From positions 1 to 64,000 of the forward strand of contig JAJYPP010000005.1 in the NCBI GenBank assembly GCA_021795235.1: a DNA stretch of 64,000 nucleotides, read 5' to 3'. Made by a program: the position numbers and the translations under genes. Positions within the stretch are counted from its first letter, which is position 1. Every line of letters begins with the position of its first letter. The notes under the pieces are model-generated. The model was not told the origin of the DNA, did no database searches, and saw only the letters and a program-made list of their open reading frames with translations. Origin of the DNA: a bacterium (GTDB lineage Bacteria > Chloroflexota > Dormibacteria > Aeolococcales > Bog-877). This document shows, piece by piece, positions 1-64,000 of the stretch.

Positions 1-785
1 TCCCCAGGTCGGTGTCATCTCGACACCCGGCCAGGACACCAATGCGCAACCCTGCTCGACCCCACCTGGGCACCGTCCCAGATGGGTGTCCCTCGGGCGC
101 GGCTTCCACCGCAACGTCCATGCCACCACGGTCGTCCCTCGTGGCGACTTCGGTCCCAAGGCGCTCGGCTACGCCCCGCTTAGAGTCGCTTAGAGTTGCA
201 GAGACGCTCCACGTTGACCGCGACTCATCCAGACCGGCGTCGCTCACGCTGGAAGCGTTCGGGCGCTCTTGGACTTGATAGTGCTCCGATTGCCCATGGC
301 GGCCCCTGGGCGTCCCGGGTCGCCCCCATGGGCTGAGGTTCCGCTGGGCGGCGGGGCGAGTCCGGCCGCGACCTGGGTAAACGCGGCATCGAGTAAATCG
401 GCAAGTGGGCGGCCTCCCTTCCCACTGCGCCACAGGGCCATCGCAGCCCGGAATGCGGACATGGCCACCGTCGCGGCCAGGGCCGGGTAGAGGTCGCGAT
501 CCGGATCCGTGCCGGTGCGCGCCGCGATGCCTTCCACCAAAGCCCGCTCATAGGTCGCGAAGGAAGCCCACAAGCGCGGAAGCAGGGTCGGATTTGCCCT
601 GAGGACCTCCATCCGCAGGGGCCACTCCTCAGTCGGTTCCAAGATGGCGGAGGCGAGACCTCCCAGCACCTCCCACACGGCGACCAGCGGCCGCTCATCG
701 GCTGGCCGCGCGGCCAAACCATCCCGGATGTCCTCCACCCAGGCCTGGTCTAGCCCGATGATCGCATCTTCCTTGGACGGGAAGT

Positions 786-793
786 GGTTGAAG
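786..793. repeat. Left 8-bp target site duplication GGTTGAAG
   Basis: Identical to 3425..3432; 8 bp is the usual IS66 duplication length. Confidence 0.93.
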
Positions 794-852
794 GTAAATG
801 TTCGGCCAACCCGCAGTGGATTGTGCTGGGCCAGGCAGATGGGGTGTGGCAG

Positions 853-1722
853 TCAGGCCGGTGAGGCGAGGATGCGGCGGTAGTCGCGCCGCAGGGGGTA
901 GAGGTAGATGTCCTTGATGGGGAGCGCGTAGCGGTTGTAGCGGTCGAGTTTGCCGCGTCCCTGAGTCTGCCCCACATGGATCCAGTTGGCCGCCCGGTAG
1001 CTGGTGCCGGTGAAGCGGTCGGCCTGGACGAAGGTCTCCAAGAGCACCGGCGAGTAGCCGTAGGCGGTCTGCCAGTCCGCAGGGAGGCGGCGGACTGCCC
1101 GGGCGAGGACAGTGGAGGCGAGGTTCGGCACCCGCACGTAGGGCAGGATCAAGAAGCGGGCATTGCCAGCTACCAGGTGCAGACGGGCCTCGCGAGTGGG
1201 TGGGTCCCAGCCGATGTGGGTGTCGCGGGGGGCACACTTCCACGCCGAGGCCGCGAACCCGAGGGCGCCCAGGGTTCCCCAGGAACTCTCCACCAGATAG
1301 CGCAGCTGGGCGCCGGCGAAATGGCTGTTGCCGAGGTAGTGGTAGGAGGCGATCAGCCCCCGCCACCGGCGTGACGCTGCTGGAGTGTCGACCACGACCA
1401 GCTCTATGAGACCGAGTGCCGGCAGCGATGGTGGGGCCGCCTTGATCCACTTGAGTGCCGGCTTTGCGTAGCGGAGGATGTGGCCATTGCCGTTGGGGTT
1501 GCGCGGCGGCGGCAGGGTGATGAGGCCATCCCGCTCCATGCGCAAGAGGGCAACCCGCGCCGACATCTCCTTCGGCCGGCCATCGGGGCGGCGCCAGCCG
1601 AGTTCTGCGCAGAGTCCAGCCGCGATCGCACTCCGGTTGGGGAGCGTGGTCGTGAGCTGGCGCACAACTTCCAGGTCTGCGGCGGAGAAGTCCCGGGCGC
1701 AGTAGCGGTGCGAGTCGCTCAC
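853..1722 (-). CDS. DruA-like / DUF4338 family protein carried inside the IS66 element
   Basis: 289 aa from GTG at 1722 overlapping the tnpC stop (GTGA). Motifs YHYLGNSHFAGAQLRYLV, GYSPVLLETFVQADRFTGTSYRAANWIHVGQTQGRGKLDRYN, KDIYLYPLRRDYRRIL are typical of DUF4338/DruA. Confidence 0.85.
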   Translation of the reverse strand: MSDSHRYCARDFSAADLEVVRQLTTTLPNRSAIAAGLCAELGWRRPDGRPKEMSARVALLRMERDGLITLPPPRNPNGNGHILRYAKPALKWIKAAPPSLPALGLIELVVVDTPAASRRWRGLIASYHYLGNSHFAGAQLRYLVESSWGTLGALGFAASAWKCAPRDTHIGWDPPTREARLHLVAGNARFLILPYVRVPNLASTVLARAVRRLPADWQTAYGYSPVLLETFVQADRFTGTSYRAANWIHVGQTQGRGKLDRYNRYALPIKDIYLYPLRRDYRRILASPA

Positions 1723-3335
1723 GGGGCCGGGCCTGGAGATGCCTGCCGCCAAACGGAGAGGTCGGCCTCGCTGGCTGCCCAGGGGAAGAACCGGGCCAGT
1801 GCCGGACCCGAAGGGGGACGCCCCCCGGCGGCGGCACAGGCGTCCAGGTAGGCCCCGAGGTAGGCGAGCGGGTTGCACTGGGCCAGAGCGGCCGTCGCGG
1901 TGATGGTCCAGACCCGGGCGGCGAGAGTGGCGGCCCAGATGGCGCCCGAGCCATAGCAGTTCTTGCGCACCACCACTGGGTTGCGCAGGTGGCGCTCGGC
2001 GGGGTTGTTGTCCAGGGGCAGCTCCGGGAAGCTCTGGTGACGGGCCAGGCCCTCCCATTCGCGCTCCAGGGTGGCGAGCACCTTGCTGGCGGCGGGATGC
2101 AGCCCTGGGTCAACCGCCTCTGTCTTGCGAGCGGTGTCGATGGCGTCCAGCGCGGCTGCGAAGCCGGCCTCGGCCCGGGCGTGCTCAGAGCCGTCGGGAG
2201 CGGCCAGGAGCTCTCGGCGGGCCACGTACAGCCCCCCGATGCGCTCGAGCCACGCCCCCGTCCAGCTCTTGAGCTCTTGGTGGGCGTCACCCGCACGGAT
2301 GAAGTACCTCCTTATATGAGCCCAACACCAGAGCGGCTCCAGACCCTCCACTCCTGCCAGAGACTGGTAGACAGTGAAGAAGTCCGAGCTGAGCAGGAGG
2401 TGCCGGCCTTCCTCCAGAGAGCCGGCCTCCAGGTCGATCCCCAGGTGCTCGGTGACCACCCGGGTCGAGCGGTGCGGGTCGATCAGGAACACGACCGTGT
2501 CGGGGCCCACGAAGACCCACAGCCACCACTTGTGGTTCGCCTTCTCCGCCATCAACTCGTACACCTTCCAGCTGGTCTCGTCGGCATGCAGATGCCCGGC
2601 CTCGGCGTTGCGGGCGCGGATCCCAGCGTCCAGGGGCGCAAGCAGTGTCGAGACCGCTTGCAGCGATCCCACCAAAGTGCCCTTGGCGACTTCGAGCCCG
2701 TCGTCCCCGAGGGCGGTCACCACGCGCTCCAGGGGACGGCCCAAGACGTACTTCTCGACTACCAGGCGAGCCAGGAACTGGCTCGTGAACAAGCCTTTCG
2801 GGATCGGCTTGGCGGGCACCGGGGCCACCAGGATGCCGCGTACCGGGCACTGGCACGTCCGCCGGTAGGTCGGACGGCGATGGAGGATCCGCGTCAGCCG
2901 CACCTGCCAGTCGATCTGCTCCGACTTCTCCTCGTCGAAGGCATGGTACGGCGCCCCGCACTGGGGGCATACCCGCTCGCCCTCGGGAACGTCGTGGATC
3001 TCCTCTCTGGTCTCGAGGCCGGAATAGTCCCGCCTGCCGTGGCCGGCACTGCCGGGCTGCTGACCGCGACGGCGGCGCTGTTCCCCTACCGCACCGTCGC
3101 CATTCGCCTCCGGCCGGGCCACCGGCTGGGCTGGCTTCTGCTGCTCCGACGAGGTGCCGAAGACGAGCTTTGCCAGCGTCGCCACTTTCTCCGAGAGGGC
3201 GACCACCTGGGCTTTGAGTTCGGCGACCCGAGAGTGCAGCTCCGTCCGCTCCACTTCGAGCCGGGCATTCTCGACTGCGAGGCGCTCAGCTTCTGCCTGC
3301 CAGCGCCTCGCCTCAACCTGCCATCTGGGGGTCAC
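1719..3335 (-). CDS. tnpC: IS66-family transposase (TnpC)
   Basis: 538 aa; N-terminal leucine-rich coiled coil, zinc-finger CPQCGAPY, DDE region HLHADETSWKVYE / LLSSDFFTVYQSL / DNNPAERHLRNPVVVRKN. Confidence 0.95.
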   Translation of the reverse strand: MTPRWQVEARRWQAEAERLAVENARLEVERTELHSRVAELKAQVVALSEKVATLAKLVFGTSSEQQKPAQPVARPEANGDGAVGEQRRRRGQQPGSAGHGRRDYSGLETREEIHDVPEGERVCPQCGAPYHAFDEEKSEQIDWQVRLTRILHRRPTYRRTCQCPVRGILVAPVPAKPIPKGLFTSQFLARLVVEKYVLGRPLERVVTALGDDGLEVAKGTLVGSLQAVSTLLAPLDAGIRARNAEAGHLHADETSWKVYELMAEKANHKWWLWVFVGPDTVVFLIDPHRSTRVVTEHLGIDLEAGSLEEGRHLLLSSDFFTVYQSLAGVEGLEPLWCWAHIRRYFIRAGDAHQELKSWTGAWLERIGGLYVARRELLAAPDGSEHARAEAGFAAALDAIDTARKTEAVDPGLHPAASKVLATLEREWEGLARHQSFPELPLDNNPAERHLRNPVVVRKNCYGSGAIWAATLAARVWTITATAALAQCNPLAYLGAYLDACAAAGGRPPSGPALARFFPWAASEADLSVWRQASPGPAP

Positions 3336-3424
3336 GGCTCCCAGTGAACACCATGGAGGGCCTTCGTGTCCAGTCCCTGCAGGCCCTGGGAAGGCCGGAC
3401 CCTACGGGGTCACCGAATACTTAC

Positions 3425-3432
3425 GGTTGAAG
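3425..3432. repeat. Right 8-bp target site duplication GGTTGAAG
   Basis: Identical to 786..793. Confidence 0.93.
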
Positions 3433-3608
3433 AATGTCCTGACGGAGACGTCCGCTACCTCCGCGATGTCCTCGACGGTCACCTGCTGCAGGCCCCGCTG
3501 GGCGACCAAGCGGAGGGCCGCCGCCCGCAGCGCCTGGTGGGTCTCCAGCTTCTTACGATCGCGCCGTCCAAGGTTTATGGCCGTCATGTACTCAATCTAC
3601 GCCGGTGC

Positions 3609-3621
3609 TGCAGTCACTGCA
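3609..3621. promoter_or_regulatory. Palindrome TGCAGT-C-ACTGCA upstream of the disrupted tetR, candidate operator
   Basis: Perfect 6-1-6 dyad 22 nt upstream of the tetR start. Confidence 0.4.
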
Positions 3622-3812
3622 ACTTTACAGATCGTGCAGCGACCGCTAGACTCCGCGCCGTATCCCGACGCGGCCGGCCCAAGCGCCCAACTGGCCGCGA
3701 CGCGCGGCCGGCCCTCGGTGTCATTCCTTGGTGAGGGAACGATCGCCCCAGGGTGCGATTCTCGCTGAGTCAATGCGGCCCCTGCCGGCAGCGCTTCAGC
3801 TTGGAGGCGCGG

Positions 3813-5231
3813 TCAGGATCCTGGTTCTGACTTCCGAGCCCGGAGGCGGAGCGGAACCCCGGCGAAACCGAACTTGTCGCGCAACTGGTTTTCCAGATAG
3901 CGGGCGTAGCTGAAGTGCAGAAGCTCGGGGTCATTCACGAAGAGGGCGAAGGTGGGAACCCGGCTGCGGGCCTGTACGGCGTAGTACAGGTGTAACCGCC
4001 GTCCCCCTCGGCCCGAGGGCGGGGGGCGCCGGATCATCGCCTCTCTTAGGAACTGATTGAGGGCCGGAGTTCCGATCCGCAGGGCCCGCGCCTGTCCCAG
4101 CGCAAAGGCGGCGGGCATAACCCTCGCTATGCCGCGGCCGGTGGTGGCACTGGTGAAAAGGAAAGGCGTCCCCGGAGCAAAGTCGTACGCGGAACGCAGC
4201 TCTCGCAGCAATGACCGATCCTGGCGCTCGTCGGAGTCCAGCAGGTCCCATTTGTTGACTGCGATCAAAGTCGCCGCGCCCGCTTCTCTGGCCCTCCCAG
4301 CGATGTGGCGGTCCTGGGCACGCAGCGGACTGGTGGCGTCCACGACCAGGATCGCCACATCAGCTCGCTCCACCACCCGGAGCGCCCGCAGCAGACTGTA
4401 GTAGTCAGCGTCCTTGGTCGCGCCGGGGCGCTGCATGCCGGCGGTGTCGACCAACAGGACCGGTCCCTGGGGGGTGGAGATCAGAGTGTCGACCGGGTCG
4501 CGAGTGGTGCCCGCGACGGTGCTCACCAGCGACCGGTCCTGACCCAGCACCGTGTTCAGCAGCGAGGACTTGCCCACGTTGGGGCGACCCACGATCGCGC
4601 ACCGCAGCAGCTCACCGCTGTCCGGCTCCTCCACCGCATCGCTCGGCGCAGGCAGGGCGGCCACGATCCGGTCCAGGAGATCGCCGGTGCCACTTCCGGA
4701 CAGAGCGCTGATCTCGATTGGATCTCCCATCCCCAGTTCCATGAACTCATGGATCAATAGGCGGTCCTCCCTCCCCTCGCTCTTGTTGGCGACCACCACC
4801 ACAGGTTGCCGGGCGCGGCGCAGCACATCGGCCACCTCGAGGTCCCCGGTGGTGAGTCCGGCTCGAGAGTCGAGGACCAGGCAGATCACGTCGGCCTCCT
4901 CCAGCGCCACCCGTGCCTGCCGCTGGGTGTTGGTGGGAAGGTCTCCCTCGGGGCCAGCCTTGGCGACCCGGTCTAGGCCGGCCGTGTCGATCGCGGTGAA
5001 GGTCGCACCACGCCACTCGACCGTGCCATAGATGCGGTCCCTGGTCAGGCCCGGCTGTTCCGAGACGATCGCCCGCCGTTCCCCTATCAGACGGTTGAAC
5101 AACGTGGACTTGCCCACGTTGGGACGTCCGACCAGTGCCACCACCCCGGTGGGGCGCGACGGGGCCTGGAGGTCCTCGGCCCGCAGCCGCCGGCGATGCC
5201 CGCTCGCGGCGCGAACCTTGATCTGGGGCAC
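3813..5231 (-). CDS. der: Ribosome biogenesis GTPase Der (EngA)
   Basis: Two tandem G domains: GRPNVGKSTLFNRL...DTAGL and GRPNVGKSSLLNTVLG...DTAGMQRPG; GTG start adjacent to gpmI stop. Confidence 0.95.
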   Translation of the reverse strand: MPQIKVRAASGHRRRLRAEDLQAPSRPTGVVALVGRPNVGKSTLFNRLIGERRAIVSEQPGLTRDRIYGTVEWRGATFTAIDTAGLDRVAKAGPEGDLPTNTQRQARVALEEADVICLVLDSRAGLTTGDLEVADVLRRARQPVVVVANKSEGREDRLLIHEFMELGMGDPIEISALSGSGTGDLLDRIVAALPAPSDAVEEPDSGELLRCAIVGRPNVGKSSLLNTVLGQDRSLVSTVAGTTRDPVDTLISTPQGPVLLVDTAGMQRPGATKDADYYSLLRALRVVERADVAILVVDATSPLRAQDRHIAGRAREAGAATLIAVNKWDLLDSDERQDRSLLRELRSAYDFAPGTPFLFTSATTGRGIARVMPAAFALGQARALRIGTPALNQFLREAMIRRPPPSGRGGRRLHLYYAVQARSRVPTFALFVNDPELLHFSYARYLENQLRDKFGFAGVPLRLRARKSEPGS

Positions 5232-6767
5232 CTAGTTGGCCGCCAGAAGAGAAGAGCCGGTCATGTCATCCGGAGGCTCCATTCCCAGCCCTGCGAGCAG
5301 TGTCGGGGCCACATCGCGCAGCCCGCCCCCGACGCGGAGGGCCACGTTTGGGTCCCTCGCGATCAGGGGGACCTGGTTGGTGGTGTGAGAGGTCAGTGGG
5401 GACCGGCCGTCGGCGGCGAGCATCTGCTCGGCATTGCCGTGGTCAGCGGTGATTACCAGGGTGTAGCCGTGGTCGGAGGCCGCCAGGCAGACCTTGTCCA
5501 AGCACTGGTCCAGACACTCGATCGCTCTGACCGTGGCATTGAGACTACCGGTGTGGCCCACCATGTCAGCGTTGGCATAGTTGGCCACCAGGAGAGCCGC
5601 CTCGCCGTCCGCCATGTGAGCCACCAGCGCGTCGGTGATCCCAATCGCCGACATCTCCGGCCGGAGGTCGTAGGTAGCCACCTTGGAGGATGGGATCAGT
5701 AGCCGCCCCTCCCCGTCCAGCGGGTCCTCCCGGCCACCGTTAATGAAGTAGGTCACGTGAGCGTACTTCTCAGTCTCGGCCAGGTGGAACTGGTGCAGCC
5801 CCCGGTTCGCCACCACGTCGCCCAAGGTGTTCGTCACCAGCGGTTTGGGGAAGGCGACCTGGACCGGGAGCGTTTCGTCGAAGTTGCTGAAGGTGACCAG
5901 GTCGGCCGGATCGAAGACCATCTCCCTTGTGAACCCCGCGAATTCCGGATCGACCAGGGCGTGGCAGATCTCGCGGGCCCGATCCGGCCTGAAGTTGCAG
6001 TGGACAACCACGTCACCTGGTCGAATCGCGGCTGGCTGTTCACCTTCTGGAACCACCGCTGCGGGCTCGATGAACTCGTCGCTGGTCCCTGATCGGTAGC
6101 TCTCCTGGAGGTAGGGCACGGCCGCGTCGCAGCGCCTGTCGCCGCGACCCAGGATAGTTCGATAGGCGCGTTCCAAGCGGTCCCAGCGCCGGTCGCGGTC
6201 CATGGCGTAATAGCGCCCGCTCACCGAGGCCACCCGGCCTACCCCGAGCTCTTCAAGCCGCCGCTCCAACGTCTCCACGAACCCGGCGCCCTGATCCGTC
6301 GGGGTGTCCCTCCCGTCCGTGAAGACATGCACCAGCACTGAATTCAGGCCCCGCCGCCGGGCGAGCTCGCAGACGGCGACCAGATGGTCCTGGTGGCTGT
6401 GCACCCCACCCGGCGAAACCAGGCCCATCAGATGCAGAGTGGCACCCCGGGATCTCACCCGGTCGATGGCCTCTGTCAGTACAGGATTCTCGAAAAACCC
6501 TCCGTCTTCGATGGCGGCGGAGATTCGGGTCAGATCCTGCATAACCACCCGCCCCGCCCCCATCGTGAGGTGGCCCACCTCGGAATTGCCCTGCTGGCCG
6601 GGAGGCAGCCCCACGGCCATGCCGCTGGCGTCCAGGAGGGCGTGAGGGTACCGCTTCCACAAGTCGTCCAGCGTGGGGGTGGCAGCCAGGTGAATGGCGT
6701 TGCCGGGACCTGCCGGAGCGCATCCAAACCCATCCAGGATCACCAGGGCCACCTTGTTCCATGTCAC
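5232..6767 (-). CDS. gpmI: 2,3-bisphosphoglycerate-independent phosphoglycerate mutase
   Basis: 511 aa; VALVILDGFG, GNSEVGHLTMGAGRV, HVFTDGRDT, ITADHGNAEQM. Confidence 0.96.
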   Translation of the reverse strand: MTWNKVALVILDGFGCAPAGPGNAIHLAATPTLDDLWKRYPHALLDASGMAVGLPPGQQGNSEVGHLTMGAGRVVMQDLTRISAAIEDGGFFENPVLTEAIDRVRSRGATLHLMGLVSPGGVHSHQDHLVAVCELARRRGLNSVLVHVFTDGRDTPTDQGAGFVETLERRLEELGVGRVASVSGRYYAMDRDRRWDRLERAYRTILGRGDRRCDAAVPYLQESYRSGTSDEFIEPAAVVPEGEQPAAIRPGDVVVHCNFRPDRAREICHALVDPEFAGFTREMVFDPADLVTFSNFDETLPVQVAFPKPLVTNTLGDVVANRGLHQFHLAETEKYAHVTYFINGGREDPLDGEGRLLIPSSKVATYDLRPEMSAIGITDALVAHMADGEAALLVANYANADMVGHTGSLNATVRAIECLDQCLDKVCLAASDHGYTLVITADHGNAEQMLAADGRSPLTSHTTNQVPLIARDPNVALRVGGGLRDVAPTLLAGLGMEPPDDMTGSSLLAAN

Positions 6768-6855
6768 TTGTCGCAGACTCCCTATCTCACTTCAGGTACG
6801 AGCCTGAGGGTGGGCGGCCGGTGCCCGGCGATGCCACGCCTTGGGCGCAACCTCG

Positions 6856-7617
6856 TCAAGGCGATGCGGCGGCCGTTATCCCGCAGAACTGAGGGGCGCT
6901 GAGGCTGGCTCCTCCCACCAGCGCTCCCGCCACCCCGTCGGCGCTGAGCAGAGCCGGCGCCGACTCAGGGGTGACGCTGCCACCATAGAGGATGCGCACC
7001 TCGGCGGCGTCACCGGAAGCTGCCTCCTCGATCACGCCTCGCAGGATCAGTGCCGCCTCCGCGATATCTCCGGGTTCTGCCGCCGCACCGGTCCCGATCG
7101 CCCAGACGGGCTCATAGGCAACCGTGCAGAGCAGCACCTGCTCCCGCGGCAGACCCACTAGCCCGGCGCGAGCCTGCCGCACCAGGACGTCCCTGGTTGC
7201 GCCGGAGCGGCGCTCAGCCTCCGTCTCCCCCACTGCCAGGATGGGTTCCATTCCTGACCTGAGGACCGCCTCGAGCTTGGCCCTCACCGTGCCGTCGGAC
7301 TCATGGAAGAGCTGGCGACGTTCACTGTGGCCGACCAGGACGTGCTGGCACCAAGCTGCCAGCATTCCCGCCGACACCTCGCCCGTGAAGGCCCCCGAGT
7401 CCTCCCAGTGGCAGTCCTGCGCGCCCAGTTGCACACGCCTGTCCCCCTGGAGGGCTCCATGCACGGTCTGCAGGCAGGGGTAGGGTGGAAGGAGCAGCAC
7501 GTCGACTTCGGGCTCAGCCGGGAGCAGAGCCCGAATTTCGGTGGTCAGTACCGCCGCCTCGGCGGCGGTCTTGTGCATCTTCCAGTTACCGGCGATCAGC
7601 GCTCGTCGTCGGGGCAT
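6856..7617 (-). CDS. tpiA: Triosephosphate isomerase
   Basis: RRALIAGNWKMHKT, VGHSERRQLF, AYEPVWAIGTG, ILYGGSVTPES. Confidence 0.96.
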   Translation of the reverse strand: MPRRRALIAGNWKMHKTAAEAAVLTTEIRALLPAEPEVDVLLLPPYPCLQTVHGALQGDRRVQLGAQDCHWEDSGAFTGEVSAGMLAAWCQHVLVGHSERRQLFHESDGTVRAKLEAVLRSGMEPILAVGETEAERRSGATRDVLVRQARAGLVGLPREQVLLCTVAYEPVWAIGTGAAAEPGDIAEAALILRGVIEEAASGDAAEVRILYGGSVTPESAPALLSADGVAGALVGGASLSAPQFCGITAAASP

Positions 7618-7623
7618 CGATAG

Positions 7624-8838
7624 CTACCTCCCGGATGACGGTGTGAAGTCGCGGAGGGCGGCGACTCCGGGCAGGCTGCGACCCTCCAGGAACTCCAGAG
7701 TTGCCCCCCCGCCAGTGCTCACATGGGTGAATCGCGAAGTGAGTCCCAGCCCCTCTATGGCCGCCTGGAGATCACCCCCGCCGGTGACGCTGATGGCACT
7801 ACTGCCCGCGATCGCCTGCGCAACGGCTCGGGTCCCCCCTGCGAACAAGGGATTCTCGTACACCCCCAGGGGGCCGTTCCAGACCACCGTGCCCGCCCCA
7901 GCCACCAGCTCAGCCCACTCCAAGCAGGTCGCGTCGCCTATGTCAAGCAGCATGTCCCGTTCCGGGATCGACGTGACCGGGCAGCGACTAACCTGGTCGG
8001 GGCCTGCCTGGGGACCGGGGCCCACAACCGCATCCACCGGCAGATGGAATCCCATCTGCAAGCTTCCGGACCGTGACTGGATGGCGGTTGCCTGTTCCAG
8101 GAAATCCTCCTCCACCAGGGAGCGACCGGTCCCCACGCCGGCGGCGCGCAGGAACGTGGCTGCCATCGCGCCGCCCAGGCAGAGCCCGTCCACCGTCGGC
8201 AGCAGGTGGGTGATTACCCCGAGCTTGGTGCTCAGCTTGCTCCCACCCATGATCGCGAGCAGGGGCCGCACCGGGTCGTCCAGGATGCGACCCAGCTGCT
8301 CCAGCTCCCCGGCCATCAGCCGGCCGGCGTAGGCAGGCAGGATGTGAGCCACCCCCTCCGTGGAGGCGTGGGCTCGATGGGCGGTGCCGAAGGCGTCGTT
8401 GACGAACACGTCGGCGAGGGCGGCCAACTCCAGCGCGAAACCGGGGTCGTTGGCCTCCTCCTCGGCACAGAATCGCACATTTTCCAGCATCATCACCTGG
8501 CCTGGTCCGAGCGCTCCGGCCATGCCCACAGACTCGGGGCCGGTGACTTCCGGGCTGTGCTCAATCGGCCGCTCCAGGAGCTCGGACAGCCGGCTGGCCA
8601 GGGGAGCGGTGGTCAGGGCCGGCACGACCCGGCCTCTGGGCCTGCCCAGATGGGTCACCAAGACCACTGCCGCCTCGCGCTTGATCAGCTCCTTGATGGT
8701 AGGGAGAGCCGCCCGGATGCGCGCGTCGTCGCGCACCGCTCCCCCATCTGTGAGCGGCACGTTGAAGTCCACTCGCACCAAGACCTTCGCGCCGTCCACC
8801 GGAGCCAGGTCCAGGCCCGCCTTCATGGGCGCTGCCAT
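7624..8838 (-). CDS. pgk: Phosphoglycerate kinase
   Basis: VLVRVDFNVPL, LVTHLGRPRG, IMGGSKLSTKL, TGGGDLQAAIEGLGL; start assigned to MAAPMKAG or the internal MKAG. Confidence 0.94.
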   Translation of the reverse strand: MAAPMKAGLDLAPVDGAKVLVRVDFNVPLTDGGAVRDDARIRAALPTIKELIKREAAVVLVTHLGRPRGRVVPALTTAPLASRLSELLERPIEHSPEVTGPESVGMAGALGPGQVMMLENVRFCAEEEANDPGFALELAALADVFVNDAFGTAHRAHASTEGVAHILPAYAGRLMAGELEQLGRILDDPVRPLLAIMGGSKLSTKLGVITHLLPTVDGLCLGGAMAATFLRAAGVGTGRSLVEEDFLEQATAIQSRSGSLQMGFHLPVDAVVGPGPQAGPDQVSRCPVTSIPERDMLLDIGDATCLEWAELVAGAGTVVWNGPLGVYENPLFAGGTRAVAQAIAGSSAISVTGGGDLQAAIEGLGLTSRFTHVSTGGGATLEFLEGRSLPGVAALRDFTPSSGR

Positions 8839-8849
8839 CTCGGGTCTGG

Positions 8850-9878
<1,029 letters not shown>

Positions 9879-9978
9879 CTACCGCTGCGCCCAGTGGCCA
9901 TCCCGCCCCGCTGCCGAGTATAGGAGTGGGCGTCCAGGTTCACCGGGTCCACTTCGCTCAGGCCGGGGGGTCGTGCGC

Positions 9979-10758
9979 TCAATCGGGAATCTCGCGATGC
10001 CAGCGCACAACCCTCAGCCCGTGCTCCGAGAGGCGGGTCCCGAGTTCCGCCACGACCGCGACCGAGCGGTGGAAGCCCCCGGTGCAGCCGATCCCCAGGC
10101 GCACCACCTGCCGGCCCTGGGCAATCCAGGCCGGGCGCTGTTCCAAGACCAACCGCTCGACACCGGCCACCAGCAGGCCGGCCACCGGCTGGCCCATCAC
10201 GAACCCGAGAACGCTCGGATCCAGTCCGGACAAGGGGCGGAGCCGCTCCTCCCAGTAGGGGTTGCGCAGGGATCGAGCGTCGACGCACCAGTCGAGGTCG
10301 AGCGGCACACCCTTGGGGTAAGCGAACGACTCCAGAACCACGATTGGGCCCAACCCCTGGCCCAGGCCAGCCGCCCACAGACCTCGCACCCTGGCCCTCA
10401 GCAGTTCGGCGTTGAGGCGGGAGGCGTCAAGCACCACGCGCGAGCGGATCCGCAGCCCGTGCTGGCGCCGGCGGCTTTCGCGCAGCATCGCCAGCCCGGC
10501 CGACATCGACGCGGCGCGCCCGGAATCCACCAGGTGTGACAGGCACGAGATGGGGTCAGCCTCCAACCGCACCAGGAGATCCCACTCACCGCCGTCTGCC
10601 CGCTCCTGGAGCTCTTCTGGAGACCGCGACTCGGTGCCGTCCCAGGAGTCGACCAAAGCGCCGCCGGCTTCGAGTTCACCAACCACCGCATCCAATAGGG
10701 AGCCGGGGGGGCCGAAGACCAGCGCTGTCTGAGGTCCTGGGCGAATGGAGGGGGCCAA
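9979..10758 (-). CDS. rapZ: RapZ-like protein (YvcJ family) with degenerate N-terminal P-loop
   Basis: C-terminal SFAYPKGVPLDLDWCVDARSLRNPYWEERLRPLSGLD and IGCTGGFHRSVAVVAELG; adjacent to uvrC; N-terminus reads GPPGSLLDAVV rather than a Walker A. Confidence 0.85.
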   Translation of the reverse strand: MAPSIRPGPQTALVFGPPGSLLDAVVGELEAGGALVDSWDGTESRSPEELQERADGGEWDLLVRLEADPISCLSHLVDSGRAASMSAGLAMLRESRRRQHGLRIRSRVVLDASRLNAELLRARVRGLWAAGLGQGLGPIVVLESFAYPKGVPLDLDWCVDARSLRNPYWEERLRPLSGLDPSVLGFVMGQPVAGLLVAGVERLVLEQRPAWIAQGRQVVRLGIGCTGGFHRSVAVVAELGTRLSEHGLRVVRWHREIPD

Positions 10759-10759
10759 G

Positions 10760-12715
10760 TTAGAGCAACTCCTTGATGGCGGCCGCCACCGGCCTGGTCA
10801 CCCCTGGTACGCCGGCGAGCTGCTCCAGGGATGCCTCCTTGATCGCGGTCAGGGACCCGAACTCCTGGAGGAGAGCCCGCTTGCGCTTCGGGCCCAGTCC
10901 GGTCACCTCGTCGAGGCGGCTGCGCAGCCCAGCCTTCTGACGCCGGGCTCGATGGCGGGTGATGGCGAAGCGGTGCGCCTCGTCGCGGATGCGCTGCACC
11001 AGGTAGAGGGCCGGGCTGCCTTGGGCGAGGTGCAACGGGTTCTTGGACCCCACCTGGTGTAGCTCCTCGAACCTCTTGGCCAGCCCGAAATGAGGAATCC
11101 CTTCCACACCCAGCCGGACCATGGCTCGGTGCGCGGCCGCCAATTGGCCCTCGCCCCCATCCACGATCACCAAGTCTGGGACCACTCCCAGACTTGCCTC
11201 CGGCTCAGCCTCGCGGTCGCGGACATGGCCGAAGCGGCGGGCGATCACCTCCTCCATGCTGGCGAAGTCGTTGGGGCCCTCAACGCTGCGAATCCCAAAG
11301 ATGCGGTAGTCCGAGACCTTGGGACTGCCGTGCTCGAAAACCACCATCGAGCCCACGCTCTGCTGGCCCATGGTGTTGCTGATGTCGTAACACTCCATCC
11401 GCACCGGAAGTTCGGCCAGAGCCAACTGGGTCCGCAGATCCCGTAAGGCGTTGAGACCGCGCTCGTGGTCGAAATCCTGGGCCACCACCGACTGGGCCAG
11501 GGCCGCTTCAGCGGTCTCCTCGGCTCGCGCCAACAACCGCCGCAGACCGCCCCGCTGCGGCACCCGGAGGTCCACTGGCCCGCCCCGCCTCTCCTCCAGG
11601 TACGTGGTCAGGAGCGGGCCTGACTCGGGTTGCACGGAGAGCACGATCGACCGCGGCAGGGTGGGGGTGTCGCTGTAGAGCTGAGCCAGAAAGGCGGACA
11701 GAATCTCGGCATCCGACCTTCCCTGGACGCCCTCCAGGGGGTGACGGGCGACCCCTTGGAGTCTCCCCTCCCGAACCGAGAGCACAGCCGCCATCCCCTG
11801 CGCTCCGCGACTGGCAAGACCGACCACGTCGATCTCCGAGCCCAACCGCGGTGAGGTCACCTGCTCCTCGGACAGCTTCCTGACCGCAGAGATCCGGTCG
11901 CGCAGAGCGGCGGCCCGTTCGAAATCAAGGGCCTCGCTGGCCTCGGCCATGGCCCCTTCCAGCCGGCCCAGCACAGTGCTGGTGTGCCCGCCCAGGAAGC
12001 TCGCCGCGTCGTCGAGGATCTGCTGGTAGCCTGCCGCATCGATACGACCCTCGCAGGGTCCGGCGCAGATCCCGAGGTGAAAGTCCAGGCAGACCCGGCC
12101 GCGCCTGTAAACCGGATCCGGGCAGCCACGAAAGGGTGCCGCCGCTCGCAGCTCGCGGACCGATCGGCGAATTCCCTTGGCGTCGGTGTAGGGCCCGAAG
12201 TACCGGGCCCCGTCCGCTCCCAACCTCCGGGTAAAGTCGGGTTTCGGAAACAGGCTGGGGTCCGGTCCCGGGCGGGTGGACTCGCGGACCACCGGTCGGG
12301 GCAGCCGGAAGTAGAGATAGTTCTTGTCGTCCCGGAGGCGGACGTTGAAGCGGGGGTGATGCCGCTTGATCAGCGTGTTCTCCAGGATCAGGGCCTGCTG
12401 CTCCGTCCCGGTCGCCACCACTTCGAAGTCGTGTGCCGACTCCGCCAGGCGACGGGTGCGGAGAGGCTGGGTCTGAGGCGCGCTGAAGTAGCTGCGCAGG
12501 CGATCTCGGAGCGAGGCCGACTTGCCGACGTAAATGACCCGCCCACTCTGATCTCGGAAGAGGTACACGCCGGGGCTGCGCGGCGCGGCGCGTAGGCGCG
12601 CCCGCAGCAGATCCGGTCGCTCGACCAGAGGCGCAGAGTACGGGCCTTTACCGTTGACGCCGTGCGCCACTTCGACACCGGCCTCGGGCGCCGGTGCGGG
12701 TTCGGAGGTCACCAT
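10760..12715 (-). CDS. uvrC: Excinuclease ABC subunit UvrC
   Basis: 651 aa; GIY-YIG region PGVYLFRDQSGRVIYVGKSASLRDRLRSYF, UVR motif, C-terminal VTGLGPKRKRALLQEFG HhH. Confidence 0.96.
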   Translation of the reverse strand: MVTSEPAPAPEAGVEVAHGVNGKGPYSAPLVERPDLLRARLRAAPRSPGVYLFRDQSGRVIYVGKSASLRDRLRSYFSAPQTQPLRTRRLAESAHDFEVVATGTEQQALILENTLIKRHHPRFNVRLRDDKNYLYFRLPRPVVRESTRPGPDPSLFPKPDFTRRLGADGARYFGPYTDAKGIRRSVRELRAAAPFRGCPDPVYRRGRVCLDFHLGICAGPCEGRIDAAGYQQILDDAASFLGGHTSTVLGRLEGAMAEASEALDFERAAALRDRISAVRKLSEEQVTSPRLGSEIDVVGLASRGAQGMAAVLSVREGRLQGVARHPLEGVQGRSDAEILSAFLAQLYSDTPTLPRSIVLSVQPESGPLLTTYLEERRGGPVDLRVPQRGGLRRLLARAEETAEAALAQSVVAQDFDHERGLNALRDLRTQLALAELPVRMECYDISNTMGQQSVGSMVVFEHGSPKVSDYRIFGIRSVEGPNDFASMEEVIARRFGHVRDREAEPEASLGVVPDLVIVDGGEGQLAAAHRAMVRLGVEGIPHFGLAKRFEELHQVGSKNPLHLAQGSPALYLVQRIRDEAHRFAITRHRARRQKAGLRSRLDEVTGLGPKRKRALLQEFGSLTAIKEASLEQLAGVPGVTRPVAAAIKELL

Positions 12716-12870
12716 CCCAGGTTAGTGGATGCCGAGGACTCCCAGCACCATGCCGAGGACCAGCAACAGAGCGAAGATGGCCAGCAGGACCACGCCGAAG
12801 ATGCACGCTCCCCGCTGCCAACCCTGGAAGGTCGATGGCCGTTCCCCGGTCGGATCGGGGTCCTGGGACT

Positions 12871-15750
12871 TCAGACCGCCACCGCCGCTCGGCGCTTGAC
12901 CGGCCGCGACGCCGCCCGCCGCAGCAACGGACCGAGGAACTCTCCGGTCGGGGAGTGGCGGGTCCGGGCCACGGCCTCCGGAGGGCCCTCAGCGACCACC
13001 ATCCCTCCCCCATCGCCCCCCTCTGGGCCGAGCTCAACAATCCAGTCCGCTGACTTCAGCACGTCCAGATTGTGTTCGATCACGACCACGGTGTTGCCCT
13101 GGTCCACCAGGCGGTGCAGCACCTCCAGGAGACGACTGACATCAGCAAAATGGAGGCCGGTGGTGGGCTCGTCCAGGATGTACATGGTGTTGCCGGTGCT
13201 GCGCCGGGAGAGTTCGGTCGCCAACTTCACGCGCTGAGCCTCGCCGCCGCTGAGCTGGGTCGCGGCCTGACCCAGATGCACGTACCCCAAGCCCACGTCG
13301 CTCAGAGTCTGCAGCTTGCGGGCGATCGCCGGCTGGTTGCGGAAGACCTCCAGCGCCTCCGACGCCGAGAGAGCGAGGACGTCCGCGATGGAGTGCCCCT
13401 TGAAGCGCACCTCCAGCACCTCGTGGGTGTAGCGCTGACCCTTGCACACTTCGCAGGTGACGTAGATATCGGGCAGGAAGTGCATCTCGATCTTGATCAA
13501 GCCGTCGCCCTCGCAGGCCTCGCAGCGTCCGCCCCGCACGTTGAATGAGAAGCGTCCGGGCCGATAGCCTCTCACCCGGGCCTCCGGCAGCTGGGCGAAG
13601 AGCTCCCGAATCGGGGTGAAGAGCCCGGTGTAGGTGGCCGGGTTGCTCCTTGGAGTCCGCCCGATGGGAGCCTGATCCACGTCGACGACCTTGTCCAGCT
13701 GACCCAGGCCCTCGATGCGGTCGTGGGCGGAGGGACGTTGCTTGGCGGAGTAGAAATGTTGGGCCAGGCGCCGGTAGAGGATGTCGTTGACCAAGGTGCT
13801 CTTGCCCGAACCGCTGACACCGGCGACTCCCACCAGGCAGCCCAGAGGGATGTCCACGTCGATGTCCTTGAGATTGTTGGCGCGGGCGCCACGTACCGTG
13901 ACGGTCCCGGACGGTCGCCGGCGGTGGCGCGGGACCGGGATCGCCAGCCGTCCTGTCAGGTACTGCCCCGTCACCGACCGCGGCACCTCCATCACCTCGG
14001 CCACTGTCCCGGCGGCCACCACCTCGCCTCCGTGCTCCCCAGCTCCGGGCCCCATGTCGACCACGAAATCCGCGGCCCGGATGGTCTCCTCATCGTGCTC
14101 CACCACCATCACGGTGTTGCCCAGGTCACGCAGCCGGAAGAGCGTGGCGAGCAGCTTGGCGTTGTCTCGTTGATGGAGACCGATGCTGGGCTCGTCGAGG
14201 ATGTACAGGACGCCTGTGAGGCGACTCCCGATTTGCGTCGCCAGCCGGATGCGCTGGGCCTCGCCTCCGGACAGAGTGGCGGCTCCTCGATCCAGGGTCA
14301 GGTACTGCAGCCCGACATCGCGGAGGAACCCGAGCCGCTCGCGGATCTCCTTCAGGATCCGGCGCGCGATCTCCTGCTCTCGATCCGGCAGCTGCCAGGA
14401 CTCCACCTCGACCAGGGAGCGCTCCACTGGCAGCGAGCAGAGATCCATGATTCCCGTCCCACTGACGGTGACAGCCAGGAACTCGGGCCGCAGTCTTCGC
14501 CCCTTACAGGTGGGACAGGGGCGTTGCATCATCAGCTTCTCAATCCCCTCTTTCACGGACTCCGATTCGGTTTCGCGGTAGCGCCGCTCAAGGTTGGGAA
14601 TGATGCCTTCGAACTTGGCCCGGTACTGGTGCACCCTCCCGCGGGATGTGCGCATCGACATAGCAACCGTCTGACCTGGCTTCAGGCCGTAGAGGATCAG
14701 CTCCTGTTGCGCCCGGGTCAGCGAGGACCAGGGACGGTCAAGGGGGATCCGGTGCTCGCCGCAGACCGTCCTGACCAGATCGTCCATCCACTGCTGGGCC
14801 GGTCCCCAACTCCAGCCTGACGCGGCGCCTTCGGCGATGGACCGCTCAGGGTCGTGGATCAGCGACTCGGGGTCCACTTCCAGCTTGGCCCCCAGACCGG
14901 TGCAGGCTGGGCAGGCGCCGTGGGGATTGTTGAAGGAGAAGTTGCGGGGCTGTGGTTCCTCCATGGAGATGCCGTCGTAGACGCACGCGAACCTTTGCGA
15001 GAAGAGCAAGTCCTCCATCCCCGAACTGGGATCGGCCGACGCCACCACCACGGTGCCGCTAGCTAGCCCCGCCGCCTGCTCGCATGACTCGCGCAGACGC
15101 GAGATGTCGGAGCCGTCCACGACCAGCCGGTCGACCACGATCTCCAGGTCGTGCTTGTAGCGCTTGTCCAGGGCCGGGATGCCATCCAGCTCATGAACCG
15201 TCCCATCGACCCTCATCCTCACGTAACCCTGCCGACGGGCCTGGTCGATGATCCCCAGGTGCTCTCCCTTCCGGCTCTGGATCATGGGTGCCAGGATGAG
15301 GATGCGAGAGCCAGCGGGAAGCTGGGCCACCTGGTCGGCGATCTGCTCCACTGTCTGGCGGGAGATCTCGCGGCCGCACTTGGGACAGTGGGGATGGCCG
15401 ACCCGGGCGTAGAGCAGCCGGAGGTAGTCGTAGATCTCGGTGACCGTGCCCACCGTCGACCGGGGGTTCCGGCCCGCGCCCTTCTGGTCGATCGAGATCG
15501 CCGGCGAGAGGCCGTCGATGTGATCCACGTCCGGCTTCTCCATCTGCCCCAGGAACTGGCGGGCGTATGCCGAAAGCGACTCCACATAGCGGCGCTGGCC
15601 CTCCGCGTAGATGGTGTCGAAGGCCAGGGACGACTTGCCCGAGCCACTGAGCCCAGTGATTACGGTGAGCCGATCCCGGGGGATGTCGATGTCGACATCC
15701 CGCAGGTTGTGCTCGCGCGCTCCTCTCACCGCGACGAATGCCTGGGCCAT
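12871..15750 (-). CDS. uvrA: Excinuclease ABC subunit UvrA
   Basis: MAQAFVAVRGAREHNLRDVDIDIPRDRLTVITGLSGSGKSSLAFDTIYAEGQRRYVESLSAYARQFL; second ABC domain with GVSGSGKSTLVNDIL. Confidence 0.97.
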   Translation of the reverse strand: MAQAFVAVRGAREHNLRDVDIDIPRDRLTVITGLSGSGKSSLAFDTIYAEGQRRYVESLSAYARQFLGQMEKPDVDHIDGLSPAISIDQKGAGRNPRSTVGTVTEIYDYLRLLYARVGHPHCPKCGREISRQTVEQIADQVAQLPAGSRILILAPMIQSRKGEHLGIIDQARRQGYVRMRVDGTVHELDGIPALDKRYKHDLEIVVDRLVVDGSDISRLRESCEQAAGLASGTVVVASADPSSGMEDLLFSQRFACVYDGISMEEPQPRNFSFNNPHGACPACTGLGAKLEVDPESLIHDPERSIAEGAASGWSWGPAQQWMDDLVRTVCGEHRIPLDRPWSSLTRAQQELILYGLKPGQTVAMSMRTSRGRVHQYRAKFEGIIPNLERRYRETESESVKEGIEKLMMQRPCPTCKGRRLRPEFLAVTVSGTGIMDLCSLPVERSLVEVESWQLPDREQEIARRILKEIRERLGFLRDVGLQYLTLDRGAATLSGGEAQRIRLATQIGSRLTGVLYILDEPSIGLHQRDNAKLLATLFRLRDLGNTVMVVEHDEETIRAADFVVDMGPGAGEHGGEVVAAGTVAEVMEVPRSVTGQYLTGRLAIPVPRHRRRPSGTVTVRGARANNLKDIDVDIPLGCLVGVAGVSGSGKSTLVNDILYRRLAQHFYSAKQRPSAHDRIEGLGQLDKVVDVDQAPIGRTPRSNPATYTGLFTPIRELFAQLPEARVRGYRPGRFSFNVRGGRCEACEGDGLIKIEMHFLPDIYVTCEVCKGQRYTHEVLEVRFKGHSIADVLALSASEALEVFRNQPAIARKLQTLSDVGLGYVHLGQAATQLSGGEAQRVKLATELSRRSTGNTMYILDEPTTGLHFADVSRLLEVLHRLVDQGNTVVVIEHNLDVLKSADWIVELGPEGGDGGGMVVAEGPPEAVARTRHSPTGEFLGPLLRRAASRPVKRRAAVAV

Positions 15751-15838
15751 CACCACAAGCGTACCGGCCCAGCCGCGGCTCGTCGGCCCGGCCGAAACGC
15801 GGCCCCGCTGGTTAACTGTCCGACTCTGGCATCTGCAA

Positions 15839-15852
15839 CGAACACACGTTCT
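15839..15852. promoter_or_regulatory. LexA/SOS box CGAACACACGTTCT upstream of uvrA
   Basis: Matches Gram-positive SOS consensus CGAACRNRYGTTYN, 89 nt upstream of the uvrA start in the uvrA/amidase intergenic region. Confidence 0.8.
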
Positions 15853-15887
15853 ATTATACGCGACTCCCCTCCCAGAATCCATGGACA

Positions 15888-17357
15888 ATGCGAGACTGGG
15901 GCCGGATGGACAGCATGCTGCCGGGTTGGCCCTCGCTGGGGGAGCTCTCACAGATGGTCAGGGCGGGCACGGTCTCGCCCACCGAACTGGTGAGCATGAG
16001 CTACTCCCGGATCGCGCTCCTCAATCCTTTGGTGAACGCTTTCGTCGCCACCTGCGAGGAGCGAGCTCAAACCGAGGCAGGCCGAGCCGAGGCTCGGGTG
16101 CGTCGGGGCGATGCCCGCCCCCTCGAGGGGATTCCCGTGGCGATCAAGGACAACGCCGCGGTGGAGGGAATGCCCCTGACCGAAGGCTCGCGCAGTTCGA
16201 GCCTGGAGCCGGCGGCCTCCGACGCCGAGGTGGTGGCCCGATTGCGGCGGGCCGGCGCGATCGTGGTCGGGAAGACCAACCTGCCGGAGTTCGGGTCCTT
16301 ACCCGTAACTGAGAGCGAGCTCCTCGGAGCCTGCCGCAACCCCTGGGACCCCAGCCTCACCCCCGGAGGTTCCAGCGGCGGATCGGCCGCGGCGGTGGCG
16401 GCGGGGATGGTGCCGGTCGCGCACGGGAACGACGGTGGCGGCAGCCTTCGTATCCCCGCCTCCTGCTGCGGTGTCTTGGGGCTCAAGCCGGCCCGGGGCC
16501 GCATCTCGCTGAGTCCCTCGCCGGACGGTACCGGGATGGGCCTGGTGACTCCTGGATTCCTGACCACCAGAACCGCCGACATGGCCCTGTTGCTGGATCT
16601 GACCAGCGGACCGGCGCCTGGAGATCCGTATCACGCACCCCGGCCAAGGCTGCCGTTCGCGGCTGCCCTTGCCAACGACGGACCGTCCCTCAGGATCGGC
16701 TGGACGACTAAGCCACCGGTCGAGGCGGCGGTCGCGCCAGCTTGCGCTGCGGCCGTCGAGGACGCCGCCCGGATCCTGGCCGGCCATGGCCACCGGGTGG
16801 CTGAGATCGACCCCGGCTGGACCCGAGATTGGTTGGCGGAGGAGTTCCGCCGAGTTTGGGCAGCCGGGATCTCGGCGACGGTGCTCGGCCTCGCAGACGG
16901 TCCATCCGGGACACCCGACATAGAGGCGCACATCGCAGCCCTGGCCAACTTGGGGGCCGAGATCAGCGCCGGAGAGTTGCTGATGAGCGAAGCTCGACTG
17001 CAGCTTCACGCGCGCGAGGTGGCCGCTCTCTGGCGGGATTGGGACGTCATCATGACCCCCACCCTGGCCTCTCCCCCGCTGCGCGTGGGTGAGCTGTTTG
17101 AGGGGAGCGTCGCCAACCCGCTGGAGCCGATGGCTAGAGCCGACCGCTTCACCCCCTTTACCCCGTTGTTCAACGTGACCGGACAGCCGGCCCTGTCGAC
17201 GCCCACCAGCTGGGCCGACGGCATCCCTATCGGCGTGCAGCTGGCGGCGGGGCCCTACCGGGAGGACCTGCTACTGCGGCTGTCCATCCAGCTGGAACAC
17301 TCGACCAGGTGGATTGCTAGGCGGCCACCGGCTCGAAGCTGGAATCAGAGCACGTAG
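15888..17357 (+). CDS. Amidase (amidase signature family)
   Basis: Ser-Ser-Lys region: GIPVAIKDNAAVEGMPLTEGSR, LTPGGSSGGSAAAVAAGMVPVAHGNDGGGSLRIPASCCGVLGLKP; start may be the internal MDSML. Confidence 0.92.
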   Translation: MRDWGRMDSMLPGWPSLGELSQMVRAGTVSPTELVSMSYSRIALLNPLVNAFVATCEERAQTEAGRAEARVRRGDARPLEGIPVAIKDNAAVEGMPLTEGSRSSSLEPAASDAEVVARLRRAGAIVVGKTNLPEFGSLPVTESELLGACRNPWDPSLTPGGSSGGSAAAVAAGMVPVAHGNDGGGSLRIPASCCGVLGLKPARGRISLSPSPDGTGMGLVTPGFLTTRTADMALLLDLTSGPAPGDPYHAPRPRLPFAAALANDGPSLRIGWTTKPPVEAAVAPACAAAVEDAARILAGHGHRVAEIDPGWTRDWLAEEFRRVWAAGISATVLGLADGPSGTPDIEAHIAALANLGAEISAGELLMSEARLQLHAREVAALWRDWDVIMTPTLASPPLRVGELFEGSVANPLEPMARADRFTPFTPLFNVTGQPALSTPTSWADGIPIGVQLAAGPYREDLLLRLSIQLEHSTRWIARRPPARSWNQST

Positions 17358-17725
17358 GTGGGCCCGGCCGGGAGCCCGCGATCACTGACACGCTTTGGCC
17401 CGCCGGGCCGTTCGACGCGCCGGGCCCTGCGAAGCGCGTTCTGGCTCTCCGGCCAAGGGGCCTGGATCGTGCGGTTGGCGTCCCAGCTCCCACGGCTCCA
17501 GTGGACGGCCGCCAGCTAGGCAGACGGATCCCGGGCCCTCGGGCGGAGGTTGCGACCGCCCAGCCCATGGTCCCGCGCAAGCCCGTCGTCGGTGAACGTC
17601 CGGAATGGCTGCGTGCTCCGCTCCCGCACGATCTTGATAGCCCGGTACGCTGACCTGCTGCGGGTATAGTTGTGTGAGCAAACACACGCCTTTCCTGTGG
17701 GACCAGTGGCACGGAGGACATTCGA

Positions 17726-18187
17726 ATGAGTAAGTCTGACATCGGCCTGCTCGCCTTGCGGGTGGGAGCAGGGTCAATCCTGGCCGCCCATGGCCTGCCC
17801 AAGCTCTTCGGTGGGGCCGACCGGCAGCCGCCAGAGGTGTTGTCGACACTGCTGGGATCGAACTACGCCCCCGCCTGGCAGAAGAGTGGCACGACCAACT
17901 TCGCCAACGCGCTCAGGTCGATGGGGGTGCCCCGTCCGGAGGTGGCTGCCACGGCCAGCGGGCTGGCGGAATTTGGAGGCGGAATCGCCCTATTGCTTGG
18001 GGCTGCCACCCCGGTCGCGGCGGCGGTGATCGCCGCCAACATGACGGTAGCCGTCCGCAAGGCACATTGGAAGACAGGGTTCTACGGCACCGGCGGATTC
18101 GAGTTCGCGATGTTGCTGGGCGCCGCGGCGCTGGCGATTGGTTTGACGGGCCCGGGACGCATCTCCGTCGATCACCTCTTTAGCTGA
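17726..18187 (+). CDS. DoxX family membrane protein
   Basis: Four-helix DoxX pattern: ALRVGAGSILAAHGLPKLFGG, ATASGLAEFGGGIALLLGAATPVAAAVIAANM. Confidence 0.85.
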   Translation: MSKSDIGLLALRVGAGSILAAHGLPKLFGGADRQPPEVLSTLLGSNYAPAWQKSGTTNFANALRSMGVPRPEVAATASGLAEFGGGIALLLGAATPVAAAVIAANMTVAVRKAHWKTGFYGTGGFEFAMLLGAAALAIGLTGPGRISVDHLFS

Positions 18188-18404
18188 GTGGGCCTCCAAG
18201 ATCGTGTCGGCTCCGATCTCCAGCCCTCCGGTCCGCAGCGTGTGTGCTCCCGGGTAGTCCATCTGGGTCTGGCGGCCGGCGCACTCACGTGGTAGCAATG
18301 GCGCCATGGCTTGGTCGTTACCCGCGCCATGCGCCATATCCTCGATGTTCCTGAATGAGCTGGGCCCCCTTCCCTCCAGGGCTACCGGGCGGAGTTGACC
18401 GCCC

Positions 18405-18791
18405 TCATCTGGCCGCGGCTACAGCGGGCCTGCTCAAGCGCTCGGCTAGCACTTCGGCGAGGATCACCGCGGCTGAGAGGTGCAGCGCTCTGGTGGCGGT
18501 CACCAGGGTGAGCTGGCTATCATGGGCCAGCTCCACCAGGCGGGCCAACTCCTCCGCCGCGGCGCCCGTGCCGAGCTCACCGCGGTAGCGGACGGCGAAT
18601 TCTGGTCGCCTGGCGGGTAGATGGCCGTACCAGCGGCGAAGCTCGCTGCTCGGCGCAACTTGCTTCAGCCATCGATCGAATAGGGGCGACTCGCGGGCCA
18701 CGCCCCTGGGCCAGAGCCTATCGACCAGGATCCGCTCACCCTCCCCTGGCGCCCGTGGCTCGTAGATCCTGGCCAGCCCCACCTCTGCCAC
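18405..18791 (-). CDS. DUF488 family protein
   Basis: IYEPRAPGEGERILVDRLWPRGVARE...LRRWYGHLPARRPEFAVRYRGEL. Confidence 0.85.
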   Translation of the reverse strand: MAEVGLARIYEPRAPGEGERILVDRLWPRGVARESPLFDRWLKQVAPSSELRRWYGHLPARRPEFAVRYRGELGTGAAAEELARLVELAHDSQLTLVTATRALHLSAAVILAEVLAERLSRPAVAAAR

Positions 18792-18795
18792 CGGG

Positions 18796-19254
18796 TCATC
18801 GCCTGGCGGATAGGCTGAGGGCGGCCAGCTCGACCGCTGCTTCGACCTGCGCCAAGAACTCGAAGTGTTCATTGCGCTCCAGCCAGACTCGGGCCACCTG
18901 CGGGTCCACGACCTTGGACCACGGATTGCGGTCGCCCCGGTCGGACCAGTGCCACACCGTCCATGTGCCCCGCTTCTCCTGCAAGGCCTCGTGCTCTTCG
19001 CAGGAGCCGGTCGCGAACGAGACGGAGTTGCCGGCGGCACAGGTAGTTCCCTCCGGGAACCAGCGCTCTGCTGGCCCGCCCGCGCCATCCACGGTCCCGG
19101 GCGGGCGCGGTTGGTGATCATCAAGACTCGGATCCGCTGGCCCCACCTGATGATCATGCTCCGCGGCGCTGAAGACTGCAACCTCGGATCGTCTCAGAGT
19201 TCGTAGGCGTTCCTCGACCCGCGTGAGCCGCGCCAGCCCGTCCCCGGTTGCCAA
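18796..19254 (-). CDS. Hypothetical protein
   Basis: 152-aa ORF in the same direction as DUF488; no family recognised. Confidence 0.4.
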   Translation of the reverse strand: MATGDGLARLTRVEERLRTLRRSEVAVFSAAEHDHQVGPADPSLDDHQPRPPGTVDGAGGPAERWFPEGTTCAAGNSVSFATGSCEEHEALQEKRGTWTVWHWSDRGDRNPWSKVVDPQVARVWLERNEHFEFLAQVEAAVELAALSLSARR

Positions 19255-19489
19255 CTCGCGGACCAGCCGTCTGGGTTGGGAGTCGTGCGGTTGGTCGCTC
19301 CTTTAGATCTGTGCCAGGAGGCGCCTGGCAGCTGCGGCGCCGCTCCCTGCACCGATGAGCACTCGCTGCGGCCGTCGCCCCGACAACCCCCGTGGACCTC
19401 TGCTCAGCCCTTATTTCACTTCCCCATCCGCTCGCACTCTGAGGCGCAAGCGGCACTCTGGTATCCCGAGGGCCATCTGGTTCGACCGA

Positions 19490-20506
19490 TCAGCCTCCGA
19501 GGTAGGACATCTCCACCTTGGGAGCGAGATGATCCGCGGACATCTCGGCCCGCTCCTCGGAGTAGCGGTCCCTGCGGGCGCTCCAGAGCGATCTCAGGGC
19601 CGCCTCAGCCCCCGACTGCCCCGCCCCTGACCGCAGAGTTGGCCGCAGGTCAAGCCCCCCGCGGGAGAACAGGCAGGTGTGGACTCTACCGTCGGCGGAG
19701 AGCCGCAGCCTGGTGCAACCGCCGCAAAAAGGAGCGGTCACGGAGCTGATCACTCCCACCTCTCCTCCCCCGTCCCGATACCGGAAGCGGCTGGCTACCT
19801 CTCCAGGGTAGGCTGGGGCGACTGGGTCCAAGGGCCATCGCGCCGAGATCCGCGCGACCACCTCACGGGCGGGCACGACCTCCTCGAGTCGCCACCCGTG
19901 CGTCTCTCCAACATCCATGTACTCGATCAGGCGGAGCACGTAGCCGCGGTCCCGGGCGAAAGCAGCCAGGGGCACGATCCCCTGGTCGTTGACGCCGCGT
20001 CGGATCACGGCGTTGAGCTTGACCGGATGAAGTGCCGTGGCGGCGGCGGACTCCAGACCCCGCAGCACCTGCTCAAGCTCGACCCCCACCCCGTTCATGG
20101 CTTCGAACACCACCGGGTCCACCGAGTCGAGGCTCACCGTCACCCGGTTGAGTCCGGCTTCCGCCAGCGGCGCCGCGTAGCGATCCAGAAGAGCCCCGTT
20201 GGTCGTCATGGCGAGGTCCTCAACACCATCCACCTGGGCCAACATCCGCACCAGCTCTGGCAGATCCCTTCGCAACAGAGGTTCACCACCGGTCAGGCGC
20301 ACCTTGCGAGCCCCCAGGGCGACCGCAGCCCTCACCACTACGGTGATCTCCTCGAATGTGAGCACCTCCGAACGGGGCAGGAACTTGAAGCCGGGCCCGA
20401 AGACCTCTCTGGGCATGCAGTAGCCACAGCGGAAATTGCACCTGTCGGTGACCGAGACCCGGAGATCTCGCAGGGGGCGCCCCATCTGATCAGTGACCGT
20501 CATCAA
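19490..20506 (-). CDS. moaA: GTP 3',8-cyclase MoaA (radical SAM)
   Basis: DLRVSVTDRCNFRCGYCMP, VRLTGGEPLLRRDLPELVRML, C-terminal CGGCTRLRLSADGRVHTCLF. Confidence 0.94.
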   Translation of the reverse strand: MMTVTDQMGRPLRDLRVSVTDRCNFRCGYCMPREVFGPGFKFLPRSEVLTFEEITVVVRAAVALGARKVRLTGGEPLLRRDLPELVRMLAQVDGVEDLAMTTNGALLDRYAAPLAEAGLNRVTVSLDSVDPVVFEAMNGVGVELEQVLRGLESAAATALHPVKLNAVIRRGVNDQGIVPLAAFARDRGYVLRLIEYMDVGETHGWRLEEVVPAREVVARISARWPLDPVAPAYPGEVASRFRYRDGGGEVGVISSVTAPFCGGCTRLRLSADGRVHTCLFSRGGLDLRPTLRSGAGQSGAEAALRSLWSARRDRYSEERAEMSADHLAPKVEMSYLGG

Positions 20507-20575
20507 GCCGATCCTACGCCGCCACGGAGCTACCCAGCCGCCTCGCGCGGGCGCCGCCAGGAGAACAAGGATCTG

Positions 20576-21580
20576 TCAGTGGGCCACCGCCGCCCGCAGC
20601 GACTCCCGCAGTGATCCCATGGTCTTGAGCACGGCCGTGGGCTCATAGCCGCAGTGGGCCATGCAGTTCTCGCACTTGGGGTTGCGACCTCGGCCGTACT
20701 GCTCCCACTCGGTGGTCTCCAGGAGCTCCCGGTACGAACTCACATAGCCGTCCGCCATCAGGTAGCAGGGGCGCTGCCACCCGAAGATCGAGTAACAGGG
20801 AATCCCCCAGGCCGTGCAAGAAAAGTCGACCTTGCCCTCGAGGAAGTCCAAGAACATCGGCGAATGGTTGAGCCGCCACTTCTGGCGCCGCCCCCCGGAG
20901 AAGGCCTCGCTGAAGATGGCGCGGGTGCGCTCCACGCCCATGAAGTGCTCCTGATCGGGCGCCTTCTCGTAGGCGAAGGCTGGAGAGATCTGCATGTTGT
21001 CCACCTTCAGGTCATCATTCAGGAAGTCCAGCACGTCCCGCACCGAGCGGGCGTCGTCGTGGGTGAAGAAGGTGGTGTTGGTCGTGACCCGGAAGCCTCG
21101 GCGCTTGGCCTCCCCGATGGCGGCCACCGCTTTGTCGAAGATGCCGTCTCGACACACCGACTGGTCGTGGCGCTCGCGTAGCCCGTCCATGTGGACCGAC
21201 CAGGCGAAGTAGGGATTGGGCTTGAAGAGATCGAGTTTGCGCTCCATCAAGATGGCGTTGGTGCATAGGTAGACGAACTTCTTGCGCTCGATCAGCGCTT
21301 CCACGATCTGATCGATCTCCTTGTGGACCAGCGGTTCCCCACCCGCGATGGAGACCACGGGCGCTCCGCACTCCTCGATGGCGTCAATACACTGCTGGAC
21401 CGTGAGGCGGCGCCTCAGGATGTCGTCCGGATGCTGGATCTTGCCGCAGCCGGCACACTCGAGATTGCATTGATAGAGGGGCTCGAGCTGGAGAACCAAG
21501 GGAAACTTCTCGACCCGTCTCAGCCGCTGGGACATGAGGTAGGTTCCGACCCTGACCTTCTGACGAAGGGGTATCGACAT
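20576..21580 (-). CDS. hpnH: Adenosyl-hopene transferase HpnH (radical SAM)
   Basis: EPLYQCNLECAGCGKIQHPDDILRRRLTVQQCIDAIEECGAPVVSIAGGEPLVHKEI...CENCMAHCGYEPTAVL. Confidence 0.93.
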   Translation of the reverse strand: MSIPLRQKVRVGTYLMSQRLRRVEKFPLVLQLEPLYQCNLECAGCGKIQHPDDILRRRLTVQQCIDAIEECGAPVVSIAGGEPLVHKEIDQIVEALIERKKFVYLCTNAILMERKLDLFKPNPYFAWSVHMDGLRERHDQSVCRDGIFDKAVAAIGEAKRRGFRVTTNTTFFTHDDARSVRDVLDFLNDDLKVDNMQISPAFAYEKAPDQEHFMGVERTRAIFSEAFSGGRRQKWRLNHSPMFLDFLEGKVDFSCTAWGIPCYSIFGWQRPCYLMADGYVSSYRELLETTEWEQYGRGRNPKCENCMAHCGYEPTAVLKTMGSLRESLRAAVAH

Positions 21581-21630
21581 GGACTTCCTCCCGGGGGATA
21601 CCGGCCTTGGGACCAGGGCTGGCCCGATTA

Positions 21631-21646
21631 GTTTAGGACTCTAAAC
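21631..21646. promoter_or_regulatory. Dyad GTTTAG-GACT-CTAAAC in the hpnH/merR divergent intergenic region
   Basis: Perfect 6-4-6 inverted repeat; candidate MerR-family operator. Confidence 0.45.
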
Positions 21647-21673
21647 CTTCTTACAGTTGTAGAGTCAAGTGAG

Positions 21674-22615
21674 ATGGCCGGTCCGACAAGTGGGGGGCAG
21701 GACTCGTCCCCACGGCTCAAGATTGGGGAGGCGGAAACCCTGACCGGGGTTACCGCCGGCAGGATTCGCCACTACCAGAAGATGGGACTGGTAGCTCCTG
21801 CCCAGTCGCAGAGCGGCTATCGGTATTTCAACGCCTCAGATCTGGTCCGGATCCTCCAGATAGACCTACTCCGAAGCCTGGGAATGGGGCTCGAGGAGAT
21901 CGCCAAGTCGCTGCCCCAGGAGTCAGCCCCCAGCTCGCTGCGCGATGCCCTTGAACGCCACCGGCGCACGCTGGCCACGGAGCGTGACCGCCTGAACTCC
22001 CTGCTGGTAGCTGTCGAGCGAGCCCTCGAGACCCCTGGAGCATCAGCCGAGTCGGTGGCCGCTTACCTGGCCTCGGCTCACTCAACTCCCCGGGAGAGCT
22101 TGGGGGTGTTCGGGCGGCTCACGGCCCCGCTCTCGGACCTGGCCGCCGCCAGCTGGGAGCAGCTCCTGGGCTTCGGGGCGGACCTGCCGGTTCCCGCCAT
22201 CTTCGGCCGGATGCTGCTGCCTCCCCAGGTGACCGAGGTCCTGGAGCGGCTAGCCGTGGCATCCGGGAACGAGATCCTGTTCGAGCGGGTGCGCAGCCTG
22301 GCGTCCGAGATCCTCTCCCTGTCGAGCGGACCTGGGGCCGATCGCGCGGCAGCTCGGGACGTCGCATCCCGATGGCTCGCATCCTTCGAAAGTGACCCTC
22401 TGCCGGAGGCGGTGGAGTCGGCGCTGAACTCCACCGTGCCTCGCATCAGGGAGTTGGCGGTGCTGAATCAGGGGTTCCAGCTGTGGGCGGAGTCGATCTC
22501 GCCGATGGCCGCCACCATCTTGCGCCTGATCCAGGACGAGGCCCACCGTCGCGGGTTCCTGGTGTTGGGAGTTCTGCCTGCCCGAGCCCTGCAGCAGCGC
22601 ACCGTCCCGAGGTAA
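21674..22615 (+). CDS. MerR-family transcriptional regulator
   Basis: LKIGEAETLTGVTAGRIRHYQKMGLVAPAQSQSGYRYFNASDLVRILQIDLLRSLGMGLEEI. Confidence 0.88.
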   Translation: MAGPTSGGQDSSPRLKIGEAETLTGVTAGRIRHYQKMGLVAPAQSQSGYRYFNASDLVRILQIDLLRSLGMGLEEIAKSLPQESAPSSLRDALERHRRTLATERDRLNSLLVAVERALETPGASAESVAAYLASAHSTPRESLGVFGRLTAPLSDLAAASWEQLLGFGADLPVPAIFGRMLLPPQVTEVLERLAVASGNEILFERVRSLASEILSLSSGPGADRAAARDVASRWLASFESDPLPEAVESALNSTVPRIRELAVLNQGFQLWAESISPMAATILRLIQDEAHRRGFLVLGVLPARALQQRTVPR

Positions 22616-22630
22616 CGGCCCCTCCTGGCG

Positions 22631-22647
22631 ATACCCCCCAGGGGTAT
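22631..22647. promoter_or_regulatory. CsoR-type operator ATACCCC-CCA-GGGGTAT
   Basis: Perfect 7-3-7 inverted repeat, 35 bp upstream of the permease-csoR operon. Confidence 0.82.
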
Positions 22648-22681
22648 ACTAGCGGCGGCCGTCAGCCACGAGGAGGTCGTT

Positions 22682-24190
22682 GTGCTGTTGCACATAGCGG
22701 ACGCGATTTGGGCCGGCCTCTTCCAGGGCTTGGAAATGCTCTGGGAAACGCTTTGGGCTATGGCCCTCGGATTCTTGCTCTCGGGGATGGTCCAGGCGTT
22801 CGTCTCCAAGACCGAGATGCGCGGCCTGCTCGGTGGCCGTGGGCCGGTCTCGCTGCTGCGCGCGACCGCTTTTGGAGCGGCGTCGTCATCGTGTTCCTAC
22901 GCCGCCTCGGCCATGGCCAAGTCCATCTTCGCCAAGGGGGCCGACTTTGTGGCCGCTATGGTCTTCATGTTCGCATCGACCAACCTGGTCATCGAACTGG
23001 GCGTTGTCCTCGCCGTCCTCATCGGCTGGCAATTCACCGCCAGCGAGTTCGTCGGCGGCCTGCTCATGATCGCCCTGCTGGCGCTGGTGGCGCGGGTCAC
23101 CATCCCGGACCGGCTGGTCGAGAGCGCGCGGGCCCGGCTCTCTGACCACGCGGGCATCGATGGTCATGAGATGGCGGCGGATGGAACCACCAGCTGCTCC
23201 CGACCTTCGCCTCAACGGCATCACCAGACCCAAGAGCGTTGGACGGTGAGGCTGCGCTCCCGGGATCGCTGGGGTGATGCAGCGGCCTATGCGGCAGCCG
23301 ACCTGACCATGCTGCGCAAGGAGATCGCGATCGGGTTTCTGGCGGCTGGCCTGCTCGCCGCCCTGGTGCCGAATGCGGCCTGGCAGGTACTGTTCCTGAG
23401 CGGCCACGGCTTCTGGTCGGCGCTCGAGAACGCCGCGATCGGCCCTTTGATCGCGATGCTGAGCTTCGTCTGCTCGGTCGGAAACGTGCCCCTGGCGGCC
23501 GCGCTGTGGAAGGGTGGAATCAGCTTCGGCGGGGTGATCAGCTTCATCTTCGCCGATCTCATCACCCTGCCACTGCTCCTAATCTACCGGCGCTTCTACG
23601 GGCTGCGGCTCACCCTGCGACTGCTGGGCTCCTTCTGGCTGGTCATGTCCGTTGCCGGGCTGGCGACCCAGTACCTCTTCAGTCTCATAGGGGCCATCCC
23701 CGCTACTCGTCCCCAGCACCTTGCCAATGGAGTCTTCGCCTGGAACTACACCACTGCCTTGGATCTGCTGGCCCTGGTGATACTTGTTCTGGTGTTCGTG
23801 GCAGCGCGCAGGCGGCGGGGTCTCAACGGGCAGTTCGCCATCGATCCGGTCTGTGGAATGCAGGTCGAGAAGGCCACCGCGCCAGCCAGCGTCACATCGG
23901 CTGGGACCACCGTCTATTTCTGCTCCGACAGGTGTGCGGAGCGGTTCAAGCGTTCTGGTACCCCGGTAGGCGACATGTCTACGGCTACCTCCGAGGCGAC
24001 AGTTCAGGACGCAGTCGCAATCGATCCGGTCTGCGGAATGGAAGTCAACACAGCCAACCCGGGTGCGGTCTTGCGCCAGCCCGACGGGGTCGTGAGCTAC
24101 TTCTGCTGCGAGGGCTGCGCCCGCAAGTGGGCGGAACAGATTGGGGTCGATTTCGCCACCGCGGCGGATCACGAAGAGGTCAGGACGTGA
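22682..24190 (+). CDS. ArsP_1/DUF318-type permease with two C-terminal YHS domains, probable metal efflux
   Basis: Hydrophobic permease core with FGAASSSCSYAASAMAKSIF and LSFVCSVGNVPLAAALW; YHS repeats IDPVCGMQVE...YFCSDRCAERF and IDPVCGMEVN...YFCCEGCARKW. Confidence 0.86.
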   Translation: MLLHIADAIWAGLFQGLEMLWETLWAMALGFLLSGMVQAFVSKTEMRGLLGGRGPVSLLRATAFGAASSSCSYAASAMAKSIFAKGADFVAAMVFMFASTNLVIELGVVLAVLIGWQFTASEFVGGLLMIALLALVARVTIPDRLVESARARLSDHAGIDGHEMAADGTTSCSRPSPQRHHQTQERWTVRLRSRDRWGDAAAYAAADLTMLRKEIAIGFLAAGLLAALVPNAAWQVLFLSGHGFWSALENAAIGPLIAMLSFVCSVGNVPLAAALWKGGISFGGVISFIFADLITLPLLLIYRRFYGLRLTLRLLGSFWLVMSVAGLATQYLFSLIGAIPATRPQHLANGVFAWNYTTALDLLALVILVLVFVAARRRRGLNGQFAIDPVCGMQVEKATAPASVTSAGTTVYFCSDRCAERFKRSGTPVGDMSTATSEATVQDAVAIDPVCGMEVNTANPGAVLRQPDGVVSYFCCEGCARKWAEQIGVDFATAADHEEVRT

Positions 24191-24507
24191 CCGCGCAGGC
24201 TCGAACTGGGTTCGCCAGGACCGGCAGCCGACGAGGAAGCTATCAAGCCAGCAAGGAGGAGGTGCTCAATCGCTTCCAGCGAGTCGCAGGTCAAGTCAGC
24301 GGCATCGCCCGGATGGTTGAAGAGGAACGGTACTGCCCTGAGGTGCTGGTACAGATACGATCGGTCACGGCCGCCCTTGATCAGATCGGGTACTTGCTTC
24401 TCAGAGAGCACCTGGCCCACTGCGTCAGCGACGGGGTGCGCAAGGGCGAAGGTGACGCCTACCTCGACGAGGTGATGGAAGTCATCCGCGGCTACTCGCG
24501 TCGCTAA
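24187..24507 (+). CDS. csoR: CsoR/RcnR-family metal-sensing repressor
   Basis: KEEVLNRFQRVAGQVSGIARMVEEERYCPEVLVQIRSVTAALDQIGYLLLREHLAHCV; C-H-C ligand pattern typical of Cu(I) CsoR; GTG start overlaps upstream stop. Confidence 0.88.
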   Translation: MTAQARTGFARTGSRRGSYQASKEEVLNRFQRVAGQVSGIARMVEEERYCPEVLVQIRSVTAALDQIGYLLLREHLAHCVSDGVRKGEGDAYLDEVMEVIRGYSRR

Positions 24508-25292
24508 GCGGAACTTTGGGAAGGTAGACGAGTTCGGCTGAGTTCAGTTGGGGTCGCGGAGTTGTGTCTACGCGGCGGTGATACTGACGCCGGCGAGGGC
24601 CAGCGCGCGAGCCTCCAGCTCGGTGGCGTCAGCAGCGATCCTCGCCGCCTCTTTGGCGGAACGGGCCTCTACTATCACGCCAGCACCTCGGAATCGCACG
24701 CGAGTTCCCCGGCCCGCCTGGCCCGGTTCGCTGCCGCTCGCTTGCCATACCGTCGGGCACACATCGAGGTGAGGATCTCGGTCATGTCCCGCACCAGGTC
24801 GTCGTCGACCTCGGCCGGGTCCATCACCGGCAGCCGGCGTCCCTGGGCGGACAGCGCGGCTTCCACCTATTCCGCGCCGAAGCGGACAAACTGGTCCCGG
24901 TGCTCGACCACGATCGTGATCACCGATTCATCCCGCAGCAAGGCGAGAACCTTGCGCCGTTTGCCGTTGAGCCCGCAGCCCACCTCGGTGACCACGCGGC
25001 CGACTGAGAGGCCCTCGCCCGTCGCCAACGCGGTGACCCGGGCCACCTGCCGGTCGAGGTCGGCGCGCTGGTCCGCCGACGAGACGCAGGCGTACACGGC
25101 GACGCTGCCCGCTACCTCGGACGCGCCTGGAGCGTCGACCAAGATCGGGCCCCCGACACGGCGCGCCGACACCGGCAGCTTCCCATCCCGGAACCACCGG
25201 TATGCGGTCACCGGACGTACGCCTTGTACCCTCGCCAACTCCTTCAAGTTCATCTCCGTTCACTATAGCGCATGGTACAAGCAACTGTTCGC
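24508..25292 (-). mobile_element. Degenerate IS607-type element (tnpA only)
   Basis: Contains a disrupted tnpA; putative right end CGGAACTTTGG..GACGAGTTC (24510) resembles 50216; left end GAACAGTTGCTTGTAC upstream of tnpA is repeated elsewhere in the window. Confidence 0.55.
24675..25253 (-). pseudogene. tnpA: IS607-family serine transposase TnpA, interrupted by in-frame TAG
   Basis: MNLKELARVQGVRPVTAYRWFRDGKLPV...VAVYACVSSADQRADLDRQVARV...VVEHRDQFVRFGAE*VEAALSAQGRRLPVMDPAEVDDDLVRDMTEILTSMCARRYG. Confidence 0.85.
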
Positions 25293-25310
25293 ACTCCTCT
25301 CCGGCGCCAG

Positions 25311-25976
25311 TCATGCGCTGGATGCGTCAGCGACGGTGGTCGCCTGCCGTCCGTCCACCAGCGTCACCTGCCTGGCGCACACCCCAACCACCTCAGGATC
25401 GTGGCTGGCCATGACCAGGACGCGACCCTCGCCGGCCTGGCGCAGCAAGAGCTCCACGATCACCTTGCGCTGCTCCGCCACCAACTCGGAGGTCGGCTCG
25501 TCGGCAAGGACCGCGTCCGGAGAGCCTGCGAGCGCTCTGGCCACGGCCACCCGCTGCTGCTGGCCGCCGGACAGGTCCTGCACCAGGGCGTCGGCCGCCG
25601 CGTGGAGGCCGACCGAGTCCAGCCCCGCCTGGGCCAGCCGGGCGACCTCCATGGTCGCCACGCCACGGGCCTGCAGCGGCAGGGCGACGTTCTCCGCTGC
25701 GGTCAGAACCGAGACCAGTCCGTGGTTCTGCAGGACCACCCCGAAGCGCTGCCTGCTCCTCTCGTCGGTGCCGATGGGATCGCCATCCACCAGCACCCGG
25801 CCCTGGGATGGCAGCTGCAGACCCGCCGCCACCATGAGCAGGGTCGTCTTCCCCGACCCGGACGGCCCGGTTATGGCCAGCGACTCCCCCTTCCTCACCA
25901 CCAGGTTCACATCGTGGAGGATCTCCCGCCCCCCTGCGCTCACGGTCACGTGTTCCAGGCGGATCTCACTGATCAT
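25311..25976 (-). CDS. ABC transporter ATP-binding protein (LolD/MacB-type)
   Basis: ITGPSGSGKTTLLMVAAGL, LSGGQQQRVAVARALAG, VLADEPTSELVAEQR. Confidence 0.92.
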   Translation of the reverse strand: MISEIRLEHVTVSAGGREILHDVNLVVRKGESLAITGPSGSGKTTLLMVAAGLQLPSQGRVLVDGDPIGTDERSRQRFGVVLQNHGLVSVLTAAENVALPLQARGVATMEVARLAQAGLDSVGLHAAADALVQDLSGGQQQRVAVARALAGSPDAVLADEPTSELVAEQRKVIVELLLRQAGEGRVLVMASHDPEVVGVCARQVTLVDGRQATTVADASSA

Positions 25977-26832
25977 GGCGCTCCAGCTCCGGGTTGCGCA
26001 GATCGACGCCCGCTGCATGGCGGCGCACATGCAGCAGGGTGCCCGGGGGCAGAATCTCCAGCACGTCGGGGGGCAGCTGCACGCTGCCGTCCCTCCCCAC
26101 CACCGCGTACTCCTCTCCCTTCCGCCCCTCGGCTCCGACCCGGCCGTCGCGGATGGTGACGGTCCGGGGCATGGCGTGGGCCACCGCCTGGTCGTGGGTG
26201 ACGCTGACCACCGTCGACCCCAGCTGCCGGTTGATCTTATGCAGCAGCTCGATCACCTGGTCGCGACTCCTGGTGTCCAGCTGGCTGGTGGGCTCGTCCA
26301 CCAGCAGAAGCCGCGGCGCCGAGGCGACCCCGGATGCGATCGCCACTCGCTGCTGCTCACCACCTGAGAGGGTGGCCACGGTGCGACCGGCCAGCGCGCC
26401 CATCCCCAGCTGCTCAAGCAGCTCCGCAGGCCGCCAGGGAGGGCGGTGCTTGCGGCCCCTGGCCCCGCGCTGCGCGAACTCGATGTTCTGGCTGGCGGTG
26501 GCGTAGGGCAGCAGGTTGCGGGAGGGGTCTTGGAGCACCAGGCTGACCTCGGTCGCCCGAAGCCGCAGCAGCTGACGGTTGCTGAGCTTGGACATCTCGT
26601 AGGGGCCGATCAGGATCTGGCCGGCCGACGGGCGTTGCAGGCCGGCCAACAGGGCCAGCACCGTCGACTTCCCCGATCCGGAGGGCCCCAGCAGAGCGAA
26701 CTCCTCCCCCGCCTCCACGTCCAGGTCCACACCCCGTAGCGCCACCACGTCCCCTTCCTGACTTGGGTAGAGGTGGACCACCCCGTCGAAGTGGATGTCC
26801 AGCCCGGGGCTGGGAGAAGTCTCGACCGTCAT
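25966..26832 (-). CDS. ABC transporter ATP-binding protein
   Basis: LLGPSGSGKSTVLALLAGL, LSGGEQQRVAIASGVA, LLVDEPTSQLDTRSR. Confidence 0.92.
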   Translation of the reverse strand: MTVETSPSPGLDIHFDGVVHLYPSQEGDVVALRGVDLDVEAGEEFALLGPSGSGKSTVLALLAGLQRPSAGQILIGPYEMSKLSNRQLLRLRATEVSLVLQDPSRNLLPYATASQNIEFAQRGARGRKHRPPWRPAELLEQLGMGALAGRTVATLSGGEQQRVAIASGVASAPRLLLVDEPTSQLDTRSRDQVIELLHKINRQLGSTVVSVTHDQAVAHAMPRTVTIRDGRVGAEGRKGEEYAVVGRDGSVQLPPDVLEILPPGTLLHVRRHAAGVDLRNPELERHDQ

Positions 26833-29800
26833 GTGATCTCCGTGCGCAGGCGGTCCCAGCTAGCCAGTCTGAGGGTGGCCAGAGAGGCCAGGGATGCGGC
26901 GACCGCCAACAGCACCACCAAGACCATGACCATCCCCACTATCGGCCCGACCGCAAAGACCAGCTCGACCGGCGGCCCACCGACAGTGGAGGCGAACTCC
27001 GGGACTGAGGGCAAAGCCATGAGAGCCCCCAGCAAGCCCGCACCTATCCCCAGCAGAACCCCGGGGCCCAGCACCAGCAGCTGCTCGCCCAGCAGCGACC
27101 GCATCAGGGTCCGGTTGGGCACCCCGATCGCGCGCAGCACCGCCAGCTCGAAGGCCCGCCTCCTACTGGTCATGAAGACCGAGAAGACCGCCGCCCCGAT
27201 CGCCAAGACCGCCGCCGCCCCCGCCGCGAAGAGGAAGAATAGGTAGGCCAGGGCCAGCCCCCCGTGGTTCATCCGGGCGATGTCGGCGGCCGGGGTCTTC
27301 ACCGACGTCACCCGGACCCCCTGGGCCCGCAGCGACCGCTCGATCGAGGAGGGAGCTCCCGGGGCCAGCCACACCTCGGTCTGCGTCTGGCTGGGGGGAG
27401 CGTTCTCCCCCCGGATAGCGGTTTGCAAATCCACCAGGAAGCCCTGGTAGCCAAGTTGCGGTAGCGCGGCCACCTGGTACGGGACATCAAGGTTGAGGCT
27501 GCTGCCGTCGAAGTCCTCGATTGAGGCGGCGGCGGGGTCAGAGACCGAGTTGGCCCGGGTCACGACCCCATGGAGCGTCTGCGGTAACGCCCCTGGCACG
27601 ACCGCCGGGTTACTGCTCTGGTTGGCGTTGTCCTGGACGGTCAGGGCCAGGGCCGACCGGCCCCCGCTGCTCGCGGTCGAGGCCACGATCCCAGGGGCAC
27701 TGGCGGTCCAGTACCGGGGGTCGGCCAGCCGGGACGTCGCGTTCTTCCATGAGCCCGATGGTGCCCCGCGCTCCTGGAGTCCGGCGATGGTGAGCGAGTA
27801 GCTCACCTGCTGGGGACCGCTCTGGCTCTGGGTCCAGAGCGGCTCCAGATTAAGGACGTGGCATCCTCCACTGCAGGCGGAGGGCAGAGAGGTCGTGTAG
27901 GTGTGAGTCCCAGATCTAAGGAAGCCGAAGTCCGCCACGCCCTGGCGACCCCCGCTGTTCACCAAGTTGAAGACCAAGTCTGGGGGCGGGGTCGGGTTGC
28001 CTGCCATCGTGATCGTGGCTCGGATCTGGGTCCCGGTCATGTACATGGCCGGCTGAAGGTGCGGGGTCAGCCAGGAGACGATCCTGGACTCGGAGGTGGG
28101 ACTGATGTTCTTTGGCCAGTAGGCGACCCGGCGCAACCGGCTCACCTGGACCGCCAACAGGTTCTCGCTGGGGATGGAGGAAAGCATCACCGCCATCGCG
28201 TAGCGCCCGGTAGGGTCGGCTCGATTCACAGCCTGCTCGATGTTGACCGAGTTCGGCACCTGGACCGACAGCACCCTGGCCGCTCCCAGCGTGAAGTCCG
28301 CCCTCACAGTGCGATTGATGCCCGCCGCCGCCCAGCCGGTGACCGCGAAGCAGGCGAGACCGGTCGCGATGGCCAAGACGGTGATCTGGCGCAGGCTGGT
28401 GGGCCGCCGCACCACCTGGCGCACCGCCAGTCCGGTCGCCAGCCACCTCGTGTTGCGGGTCCTGCGCAGGACCACGGCAGAAACCCAGGGCAGGATCCTA
28501 ACCCCCACGACGGCCACCGCCACCGCCACCAAACCGGGGGCGAACGCGGCGACCGGGTTGGGCTGGCTTCCATTCAAGACCCCTGCCGCTAGGAGCTCCA
28601 GGATCCCGGCGAGGGCCAGCGCCAAAGCGGCCGCGTCCAGGGCCGCCCGGACCACGCTCGACGCTCTGGGCTCGACCGACCGCAGCTCATCCGAGAGCCG
28701 CCTGGTCAGGATCCTGCGGGCCCCGAAGGCGGCCGCCACCAAGCCCCCCGCGAAGGCGGCCAGAGCGGCCAGGATCACGATCGGCTGGACGGAGATCAGG
28801 GCACCGGGGAGGAGCAGCGGCTGGGCGACGCGCATGGCCAGGAACGCCAGCAGCAAGCCGGCCGGGAGCGCCAGGCAGAGCATCGCAACCGGTTCCAGCA
28901 GGCCGACCACCAGAACTGACCTCGTGCGGAAGCCCCTGAGCTTGGCCAGCGCCACCTCCTTCTCTCTCGCCTCGGCGGTGCGAGCCACCAAGCCGAAGAG
29001 CACGAACAGCGCCAGCAGCACCAGCTGCAGGTCGACCACGATCACGATCGACTCCATGAGCGTGATCTCGCGGCCGGCGGCCGCGGTCTCGGCACCGAGG
29101 TGGGTTGCGACCGGCGCCGCCAGCGCCTCGTTGGTATAGGTGGAGAATCGGCCCAGGACCCGGTTGAAGACGGCCGCATCAGTCGTATGCACCTGGTTTA
29201 CCCGAAGCACGAACTCATCGGTGGGCTGGACGTTGGGCAGGGCCGAGATGGTGGCGGGAGAGGTGAACATGGCATCCAGCTGGGGCACGCAGGACTTCGT
29301 CCCCACCTGGCATGCCTGGGCGGCTCCGAAGTCAAAGTAGTCCGGCTCCATGCCGAACCAGAACTGCTGTCTGGGATTGCCCACCGCTACCAGCCCGACC
29401 ACCCGCACCGCTAAGTAATGGCCTCCCACCGGCAGCGTCAGCGAGGACCCCAGGTGGACCCCCAGCGCGGCGGCCGTCCTATTAGTGAGCGCCACCTGGT
29501 CGGTACCCGGACAGTGCCCCGAGATGAACCGCACCGCCCGGCACTGACCAGGATCACTGAGGAGTGACGTCCCGTACTGGATGCCACCCGGCCCCCTCAC
29601 CGTCACCCCTTCATCCAGGACCATCTTGCCCGGGTGGTAGAAGCGGTACAGGCCGTCGGCCCTCGCCACCGCCAGCGCCTGTTGTGCGCGCTTCTCTGGC
29701 GCGGCAGCCGCGTAAGGCACGAAGCTGGGGATGATCGTTATCCCGTTGGACGCTACGGAGTTGCTGGTCAAGGTGGAGTGCAGGACGCTGTCGTTGGCGG

Positions 29801-29921
29801 TGTCCAGGTAGAGGGGACCGGCGGCAGCCGCCAAGACCGCCACCGCCGCCACCACGAACAGGGCGGCCGCCGCCCCGGCCCGCCAGCGCAGGGCGCGGAA
29901 CAGCAGCCTCAATTGGCTCAA
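26829..29921 (-). CDS. Large FtsX/MacB-like ABC transporter permease (1030 aa)
   Basis: N-terminal TM, long extracytoplasmic region, two FtsX-like blocks (DLQLVLLALFVLFGLVARTAEAREKEVALAKLRGFR; SVFMTSRRRAFELAVLRAIGVPNRTLMRSLLGEQ). Confidence 0.88.
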   Translation of the reverse strand: MSQLRLLFRALRWRAGAAAALFVVAAVAVLAAAAGPLYLDTANDSVLHSTLTSNSVASNGITIIPSFVPYAAAAPEKRAQQALAVARADGLYRFYHPGKMVLDEGVTVRGPGGIQYGTSLLSDPGQCRAVRFISGHCPGTDQVALTNRTAAALGVHLGSSLTLPVGGHYLAVRVVGLVAVGNPRQQFWFGMEPDYFDFGAAQACQVGTKSCVPQLDAMFTSPATISALPNVQPTDEFVLRVNQVHTTDAAVFNRVLGRFSTYTNEALAAPVATHLGAETAAAGREITLMESIVIVVDLQLVLLALFVLFGLVARTAEAREKEVALAKLRGFRTRSVLVVGLLEPVAMLCLALPAGLLLAFLAMRVAQPLLLPGALISVQPIVILAALAAFAGGLVAAAFGARRILTRRLSDELRSVEPRASSVVRAALDAAALALALAGILELLAAGVLNGSQPNPVAAFAPGLVAVAVAVVGVRILPWVSAVVLRRTRNTRWLATGLAVRQVVRRPTSLRQITVLAIATGLACFAVTGWAAAGINRTVRADFTLGAARVLSVQVPNSVNIEQAVNRADPTGRYAMAVMLSSIPSENLLAVQVSRLRRVAYWPKNISPTSESRIVSWLTPHLQPAMYMTGTQIRATITMAGNPTPPPDLVFNLVNSGGRQGVADFGFLRSGTHTYTTSLPSACSGGCHVLNLEPLWTQSQSGPQQVSYSLTIAGLQERGAPSGSWKNATSRLADPRYWTASAPGIVASTASSGGRSALALTVQDNANQSSNPAVVPGALPQTLHGVVTRANSVSDPAAASIEDFDGSSLNLDVPYQVAALPQLGYQGFLVDLQTAIRGENAPPSQTQTEVWLAPGAPSSIERSLRAQGVRVTSVKTPAADIARMNHGGLALAYLFFLFAAGAAAVLAIGAAVFSVFMTSRRRAFELAVLRAIGVPNRTLMRSLLGEQLLVLGPGVLLGIGAGLLGALMALPSVPEFASTVGGPPVELVFAVGPIVGMVMVLVVLLAVAASLASLATLRLASWDRLRTEIT

Positions 29922-30532
29922 GGGCTCGGCAACCTCCTGCGCAGTGGGTCCGCGATCGAGTGGGACCTGAGACCATTGGAGATGCTAGGTGGCGGACGAA
30001 ACGGAGCGCATCGTCCATTGGGGTGATTTTGAGGACATGGTCGTCGCAGTGTTGCCTCCGGGCGACCTACCTCCGGCCAAGGATCTACGAGTTTGGTTGG
30101 ATCGTCCGACTTGATCGGGGAACTGCCCCGAGATCCGGGTGGCACGGTGGACATGCGGCCACCACGAAGCCCGTCAGCTATTCCCGTTGAGTCAGCGCCC
30201 CGAACTGGGCCTTGCCGCAGACAACCGCGGCTAGCCAGCGCGTCCGAGCGAACCCATCCACCCGTCCGCCGGCGTCAGGCCGTGCGGCTGAGGTGGCGTC
30301 AGGCGAGCGCTGGCGCGCAATCCCAAGCAAGCGGACCGAACCCCACGAGCCCCGCCCGTAACGGCGGCGCGGAGATTCACGCGACAGCGTTCAGCGCCGC
30401 GGGCGCACACGGCTCGACACCAGCTACCGCCACGACCGCAGCCCCACGCTCACAGCTGAGCACCGAGAGGTCAACGAAGATGCCGAATGCCCCAGATGGA
30501 GGCTGAGTGCTCCCCTTGGTGAGATCAGTAGG

Positions 30533-30575
30533 GCTGGGGCGGAAGGATTCGAACCTTCGAACGGGGGATCCAAAG
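30533..30575 (-). repeat. Duplicated 3' half of tRNA-Gln plus flank (candidate attachment site)
   Basis: GCTGGGGCGGAAGGATTCGAACCTTCGAACGGGGGATCCAAAG matches 33758..33800 with one mismatch; similarity continues weakly leftward. Confidence 0.8.
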
Positions 30576-30886
30576 TTCAGCTCCTTATCTGCCATCGCTT
30601 CGCTAAGATCAGCAAGGGCGCTTGACAACAGGAAAGCCTCCTCTCTGTGTCACTTGATACCTATTCGTTCATGCCGGCTCAACTTGACAAATGCCTGTCA
30701 CACAGTGCTATGCGACCGGTCCTCCACCGACTGCCACACCACCTCTACCCGGCTCTGTAACCGCACGTCGCGGGGCACTCCGAAAGTGCGGGACTGGGGG
30801 CCTCTCGGACCGCGCCAGGAGCCGCTCGAAGCGCTCCTCTGGCACCGAAGCGACGGCCTGCCAAGGTTTCCGCCCCCCAATAGCCC

Positions 30887-31153
30887 TCAGCGCCGTCGGT
30901 ACACCTGATCGCGTCGCGCGATGACGCCGACCCGAATGGTCCGGGCTCGGTCATCTCGCTCGTAGATCACCCGCCAACTTGAAGCGGGGCCGCGGGGAGG
31001 CCGGAGCCGCCAGCGAGGTGGACTACCCGCCAGTTTCTTGACGTTGCCGTCGGGGAGATGGAGATAGGCGGCTTCGATTGCAGACCGGATCGACGGGTCC
31101 AGGGCGTCGAGCGCCCGGCGCGCTCTGGGGGACAGAAGAACCCGCCACTCTAC
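30887..31153 (-). CDS. RelE/ParE-type toxin (start codon uncertain)
   Basis: VEWRVLLSPRARRALDALDPSIRSAIEAAYLHLPDGNVKKLAGSPPRWRLRPPRGPASSWRVIYERDDRARTIRVGVIARRDQVYRRR; longer in-frame ORF begins at 31291. Confidence 0.72.
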   Translation of the reverse strand, partial: VEWRVLLSPRARRALDALDPSIRSAIEAAYLHLPDGNVKKLAGSPPRWRLRPPRGPASSWRVIYERDDRARTIRVGVIARRDQVYRRR

Positions 31154-31157
31154 CGAC

Positions 31158-31403
31158 TCAGGCAGGTCCGCTGCTCGTGGTGATCGTGCCCGATGGCAGC
31201 CACCCCTCGCGGTCTGCCTCGGAGAACGCCGCCTCCACCTCGGCCCGCTCAGCGTCGGTGAACGGCTCATCGTCGAGCGGGGCCGCGTCAAGCACCGCGA
31301 TCATGGGATCGACCGCCCGCCGAGCGTACTCAGTCACCGGAGCTACCGACGCCTCGGGCAGCTCATCGACCAGCCTGTGGAGCTGGGCGCGGTCAGCGAT
31401 CAT
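31158..31403 (-). CDS. Putative antitoxin of the RelE/ParE module
   Basis: MIADRAQLHRLVDELPEASVAPVTEYARRAVDPMIAVLDAAPLDDEPFTDAERAEVEAAFSEADREGWLPSGT, typical small acidic antitoxin immediately upstream of the toxin. Confidence 0.72.
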   Translation of the reverse strand: MIADRAQLHRLVDELPEASVAPVTEYARRAVDPMIAVLDAAPLDDEPFTDAERAEVEAAFSEADREGWLPSGTITTSSGPA

Positions 31404-31686
31404 CGGCGTTCCTCCTGGGCCGCTACTCCAGCCCTTACCGTTAGCACAGTATCCCACTTCCAGCAGAGTTGTGCGCCGTTGTTGGGCGCTCTGACATGCG
31501 GACGCTCGACGTACCCTGACGCGAGGCTGCACCCGGTCGAGCTGGGCTCGTCGGCAGCTTGGCTTTGAGTGTCATGGCAGCCTCTACCGCTCCTCACTCC
31601 GATGGCGTGGTGGGCCGACCTCTCCAGTTCCGGCTCAGGCCCAGTGGGGTCCACCGAGACTCATCGGCGACCATTTGCCACGGCGT

Positions 31687-32790
31687 TCACGGCACATAGA
31701 GGGCGTAGCTCCTCCCAGTCTTCGCTCGGCGAATCGACCCAGCTTCGGCCAGCCAGTAGCAGTGCTCAGAGACACCAGGTTGGTCTAGACCGATCACCTT
31801 CCCCAGTTGTGACTGAATAGTCCCAGGGTGGGCACGGACGTAGAGCAGAATCGGGCGCACATCCCGGAAAGACTGCCTGGCTGGATCGATCAGGTGGCAC
31901 CATGGCGCGAGCGCCTGGGTGCCATCAAGGATTGAGGCGATCCTATTCAGGGCAGCTTCATCCTGCAGGATAGGTGCCAGTAGAAGCCCCGTCCACGCCG
32001 AGCGGAAGAGCGGTGGTCTCCACTCCGGTCGTGACTGGCCCTTGGACTGGGCCTCTCTACGGTAGTAGGCCTCGGACTGAAGCATTGACGCCAGAAACTG
32101 GGGGAGCATCTCGACAGCCTTGACCGCGAGCGCGAGAGCGCCACGAAGGTCGCGCTCGCCACCAGATCCCCCTGAGTAGGCGGTGTACATTCGGTCCTCA
32201 AGCTCATAGAACAGCCCACGACGGTGCTCGCGCTCCGCCTCGGCGGCCCACTTGGCCTCCTTGGCAAGCCACTCTGCCTCGTAGGCAGCCCAGCGCGCTC
32301 GGGCTTGCTGCGACTCAGCTTCCTCAGCAGTGCTGCGCCCTCTGGGTTGTGCCTCCGCCGCCTCGGCAGCTGGCCGAGCTTCTCGCCCCGGGCGAGTAGA
32401 ACGATTCAGCCCGAGAAGGTCGTACTGTCGGCGGAGAGCCGAGTCTTTGAGGATGTCGTGGGCCCCGTTGATGGCTTGCGTCCGCGCCGTGGCAATTGCG
32501 CTCAGATTACGGTCAGGGTGCCACGTGCCTACCTGAGTTCGCCAGCCCGTTCTTATCTCATGCGCCGTGGCTTGGGGCCCAACGCCGAGCAGCGCGTAGA
32601 GGTCGTCTGACCTAACGCCATCGGGAAAGAGCACCGCTCTAGTTTGGCACTGGCACCGCCACACGAGGTCCTGACTTGGGGACGAGTGAGAGCGACCGTC
32701 GATCACCTCCAGCGGCAAGGTACAGATCGAGCACAAGGACGAGGTCCGGCAAGCGCACAGGTCTCCCGATGTCGAGGACGCGGTGCTCAT
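31687..32790 (-). CDS. J-domain protein with N-terminal Cys cluster and C-terminal winged-helix-like region
   Basis: CACRTSSLCSICTLPLE...WRCQCQ cysteine cluster; DLYALLGVGPQATAHEIRTGWRTQVGTWHPDRNLSAI...ALRRQYDLLGL J domain; Glu/Ala-rich helix; C-terminal LLYVRAHPGTIQSQLGKVIGLDQPGVSEHCYWLAEAGSIRRAKTGRSYALYVP. Confidence 0.78.
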   Translation of the reverse strand: MSTASSTSGDLCACRTSSLCSICTLPLEVIDGRSHSSPSQDLVWRCQCQTRAVLFPDGVRSDDLYALLGVGPQATAHEIRTGWRTQVGTWHPDRNLSAIATARTQAINGAHDILKDSALRRQYDLLGLNRSTRPGREARPAAEAAEAQPRGRSTAEEAESQQARARWAAYEAEWLAKEAKWAAEAEREHRRGLFYELEDRMYTAYSGGSGGERDLRGALALAVKAVEMLPQFLASMLQSEAYYRREAQSKGQSRPEWRPPLFRSAWTGLLLAPILQDEAALNRIASILDGTQALAPWCHLIDPARQSFRDVRPILLYVRAHPGTIQSQLGKVIGLDQPGVSEHCYWLAEAGSIRRAKTGRSYALYVP

Positions 32791-33759
32791 GGACCTCTCG
32801 GTCCCTTCCTTCCTGACCACCGGCCCACTTCCCGGAGCCATGCCCGGGGGGCAGGCGACAAGTTCGAGGGCGACGCGGTCCGCTGGCGTGGTGACCCCGG
32901 CAACTGGCCACGGACTTTGGCGAGGTGGTCTCGCACTTCGGTGCCGACGTTCCGGACGCGTGCAACGCCTGGCTCACTTCTCGGGGGTCATGGCAACCTC
33001 ATCCACCGTGACGGTCACCACTATGCCAAGGTTAGGTGTATGGGCCAAAGAGCCGATGTGGATTCGTTCTCGGCTGCAGCCGCTTGCGATAGTGCTTCCG
33101 CATTGCGCTTCACACTCGGACGGTCAAGTGCGCCTTTCCCGGGGTACGTGAGCACACGTTTGAGACAAGGGAGCGCAGCGTCGAGTTCTGCCCGGATCAC
33201 CGCAACGCAGGAGTGCGGCTCCGATTGGCCGTCGCTCAAGGTGGTCCAGCGGCCAAGGCCAGGGCCGCAGCCGCGCTACCGCCCCCCGACACAGGACTGC
33301 TCTGCCGTAAGTGCCACCACGCCCCCAGCGGTCCCCTCTGCTATACGTGCCTAATGGGCGACCCATCTCTAAGCAGACAGCGAAGACTTGGGTTCGGTCG
33401 TCCCACGAGATCAGGTAAGTGCTCCAAGAACCGCTTAGCCCATTGAACTGTCAGCTACAACACAGGCCCTACCATCGTCCCGTTGCTGCAGCGGCCCAGA
33501 CCGACAAGGTGCCCCAAGCTCCGACGCGGGTCGGCTGGCCCCACGCCAAGGTCAGGGAGAGAGTTCGAGTCAGATCGTTATCCTCAGTCACCGGGGCGCA
33601 AGTCAGCTCAGCACTGCCAAGACAGCCTCAGGGCCGCCGGGCTGGACTCCAGCGACGGCTGCAGCCGGAAGGTCGCGCTTGAGCCCGCGAAGATGTCAAT
33701 GACGATGTCAAATGCCCCCGACAGGGGCTGGATAATGCCCTGGCTGAGATCAATAGAGC

Positions 33760-33830
33760 TGGGGCGGAAGGATTCGAACCTTCGAATGGGGGATCCAAAG
33801 TCCCCTGCCTTACCACTTGGCGACGCCCCA
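33760..33830 (-). tRNA. tRNA-Gln (anticodon TTG)
   Basis: Reverse complement TGGGGCGTCGCCAAGTGGTAAGGCAGGGGACTTTGGATCCCCCATTCGAAGGTTCGAATCCTTCCGCCCCA folds as a 71-nt cloverleaf; anticodon loop CTTTGGA. Confidence 0.95.
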
Positions 33831-33839
33831 CCTAAGGGA

Positions 33840-34865
33840 TCAGGTTAGAGGACCAGTGGTATCGGTGCTGGCAGCAGCCTTCGCTCCGCTGATCCGGCCC
33901 ACCGCCCCATCACGGAAACGGTCGATCGCCGCTAGGCAGCCATCCGGGTGCGTGAGGGGAAGTCTATCGTCTCCGAAAGGAAGCTGGGTCAGGGTGACCC
34001 GAGGATTGTCCTGGGAGATCTCGCGTAGCAGCGCCAGGTCGACGGCTCCAGCCTGAGCCGGTACCAGCATGTCCACCGGACAACTGACCAGCCGCAGCCA
34101 GTCGGCCGCCGGGGCCGCGATCACACACTCCTCCATCGTCCGCGAGTAGGCATCGGCGCCCAGGGCTGCCACCCGGCCCTTGGCGACCGGCCCCGGAAGG
34201 TCGGGCCGAAGTGGCGCAGCCAGCAAGCTGGACGTCCTCCGGAGGCGCCGTGGTCCCTTGAAGGGCTGGCCGCTCAGAGCCCGGTCCAGACGCCGTCCAG
34301 AGGCCTTGCGTCCCAACCATCGCCGTGCCGACTGCGGGTCGCTGTAGACCGGCGGGCAGATCAGCACCAGCGCTCTGACCCGCTCCGGTTGGTGGATCGC
34401 CAGGCTCAACCCGATCACCCCACCCAGTCCGTGACCGACTATCAGGAGTGGGTCATTGATCTGAAGCTCAGCCAGCATCCGAGTTAGGGCCGCGACATGT
34501 TCGGGGGCGGAGTAACCAGAGGCACTGGGCGGGGAATCGCCAAACCCGAGCAGGTCCGGGACCAGCAACGGGCCCGGATCAGCCAGCTCGTCGAACGCCG
34601 ATCCGAAGTATCCGGACGATCCCTCCAAGGCATGCAGCAGCAAGACTGGCTCATGGCCGCTGCCCATCTTCTGGACATGCAGGAAGGCGTCCTGAGCAAA
34701 CCGCTCAGGCGCGGACCAATTGAGCTCCCGGCGGCGCCACAAGAGCCTGGCTGACCGGGCTGCCAGACCACCTCCCCCAAGGGCGGCGGCGGCTAGAGCG
34801 GTCCGCTTAGCTCTACCTGTTGACATGCTGGTGCCAACGGTCCCAGTCCGGGTAATCGGAGTCAC
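33840..34865 (-). CDS. Alpha/beta-hydrolase fold protein, nucleophile elbow GHGLG
   Basis: VLLLHALEGSSGYFGSAFDELADPGPLLVPDLLGFGDSP...LLIVGHGLGGVIGLSLAIHQPERVRALVLICPP; start may be internal MSTGRA. Confidence 0.82.
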   Translation of the reverse strand: MTPITRTGTVGTSMSTGRAKRTALAAAALGGGGLAARSARLLWRRRELNWSAPERFAQDAFLHVQKMGSGHEPVLLLHALEGSSGYFGSAFDELADPGPLLVPDLLGFGDSPPSASGYSAPEHVAALTRMLAELQINDPLLIVGHGLGGVIGLSLAIHQPERVRALVLICPPVYSDPQSARRWLGRKASGRRLDRALSGQPFKGPRRLRRTSSLLAAPLRPDLPGPVAKGRVAALGADAYSRTMEECVIAAPAADWLRLVSCPVDMLVPAQAGAVDLALLREISQDNPRVTLTQLPFGDDRLPLTHPDGCLAAIDRFRDGAVGRISGAKAAASTDTTGPLT

Positions 34866-35173
34866 GGCGTGGTCTCATGATTTGAGATGTGATGATAGGC
34901 GACCGGGCAGGACCGCCTCAGATTGGCTCTTGGCCCTGCGCCCCTCTCGGTTCGCTTCGAAGCCGCAGTCTCGGGCACCGCATCCGGGGAGCACCTCAAG
35001 ATCCGTCGACGACGGGCTCCCGCCCTCCAACTTGCGCACCGGTCCGTCGTCGAGGGCACGGTTCACTCTTCTTGCGGGCTGCACCGTCGGCCTCGACCCC
35101 ACCGCGACCCGCGTCCTCACTGCGGGCCAGACGTTGCCCCGCATGCCTGTGATGGCCCGGCTCAGAGCAGGTC

Positions 35174-37480
35174 TCACTGCCCCGATCCGGGCAGTTGGAC
35201 TGGCGCCTCGACACCGGCCTGACGGCTCGCGCCCCCACTTGGTCCGGTCACCTCCGGGCTCGCGGTGACCGCACCCGGCTGCTCTCGCCCCAGCAAGTGA
35301 ATGTCCACCTCCTCCGCCTGTTGGATCACCTCTAGCACCAGCGGGTGGTCCCAGGGCATCCACCTCCGAGCCCGCGGGGCGAGCATGAAGATCGCGGTCA
35401 CCTCGTGCTCTCGAGCCCACCGCAGCAGCGAAGCTGCCATACCACCCTGCTGCGGCAGTGGCTCGAGCCTGACCTCTCGCGAAGCGGCCAGTTTGGCGAG
35501 CTGTTCGTACTCGTGCAAGTCGGCTGGCCCTGGGTGGAGAGGGACGATGGCGATGACGATCACGCTCGCATCCTCACGCGCGGCGGCGCGCAGTCCCGCC
35601 TCCAAGAGTTGCTTTGCCTGCTCGTGGCGCCCGGGCGTGAGCGCCACCATGATGCGCTCCTCTACGGGCCAGAGATTGCGGCTTCCCTCGGCGACGAAGT
35701 AGCGCTGACGGCGCTGTTCCGTATGGGTGGCAACCCGGCGCAGCGCCGCACTCCTGAGCTCTTCCAGAAGCGGACCTGAGAACTCCTCCATGGCTGAAGC
35801 CACCTGGTCCGCTTCGGCGAGCAGGCCCGCGTGCACGCGCTCCCGCAGCTCCGCTGGCGGCAGGTCAACCAGCTCGATCTCGTCGGCCGAGTCCAACAGC
35901 CGTGGGGGGATCGGAGCCCGCAGCCACGCCGCATCTCCGCGGAACCTACCAAGCCTCGCCCTTGCATCCTCAAACCCGGGTAGGTCCACCACTCCGACGG
36001 TGCCGACTACATTGACCCCGGCGTTCAACACGCGCCTGATCTGCTGGTACCTGGTGCGATGCGTCTCCACGTCTCGGATTCCCAGGTCGTCAACGCAGAG
36101 GACGCTCGGGTTCCGCCGCAATACCGCCGCGATGTCGATCCCGCCGGTCCCCAGAGCGGGCACTACCTTCAATTGGCTGAGCAGGGCATCCAGCCCCGGT
36201 CGGCCCCCACTGGCCACCACAACCACCTCCGCGCCTCGGCGTTGCCTGCGCAGGGCCTCCTCCAGCAGCCGCGTCGACTTCCCGACTCCCGGCGCATAGC
36301 CCAAATAGAGGCGCAGAGTTCCGCGCACCGCTCTGCTCCCGCTCCCCAGCAGGAGAGCTTGAGGGTCGGGTCGACCATCGTCGAGCGGAGACGCTCTGGT
36401 GCCCAAACGCCGTCCGATGACGTGGAGATGCCGACCGCCCAGCTTGCGCAGCAGCCCGGCCACCAGCGACCGACCGAGGCTGTCGCGGAGAGATGGCGCT
36501 CCCGCCGCCACCACTAGATGAGTCGCGCCCAATGAATCCGCCCGCGCCAGCGCCTCGGCCAGAGGATCACCAGACACCTGCAGCTCCAGCTGGGCCCCTA
36601 GGTCGGACGAGAGTTGCCGGATCACCTCCAGATCCTGGTCCGCCGGTCTCTGTTGGTGCATGACCATGACCGTCACCGGGGCGCGAAGCCGACGCCCCAT
36701 CCGCACCCCGCGACGGATCAACCCGGGAGCCGCCGCACTGCAGGAGGTGACTATCAGGACCCGATCCGCCGAGGTGGCCTCCTCCCGACCGCCCGTGCGG
36801 GACCGGTGCTGAACCACGTACCAGATCGCCAGCTCCCTGAGAGCTGCCAGATTGCCCTCGCGGAAAAAGTTCTGGAGTGCCGCTTCCACGCGCTCCAGTG
36901 GGTACACGTTGCCATGCCGCAACCGCTTCCGGAGGGCCTCCGGGGTGATGTCGGCCAGGGTGATCTCGTCGGCTTCGTCCAGGACGTGGTCTGGCACGGT
37001 CTCTCGGACGGCCACTCCTGTGGCGCGCTCGACGATGTCCCTAAGGCTCTCCACGTGCTGGATGTTCACGGTCGTCCAGACCTCGATCCCTGCACAGAGC
37101 AGCGCCTCGACATCCTCCCACCGCTTCTGGTGCCCAGCGCCAGGCACGTTTGTGTGGGCGAGCTCGTCGACTAGGGCGATGGCCGGGTGCCTCCTCAGGG
37201 CGGAATCCAGGTCGAGTTCATCGACCCCGATCCCCCGATACTCGAGCCGTCGCGTCGGGATTCGCTCGAGCCCGTCGGCAGCCTCTTCGGTGCGCGGCCG
37301 ACCATAGGTCTGCAACCAGACGACGGCGACATCCCCGCCCTCGGCACGGAGGCGCTGTGCCTCCTGAAGCATCGCGAATGTCTTCCCCACGCCAGGCGCA
37401 GCGCCCACGAAAACCTTCAGCCGTCCTCTTGCCGGAGCGCTGGCGCTGGCAGTGGTCAGGGCGGCTGAGCTGTCAGTCAT
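35174..37480 (-). CDS. Tandem KdpD-sensor/USP protein lacking a histidine kinase
   Basis: KdpD sensor 1 LKVFVGAAPGVGKTFAMLQEAQRL...LVDELAHTNVPG; sensor 2 LRLYLGYAPGVGKSTRLLEEALRRQRRGAEVVVVASGG...LCVDDLGIRD; each followed by a USP-like region; no H-box or HATPase region. Confidence 0.85.
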   Translation of the reverse strand: MTDSSAALTTASASAPARGRLKVFVGAAPGVGKTFAMLQEAQRLRAEGGDVAVVWLQTYGRPRTEEAADGLERIPTRRLEYRGIGVDELDLDSALRRHPAIALVDELAHTNVPGAGHQKRWEDVEALLCAGIEVWTTVNIQHVESLRDIVERATGVAVRETVPDHVLDEADEITLADITPEALRKRLRHGNVYPLERVEAALQNFFREGNLAALRELAIWYVVQHRSRTGGREEATSADRVLIVTSCSAAAPGLIRRGVRMGRRLRAPVTVMVMHQQRPADQDLEVIRQLSSDLGAQLELQVSGDPLAEALARADSLGATHLVVAAGAPSLRDSLGRSLVAGLLRKLGGRHLHVIGRRLGTRASPLDDGRPDPQALLLGSGSRAVRGTLRLYLGYAPGVGKSTRLLEEALRRQRRGAEVVVVASGGRPGLDALLSQLKVVPALGTGGIDIAAVLRRNPSVLCVDDLGIRDVETHRTRYQQIRRVLNAGVNVVGTVGVVDLPGFEDARARLGRFRGDAAWLRAPIPPRLLDSADEIELVDLPPAELRERVHAGLLAEADQVASAMEEFSGPLLEELRSAALRRVATHTEQRRQRYFVAEGSRNLWPVEERIMVALTPGRHEQAKQLLEAGLRAAAREDASVIVIAIVPLHPGPADLHEYEQLAKLAASREVRLEPLPQQGGMAASLLRWAREHEVTAIFMLAPRARRWMPWDHPLVLEVIQQAEEVDIHLLGREQPGAVTASPEVTGPSGGASRQAGVEAPVQLPGSGQ

Positions 37481-37670
37481 TGGTGGCTCCTCCGTCGGAT
37501 TGCAACCTGATTATCCAGTGCCGCTCCGACTACGGGGGGATGCCTTCAGGGCCAGCTCTCGTGCCTGTTTGATGTGGGTCACTCGGGGTCGGCTGCGGAG
37601 CAGGCGCTGGCACTGTCCCGCGACCCGATGTCCCTGAACGCGCCCCCCAGAGCACTTCCGCCCGGCCTGC

Positions 37671-38348
37671 TCAGGCCACGAACCGGTACCCCATCCCCGG
37701 CTCTGTCAAGAAGTACCGTGGCCGCGATGGGATCGGCTCAAGCTTGCCTCGAATCTGGGCCATGTACACCCGCAGGTAGTTGGACTGGCCCACGTGGTGA
37801 GGCCCCCACACTTCCTCGAGCAGCTGCCGCTGGGAGACCAGCTTGCCCGAATGCCGTACCAACGTCTCCACCAAGTGCCACTGAGTGGGTGTGAGACGGA
37901 CCATCTCGCCCCCCCTCAGCGTCACCAGCTTCTTGGCCAGGTCGACGGCGAAGTCATCGGTCTGCACCACCGCGGCCTCGGCGGCCGGCGCCGCGCGCCG
38001 CAGCGCAGCTCGAATGCGGGCCAGCAGTTCGTTCATCGCGAAGGGTTTGGTGACGTAGTCGTCCGCCCCGGCATCCAGCACTGCCACCTTCTCCTCCTCG
38101 CTCGCACGCGCCGAGAGGACCAGGACCGGCATCTGTGACCATGCCCGCAGCGCACAGACCACCTCGCTGCCGTCGATCCCAGGTAGCCCCAGGTCCAGGA
38201 TGACGAGATCCGGATGGCTGGCAGGGGCACTCCTCAGCGCCTCCTCGCCCGTCGCACAGGCCTCGACCTTGAACCCGTGGGCGCGCAGGATGGTTGAGAG
38301 GGCCCGCAGAAAGGCGGGCTCGTCATCCACCAGCAGGATGGTGCTCAC
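37671..38348 (-). CDS. kdpE: Response regulator KdpE (OmpR family)
   Basis: VSTILLVDDEPAFLRALSTIL...DLVILDLGLPGIDG...VRLTPTQWHLVETLVRHSGKLVSQRQLLEEVWG; GTG start overlaps the kdpD stop. Confidence 0.93.
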   Translation of the reverse strand: MSTILLVDDEPAFLRALSTILRAHGFKVEACATGEEALRSAPASHPDLVILDLGLPGIDGSEVVCALRAWSQMPVLVLSARASEEEKVAVLDAGADDYVTKPFAMNELLARIRAALRRAAPAAEAAVVQTDDFAVDLAKKLVTLRGGEMVRLTPTQWHLVETLVRHSGKLVSQRQLLEEVWGPHHVGQSNYLRVYMAQIRGKLEPIPSRPRYFLTEPGMGYRFVA

Positions 38349-40966
38349 GCCGTCGCCACGATCTCCGTCCGGGCTGGGTAGGAAGCTACGGGAAGTCGAA
38401 ACACCATGGTGCAACCCCCACCAGGCGTGTCCTCCACCTCCAGGGTTCCTCCCATCGCAGTCACGAATCCACGAGCCACGGCCAGGCCCAGTCCGACGCC
38501 GCTACCGCGTGGAGAATCACCGCGCCGCTGAAAGGGCCGGAATACCGCCAGGCGATCTTCTGGGGCTATTCCGGGGCCGTGGTCGACCACCCTCAGGATG
38601 ACACGGTCCCGCACTACCCCCGCCTCCAAGACTGCGGGACGATCACGCGGGGACCATTTCAGCGCGTTGTCCACAACATTGGCCACCGCTCGCTCCAGCA
38701 GTGTCGGGTCTCCGAGCACGGGCACGAGGGACTCGGGAACCCGGACTCGCAGGGAGCCGCTGGGGTCGTGGCGTCCGGCCAGGGCAGCCGCCACTATTCC
38801 GTCGAGGCTCAAAGGGTGGCTGGCGAGCCGGACCGCCCCCGCCTGCAGCCGGCTGATGTCAAGCAGGTTTCCCACCAGGGTGCCCAACCGGTCGGCCTCA
38901 GAGCTGATGGTGGCGAGTAGCTCGTGCTCGGCTTCATCTGTCCACTCGACGCCATCGTCCAAGAGGCTGCTCGCGGCTGCCTTGATGGACGCCAAGGGCG
39001 TCCGCAGGTCGTGCGACACTGCCGCCAGCGTGGCGCCCCGGAGGCCCTCATTGGCGACCAGATTGGCAGCCTCACGAGCCTCACGTTCCAGTCGCGCCAG
39101 TTCCGCCGCCACTCCGACCAGGGCCGAACTTGTCTGGAGCAGACGCTGGTCCGCGGCGCTGGGGGCTCCTCCCCTCAGTGCCACTGTGAGGCCCTCGGAA
39201 ATCTTCAGACTCTCGTCCGCCTCGTCTGGGGATCCCGGCGGCGCCGGGCCCCGGGCGGCCAGGACGCGCCAGCCACCCGCCGCTGGCGCCAGCACCGCCA
39301 CGCTCTCCATGCCCAGGTTGACTCGCAAGTCCTCGACGATCCGGTCCAACGCACCCACACCGCACTGGAGGTGGGCAGCCGTACGAGCCAGTGCCTCAGC
39401 TTCAAAGCGGGCTCGCCGCGACCCCAAGTTCATCAGGGTCATCCCCTGCAGCACCACCGCGGAGCTGCTCACCAGAACCAACGCCACGGTCGCTGCCCCA
39501 CCCACGCTGGGTCCCACCAAATGGGGTAGCTGTGCATCGATGAGGCCAGCAGTACCAAGCGCCACGGCTCCGGCAGCCAAAGCGCGCCGTGGCCCCCCCA
39601 CCAGCGCGAGCGCCGCTACCGGGGGCAGGGCCGCCAGGACTTGAACCAACGCCCCCGAGGACTCGGCCGCCACCGTCACCACCACCACGATCGCCCCCAG
39701 AGCCCATGCCACCAGGCCGCGGCCCAGCCGGAGCTGTCCGGTCCACCCGATCAGGGCAACCCGGTGCCGGGCTGCCGCACCGTGGGAGATGACGTGAAGG
39801 TCCAACTGACCTGCCCCGCGAAACAGGTTGCCCAGAACAGATCGCCAGGGCCATCCTGCCGGCCCTGACCCGCGGCAAACTCCCACCACCAAGCGGGTGG
39901 CCCGTTGAGCGCTGCAGAAGGCGAGCAGGGCGCCCGCGACGTCGCGCCCACGGATTTCGTGAAAGGTCCCCCCCAACCCCGCCACCAGATCACGCTGGGC
40001 CTGCAGCGAGGTGGCCCGGCCGCGGTACGGACGCCGGGACGTCTGCACGTTGACGGCCAGCAGGTCACCCTTGTTTCTCATGGCCATCCGGCTGGCCCGC
40101 CGGATTCGCTCCAAGTCCTCCACTTCACCAGCTACGCCCACAACCACGCGCTCGCGCGTTTCCCACCGCTCGGAGATCCCGTGATCGTCCTTGTAGCGCT
40201 CCAAGGACTCATCGACTCGGTCGGCCACCCAAAGCAGGGCCAGCTCCCGGAGAGCGGCCAGGTTGCCCAGGCGAAAGTAGTCGCCCAGTGCGGCATCGAT
40301 CTGCTCAGGAGGGTAGATGTTGCCGTGAGCGAGGCGGCGCCTCAGTGCCTCCGGGGCCATGTCGATGAGCTCAATCCGGTCAGCCGATCGCACCACCGCG
40401 TCGGGGATGGTGTCCGCCGCCGCCGTCCCGGTGATCTGAGCCACCACGTCCACCAGCGAGTCCAAGTGTTCGATGTTGAGCGTGGATATGACATCGATCC
40501 CGGCCTCCAGCAGGCGGGAGACCTCCCCCCAGCGCTGGCCTTGGCGGCCCCTCGCGGCATGCTTGTGAGCCAACTCATCCACCAGGGCCACCTGGGGACG
40601 CCGGCGCAGTACAGCTTCGACATCCATCTCGTCAATGCCGTCCACCCGGAGGCAGGGGACCACCTCCATGTCCGTTGCCTCCAGCGCCGTGCGCCCCCGG
40701 CCGTGCGGATCCAGGACCGCCACCACCACGTCGGTGCCACGAGCGCGACGGCGCCGACCCTCGCTCAACATGGCCCAGGTCTTGCCCACACCGGGGGCGT
40801 AGCCCAGATAGATCCCCAGGCTACCCCGGGGCGAGGCTCGCCTGACCTCCCCAGGACCCATCCCGAATACCGACTGCGTCACTTCGACATCCCCAGTCCC
40901 GGCCACTCGCGACCGACCCACCGACACTGCCAGCGTACCCGGGTAGGGCCATGGGCCGGGGACCAT
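38345..40966 (-). CDS. kdpD: Sensor histidine kinase KdpD
   Basis: LGIYLGYAPGVGKTWAMLSEG, USP region, TM segments, AAVSHDLRTPLASIKAAASSLL, NVVDNALKWSP, GSGVGLGLAVARGFV. Confidence 0.95.
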   Translation of the reverse strand: MVPGPWPYPGTLAVSVGRSRVAGTGDVEVTQSVFGMGPGEVRRASPRGSLGIYLGYAPGVGKTWAMLSEGRRRRARGTDVVVAVLDPHGRGRTALEATDMEVVPCLRVDGIDEMDVEAVLRRRPQVALVDELAHKHAARGRQGQRWGEVSRLLEAGIDVISTLNIEHLDSLVDVVAQITGTAAADTIPDAVVRSADRIELIDMAPEALRRRLAHGNIYPPEQIDAALGDYFRLGNLAALRELALLWVADRVDESLERYKDDHGISERWETRERVVVGVAGEVEDLERIRRASRMAMRNKGDLLAVNVQTSRRPYRGRATSLQAQRDLVAGLGGTFHEIRGRDVAGALLAFCSAQRATRLVVGVCRGSGPAGWPWRSVLGNLFRGAGQLDLHVISHGAAARHRVALIGWTGQLRLGRGLVAWALGAIVVVVTVAAESSGALVQVLAALPPVAALALVGGPRRALAAGAVALGTAGLIDAQLPHLVGPSVGGAATVALVLVSSSAVVLQGMTLMNLGSRRARFEAEALARTAAHLQCGVGALDRIVEDLRVNLGMESVAVLAPAAGGWRVLAARGPAPPGSPDEADESLKISEGLTVALRGGAPSAADQRLLQTSSALVGVAAELARLEREAREAANLVANEGLRGATLAAVSHDLRTPLASIKAAASSLLDDGVEWTDEAEHELLATISSEADRLGTLVGNLLDISRLQAGAVRLASHPLSLDGIVAAALAGRHDPSGSLRVRVPESLVPVLGDPTLLERAVANVVDNALKWSPRDRPAVLEAGVVRDRVILRVVDHGPGIAPEDRLAVFRPFQRRGDSPRGSGVGLGLAVARGFVTAMGGTLEVEDTPGGGCTMVFRLPVASYPARTEIVATA

Positions 40967-41700
40967 GAACGGCCCGCCACTCCAAGCAGCTGGCCATAAG
41001 TTCTGTCCTTGATCTGGAGGCGGCAGGCGCCCGGATGCGGAGGCAACGGGCTGGGCTGGGGGCGCAGGTACCGCGGTGGCTCAGCCTGGTAGGGCCATTG
41101 AGGAAGGTGGTCCGAGATTGTGGGCGCGCCGCTGGGACGCGGGATGCTGGCCTTCACCCCCGGCCGACTGGTGGGGCGATTGCCGCCGAGGCTCAGGCGG
41201 TTGCCACCCTCAGCTCGGGCACCGGCCTGCTCAGGACCGCCACCCGCCCCACCGCGCTGTCCCAGCACTGCCTGCGCGCAACCAGAGTGCCCAAGACCCT
41301 GGCCGATCGCACGCACCGCCGCCCCGGCTGTGGTCTGGTCGGAGGCCGGGACCTGGTGGCGGCGGCTCTGGGGGCGTTCGTGACCTTCCTCGATCCCCTC
41401 GACCCGGGCACGGCCCGGGCCCACTACCAAGCTGCCAGGCTCGCCCTGGCCAGATCCCAGGGCAGCCCGGGCCGAGTCAAGTGCTGCTCCGCCAGAACGT
41501 CTCCGCAGACGTCGCGACGGGAGGGCACAGACCAGCGCCAGGAGGCGCCGGGCTGCTCGGCAAAGTGCCGGGTCGGCACCTCCTACCACTCCGGATAAGC
41601 TCCCAACGGCACTCGCCCGAGGGGACGGCGCCGGCGCACCGGTGGTGGCTGCCGGACCTGACCAGCGTCTTGCCCAAGGACAAGACTTATGACCGGGTGC

Positions 41701-41790
41701 TCAGAGGCGGTCAGGATACAGCATCGCGTAGAAGAGAAATGCCACCAACCCAACACTGACCACCAAACCCACCCACTCGATCCCGCTCAT
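41701..41790 (-). CDS. kdpF: KdpF small subunit
   Basis: 29 aa MSGIEWVGLVVSVGLVAFLFYAMLYPDRL, KdpF-like; absent from the ORF track because of its length. Confidence 0.8.
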   Translation of the reverse strand: MSGIEWVGLVVSVGLVAFLFYAMLYPDRL

Positions 41791-41833
41791 AGCCACGAGC
41801 CTCCAATCCAGTGATGTACTGGGGCTGACTGCT

Positions 41834-41926
41834 TCACAACCTGTCGCAAGCTCGCGCGTACACATCGAATAGCCAAAAGAGACCGATCACGACCAGCGCC
41901 CCTGCGCCCCACTCCAACACGACCAC
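41834..41926 (-). CDS. Small single-TM peptide in the kdp locus
   Basis: GTG start, 30 aa (M/V)VVLEWGAGALVVIGLFWLFDVYARACDRL between kdpC and kdpF. Confidence 0.5.
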   Translation of the reverse strand: MVVLEWGAGALVVIGLFWLFDVYARACDRL

Positions 41927-41950
41927 TTGGGGATACCTCCTTGCATGCAC

Positions 41951-42532
41951 TCAGGAGCGGCTGAGCTTCTGGACCGCTACGTTCAGCTCCAACACGTTCA
42001 CGTACGAACCGCCGAAGATTCCCAGGAACCGTCCCTTCGTGTACTGATGGATCAGAGCCCGTAGCCGACTCTGACTCACATGGTCGGCCCGAGCCACCCG
42101 GGGCACTTGGACCAACGCCGCAGCCGGGGTGATGTCGGGGTCCAGACCGCTGCCCGAGCTCTCCAACAAACTGAGCGGCACCTGGCTCGCGCGCACTCCC
42201 GGATTCGCCTTGAGGAAGGCCTGCAGGCGCGCCTTCACATGGGCGACAAGCAACGAGTTGGTCGGGCCCAGGTTACTGGCTGCTGATGAGGCGCCGTTGT
42301 AGGCCGGCGTGGTGGCGCTGGGACGTCCCCAGAAGAAGCCCGGGGAGGTGAACTCCTGTCCGATCAGGCGTGACCCCACGACCCGACCATTAGAGGTAAC
42401 CAGGCTGCCGGCAGCCTGGTGCGGGAAGACCGCGCTGGCCACCCCCGTGATCAAGAAGGTGTATCCGACCCCCAGAACCAGGGACGCGAGGATCACCAAG
42501 CGGACCGCCGACCAAATGCTCCGCAAAGTCAT
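41951..42532 (-). CDS. kdpC: Potassium-transporting ATPase subunit KdpC
   Basis: GSRLIGQEFTSPGFFWGRPSATTPAYNGASSAASNLGPTN...SGSGLDPDITPAAALVQVPRVA. Confidence 0.94.
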   Translation of the reverse strand: MTLRSIWSAVRLVILASLVLGVGYTFLITGVASAVFPHQAAGSLVTSNGRVVGSRLIGQEFTSPGFFWGRPSATTPAYNGASSAASNLGPTNSLLVAHVKARLQAFLKANPGVRASQVPLSLLESSGSGLDPDITPAAALVQVPRVARADHVSQSRLRALIHQYTKGRFLGIFGGSYVNVLELNVAVQKLSRS

Positions 42533-42647
42533 CGTGCCACCTCCGCTAGTCCAAACGGTTCTCGGTCCCGGCGCCCCCGCTGCAGCCATGCACTGGCCCG
42601 CCCCACGGATAGCGATTCCGACAGGTGCCAGCGGTAGTTGGTAGCCA

Positions 42648-44747
42648 TCATCGCACCGTCGAGACCAGGTGTAGGGCCGTCACTATGACGTCGATCAACT
42701 TGATGCCCGCAAACGGCACCACCAGACCTCCCAGCCCGTAAATGAGCAGGTTCTTGCGCAGAATCACCGCCGCACTAGCCGGGCGATAGCGCACCCCGCG
42801 CAGCGCCAGCGGAATCAGCGCAGGGATCACCAGCGCGTTGAAGATGATGGCCGAGAGGATGGCAGTCTGGGGTGACGTGAGCTGCATGATGTTGAGCGCA
42901 TTCAGACCTGGGTATGCCACCATGAACATCGCGGGAATTATTGCGAAGTACTTGGCCACGTCATTGGTGACCGAGAAGGTGGTAAGCGCTCCCCGGGTGA
43001 TCAGGATTTGCTTGCCCACCTCCACGATCTCGATGAGCTTGGTCGGTTGGGAGTCCAAGTCCACCATATTGCCCGCTTCGCGCGCGGCCATGGTCCCGGT
43101 GTTCATCGCGACCGCAACGTCCGCGCTGGCCAGCGCGGGAGCGTCATTGGTCCCGTCCCCGACCATGGCGACCATGTACCCCTCGGCCTTCATGGACTTC
43201 ACGTATTCCATCTTCCGCTCCGGGGTCGCCTCAGCCAGGAAGTCATCAACCCCGACCTCTGCCGCCACCGCGGCCGCGGTGACCGGATTGTCGCCGGTCA
43301 CCATCACGGTTCGAATCCCGGCCTGGCGGAGCGACTCCAACTTCTCACGGATCCCCTGCTTGACCACATCCTTGAGATGAATCGCTCCCAGGATGCGCCC
43401 GGGCTCCGCGACCAGCAGAGGGGTACCCCCGGTACCCGCTATCCGTCCCACCTGCTCTCGCAGAGCAGGGTCCGGCGCCTGCCCGCACCAGCCCACCACC
43501 GAGTCCACCGCGCCCTTGCGGATCTGCCGCCCTTGGACATCCACACCACTCATCCTGGTCTCGGCCGTGAAGGGCACAAAAATCATGTCCTCAGCAGCTC
43601 CTGGGGCACGCTCCTTGAGTCCGTACTGGGCCTCTGCCAGCGCCACCACCGACCGCCCCTCCGGAGTCTCGTCGGCCAGGGACGAGAGCTGAGCGGCCTC
43701 GGCCAGGTCAGCGGCGGTGACACCCTCCGCAGGCACGAACTCGGTGGCCTGGCGGTTACCCAGGGTGAGAGTCCCGGTCTTGTCCAGCATGATCACGTTG
43801 GCGTCGCCCGCAGCCTCCACCGCTCTGCCTGAGAGGGCCAGAACATTGCGCTCGAAGAGGCGGTTGACGCCAGAGATGCCGATAGCGGAAAGGAGGCCGC
43901 CGATCGTGGTCGGCGCCAGCGCCACCAGCAGGGCGATCAACACCGTGACTGAGACCGTGGCGTGGGAATAGGCCGCGAACGGGGCCACGGTGACCACCAC
44001 TATCAGGAAGATCAGCGTGAGTCCGGCGAGCAGGAGAGCGAGAGCGATCTCGTTGGGGGTCTTCTGACGCTTGGCAGACTCGATCAGGGTGATCATCTTG
44101 TCCAGGAAGGACTCCCCCGGGGAAGCGGTGATACGTATGGTCAAGCTGTCCGAGATCACCCGCGTGCCGCCGGTGACAGCGCTGCGGTCGCCGCCGGACT
44201 CTCTGATCACCGGTGCGGACTCGCCGGTGATCGCGGACTCGTCCACGGCGGCTATGCCGGCGATGATCTCGCCGTCTCCCGGGATCACGTCGCCGGTGCT
44301 GACGTGAACGACGTCATCCTTCCGCAGGTCTGATGCGCCAACCACCTCGACGGTGCCGTCGGCCCTTTCCCGGTTCGCGGTCGTCTGGGTTCGCGACTGG
44401 CGCAGGAACTGGGCATGGGCCTCGCCCCTCCCCTCTGCCATGGCCTCGGCGAAGTTCGCGAACAGGACGGTCAGCCACAACCACAGGGAGATCTGGAGGA
44501 CGAAGGAGAACTGGGCCATATTGCCAGCAATCGCGTAACGCCCGGCGTCGACGGTGGTGAACGCACTGCCCACCTCCACCACGAACATGACTGGATTGCG
44601 AACCAGGGTCCTGGGATTGAGCTTGGCAAACGCCTGGCGCGCGCCCCGCCGCACCGACTCGGAACTCCAGAAGGACTGCTGACGCGGCTTGCTGGCAGCC
44701 TCTGCCGGTTCCATCACTGCCGTGGGCGTCTCGCTGTCAGCATTCAC
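42648..44747 (-). CDS. kdpB: Potassium-transporting ATPase subunit KdpB (P-type ATPase)
   Basis: [52 protein letters not shown]. Confidence 0.97.
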
Positions 44748-44792
44748 TTCGCGGGCCTCCCCGTGAGCGGGCCACTGTCCCTGGCGTGGTCA

Positions 44793-46496
44793 TCAGAAAA
44801 CATGGCCGGCCTGCATGATGAACTGCTCTGCCAGCGGGCCCAGCGCCAACGCCGGGAAGAAGACCAGAGCGCCCACCACCACCACCGTCCCGGTGAGCAG
44901 GCCCACAAAGAGCGGTGTGTGGGTGGGGAAGGTGCCAGCGGTTACGGGAATGCGCTGCTTCCGGGCCAACGCTCCTGCCATCGCCACCAGTGGGATGTAC
45001 ATCGGGTACCTTCCCAGCAGCATCGCCAAGCTCACCGTCCCGGCGTACCAGGGACTGGCCGCGTTGAGACCCCCAAACGCCGAACCGTTGTTGCCCACCC
45101 CCGAGCTGAAGGCATAGAGGACTTCCGATAGTCCGTGGGGGCCGGGATTGAGTATCCCCGCCCGACCCGCGGTCGTCAGCACCGAGATGGCGGCCAGGAT
45201 CAGGATCGCGAAACTGGGCACGATCATGGCCAGCACCGACATCTTGACCTCGAACGACTCTATCTTCTTACCCAGGAACTCAGGCGTGCGCCCGACCATC
45301 AGGCCAGCCAGGAAGACGGCCAGCACCGCGTAGGCGATCATCCCAACCATGCCCACACCCCACGAACCGAAGATGACCTCGCCCGTCATCATGTTGAACA
45401 GGGTCACCATTCCGCCCAGCGGAGTCAGACTATCGTTGGACGCCGCGACTGACCCCCACGACACCGCGGTGGTCGAGTTCTCGAAGAGCGAGGTCGTCCC
45501 GATGCCGAAGCGAGTCTCCTTGCCCACCCAATTGGCGTGGCCCGCAGCTCCCAGGTGGTTGATGATGGGATTGCCCACGGCCTCGGAGTGGTAGAGCAGG
45601 AGTGCGCCGGCCAAGAACATGATCGCCATGACCGCGTAGAAGGCCCAGCTCTGCCGGACGTCCTTGATCATCTTGCCGAACAGATAGATGCAGCCGGCGG
45701 GCACGGCGAAGCCCATTAGAAGCTGGACCACGAGGGCCAGCACGCTCGGGCCCGCATACGGCTGCGCCGCGTTCATGTTGAAGAACCCGCCACCGTTGTC
45801 GCCCAGCTGCATGATGGAGGTCATGGATGCAACCGGGCCCTGAGCGATGACCTGGTGGCCCCCTTGAAGGGTGGTCAAGTGCAGGTAGGCACTGAAGTTC
45901 TGCGGGCTACCCAGCGCCACCAGCACGATCGCCCCCAAGATCGCCAAGGGCACGGCCACCCACAGCAGGGCCCGCACGAAGTCGTGCCAGAAGTTGCCGA
46001 GGGTACCCGTCTGGTGGCGCGCGAAACCACGGGCCACCACCAGGAAGAGGCAGATGCCGGTGACCGGCGACAAGAACTGCTGGACCGTCAGCCACATCTG
46101 GGTGAGGTAGCTCATGGTGGCCTCGCCGCCATAGACCTGCCAGTTGGTGTTCGAGACGAAACTGATGGCAGTGTTCAGGCTCACCCAGAAGGGGACGCGG
46201 GGCTGGTGAGCCGGATTCAAGGGTAGGAATTGCTGCAGGCCAAGGAGCGCAAGCAGCAGGGCGAATCCGACCGCATTGACAATCAGAAGGTCGCGGAGGT
46301 AGGCGGTCCAACGCATCTCTTCGTCGGCCCTAATGCCACAGGCTCTATAGACTGCGCGTTCGACGGGGACCAAGACCGGGTCCAGGAAAGTGTGTCCGCC
46401 CTCAAAGACCCGGTACATGTAGCCCCCCAGGACGCGGGCGAGCACAGCCACGACCGCCAACAGCAAAAAGATCTGGACCACTCCCTGCCAGGTCAC
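44793..46496 (-). CDS. kdpA: Potassium-transporting ATPase subunit KdpA
   Basis: SFVSNTNWQVYGGE, QLGDNGGGFFNMNAAQPY, SSGVGNNGSAFGGL selectivity-filter motifs; start assigned to GTG (VTWQGVVQ). Confidence 0.95.
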   Translation of the reverse strand: MTWQGVVQIFLLLAVVAVLARVLGGYMYRVFEGGHTFLDPVLVPVERAVYRACGIRADEEMRWTAYLRDLLIVNAVGFALLLALLGLQQFLPLNPAHQPRVPFWVSLNTAISFVSNTNWQVYGGEATMSYLTQMWLTVQQFLSPVTGICLFLVVARGFARHQTGTLGNFWHDFVRALLWVAVPLAILGAIVLVALGSPQNFSAYLHLTTLQGGHQVIAQGPVASMTSIMQLGDNGGGFFNMNAAQPYAGPSVLALVVQLLMGFAVPAGCIYLFGKMIKDVRQSWAFYAVMAIMFLAGALLLYHSEAVGNPIINHLGAAGHANWVGKETRFGIGTTSLFENSTTAVSWGSVAASNDSLTPLGGMVTLFNMMTGEVIFGSWGVGMVGMIAYAVLAVFLAGLMVGRTPEFLGKKIESFEVKMSVLAMIVPSFAILILAAISVLTTAGRAGILNPGPHGLSEVLYAFSSGVGNNGSAFGGLNAASPWYAGTVSLAMLLGRYPMYIPLVAMAGALARKQRIPVTAGTFPTHTPLFVGLLTGTVVVVGALVFFPALALGPLAEQFIMQAGHVF

Positions 46497-47052
46497 TTTG
46501 GCCTCCTCTCTGCGGCCGGACGAGCGGCCTTGATTACCTGCCCCCACTGATAGCGCACCGCCCGGCCCAGGGGCAAGGGGCTTGGCGTGGTCTTAACTGG
46601 GCAGAGCCAAATCTTTACGAGACTTTGACGAGGGCAACTCGCCGCGTCTTCCGAGCGTCGACGGCTCAGGGTCGGGGCCAGCGGGCAAGACGAACCGCCC
46701 CACGGATGGACCCGAGGCGAGGGCTGGTGGGGGTGCGCCCTCCATCGGCAATGGGCGGCGGTCCCCACGCCCAGCTGCAGCAGCTCCGCTCTGCTTCGAT
46801 GAAGCCGTCGCGACCACCGACTTGGCCCGGCATGGCCATGCGCCGGTAGAGAGCCCCGCGGATCGGTCAAGTTCCAGACGGCAAGATGGCGGGGACCTCG
46901 GGGCGGCTCAGGATCACCAGCGCCGGCGGGACCGCCAAGCCCATGCGCGATACAACCGGCCGTGCCCCTGCCGCCAGCCGACCAGGGCTTCGCGGCCGCC
47001 TGGCCGTCGGAGAACCCATGACGGCGCCATGGACCAGCGCGCTCCCCTGGTC

Positions 47053-49074
47053 TCACCTCGGCACGGAGGCTAGGCGCGGGTCATCCCGGCCGGGAGCAGT
47101 CATTTCCCGGGCCAGCTTCACGAAGGGCTCCAGAGCCATGGGATTCTGCACAGCCTCCAGACTCACGGTATGCTCCGGGGCCTCGCCTTGGAGGATGCGC
47201 TTCACGGGAATCTCCAGCTTCTTTCCACTCAGAGTCTTGGGAATCTCGGCCACCGCCACGATCAGGTCAGGCACATGCCGGGGTGACACCTGCTCCCGGA
47301 CCCGGCGCCGGATCGCGGCCTCCAGGACCTTGTCCAGCTCGCGTCCGGGAGCCACCACGACGAACAGGGGCATGAAAGTGTCCCCGTCGGAACGAGGAAG
47401 GTCGACGACCAGGGAGTCCAGCACCTCCGACATCTCCTCCACCGCCCGATAGATCTCCGCCGTGCCCATGCGCACCCCGTGCCGATTGATGGTCGAGTCG
47501 GACCGGCCGTAGATGACGGCGCCCCCATCGGGTCGGATCTTGATCCAGTCGCCATGGCGCCACACCCCGGGAAAAGTGCCGAAGTAGCTGGCGCGATACC
47601 TGGAGCCGTCGCCGTCGCCCCAGAACCCGATTGGCATCGATGGCATGGGTTTGGTTATCACGAGCTCCCCGACCTCGTCCACCACGGGTTGGCCAGCGGC
47701 GTCGAAAGCCTCCACGCGAGCTCCCAGAGCACGGCACTGGATGACCCCTGCCCGCACCGGTAGCCACGGGCTCCCCAGCAGGAAGGCCGTGCAGAGGTCA
47801 GTGCCCCCACTGAGCGAGGAGAGCCAAACCCCCGGCTTCACGCGGTCGTAGACCCAGCGAAAGCCTTCCGGCGACAGCGGAGAGCCGGTGGACCCCACGA
47901 ACCGCAGCGTGGAGAGGTCCATGGAAGTGGCCGGGTGCAGGTCAGACTTCATGGACGCCGCGATGTGGCCAGCTGAGGTTCCGAAGTGGGTGATCCGCTC
48001 CGCCTCGATCAGACTCCATAACCGATCCGGGCTGGGCCAGGCTGGGCTGCCGTCGTAGAGGATCACGCTGGCGCCGAGAAGGAGGCCGCTCACCAGGTAG
48101 TTCCACATCATCCATCCGGTGGTGGTGAACCAAAAGAAGCGGCTGGACGGTCCTATGTCGGCGTGGAGGCCGAGGGCCTTGAGATGTTCCAACAGGATGC
48201 CGCCCTGGCTGTGGACGATGGGCTTGGGTAGCCCCGTGGTGCCCGAGGAGTACACAATCCACAGCGGGTGGGCGAACGGGAGGGGCTCAAACTCCAGTTG
48301 GCCTGGACTCGCCATCACCTGATTCCAGGTTTGGGCCCCCCGGCTGGGCGTCTGGTCGCCGTAGAGGTACGCGACCTCCACCACTCGGCGCAGAGATGGC
48401 AACCCGGCTCGAAGCCGTGCCACCACCTCGCGGCGGTCAAAGGTCTTGCCCGCGTACACGTAGCCGTCCGCGGCGACGAGCACGGCCGGAGCGATCTGCT
48501 GAAATCGGTCCAACACCGCTCTCTCCCCGAAGTCCGGGGAGCAGCTCGACCAGATCGCCCCTACTGCGGCGCTACCGAGGAGGCCCACGACCGCCTCGTG
48601 AGCATTGGGCAGATAGGCCGCCACTCGCTCGCCCGGCCCCACCCCGGATGCCCTCAGGTAAGCGGCGAAGGCGGCCACCTCAGCTCTCAGCTGCTCCCCG
48701 CTCAGCCTACGGGTCAGGCCGTCCTCACGCACACAGACCAAGACCTCTTGATCGTCGCGGATACCTTCAAGAGCCCGCTTGGCATAGTTGACCACGGCTC
48801 CCGAGAACCATTCGGCTCCGGGCATCGTGTCCTCCCCGAGAATGGACTTGGTCCCCACCGGTGAGAACGCATCGAAGAACCTCCGAAGGCTGGACCAGAA
48901 TTGCTCCAACTCAGTGGTTGACCACTCCCAGAGGGTCTCGTACTCGGGCAGCTGCACTCCATGCCAGGTCTGGACCTGATCACGGAACCGGGACATCGTC
49001 GAGGCCGAGATCAGTTCGGGGCCCGGCTGCCAGAGAAGCTCTCCCTCAGAGGCGCCGCGGACGGTAGGGATCAT
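47053..49074 (-). CDS. Acetoacetyl-CoA synthetase
   Basis: AacS-type N-terminus, IVYSSGTTGLPKPIVHSQGGILLEHLKALGLHADIGP, FSRFFWFTTTGWMMWN-type motif, YGRSDSTINRHGVRMGTAEIYR. Confidence 0.93.
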   Translation of the reverse strand: MIPTVRGASEGELLWQPGPELISASTMSRFRDQVQTWHGVQLPEYETLWEWSTTELEQFWSSLRRFFDAFSPVGTKSILGEDTMPGAEWFSGAVVNYAKRALEGIRDDQEVLVCVREDGLTRRLSGEQLRAEVAAFAAYLRASGVGPGERVAAYLPNAHEAVVGLLGSAAVGAIWSSCSPDFGERAVLDRFQQIAPAVLVAADGYVYAGKTFDRREVVARLRAGLPSLRRVVEVAYLYGDQTPSRGAQTWNQVMASPGQLEFEPLPFAHPLWIVYSSGTTGLPKPIVHSQGGILLEHLKALGLHADIGPSSRFFWFTTTGWMMWNYLVSGLLLGASVILYDGSPAWPSPDRLWSLIEAERITHFGTSAGHIAASMKSDLHPATSMDLSTLRFVGSTGSPLSPEGFRWVYDRVKPGVWLSSLSGGTDLCTAFLLGSPWLPVRAGVIQCRALGARVEAFDAAGQPVVDEVGELVITKPMPSMPIGFWGDGDGSRYRASYFGTFPGVWRHGDWIKIRPDGGAVIYGRSDSTINRHGVRMGTAEIYRAVEEMSEVLDSLVVDLPRSDGDTFMPLFVVVAPGRELDKVLEAAIRRRVREQVSPRHVPDLIVAVAEIPKTLSGKKLEIPVKRILQGEAPEHTVSLEAVQNPMALEPFVKLAREMTAPGRDDPRLASVPR

Positions 49075-49407
49075 GGGCACAGCCGATGATAGAGAGGTGG
49101 CAGGCGCCCCGGAGCAACTGACCTGCCACAACTCCCGGCCCCGTCAGAGCCAGGCCAACTCGGAGGCCCGCGGTCAGCACTCGCATTCAGACCAGCCGTC
49201 TCCCCGCCCTCGGCTCGGACCTCGCAGGCCGCGACCAGTGCCACCCCACCCCACCCCACCAGGCCCAAAGCCGTGACCTGCAACGGGCCATCGCTCCCGG
49301 CCGGCCCGAATTTGGGGAGCATGGCCGCGAAGAAGGACGGCCGTCTGGGAGTGGTCAAATTTGCTGGCTAGGCCCAGCCTGTCACGCATATTCGGAAAGC
49401 GGCTGTC

Positions 49408-49470
49408 GCTCCTTCAAGTTCATCACCGCTAGCCACAGCACGTCCTACGAGCAACTGTTCCCCACCACTG
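49408..49470 (-). mobile_element. Solo IS607-type left-end remnant (end motif + first codons of tnpA)
   Basis: Minus strand GAACAGTTGCTCGTAGGACGTG...GGTG ATG AAC TTG AAG GAG; same motif, spacing (34 nt) and MNLKE start as the element at 25253. Confidence 0.55.
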
Positions 49471-49547
49471 ACAGCCCGCATGAGCCCAGGCAGCGCAAAG
49501 TGGGCGCCAGGGATGAGAGAGGTCAGGACCTCTCCCACCCCAGAGGG

Positions 49548-49937
49548 TCAACCTACCAGTGAGGCGACCTTCTTGGCGAGCTTCTCCTCGATTTCAACAT
49601 TCCACGCCATCTCCGCCACGTCCACAACCAGAAACAGCTCGGAGATGAGCAGCGTCTCCACGGCGGCGATCCCGAGGCGCTCCAGCCACTTGCCGACGCC
49701 GGTCCGCACTGTGAAGTCATCCGGGTCACCCGAGATGAGGATGGTGAGCGCTCGGTCGGCATCGATGAGCCCCGCCAGGAAACCGCCCTTCTTCGCCTGC
49801 AGAACGTACCCGTGAGTGCCCCCGGGCGAGGTCTGTACCGTGAACCCCTCGGACTTGAGGTAGCTCTCGATCTGGCCCTGGAGTTGACCCAGGTCTGTGT
49901 GCTTGCCTTGGAACTGCTGAACTTTCTCTCCGATCAT
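49548..49937 (-). CDS. Conserved hypothetical protein
   Basis: ORF MIGEKVQQFQGKHTDLGQLQGQIESYLKSEGFTVQTSPGGTHGYVLQAKKGG...; good codon structure, family not identified. Confidence 0.6.
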   Translation of the reverse strand: MIGEKVQQFQGKHTDLGQLQGQIESYLKSEGFTVQTSPGGTHGYVLQAKKGGFLAGLIDADRALTILISGDPDDFTVRTGVGKWLERLGIAAVETLLISELFLVVDVAEMAWNVEIEEKLAKKVASLVG

Positions 49938-50213
49938 CTCGCCTCCTGGCTTCCGAATGGGCGGCCCGGACCCACGGGCCGGCGCCATTCACCGTGCCTA
50001 CTGCGGCCCGGACCATTCACTCCGAGTGTAGGCAGCGCCTCCGCTGGGTGCACCGAAGAGATGATTGCCCGGCAGGTGCTGTTGAGATCCGGCAGCTGAG
50101 CTGCGCGGCTCCGACGGCACTCACCACCCCCTTTCCTTCTCGGAAAGGGCTGCGAGCGGACGCTCCGGTCGGTAATCGATATGTAACCGTTGCCGCGGAG
50201 TGAACCCCATTAG

Positions 50214-50672
50214 CCGGAACTTTGGCGAGCAGGGCGAGTTCCATTGAACTTGAGTGCCATCGCCTTTTTCTGACTACAGGTCCCTTGGACTCACTCCACA
50301 ATGCGGCGAGAGGACCCGTTGATACAAGGCAGTTCTGCCTACAGCCTGCTGGCTTACCGAAGTCGGCTCGAAGTCAACGGCTGCCCAAAGTTCCGATTTG
50401 CGCGCTCCTGTGGCACCCCTTCTCGGGGTTCCCTCACGGGTCTTGGCCTCATCGGGTGCCGCCCGAGCCGTTGGCTCTGGTCTTACGCTCCCTGCCACGG
50501 CGCCGGATGATCCAGCGGCCTGGCCGTCGCTGCCAATGGCGGGCGGGGCCGCGGCGTCAGCTACACCGCTTTGGCTGGCTATGTCCGGCCGATCACCGAG
50601 ATTTTGGGCAGTGGCCACCGCCCCTGAAGCTCATCAGCACCAATCTATGGCACGTCGTATGAGCAACTGTGC
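50214..50672 (-). mobile_element. Possible non-autonomous IS607-type derivative (about 460 bp)
   Basis: Left-end-like ACAGTTGCTCATACGACGTG...CTG ATG AGC TTC at 50625..50670 and right-end-like CGGAACTTTGGCGAGCAGGGCGAGTTC at 50216; no transposase between. Confidence 0.4.
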
Positions 50673-50834
50673 CCCCCCCCCCGCCGGCGGGCTTGTCACG
50701 AGAATGGGTCCCTGCCTTCAAGCCCACAGCTTCGGAGTCAGAAACCCCGGGGTGGGTCCGATCTGGCCTCCTTCGACCGCCGCCACGAGCAGATCCGTCC
50801 TGGTCCGGGCCAACCGACCTCAGCGCGGTTGTCC

Positions 50835-51896
50835 TCACCGACCTTGGCGGTTGTTCTTGGTCAGACCCTTCCACCGCTCTCGCTCCTGGTGTTGAAGGGA
50901 GAGGTCGCCCTGACGGGCGGCCACTGAGAGCTGTTCACGCCCCAACTTCCGCCAGCTCTCAAGCCGGTCCGATGACATGCTCCCCGCTCGGACCGCTGCG
51001 GTGACGGCACAGCCCGGCTCCCGATCATGAGCACAGTCGCGAAACCGACATGCCGTCGCCAACAGCTCCAGGTCCGGGAATGTCCTCTCCAGGCCCTCCG
51101 CCGAGCCCCACAGCCCCAGGCCGCGCATACCCGGGGTGTCCAGGAGTATCCCGCGGCCGGGCACAATCAGCAGTTCCCGGTGGGTCGTGGTATGCCGGCC
51201 CTTGCCATCGGCCCTGACCCCGGCAGTGGCCATGGCCTCCGACCCGATGATCTTGTTGACCAGGGTCGACTTTCCAGCGCCGGAGGGGCCCACCAAAGCC
51301 AGGGTGCGACCTCTCCTCAGCCATAGGTCGGTCAGCTCTGTGACACCGGCCCCGGTCACCGTGCTGACGGCCAGCACCGGAGCAGCGCCAGCGGCCTCGG
51401 TGGCGCGTCCGACGAATTCCGTGGTTTCCTCCCGACTCCGGCAGTCCGCCTTGGTGAGCACCACGACCGGCTGGGCCCCGCTGTTCCAGGCCAACGTCAG
51501 ATAGCGCTCGAGGGAGTGAATGTTGAGCTCGCGATCCAGCGCCTGGGCGAGCAGTACGACATCGACATTGGTCGCGACCACCTGCTCCTGGGCTCGCTCC
51601 CCCGACGCAAGGCGGCTGAACGACGACCGCCGGGTGAGGACGCTACGAACCTGCCAGGGGTCCGCAGTCAGCGTACCGGGCGCTGCGACCACCCAATCTC
51701 CCGTGGCCACCCCATGACTTCCGTACCTAACCCGCCGTGGGTGTGGGCCTAGCACGGTGCAGACGGCCCGGTCAACTCGGGAAACCCGCCCCATCTCACC
51801 CTGCGGCACTGCCAGCTCGGCTAGCTCGGCGGCACGCGCGGCGTCCCAGCCCAGGTCGGCCAAGACGGTGAAGTCGTCCTGTGAATTAGCGGTCAA
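50835..51896 (-). CDS. rsgA: Ribosome small-subunit-dependent GTPase A (RsgA)
   Basis: VLTKADC, LVGPSGAGKSTLVNKIIG, GRHTTTHRELL, LLDTPGMRGLGLW, CRFRDCAHDREPGCAV. Confidence 0.94.
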   Translation of the reverse strand: MTANSQDDFTVLADLGWDAARAAELAELAVPQGEMGRVSRVDRAVCTVLGPHPRRVRYGSHGVATGDWVVAAPGTLTADPWQVRSVLTRRSSFSRLASGERAQEQVVATNVDVVLLAQALDRELNIHSLERYLTLAWNSGAQPVVVLTKADCRSREETTEFVGRATEAAGAAPVLAVSTVTGAGVTELTDLWLRRGRTLALVGPSGAGKSTLVNKIIGSEAMATAGVRADGKGRHTTTHRELLIVPGRGILLDTPGMRGLGLWGSAEGLERTFPDLELLATACRFRDCAHDREPGCAVTAAVRAGSMSSDRLESWRKLGREQLSVAARQGDLSLQHQERERWKGLTKNNRQGR

Positions 51897-52470
51897 GCGA
51901 GACCTCCAACTGGGAGGCGCCCGCCCGTGGCGATCAGCTCAAGAGAGCCGCTTGAGGGACGAGCGGCCTAATACTTGCAATTTCCGGGAGGAACAATGCA
52001 TAGCGACGGGTCGTGAGTCATCGGCTGCACCTCCCTGGAACGACCACCGTCCACCGAATGAGCGACACTCTACATGGCTGGCCCGTCCGAGCGCCACCGT
52101 TCTCCTGCCTGCGTGGCTCACGACCACGGCTCGACCAGGCGCTTGGCGAGCCGCTAGGGCTCCGAGATCGAGCCAGATTGACTCCTCCCCACGGATAGAT
52201 CGGGGGGATTCCCGTCTCGCCTCGGTTGTCTCATGGGCGGCTTTCCCAGCCGTCGCCGCAGACCGTGGTTGTACCGGGTTCGAGCCGACCCACTCCGTCC
52301 GGGAGCCCCGCTTGCGGTGCCGCCGCATAGCAGCTGACCCGTGGGTTGCATGCCGCTCGATGCCGACCCACCCCGAAGTTGTGGGGCTGGCGCCATGCTG
52401 CGCATCGAGCTTTCATCGTCCCACTCCGTGACTCGCTCGACCCCACGCCAGAAGCGGGGGCTTGCACTCG

Positions 52471-53319
52471 TCACATGGTCAAGTTCGCAGGCGAGCGCTG
52501 CTGAGCGGGGCGCTGGAGCTGATAGCGCAGGAAGAGGTGATCACCCGCCCGCCGGACCGCCAGCATCCGGGCCCGGGCCGCGCCGCTGCCCAGGAGGTCC
52601 ACGCCCGGTGCAAACCCTCCCCTTCCCCCATCGGCGGGCTCTCCGGCCACAGTCGGCGCCAAAGTCAGGAACAGCTCATCCAAGAGGTCCAACTCGATCA
52701 ATTGGCCCGTGGAACGCGGGCCCGCCTCAGAGAGCACGGTAAGAAGCCGTCTAGACTTCAGCTCGGCCAGCAACCACCGCCAATCGAGCTGAGATCCCGG
52801 GTAGGTGAGAAACGAGGTCGCCCCATGGAGCCGACCTCGCAGGTCGCCCGCCCTGGCCTCCGGGGCCACCACCAGTGGGCCGGACCGCAGCGCGGGATGA
52901 GATGGGTCCAGGTCGCCAGACCGGGTCACCACCACCAGCTGAGGCACGGCTACCCGACCGAGGCTCTGCCGCAATGACGAGAACTCACTGGCTAGCTTCG
53001 GATAGGCTCTCTCCGCCGTCCACAGGGAGCCGGGACTGTCTCGCAGGGTTCCGGCTCCGATCACGACTGCGTCGGCACAGGCTCGGAGCAGTGCCATCGA
53101 GAAGCGGTCAGCCGAGCTGTGGGCCGAGAGTGTCGACCCCACATGCGCCCGGCCGGGTACCGTGACCACTCCATCGAGACTCGCCACCAGATTGGCGTAC
53201 AGCACGGGCTCCTGGAACCCCAGCCCGCCGCCGTACATGGACCTCAACCCTGGGGGCAGCGGGTATTCCGGCAGCCCCTCCTGCTGGAACAACATCTCCA
53301 GCAAGCTACGCCCACCCAT
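52471..53319 (-). CDS. RibD C-terminal/dihydrofolate-reductase-like protein
   Basis: PVLYANLVASLDGVVTVPGRAHVGSTLSAHSSADRFSMALLRACADAVVIGAGTLRDSPG...LTVLSEAGPRSTGQLIELDLLDELFLTLAPTVAG. Confidence 0.88.
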   Translation of the reverse strand: MGGRSLLEMLFQQEGLPEYPLPPGLRSMYGGGLGFQEPVLYANLVASLDGVVTVPGRAHVGSTLSAHSSADRFSMALLRACADAVVIGAGTLRDSPGSLWTAERAYPKLASEFSSLRQSLGRVAVPQLVVVTRSGDLDPSHPALRSGPLVVAPEARAGDLRGRLHGATSFLTYPGSQLDWRWLLAELKSRRLLTVLSEAGPRSTGQLIELDLLDELFLTLAPTVAGEPADGGRGGFAPGVDLLGSGAARARMLAVRRAGDHLFLRYQLQRPAQQRSPANLTM

Positions 53320-53994
53320 AGACGGGGGCCGCGGCTCCGCTGATCGGCCAGCCGTCCGCGCTGTCCAGGACTGCGATCACCTTGGCGATGCCATCGGGCG
53401 GGACCGTTCTCGGCGGAGACTTCCCAGTGCCGACCCGGTTTGGCCGGATATCGAGGACCGCCGGCAGGACAGCATTGACGCGCACCCTGTGCGGTGCCAG
53501 CTCCCCAGCCAAGACCTCGGTGAGTCGGACCGCAGCGGCCTTGGAAACGGTGTGGGCCGCACTGCCGGCCCCGCCATTGAGAGCCGCGCTAGATGCACCG
53601 TTGACGAGGGCACCATCCTGTCGGCGGCTGAGCCGGGACACCGCCTCGTGGCGGGACCACCAGACGGAGTCCAGTTTGGTCGCAAAGCTCTGGGGGTAAG
53701 CCTGCGCCAGCGTGGTAGCCATGGTCCCGGCTTGGAACCCGCACACCACATCCACCAGCGCGGCAACCTCGCCGACGCGGTCGAAGGCCTCCCGGACCCC
53801 GGCCCCGGAGCTGGGGTCGGTGAGATCGCCGCCCAGCAGACCAACCGAACGGCCGGCCCGCACCTCGCGATCCGCTCCGGTCTCGTGCCCCGGCCTGCCG
53901 ATTGCCCCACCTTCTGACTGTCCAGGAGCAGGGCCGTCACCACGGCGCGGCCCAAGGCGCCACCGGTCCAGCCCACCACCACGGTCCCCTTCAC
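53306..53994 (-). pseudogene. Short-chain dehydrogenase/reductase, split over two frames
   Basis: N-terminus MKGTVVVGWTGGALGRAVVTALLLDS lies in one frame and GLLGGDLTDPSS...LVNGASSAALNGGAGSAAHTVSKAAAVRLTEVLAGELAPHRVRVNAVLPAVLD in another. Confidence 0.65.
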
Positions 53995-54662
53995 GCGAGG
54001 GCGCCTCTGCTCACCGTGCTGAGGAACTCCTGGCGCAGGGCCGGGTCCGCCTCGTACGCCCCTCGCCAGTAGGAGCTGTTGGTCCGCGTGGTCTCATCAC
54101 GAACCCCGCGCATCCTGGTGCAAAGATGGGTGGCTGAGAGATGGACGGCCACCCCATGGGGAAGCAGCTGATCCATCATCCAGTCGGCGACCTCCTGCCC
54201 GAGACGTTCCTGGACCGTGAACCGGCGGGCGTAGACGTTGACCAGCCGGGTCAGCTTGGAGAGCCCAACGATGTGCTCGTGGGCTATGTAGGCCACATGG
54301 GCGAAGCCGTGGAATGGCAGGGCGTGGTGCTCGCACAGCGAGTAGAACGGAATCGGCCCCTCGATGATCTGGCTGATCCGGCAGTCCGGTCCACCTCGGC
54401 ATTCCGTCGGGAACACGGTCAACAACTTCACGTCCCCGTCGTATCCCCGGGTGGAGTCGACCATGGCCCTGATGAAGCGTCGAGGGGTCTCCCGCGTCGC
54501 CGGAGTCCTCAGATCCATCCCCAGGGTGGCGAATATCTCGGCGGCGTAGCCTTCCAGCCGGGTGAGCACCTCGGGCGTCAACTGCCGGGGCTGGTCGCCC
54601 CGCCAGTGGCTGTCCAGGGCCGTGGTTGTCGCAGCGCTGGTTGGATCCTTCGGGTCGCTCAC
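53991..54662 (-). CDS. folE: GTP cyclohydrolase I
   Basis: ETPRRFIRAMVDSTRGYDGD, PFYSLCEHHALPFHGFAHVAYIAHEHIVGLSKLTRLVNVYARRFTVQERL, CTRMRGVRDE. Confidence 0.95.
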   Translation of the reverse strand: MSDPKDPTSAATTTALDSHWRGDQPRQLTPEVLTRLEGYAAEIFATLGMDLRTPATRETPRRFIRAMVDSTRGYDGDVKLLTVFPTECRGGPDCRISQIIEGPIPFYSLCEHHALPFHGFAHVAYIAHEHIVGLSKLTRLVNVYARRFTVQERLGQEVADWMMDQLLPHGVAVHLSATHLCTRMRGVRDETTRTNSSYWRGAYEADPALRQEFLSTVSRGALA

Positions 54663-55003
54663 TCACTTCTCCTTAAGGTGGGGCATCGTGCCCTGACGCT
54701 GCGGCGATCGCTGAGCGCGGCTCACATGCTGCCGCCGGCTCGGAGAGCTGGAACCTCGATTCTATGGTCTGGCGGTCATCCAGCCCAGGATGCCACCTCA
54801 CCTATCGCAGCCATCAGAAGCTGCAGACCGCGGTCGCAGACAGCAGTCGCAGGTTTGCGGCCTGCCGTCCAACTGGTAGTGCTTGGGCCGGGAACTGGAC
54901 CACCGGACCCAAACCTAGCCGACCGGTGCGACCACGAGTGCCTGGGAGAGGTAGCATTCTCGCCGTCACGGCCGCCGCCGTCCACCGAATCTGGAGCCGC
55001 GAG

Positions 55004-55486
55004 ATGATCTCAGACGACGATTACCTCTACTTCATCGACGAGCAGCTCGACGCGATGGTGGCCATGGTCGAGGAGCTGGGCGACCACCTCGCCAACACCT
55101 CGCTCGAAGCCGTCGGTTCCAACTCACCCTATGCGATCCTCACCCACTGCTTGGGCGTGATCGAGTTCTGGGGTGGCCACGTGGTCGCCGGTCGTCCCTC
55201 AGATCGGGACCGGGCCGCCGAGTTCACCGCCAGCGGCCCAGTCGCGCCCCTAGTCGCTAGAACCCGGCGAACCCGGCAGCAACTGGCCAGGGATGTCCGA
55301 GGGGCGGTGGCGGCCGATCCCCCACCCAACAGCTCCGGACCCGAGACGGCCAAGCTGCCGATAGGGAGTACCCAAGGAGGTGCCCTGATCCACATTCACG
55401 AGGATCTGGCCCGGCACCGCGGTCAGATGGATATCACCAGGGATCTCCTGCTCATGCGCGACCCCAGGCATGAGCGGTCGGAGTAG
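55004..55486 (+). CDS. DinB/DUF664-type protein
   Basis: DYLYFIDEQLDAMVAMVEELGDHLANTSL...SNSPYAILTHCLGVIEFWGGHVVAGR...GALIHIHEDLARHRGQMDITRDLL. Confidence 0.82.
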   Translation: MISDDDYLYFIDEQLDAMVAMVEELGDHLANTSLEAVGSNSPYAILTHCLGVIEFWGGHVVAGRPSDRDRAAEFTASGPVAPLVARTRRTRQQLARDVRGAVAADPPPNSSGPETAKLPIGSTQGGALIHIHEDLARHRGQMDITRDLLLMRDPRHERSE

Positions 55487-56124
55487 TTGGCTACGCTGGT
55501 CGGCAACAACGCGACGCCGCTCGGGGAAGCCGCCCGATAATCAACCTGCGGGCCGTTGGCAACGGTCTGGCCCTGGCGATCGGGGTCGCCACTTTCATCG
55601 GGGCCATGCTCGTCGCTGAACTGCTGCCGCCACCATCTCCCCTGCCCCGCCTCCGGGGGGACCGGCCCAGTTGCTGATGGATTCGTGGTCACCGCCCGCA
55701 GGGCGGCATGCGCAAGCCCGGCCGCCACGCTTCTGGGCCGCGCTGCAGTGGGACCGTGGCGGAGCATTGCTCGCACGCCGCTGAGCCGGCCCATGCCTCC
55801 ACTCATCGGGTTGCGCTCCCCTGCCAGTTCCGCCCCGTGGCGCTGGTAGCGGTCGGAAACCATCGCCCTCGCCATCCCGCCTGAGGAACTTCGACCTCGA
55901 CCACAATGGGGTGGCCCAGGAGCAATCGACCCAGGTCCTCGAGGTCACCGCGACGGCCGGCAGCATGGTCACCGTCCAAGCTGCCAGCTCGTTAGCGGCG
56001 GCGTCGAGCCCATCGAAGCAGGTGCTGTGACCCCGGTGGATGGCCAGGCCACGGCCGTCGTCGGCCAGTCTTGTCGACAGTTGACGACTTGTATTAGTGC
56101 ATCTGTGTGTAGTATACTCGAAGC

Positions 56125-56658
56125 ATGGAGCTCGTAAGGATTGGTGAAGCAGCCAAGATGACGGGTCTGCATCAACAGACCTTGCGTCGCCTCGCGGCCG
56201 ACGGCGAGGTGCCTGTGTCTTGGTCTCCGGCTAGCAAGGAACTGCGCCGAGATCATGAGATCAGGACTGCGACCTTCGCTCCAGTCCACAAGACCAGCCG
56301 CAAGTTCGGTCCTACGCCGGAACAACACCACTTGGCCACCGCGAAGCGTCGTCCGACGACGCAATCACGCTCCATCGTCAAACCACGCATCTCCGCAGTT
56401 CCGAGGTCCACAAAGGGTCGCCTCGGACGTGCCTGTAGCCCCGTTGGGCAGGGCACCCACCACTCAAGCCTTCAGCAGCTAGCGCTCGATCGCGAGATCA
56501 ATACGTATAGCTACGCTAAGACTTGGGGAGACTCTGATCCGAGGTTCAACCCCGTAGCTCACTCCTTGGTTCTCACCCAGTCAGTAGCCGGCAGCGACGT
56601 GCCGGACACCGTGTGGTTTGTGGTGCGGGAGAGCCCCACGCCTAGGCGCTCGCGGTAA
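56125..56658 (+). pseudogene. Truncated IS607-type TnpA remnant (MerR-like HTH only)
   Basis: MELVRIGEAAKMTGLHQQTLRRLAADGEVPVSWSPASKELR resembles IS607 TnpA N-terminus; remainder is unrecognisable. Confidence 0.5.
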
Positions 56659-56899
56659 CCAGCGGCGAAGGGATCACCGCTCAGAACCGGCTATCCCTGG
56701 TGCGGTCAGCCAAGGGGCGAATCACCAATGCCTGGGGCAGCGGCTGGGCTGATCGAGCGGCCAGCTCGTGACCGAGGTGGCAGCCGGTCGCTGCGGATAC
56801 AGACCCACCCTGCGCCCGGGCGACTTCGCTGACGGCCGCGCCGCGTGCCCCGTGGCAGGTCCGCGAAACCACGGTTGAGCGCTGGCCGTTCAGATCCCC

Positions 56900-59002
56900 G
56901 TGGAAGCAGCCCTTGCCACGGGACGATCGCGGAGGTGGGCTATCCTCACTGGCGGGTTCTTCCTTGCAATTGCCTGCGCCGCGATCCTCTCGAGTTGCGC
57001 GGGCGGCTCGGCACTGACCTCTAGCGCTGGCCACTTCCCCCGTTCCATATCTTTCACCACGGCCGGAGTCGGGCCCAACCAGATCGACTGCCAGAACCCG
57101 AGCAACTCGGGGGGCCTTGGCGCCGCGGGCGGGCCCCTGGCCAGCTACGTAACCGCTGCCGGAGCCGGCGCCGAGCTTTTCGGGCATTGCAATCTGGTAG
57201 CGATCCGCCTCAGTCCATCTGGGCCCTGGCGGCTGCATCACATTCCGATGGACCTCATGTCAGCGGTGACCCTGGGCAACGGGTCGATCTTCGGGGTGGG
57301 CTTCAATCCCCTCGGCGGAACCAACCGCTGGTGGCAGATCTCGGGCCCAGCCGACGCCTCTCGGTGGACGGTCGCGCCGTTACGGGGATCGCCGCCCGCA
57401 ACCTACGATTCCCTGAGTTGCGACGCCACGGGAGCTCTCTGCGTCGCCTTCCCCTCCGCTCTCAACCTCTGGGCGCAAACTTGTCCCGCCCCGGGGATGG
57501 GACAGCCCCGACCACCCTCCATCCCCGCTCGCCTGCCGCTGTTTGTCTACAGGTCTGCCGGTGGGTGGGCCGAGCTGCGCGGTCTGCCGCCGAACGTGCT
57601 CGTCGCGGGAGCGGCCGTGACGGCCCAGGGTACCCTTCTCCTGGCCGGTCAGGTCGGGAGCCGCGGAGTGCTTCTCAGCAGCGGCGACTCCGGAGCCAAG
57701 TTCCACACGCTTGTGAGCGCAGATGCTCCGCTCGCCGCCGTCGCCACCTCAGGCAACTTCGCAACGGCGGTCGGAGGCACACTGTCATGCTCAGCCGGAG
57801 TCCGCGAGCCCGCCGACCTGCACCAGGAGGTCTACTCAAGCAGCAACGGAGGGGGCAGTTGGCGACGGACGTTCTACTCGAAATCGGCGGCATATCCCCT
57901 GGCCGGAGTCGCCATCTCACACACCGGCAAGGCCCTGGTTGCAGGGGGAGTCACTGATCGGTGCGGCTCGACCTTCCTCTTCTGCGCCCAAGCATTATTG
58001 CGCCTCGATGGGCACGGAACCCCTACACCGGCTCATCCCGCCAGCGCTCCAATCCTGAGCTTTGCTTTGTCGTCCTCGGCGGGAACGGTGATGGTCAACG
58101 GTGCGGCCCTCTTGCTCACCTCCCCCAATCGGGGTAAGACATGGCAGGTCCAAGGGGTGGTGACCCCGCCGTCACTCCGGGCCGTCCAGTTCTTCGCCGC
58201 CCACCCTGAGCAGGGAGTCGCCGAGGTGAACATGGGATACGGACTGAGCAGCCTGGAGACCCGTGACGGGGGCAGGACGTGGACCCAGGGGCCCACGCCT
58301 CCGCCCGGCGGGGCGGCCACCCCGGTCGCCTGGGCCTCGCTGCAGGTGGCATACGCGATCTCCTCCACCACTCCGCAGCGCCTGCTAAAGACCGTCGACG
58401 GAGGTTCGCACTGGACCACTACGCATTGGCCCGGCAATGACGGGTCCCCGGTCTGGTTGTACTTCCAGAACCCCGACCGGGGATTCGCTGCCATAGCCAC
58501 CGGACAAAATCTGGAATACGTCATCACCACCACGGACGCCGGCAGCTCCTGGCACCCCCTCAAGCCCGCGGATCTGACGGTCCCCTTGCAGCCCGCGGAC
58601 ATGAGCGCTCTTTCCAGCGGCCGAACCACGGAGCTGCTGCGCATGCACGAGTGGGGCTGGCGTGCGCATGAGAATGGAGGAAGTGCCTTCACTCACACCA
58701 CCCGGGCGCCCGTAGACCCGAGCACGATCGCGATCCAGCCGGGTGGGTGGGTCTGGGCGGCCGGAACCCTAAAGTGGTGGTATGACCCTGCGGCCGCTCT
58801 CTGGTTGGGATCAGCCCGCGGAAGCGCCCACACGTACACCGAGCTCCCCTTTGGACTCGCCCCATCGGAGATCGGCTTCAGCACCCACAACCGCGGTTGG
58901 ATGGTCCTGAACGGTCAGCTGTTCACGACCAGCACGGGAGGGCTCCATTGGCTTGAGGTGCCAATAAGGGTCCAGGGTGTGGGGCCGTATTCCGTGGGGT
59001 GA
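56900..59002 (+). CDS. Secreted lipoprotein with YCF48/BNR-like beta-propeller repeats
   Basis: 700 aa; signal with lipobox AAILSSCAGG; repeats such as TSPNRGKTWQVQGV, ETRDGGRTWTQGP, KTVDGGSHWTTTHW, TTTDAGSSWHPL, TSTGGLHWLEV. Confidence 0.82.
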   Translation: MEAALATGRSRRWAILTGGFFLAIACAAILSSCAGGSALTSSAGHFPRSISFTTAGVGPNQIDCQNPSNSGGLGAAGGPLASYVTAAGAGAELFGHCNLVAIRLSPSGPWRLHHIPMDLMSAVTLGNGSIFGVGFNPLGGTNRWWQISGPADASRWTVAPLRGSPPATYDSLSCDATGALCVAFPSALNLWAQTCPAPGMGQPRPPSIPARLPLFVYRSAGGWAELRGLPPNVLVAGAAVTAQGTLLLAGQVGSRGVLLSSGDSGAKFHTLVSADAPLAAVATSGNFATAVGGTLSCSAGVREPADLHQEVYSSSNGGGSWRRTFYSKSAAYPLAGVAISHTGKALVAGGVTDRCGSTFLFCAQALLRLDGHGTPTPAHPASAPILSFALSSSAGTVMVNGAALLLTSPNRGKTWQVQGVVTPPSLRAVQFFAAHPEQGVAEVNMGYGLSSLETRDGGRTWTQGPTPPPGGAATPVAWASLQVAYAISSTTPQRLLKTVDGGSHWTTTHWPGNDGSPVWLYFQNPDRGFAAIATGQNLEYVITTTDAGSSWHPLKPADLTVPLQPADMSALSSGRTTELLRMHEWGWRAHENGGSAFTHTTRAPVDPSTIAIQPGGWVWAAGTLKWWYDPAAALWLGSARGSAHTYTELPFGLAPSEIGFSTHNRGWMVLNGQLFTTSTGGLHWLEVPIRVQGVGPYSVG

Positions 59003-59170
59003 CGCGGGCGGCGCATTCAGGCGGAGCTCAAGAGTCTCATCGCTCCTTCGCCTGGGCACACCAAGACTTATGGGCAGCTGCTCAGGCGGGCGGCCACGTG
59101 GCGCTGTAAGAAGGGCAGGAGTGGTGCGTCTGATGGCTTTAGCCGTTTTCTCCTGGTTGACTTCGTGGCG

Positions 59171-59848
59171 TCAGGGGAACGTTCCGGACGGGTTCGGCGC
59201 CCAGAGCGACCTCCACGTTGGGAGGATTGACTCGTAGATGATTTCATGTCCAGACGCGTCGGGGTGGAGCCCGTCCTCGGCCAAGGATGAATCGGGTATC
59301 ACACCGTGGAGTGGGACAAAGGGGATTCCACGAGCGACAGTGGTTGCCTGCTCGATCGCCTGATACCGGAGTATCGATCGATTGTCAAAGTTGTGCGCCG
59401 GGTGTCCGTCGGTCACGTTGGTGGGACCCAAGACCAGGAGCCGCGATGTCACAGTCCGTGCGCGCTCCAACAGGTCTATGAACATCGTGGTGAAGCGTTC
59501 TTCGCCGGTTCGGGGTCCTTCGGGGAGATCGTGGGAATCGTTGATGCCAGTGGCGATAATCAACGCGATGGGTGACCTCGACGCACATTCACGCTCGAAG
59601 CGGTCGAGGAGATCCTCCAATCGATCTCCGGGAACCCCAAGGTTCATGACCTTTGGATGGAGAGGAAGCGATTGTGCGGACCAGTGTCGGACACGCTCCG
59701 CCCACCCGCCACCAGTATGGTCGCCAACGCCCGCGGCGATGCTGTCGCCAAAGATGCACACGTTCTGGTGAACTGCCTCCCCCTGAAGGAGGAGGCTTCC
59801 GCGTTCTCCCAAGGGTTCATGGAGGCTTCGCAGCCCGGTGCCGGTCAT
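59171..59848 (-). CDS. SGNH/GDSL-type hydrolase
   Basis: VCIFGDSIAAGVGDHTGGGWAERVRHW, NLGVPGDRLEDLLDR, IIATGINDSHD, DGLHPDASGHEIIYESIL. Confidence 0.88.
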   Translation of the reverse strand: MTGTGLRSLHEPLGERGSLLLQGEAVHQNVCIFGDSIAAGVGDHTGGGWAERVRHWSAQSLPLHPKVMNLGVPGDRLEDLLDRFERECASRSPIALIIATGINDSHDLPEGPRTGEERFTTMFIDLLERARTVTSRLLVLGPTNVTDGHPAHNFDNRSILRYQAIEQATTVARGIPFVPLHGVIPDSSLAEDGLHPDASGHEIIYESILPTWRSLWAPNPSGTFP

Positions 59849-61030
59849 GCGGCGACCAGTCTTTGGGCCGTTTGGCTTTCCCGCATCCCAAGCCCCGACC
59901 CGGTCGAAGCCTCAGCCCTGCCCGATGAGGGACAGGTCCCCGGTTCGTACCCGGGGCGGGCAGCATTCGGCGCTCCCCCGAACCAAGCGGGTCCGAGGCC
60001 CCCGCTCAGGGCGCGTTGAAGGATGTTGCAGGCAGCGTTGAAGTCGGCGTTGCCGGACCAGCCGCAGGCGTGGTTCAGGCATTGGAACAGCGCTTGGCTC
60101 TGGCGCTGCCCAATGGCCTTCGACCCGCAAACGTGGCACTCTTGCGAGGTGCCCGATGCTGGAACGGTGACGCTCACCCCGCCGTTGTCGACCATCTTGT
60201 AGCTCACGAAGTTGAGGAGCTGGCCCCAAGCCTCGTTGAGGATGACCCGGTTCAGCCCGGCCTTCTGGCGGACGTTGCGACCGGGCTCCTCCACGGTCCC
60301 GGCCGCCGAGGCGCTCATGTTCTTGCTGTCCAAGTCCTCGAATGCGGCGGCGCGGCAGGTGTTGGCGATCTCCAATGCGACCTTGTGCTGCCAGTCCTCC
60401 CGGCGGCGGGCTCCTTCTGCGCGCAGGGCCGAGATCTTGGCATAGGCCTTCTGCTCGTTCTTCCCGATCCGGCCCTGGCCCTTACCGCCGCTGCACGCCC
60501 ATCTCGCATGGCGTTGCCGGGCGCTCTCGTGCTCCAGCAGTGTCAGGCGGCGTTGCTCGGGCTTGCTGAGCCACGGCTCATGGGTGAACTCCGCGCCGTT
60601 CGAGCCGGCCAGTGGGATCATCACGCCCCGGTCGAATCCAGCCACTTGGCGGGTCTCCAAAGGGGTCCGCAGCTTGGGCTTGGGCATTTCAGCTTCAGAC
60701 TCAGCGTCCAAAGCCCGTTCTTGGACGACACGGTGGCGCCGGTGATGCGGGCGTCCTGCGGGACCGGGCGGTGGTAGCGGAACTTGACCGCGCCGACCTT
60801 GGGGATGTTCACGCGGGCGAACTTGCGGCTCAGACGCGTGAGTTTCAGGTCCCGCCCCTGGGGGATGGCGAAGGCAGGACGGATCTTCATCTTGGCGTGG
60901 AAATCCAGAGCCTTGGACACCCCGGTCCAACAACTGGTCCACGCCGTCCAGTAGTGCTCAGCCACGGCCTGCGACGCCTGCGCCGGGAGGGCGGCCAGCC
61001 ACGGGATGTCCTTGCAACGGCTGCCACCTG
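59845..61030 (-). pseudogene. tnpB: TnpB (IS200/IS605/IS607-type OrfB) remnant, 5'-truncated and frameshifted
   Basis: N-part (frame of 60621..60965): IPWLAALPAQASQAVAEHYWTAW...QGRDLKLTRLSRKFARVNIPKVGAVKFRYHRPVP; C-part (59845 frame): VAGFDRGVMIPLAGSNG, FEDLDSKNM, CHVCGSKAIGQRQSQALFQCLNHACGWSGNADFNAACNIL. Confidence 0.85.
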
Positions 61031-61034
61031 CTAG

Positions 61035-61592
61035 TCAGCTGTGCTCCCCGCGGACCGCGCGGTCGAGCACTGCCGCAAGCTCGCTGAGGGCCTCTTCGAG
61101 AGCGCTCTGTCGCCCAGGCGGGAGTTCGGACATGGCCTCCACCACTAGCTGCGCTCGAGCTCGGCGAATGCGTTTAAGGAGGCGGGTGCCGGCTCGACTG
61201 ATGTGAACCAACACCGCTCGCCGGTCGGCGGGATCCGGGCACCGCACCAACAGATCCTCGGCCTCCAGCCGCTGCAGCTTTGGGGTGATGGTGGAGTTGT
61301 CCACGCCGCTGAAGGTGGCCAGGTCAGATGGGTGGCAGGGACCGGTGCCGGCGATTCGCACCAGCAACCAGATGTGAGAGAGCGGAAGCGAGCAGTGGGC
61401 GCGTCGCATCACCTCGGTCTGGACGTCATTGCGACTTACCCAACCGACAATGGCCGTGAGCGAGTCCTCCAGTCCCAACGGTGGCTGCTCGGGTGGCCTT
61501 GGACCCTGCTCACTCGCCTGGGCGAACAAAGTGGGGGTTGTCGTCAGCAACGGTGGGATCACCGACCTCAGCGCCGGCTCGGTCGTGTTCAT
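61035..61592 (-). CDS. MarR-family transcriptional regulator
   Basis: [76 protein letters not shown]. Confidence 0.92.
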
Positions 61593-63433
61593 TTGTCCGG
61601 AGTGCTGAACTTGACCGTGGCGGGGCCGGGCTCCATGCCGCGACGAGCTGCCAGGTCCCCGGGACGAGAGGCCGCAGCCGTGCCGGGGGCGAGCCCCGCT
61701 GCCAGCGAACCCGAAGGGACGGTGGCCACATCCTCCTCATGGATGTACTTGCCCCCTCGCAGCCAGCTGGCGATCGTAGCCACCAGGCTGGCGGCAATCG
61801 CGAAGATGAAGGCGGACCTCAGGCCGGTCATGAACGGACCCGAAATCAGCTGGGGGAAGAAGGCGCGGCCGGTCAGGTACGCGACCTTGGCGTGGCTCAA
61901 GTGAGGCAGGATGGGGCCGAGCAGGGTTCCGATAGGGTTGTAGCCCAGGAAGGCCGCAAACAAGCTACCCACGGCGGGGAGGTTTGCCACCTTGCTGGCG
62001 TAGGCGTTCGGTACCCCCTGGGCGGTGAGGCCGTGGTAGAGAGCATGGGGCAGACTGCCGGACAGCCCGACGATGATCAGGGTGAAGAAGATGCCCATCG
62101 AGAGCACCTGGGCCGAGTTCTGAAAGGTGGCCGCCATGCCCGCCCCGGCCCCTCTCTGATGGGGCGGCAAGCTGTTCATGATTCCCGCCTGGTTGGGGGA
62201 TGCGAAGAGTCCGCTGGCAAGACCGTAGACGAACAGCAGGGCTCCGAATGCCAGGTAGTTGAAGTTGGCCGGTAGCGTCAGGAAGAGGGCGAAGATCACC
62301 GCCGAGGCGGCGACTCCGATGGTGGCGAAGAGTCGCGATCCGTAGCGGTCGGAGAGGATGCCGGCCAGCGGGCCGGCCACCAGGAAGCCCACCGTGAGGG
62401 GCAGCATGTAGATGCCGGCCCAGAGCGGAGTCTCGGTGAAGCTGTAGCCGTGCTGGGGCAGCCAGATGCCCTGCAGCCAGATGATCAGAATGAAGAGGAG
62501 GCCGCCTCGAGCCAGGGCCGCAAACAAGGCGGCGGCGTTGCCGGCAGCGAAGGCGCGGATCCGAAAGAGAGGGATCCGGAACATCGGCTGCTCGACCTTG
62601 GTCTCGATCCACATGAAGATTCCGAGCGCGATCACGCCGCCGATCATGGCCGCCAGCACCCATGGACTGGTCCAGCCCATGCTCTGGTTGCCGTAGGGAA
62701 GGATGCCGTGGGTGATCCCGACCAGCAACGAAATCAACCCGGCAGCGAACACCAGGTTGCCCCACCAGTCAATCTTGGACGGGATCCTAATCCCGGTGTC
62801 ATGCAGCTTGAGGTAGGCCCAGACGGTTCCGAACATGCCGAACGGGACCGAGACCAGGAACACCAGGTGCCACTCGACAGGGCCCAGGACTCCCCCCAAG
62901 ACCAGGCCCAGAAAGGACCCCGCGATCGCGGCCACCATGTTGGTGCCGAGCGCGAGACCCCGCTGGTTGGAGGGGAACGCGTCGGTCAGGATGGCTGAGG
63001 AGTTGGCCCAGAGGAAGGCTCCCCCGACCCCCTGCAGCACTCGCATCACGATCAGGTACAGGGCGGCCTCGGGGCCCGTGCCAAACGTGAGCGACAGCAT
63101 GATTGAGAAGAAGGTGAAGATGGCAAAGCCGAGGTTGTACATCCGCACCCGCCCATACATATCCCCAATGCGTCCCAGGCTCACCACCAGGACTGCGGTG
63201 ACCACCATGTAGCCCATCAGCAACCAGAGGAAGAACGGGGTGTTGCTGGAGGTCAGCGGGTTGAGCTTGATGCCCCGGAAGATGTCGGGCAGGGCGATCA
63301 GAACGATCGAGGAATTAATGGTCGCCATCAGGATGCCCAGGGTCGTGTTGGAGAGGGCGATCCACTTGTAGTGAGGCCCCAGGGATGGTCTGGAAGTGGA
63401 TGCCGCCGTCGCCGCGCCGAGCCCTTGGCCCAT
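61589..63433 (-). CDS. MFS transporter, DHA2/EmrB-type multidrug exporter
   Basis: 614 aa, 14-TM pattern; [49 protein letters not shown] overlap with marR. Confidence 0.93.
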
Positions 63434-63453
63434 GCCGAGTTCCCTCCCAAGAG

Positions 63454-63491
63454 TCGAACAGTTGGTTTGTACATACTAACCAACTGTTCGA
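63454..63491. promoter_or_regulatory. Long palindrome TCGAACAGTTGGTT-N10-AACCAACTGTTCGA upstream of MFS-marR, candidate MarR operator
   Basis: Perfect 14-bp inverted repeat, 20 nt upstream of the MFS start. Confidence 0.85.
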
Positions 63492-63603
63492 TCACGCGGT
63501 GGCGGCGTAGAGGTGCCCCGAGATTTCCGCCGCATCCGGCCCCGGGCTCGGACACCTCATTTCAGATCAGGGGCAATCCCTGAGCCGACAGAGAGGATGC
63601 CGG

Positions 63604-63753
63604 GCGCTGAAAGTCGAGACGCAGAACGTCAATTTCGCTGCTTGTCGGTTCTACGCGAGAATGGGCTGTTCGCTCGGCGCCATCAACCGCTTCGCCTACC
63701 CCGGCCTCCCGGACGAAGTCCAGCTACTCTGGTTCAAGGAGCTCGGTTCATGA
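63604..63753 (+). pseudogene. C-terminal fragment of a GNAT acetyltransferase
   Basis: ALKVETQNVNFAACRFYARMGCSLGAINRFAYPGLPDEVQLLWFKELGS*; no N-terminal GNAT region upstream. Confidence 0.6.
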
Positions 63754-63849
63754 CAAGATCGCCGTGCGGCGAGACCGGCCCAGAGTCGCGTCCAGAATGG
63801 ACTCATTTGGGAGCTGCCATGCTCAGGGAGCTGTAGTAGTCTTGAGCGT

Positions 63850-64000
63850 GTGACCGATGTATCGGCACGCCTTCGAAGCCAATCCAGCGGCTCCGGGCCG
63901 ACGTGCCGTCAAGTGCTCGGGGCACTGCCGGGGTGGTTCGGAATCGAGCAGGCGGTCGAGGACTATGTGGCCGTCGCGAGCGCTCGCTCACCGTTGTGGC
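63850..64000 (+). CDS. N-terminus of a GNAT-type acetyltransferase, runs off the window
   Basis: GTG start: VTDVSARLRSQSSGSGPTCRQVLGALPGWFGIEQAVEDYVAVASARSPLW. Confidence 0.55.
   Translation, partial: MTDVSARLRSQSSGSGPTCRQVLGALPGWFGIEQAVEDYVAVASARSPLW

What the first reader, a model, noticed from the sequence alone, without database searches (positions are those of the whole stretch)
35174..37480. Kinase-less protein with two KdpD sensor domains and two USP domains
Internal duplication gives KdpD-USP-KdpD-USP with no TM segments, H-box or HATPase. Sensor 1 keeps APGVGKT and DELAHTN, while sensor 2 keeps APGVGKS but has DDLGIRD. It is encoded just downstream of a complete kdpDE. It may be a stand-alone nucleotide or ion sensor (KdpD-type USP/sensor domains can bind c-di-AMP) tuning the K+ response.
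Basis: partly seen in the sequence, partly recalled or inferred. Interest (0 to 1): 0.6.

Follow-up and report, generated by a model that had tools for sequence, protein, structure and literature searches.

The report
Two-unit serine-kinase protein beside Kdp pump
In a little-known class of bacteria (Dormibacteria), a potassium-pump operon carries a protein made of two fused copies of the domain that, in other bacteria, phosphorylates the pump to switch it off; the first copy looks catalytically complete while the second is a conserved but altered copy, so this is probably a pump-silencing serine kinase with a built-in regulatory partner rather than a kinase-less sensor.

Summary
In detail: window 35174-37480 (-) encodes a soluble 768-aa KdpD-USP-KdpD-USP protein with no histidine-kinase parts, just downstream of kdpDE. 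The interpretation needs changing. The PF02702 "sensor" domain was shown in 2024 to be an atypical serine kinase (ASK) that phosphorylates KdpB Ser162 and shuts KdpFABC (PMC11018627), so "kinase-less" is misleading. Unit 1 keeps every published ASK residue class in essentially all relatives. Unit 2 is one ancient sister clade with E->D in the catalytic pair almost everywhere. It also lacks the Walker-A lysine in families f2-f4, while the window's family f1 mostly keeps it. Unit 2 is under purifying selection like unit 1. The pair is a class-wide Dormibacteria feature, found where kdpABC is found and usually directly beside kdpC, fused in most families and split into two adjacent genes in part of f4. 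Sampled Chloroflexota outside the class have single-unit or full-length KdpD instead. Best reading: a stand-alone ASK plus pseudokinase-like regulatory unit that inhibits KdpFABC post-translationally. The phosphorylation itself is inferred. c-di-AMP control is open: the cyclase is present; the Firmicutes USP motif is absent, but so it is from Deinococcus short forms.

The parts
35174..37480 (-). Tandem protein KdpD-USP-KdpD-USP, 768 aa
   Evidence: ORF, Pfam, AlphaFold/Foldseek, homologues
36815..37429 (-). Unit 1 KdpD domain (PF02702), predicted catalytically complete atypical serine kinase
   Evidence: the genome search PF02702, 296.8 bits; residue table
37376..37405 (-). Unit 1 Walker A GAAPGVGKTF (K33, T34; F35 in the slot of E. 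coli W39)
37148..37171 (-). Unit 1 Walker B VDELAHTN (D105, E106 = E. coli D109, E110)
36908..36931 (-). Unit 1 RKRLRHGN; R186 = E. coli adenine-clamp R190
36410..36775 (-). USP domain 1 (about residues 236-357)
   Evidence: AlphaFold secondary structure, Foldseek matches to 7ji4/USPs, alignment
35723..36325 (-). Unit 2 KdpD domain (PF02702), altered active site, pseudokinase-like
   Evidence: 139 bits; residue table; tree
36272..36301 (-). Unit 2 Walker A GYAPGVGKST (K401, S402; T403 in the W39 slot). Lysine kept in most of family f1, replaced by T/A in f2-f4
36071..36094 (-). Unit 2 Walker B VDDLGIRD (D465 in place of catalytic Glu110)
35822..35845 (-). Unit 2 RERVHAGL; R548 = retained adenine-clamp Arg
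35276..35671 (-). USP domain 2 (about residues 604-735)
   Evidence: Pfam Usp weak, AlphaFold
37671..38414 (-). kdpE response regulator (true start probably the GTG near 38351)
   Evidence: Pfam Response_reg + Trans_reg_C; start choice is inference
38345..40966 (-). Full-length KdpD histidine kinase with its own intact ASK domain and four hydrophobic segments
41701..41790 (-). kdpF (29 aa), between kdpC and kdpD
   Evidence: PF09604, 34.6 bits
41951..42589 (-). kdpC
   Evidence: PF02669
42648..44747 (-). kdpB; carries the phosphorylatable TGES loop
   Evidence: ORF; DESAITGES and DKTGT
44217..44219 (-). KdpB Ser177, equivalent of E. coli Ser162 (DESAITGES), the predicted target of unit 1
   Evidence: target role from PMC11018627
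44796..46592 (-). kdpA (open frame, PF03814 at 44820-46466)

Best explanation
The protein is a stand-alone atypical serine kinase of the KdpD/USP type, encoded with the Kdp pump. Unit 1 (KdpD1-USP1) binds ATP and phosphorylates the TGES serine of KdpB (Ser177 here), shutting KdpFABC when potassium is ample. Unit 2 (KdpD2-USP2) is an ancient fused paralogue whose active site has drifted (Glu to Asp in nearly all copies, Walker-A lysine lost in three of four families). It most likely serves as a non-catalytic or weakly catalytic partner: a covalent pseudo-dimer half, nucleotide sensor or docking unit that controls unit 1. The input is most likely a nucleotide read by a USP domain or by unit 2, with c-di-AMP the leading candidate. 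Shown here: architecture, intact unit-1 residue set, altered but selected unit 2, linkage to kdpABC, presence of the target serine and of a diadenylate cyclase. Inferred: the phosphorylation, the direction of control, the role of unit 2 and the ligand.
For: E. coli KdpD NTD alone phosphorylates KdpB; Walker A (G36/K37/T38), W39/R190, D109 and E110 are needed; the short D. geothermalis KdpD/Usp form phosphorylates E. coli KdpB and is c-di-AMP stimulated (PMC11018627). Unit 1 keeps GKT, an aromatic (nearly always F/Y) in the W39 slot, DE and R190 in essentially all Dormibacteria copies, while all unit-2 copies depart from this set. KdpB has DESAITGES in all 23 Dormibacteria loci that show it, some loci being duplicates. 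Two-unit genomes have kdpC in 32 of 32, against 6 of 29 of the others (Fisher p 1e-11). The gene lies directly beside kdpC in most loci, the slot used by the short form in Deinococcus and Picosynechococcus. Unit 2 dN/dS 0.015-0.16, like unit 1 at 0.02-0.17. Unit 2 is one clade at SH-aLRT 100, present fused and split. Fold matches 2r8r and 7ji4. Diadenylate cyclase in 58/61.
Against: No activity data exist for any Dormibacteria protein. In the window's lineage the full-length KdpD also has an intact ASK domain, so a second kinase for the same target could be redundant. In the window the gene follows kdpE with a 190-nt gap, so co-transcription is not shown (no promoter-like site found, but the scan covers sigma-70 types only). 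In family f1 unit 2 mostly keeps Lys and Thr/Ser of Walker A, so it may still be active. Asp in place of Glu110 is untested in the paper read (only Ala). The Firmicutes c-di-AMP motif is absent. Co-occurrence counts are not corrected for relatedness.
Confidence: 0.55

Rival explanations
1. Both units are active serine kinases (at least in family f1), so the protein is simply a two-headed ASK with higher dose or avidity for KdpFABC; unit 2's Asp works in place of Glu.
For: Window unit 2 keeps GKS, D464/D465 and R548; most f1 copies keep GKT; purifying selection.
Against: Lysine is lost in all f2-f4 unit-2 copies, the aromatic adenine-stacking residue is absent in unit 2, and E110A kills E. coli activity (PMC11018627). 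Unit 2 matches PF02702 at under half the score of unit 1 (139 against 297 bits).
Confidence: 0.15
2. One reading: a stand-alone nucleotide or ion sensor (c-di-AMP, ATP, K+) that tunes kdp expression through KdpDE and has no kinase activity.
For: USP domains match the c-di-AMP-binding fold 7ji4; the cyclase is encoded; linkage to kdpDE in the window.
Against: Most relatives carry the gene beside kdpC with no full-length KdpD next to it; unit 1 keeps the complete kinase residue set under strong selection; no K+ site is known in these domains.
Confidence: 0.15
3. Unit 1 is a serine kinase and unit 2 has turned to another substrate or partner (for example a second transporter, or scaffolding KdpE or a USP as E. 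coli UspC does).
For: Unit 2 has its own conserved features, such as the PPxPG stretch of USP2 in f2-f4.
Against: Both units travel together with kdpABC, fused or adjacent; no other conserved partner was seen, though none was searched for systematically.
Confidence: 0.15

Closest known systems
Short KdpD/Usp atypical serine kinase (D. geothermalis Q1J2K3 type; PMC11018627)
   Same: PF02702 plus USP with no histidine kinase and no TM; complete ASK residue classes in unit 1; encoded with kdpABC, in relatives usually right beside kdpC; target TGES serine conserved; diadenylate cyclase in the genome
   Different: Two units in one chain (or two adjacent genes in part of f4), with the second unit's active site altered; here it coexists with a full-length KdpD that has its own ASK domain
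N-terminal domain of KdpD (E. coli residues 1-230; P. syringae structure 2r8r)
   Same: Fold (2r8r, 53-55% identity over unit 1) and catalytic residues, with Phe for Trp39
   Different: No TM, GAF, DHp or CA domains follow; instead a USP and a second KdpD-USP unit
NCBIfam NF038185 KdpD-like non-kinase potassium sensor
   Same: Same domains; best NCBIfam model for the protein (429 bits)
   Different: Model is a single 373-aa unit and the score is under its cut-off of 550; its name does not reflect the serine-kinase finding
S. aureus KdpD USP domain (7ji4, c-di-AMP bound; PMC8214093)
   Same: USP fold (TM 0.80 of target)
   Different: Motif (A/G/C)xSxSxxN absent from both USP domains

Membership tests
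Atypical serine kinase of the KdpD domain (ASK) | PF02702 fold | tested here: met
   Both units; 2r8r fold match
Atypical serine kinase of the KdpD domain (ASK) | Walker A GKT, Walker B DE, aromatic W39 slot, R190: unit 1 | tested here: met
   GKT, F, DE, R
Atypical serine kinase of the KdpD domain (ASK) | Walker A GKT, Walker B DE, aromatic W39 slot, R190: unit 2 | tested here: not met
   GKS, T in the W39 slot, DD; R kept
Atypical serine kinase of the KdpD domain (ASK) | Target TGES serine in the cognate KdpB | tested here: met
   DESAITGES, Ser177
Atypical serine kinase of the KdpD domain (ASK) | Phosphorylates KdpB and inhibits KdpFABC | not testable with these tools
   Needs protein
Short KdpD/Usp form | One KdpD plus one USP, about 370 aa | tested here: not met
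   Two of each in 768 aa; the split f4 genes come close
Short KdpD/Usp form | Encoded next to kdpC | tested here: inconclusive
   Met in most relatives; in the window kdpF, kdpD and kdpE lie between
Short KdpD/Usp form | Activity stimulated by c-di-AMP | not testable with these tools
   Cyclase present
KdpD histidine kinase | HisKA and HATPase_c domains | tested here: not met
   No match
KdpD histidine kinase | Four TM segments | tested here: not met
   No segment above threshold
NF038185 KdpD-like non-kinase potassium sensor | Score over curated cut-off 550 | tested here: not met
   429 bits
Firmicutes-type c-di-AMP-binding KdpD USP | (A/G/C)xSxSxxN motif | tested here: not met
   Absent in USP1 and USP2 of all Dormibacteria rows; positive control Listeria innocua KdpD found

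The most novel reading that the evidence does not exclude
A bacterial serine kinase-pseudokinase pair built from P-loop KdpD domains: unit 2 no longer transfers phosphate but binds a nucleotide and allosterically gates unit 1, much as pseudokinase domains gate kinases in eukaryotes, giving a class of bacteria a soluble, ligand-gated off-switch for the Kdp pump.
Probability: 0.35. Interest if true: 0.65.

Novelty: new variant of a known kind. Interest (0 to 1): 0.5.

Why it matters
The serine-kinase role of the KdpD domain is recent (2024), and how its activity is controlled in proteins without K+-sensing parts is left partly open in that paper. A natural fusion of a complete unit to an altered one, found fused and unfused within one bacterial class, gives a direct way to ask what a second KdpD-USP unit does. 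It also warns that database names such as "non-kinase potassium sensor" hide a probable kinase.

Tried and rejected
c-di-AMP motif: the window's USP1 has SxS with the exact X20 spacing of the S. aureus SXS-X20-FTAXY motif, but it is not conserved even in close relatives and the A242, N249 and Y271 equivalents are missing, so it was treated as chance. c-di-AMP riboswitch: none in the window. A second copy in the same genome on contig C72: that contig is 100% identical over 10 kb to a contig of MAG LSA5.bin69 and the window's MAG has 7% contamination, so it was not counted as a paralogue in the same cell. Recent internal duplication: rejected by the tree. Decaying second half: rejected by dN/dS. 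Search of other phyla with the whole-genome tool failed because only handled genomes can be centres; absence outside Chloroflexota rests on one pattern scan of 84,980 species genomes that reaches close relatives only.

Full report
OBSERVATION. The ORF at 35174-37480 (-) is real: 768 aa, good ribosome-binding site, two PF02702 domains, a USP after each by alignment and fold, no HisKA/HATPase, no TM segment. The upstream genes on the same strand are kdpA (44796-46592), kdpB (42648-44747), kdpC (41951-42589), a 29-aa kdpF (41701-41790), kdpD (38345-40966) and kdpE (37671-38414). The genome is taken to be a Dormibacteria MAG: one of the closest named relatives is annotated Candidatus Dormiibacterota.

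WHAT THE DOMAIN DOES. A 2024 paper (PMC11018627) showed that the KdpD domain is an atypical serine kinase. In E. coli it phosphorylates KdpB Ser162 in the TGES loop at high K+ and shuts the pump. Residues tested there are Walker A G36/K37/T38, W39/R190 and Walker B D109/E110. The isolated domain is active. A short KdpD/Usp protein from D. geothermalis also phosphorylates KdpB and is stimulated by c-di-AMP. The parts of the paper read describe several KdpD versions and do not mention a two-unit protein; its supplementary tables could not be read.

RESIDUES. On E. coli numbering, unit 1 has GKT, an aromatic residue (F or Y, V in one copy) in the W39 slot, DE and R190 in essentially all Dormibacteria copies. 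The exception is a second tandem copy in G037 (L124:13326) with DD. Unit 2 is different: Glu110 is Asp in all but two copies (G050 and G054, family f3), the W39 aromatic is lost, and R190 is kept. Lys37 is kept in nine of ten f1 copies (GKS in the window, GKT elsewhere, GRT in G003) but replaced by Thr or Ala in every f2-f4 copy, fused or split. So the window belongs to the family whose unit 2 is least altered.

DISTRIBUTION AND CONTEXT. Of 61 genomes (window genome included), 32 hold both units and all 32 also hold kdpC. Six hold kdpC without the pair, and 23 hold neither (Fisher p 1e-11, not corrected for relatedness). I classified these by hand. Two genomes with unit-2-like fragments only (G036, G049) were counted as lacking the pair; the 32 include one frameshifted copy (G016), one copy divided between contigs (G001) and two split pairs (G053, G057). 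In most loci read, the pair lies directly beside kdpC: downstream and co-directional in f2/f3, convergent in most f1 loci. In five f4 genomes the two units are two adjacent ORFs, and in one f4 genome (G405) they are fused. A search of all 110 held genomes of the class gives the same picture. In 400 Chloroflexota genomes no fused pair was found outside the class; single-unit proteins (mostly 390-450 aa frames) or full-length KdpD occur instead, with one f17 genome (G092) carrying two adjacent intact single units and one f21 genome (G376) a diverged second unit nearby. In the window and one sister contig the tandem follows kdpABC and kdpDE, so this lineage has three KdpD domains. The full-length KdpD of the window groups, with moderate support (89), with single-unit genes of other f1 genera.

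EVOLUTION. In the tree of 99 KdpD domains, all unit-2 copies (32 fused, 5 split) form one group at SH-aLRT 100. Unit-1 copies form one group at 96, which also holds one locus-edge row (L122). The duplication therefore predates the diversification of the families sampled (quick method, midpoint root, long branches flagged by the program for unit 2). dN/dS in 14 close pairs is 0.015-0.16 for unit 2 and 0.02-0.17 for unit 1; USP1 evolves faster, up to 0.40. Unit 2 is maintained, not decaying.

TARGET AND SIGNAL. KdpB carries DESAITGES in the window (Ser177) and in all 23 Dormibacteria loci with that stretch, some of which overlap. A diadenylate cyclase domain is found in 58 of 61 genomes including this one. 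The Firmicutes c-di-AMP motif of PMC8214093 is absent from both USP domains throughout. As a calibration, it is present in Listeria innocua KdpD and absent from the short KdpDs of D. radiodurans and Picosynechococcus. Since a Deinococcus short form responds to c-di-AMP, absence of the motif does not exclude that signal.

MECHANISM. The most likely reading is a stand-alone serine kinase (unit 1) for KdpB, with unit 2 as a covalently attached, non-catalytic or weak regulatory partner, possibly a pseudo-dimer half or nucleotide sensor. Architecture, residue conservation, linkage and selection are shown. Phosphorylation, ligand and the role of unit 2 are inferred.

LIMITS. The Dormibacteria genomes are draft assemblies and those that are named are metagenome-assembled. 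Presence outside Chloroflexota was tested only by one pattern scan. Co-occurrence and tree counts are not independent events. The literature search covers open-licence papers only. No complex with KdpB was modelled.

Noticed in passing
window 41701-41790 (-): A 29-aa kdpF lies between kdpC and kdpD, not before kdpA as in E. coli; a second short single-TM-like frame starts at 41926 (-) just before it.
   Followed up: partly
L124 (G037:C34) 13326-15617: A second, diverged tandem copy lies upstream of kdpA on the same strand; its unit 1 has Asp in place of the catalytic Glu.
   Followed up: partly
L114 (G376:C2) 8336-9796: A diverged KdpD unit with GTT in place of GKT sits 2.5 kb from an intact single unit in another Chloroflexota family (f21), possibly an independent degenerate second unit.
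   Followed up: partly
L113 (G092:C65) 1180-3622: Two adjacent intact single-unit KdpD-USP genes near kdpABC in family f17.
   Followed up: partly
L037/L045 (G016:C98): The tandem gene is broken into two reading frames in this MAG.
   Followed up: no
G000:C72 (L007): Contig is 100% identical over 10 kb to a contig of MAG LSA5.bin69; possible contamination of the window's assembly.
   Followed up: yes
window 31687-32841 (-): Protein with a DnaJ domain and a weak MarR-like C-terminal match.
   Followed up: no
window 40967-41700: About 730 bp between kdpF and kdpD without a recognisable gene (no convincing Pfam match in three long frames).
   Followed up: partly
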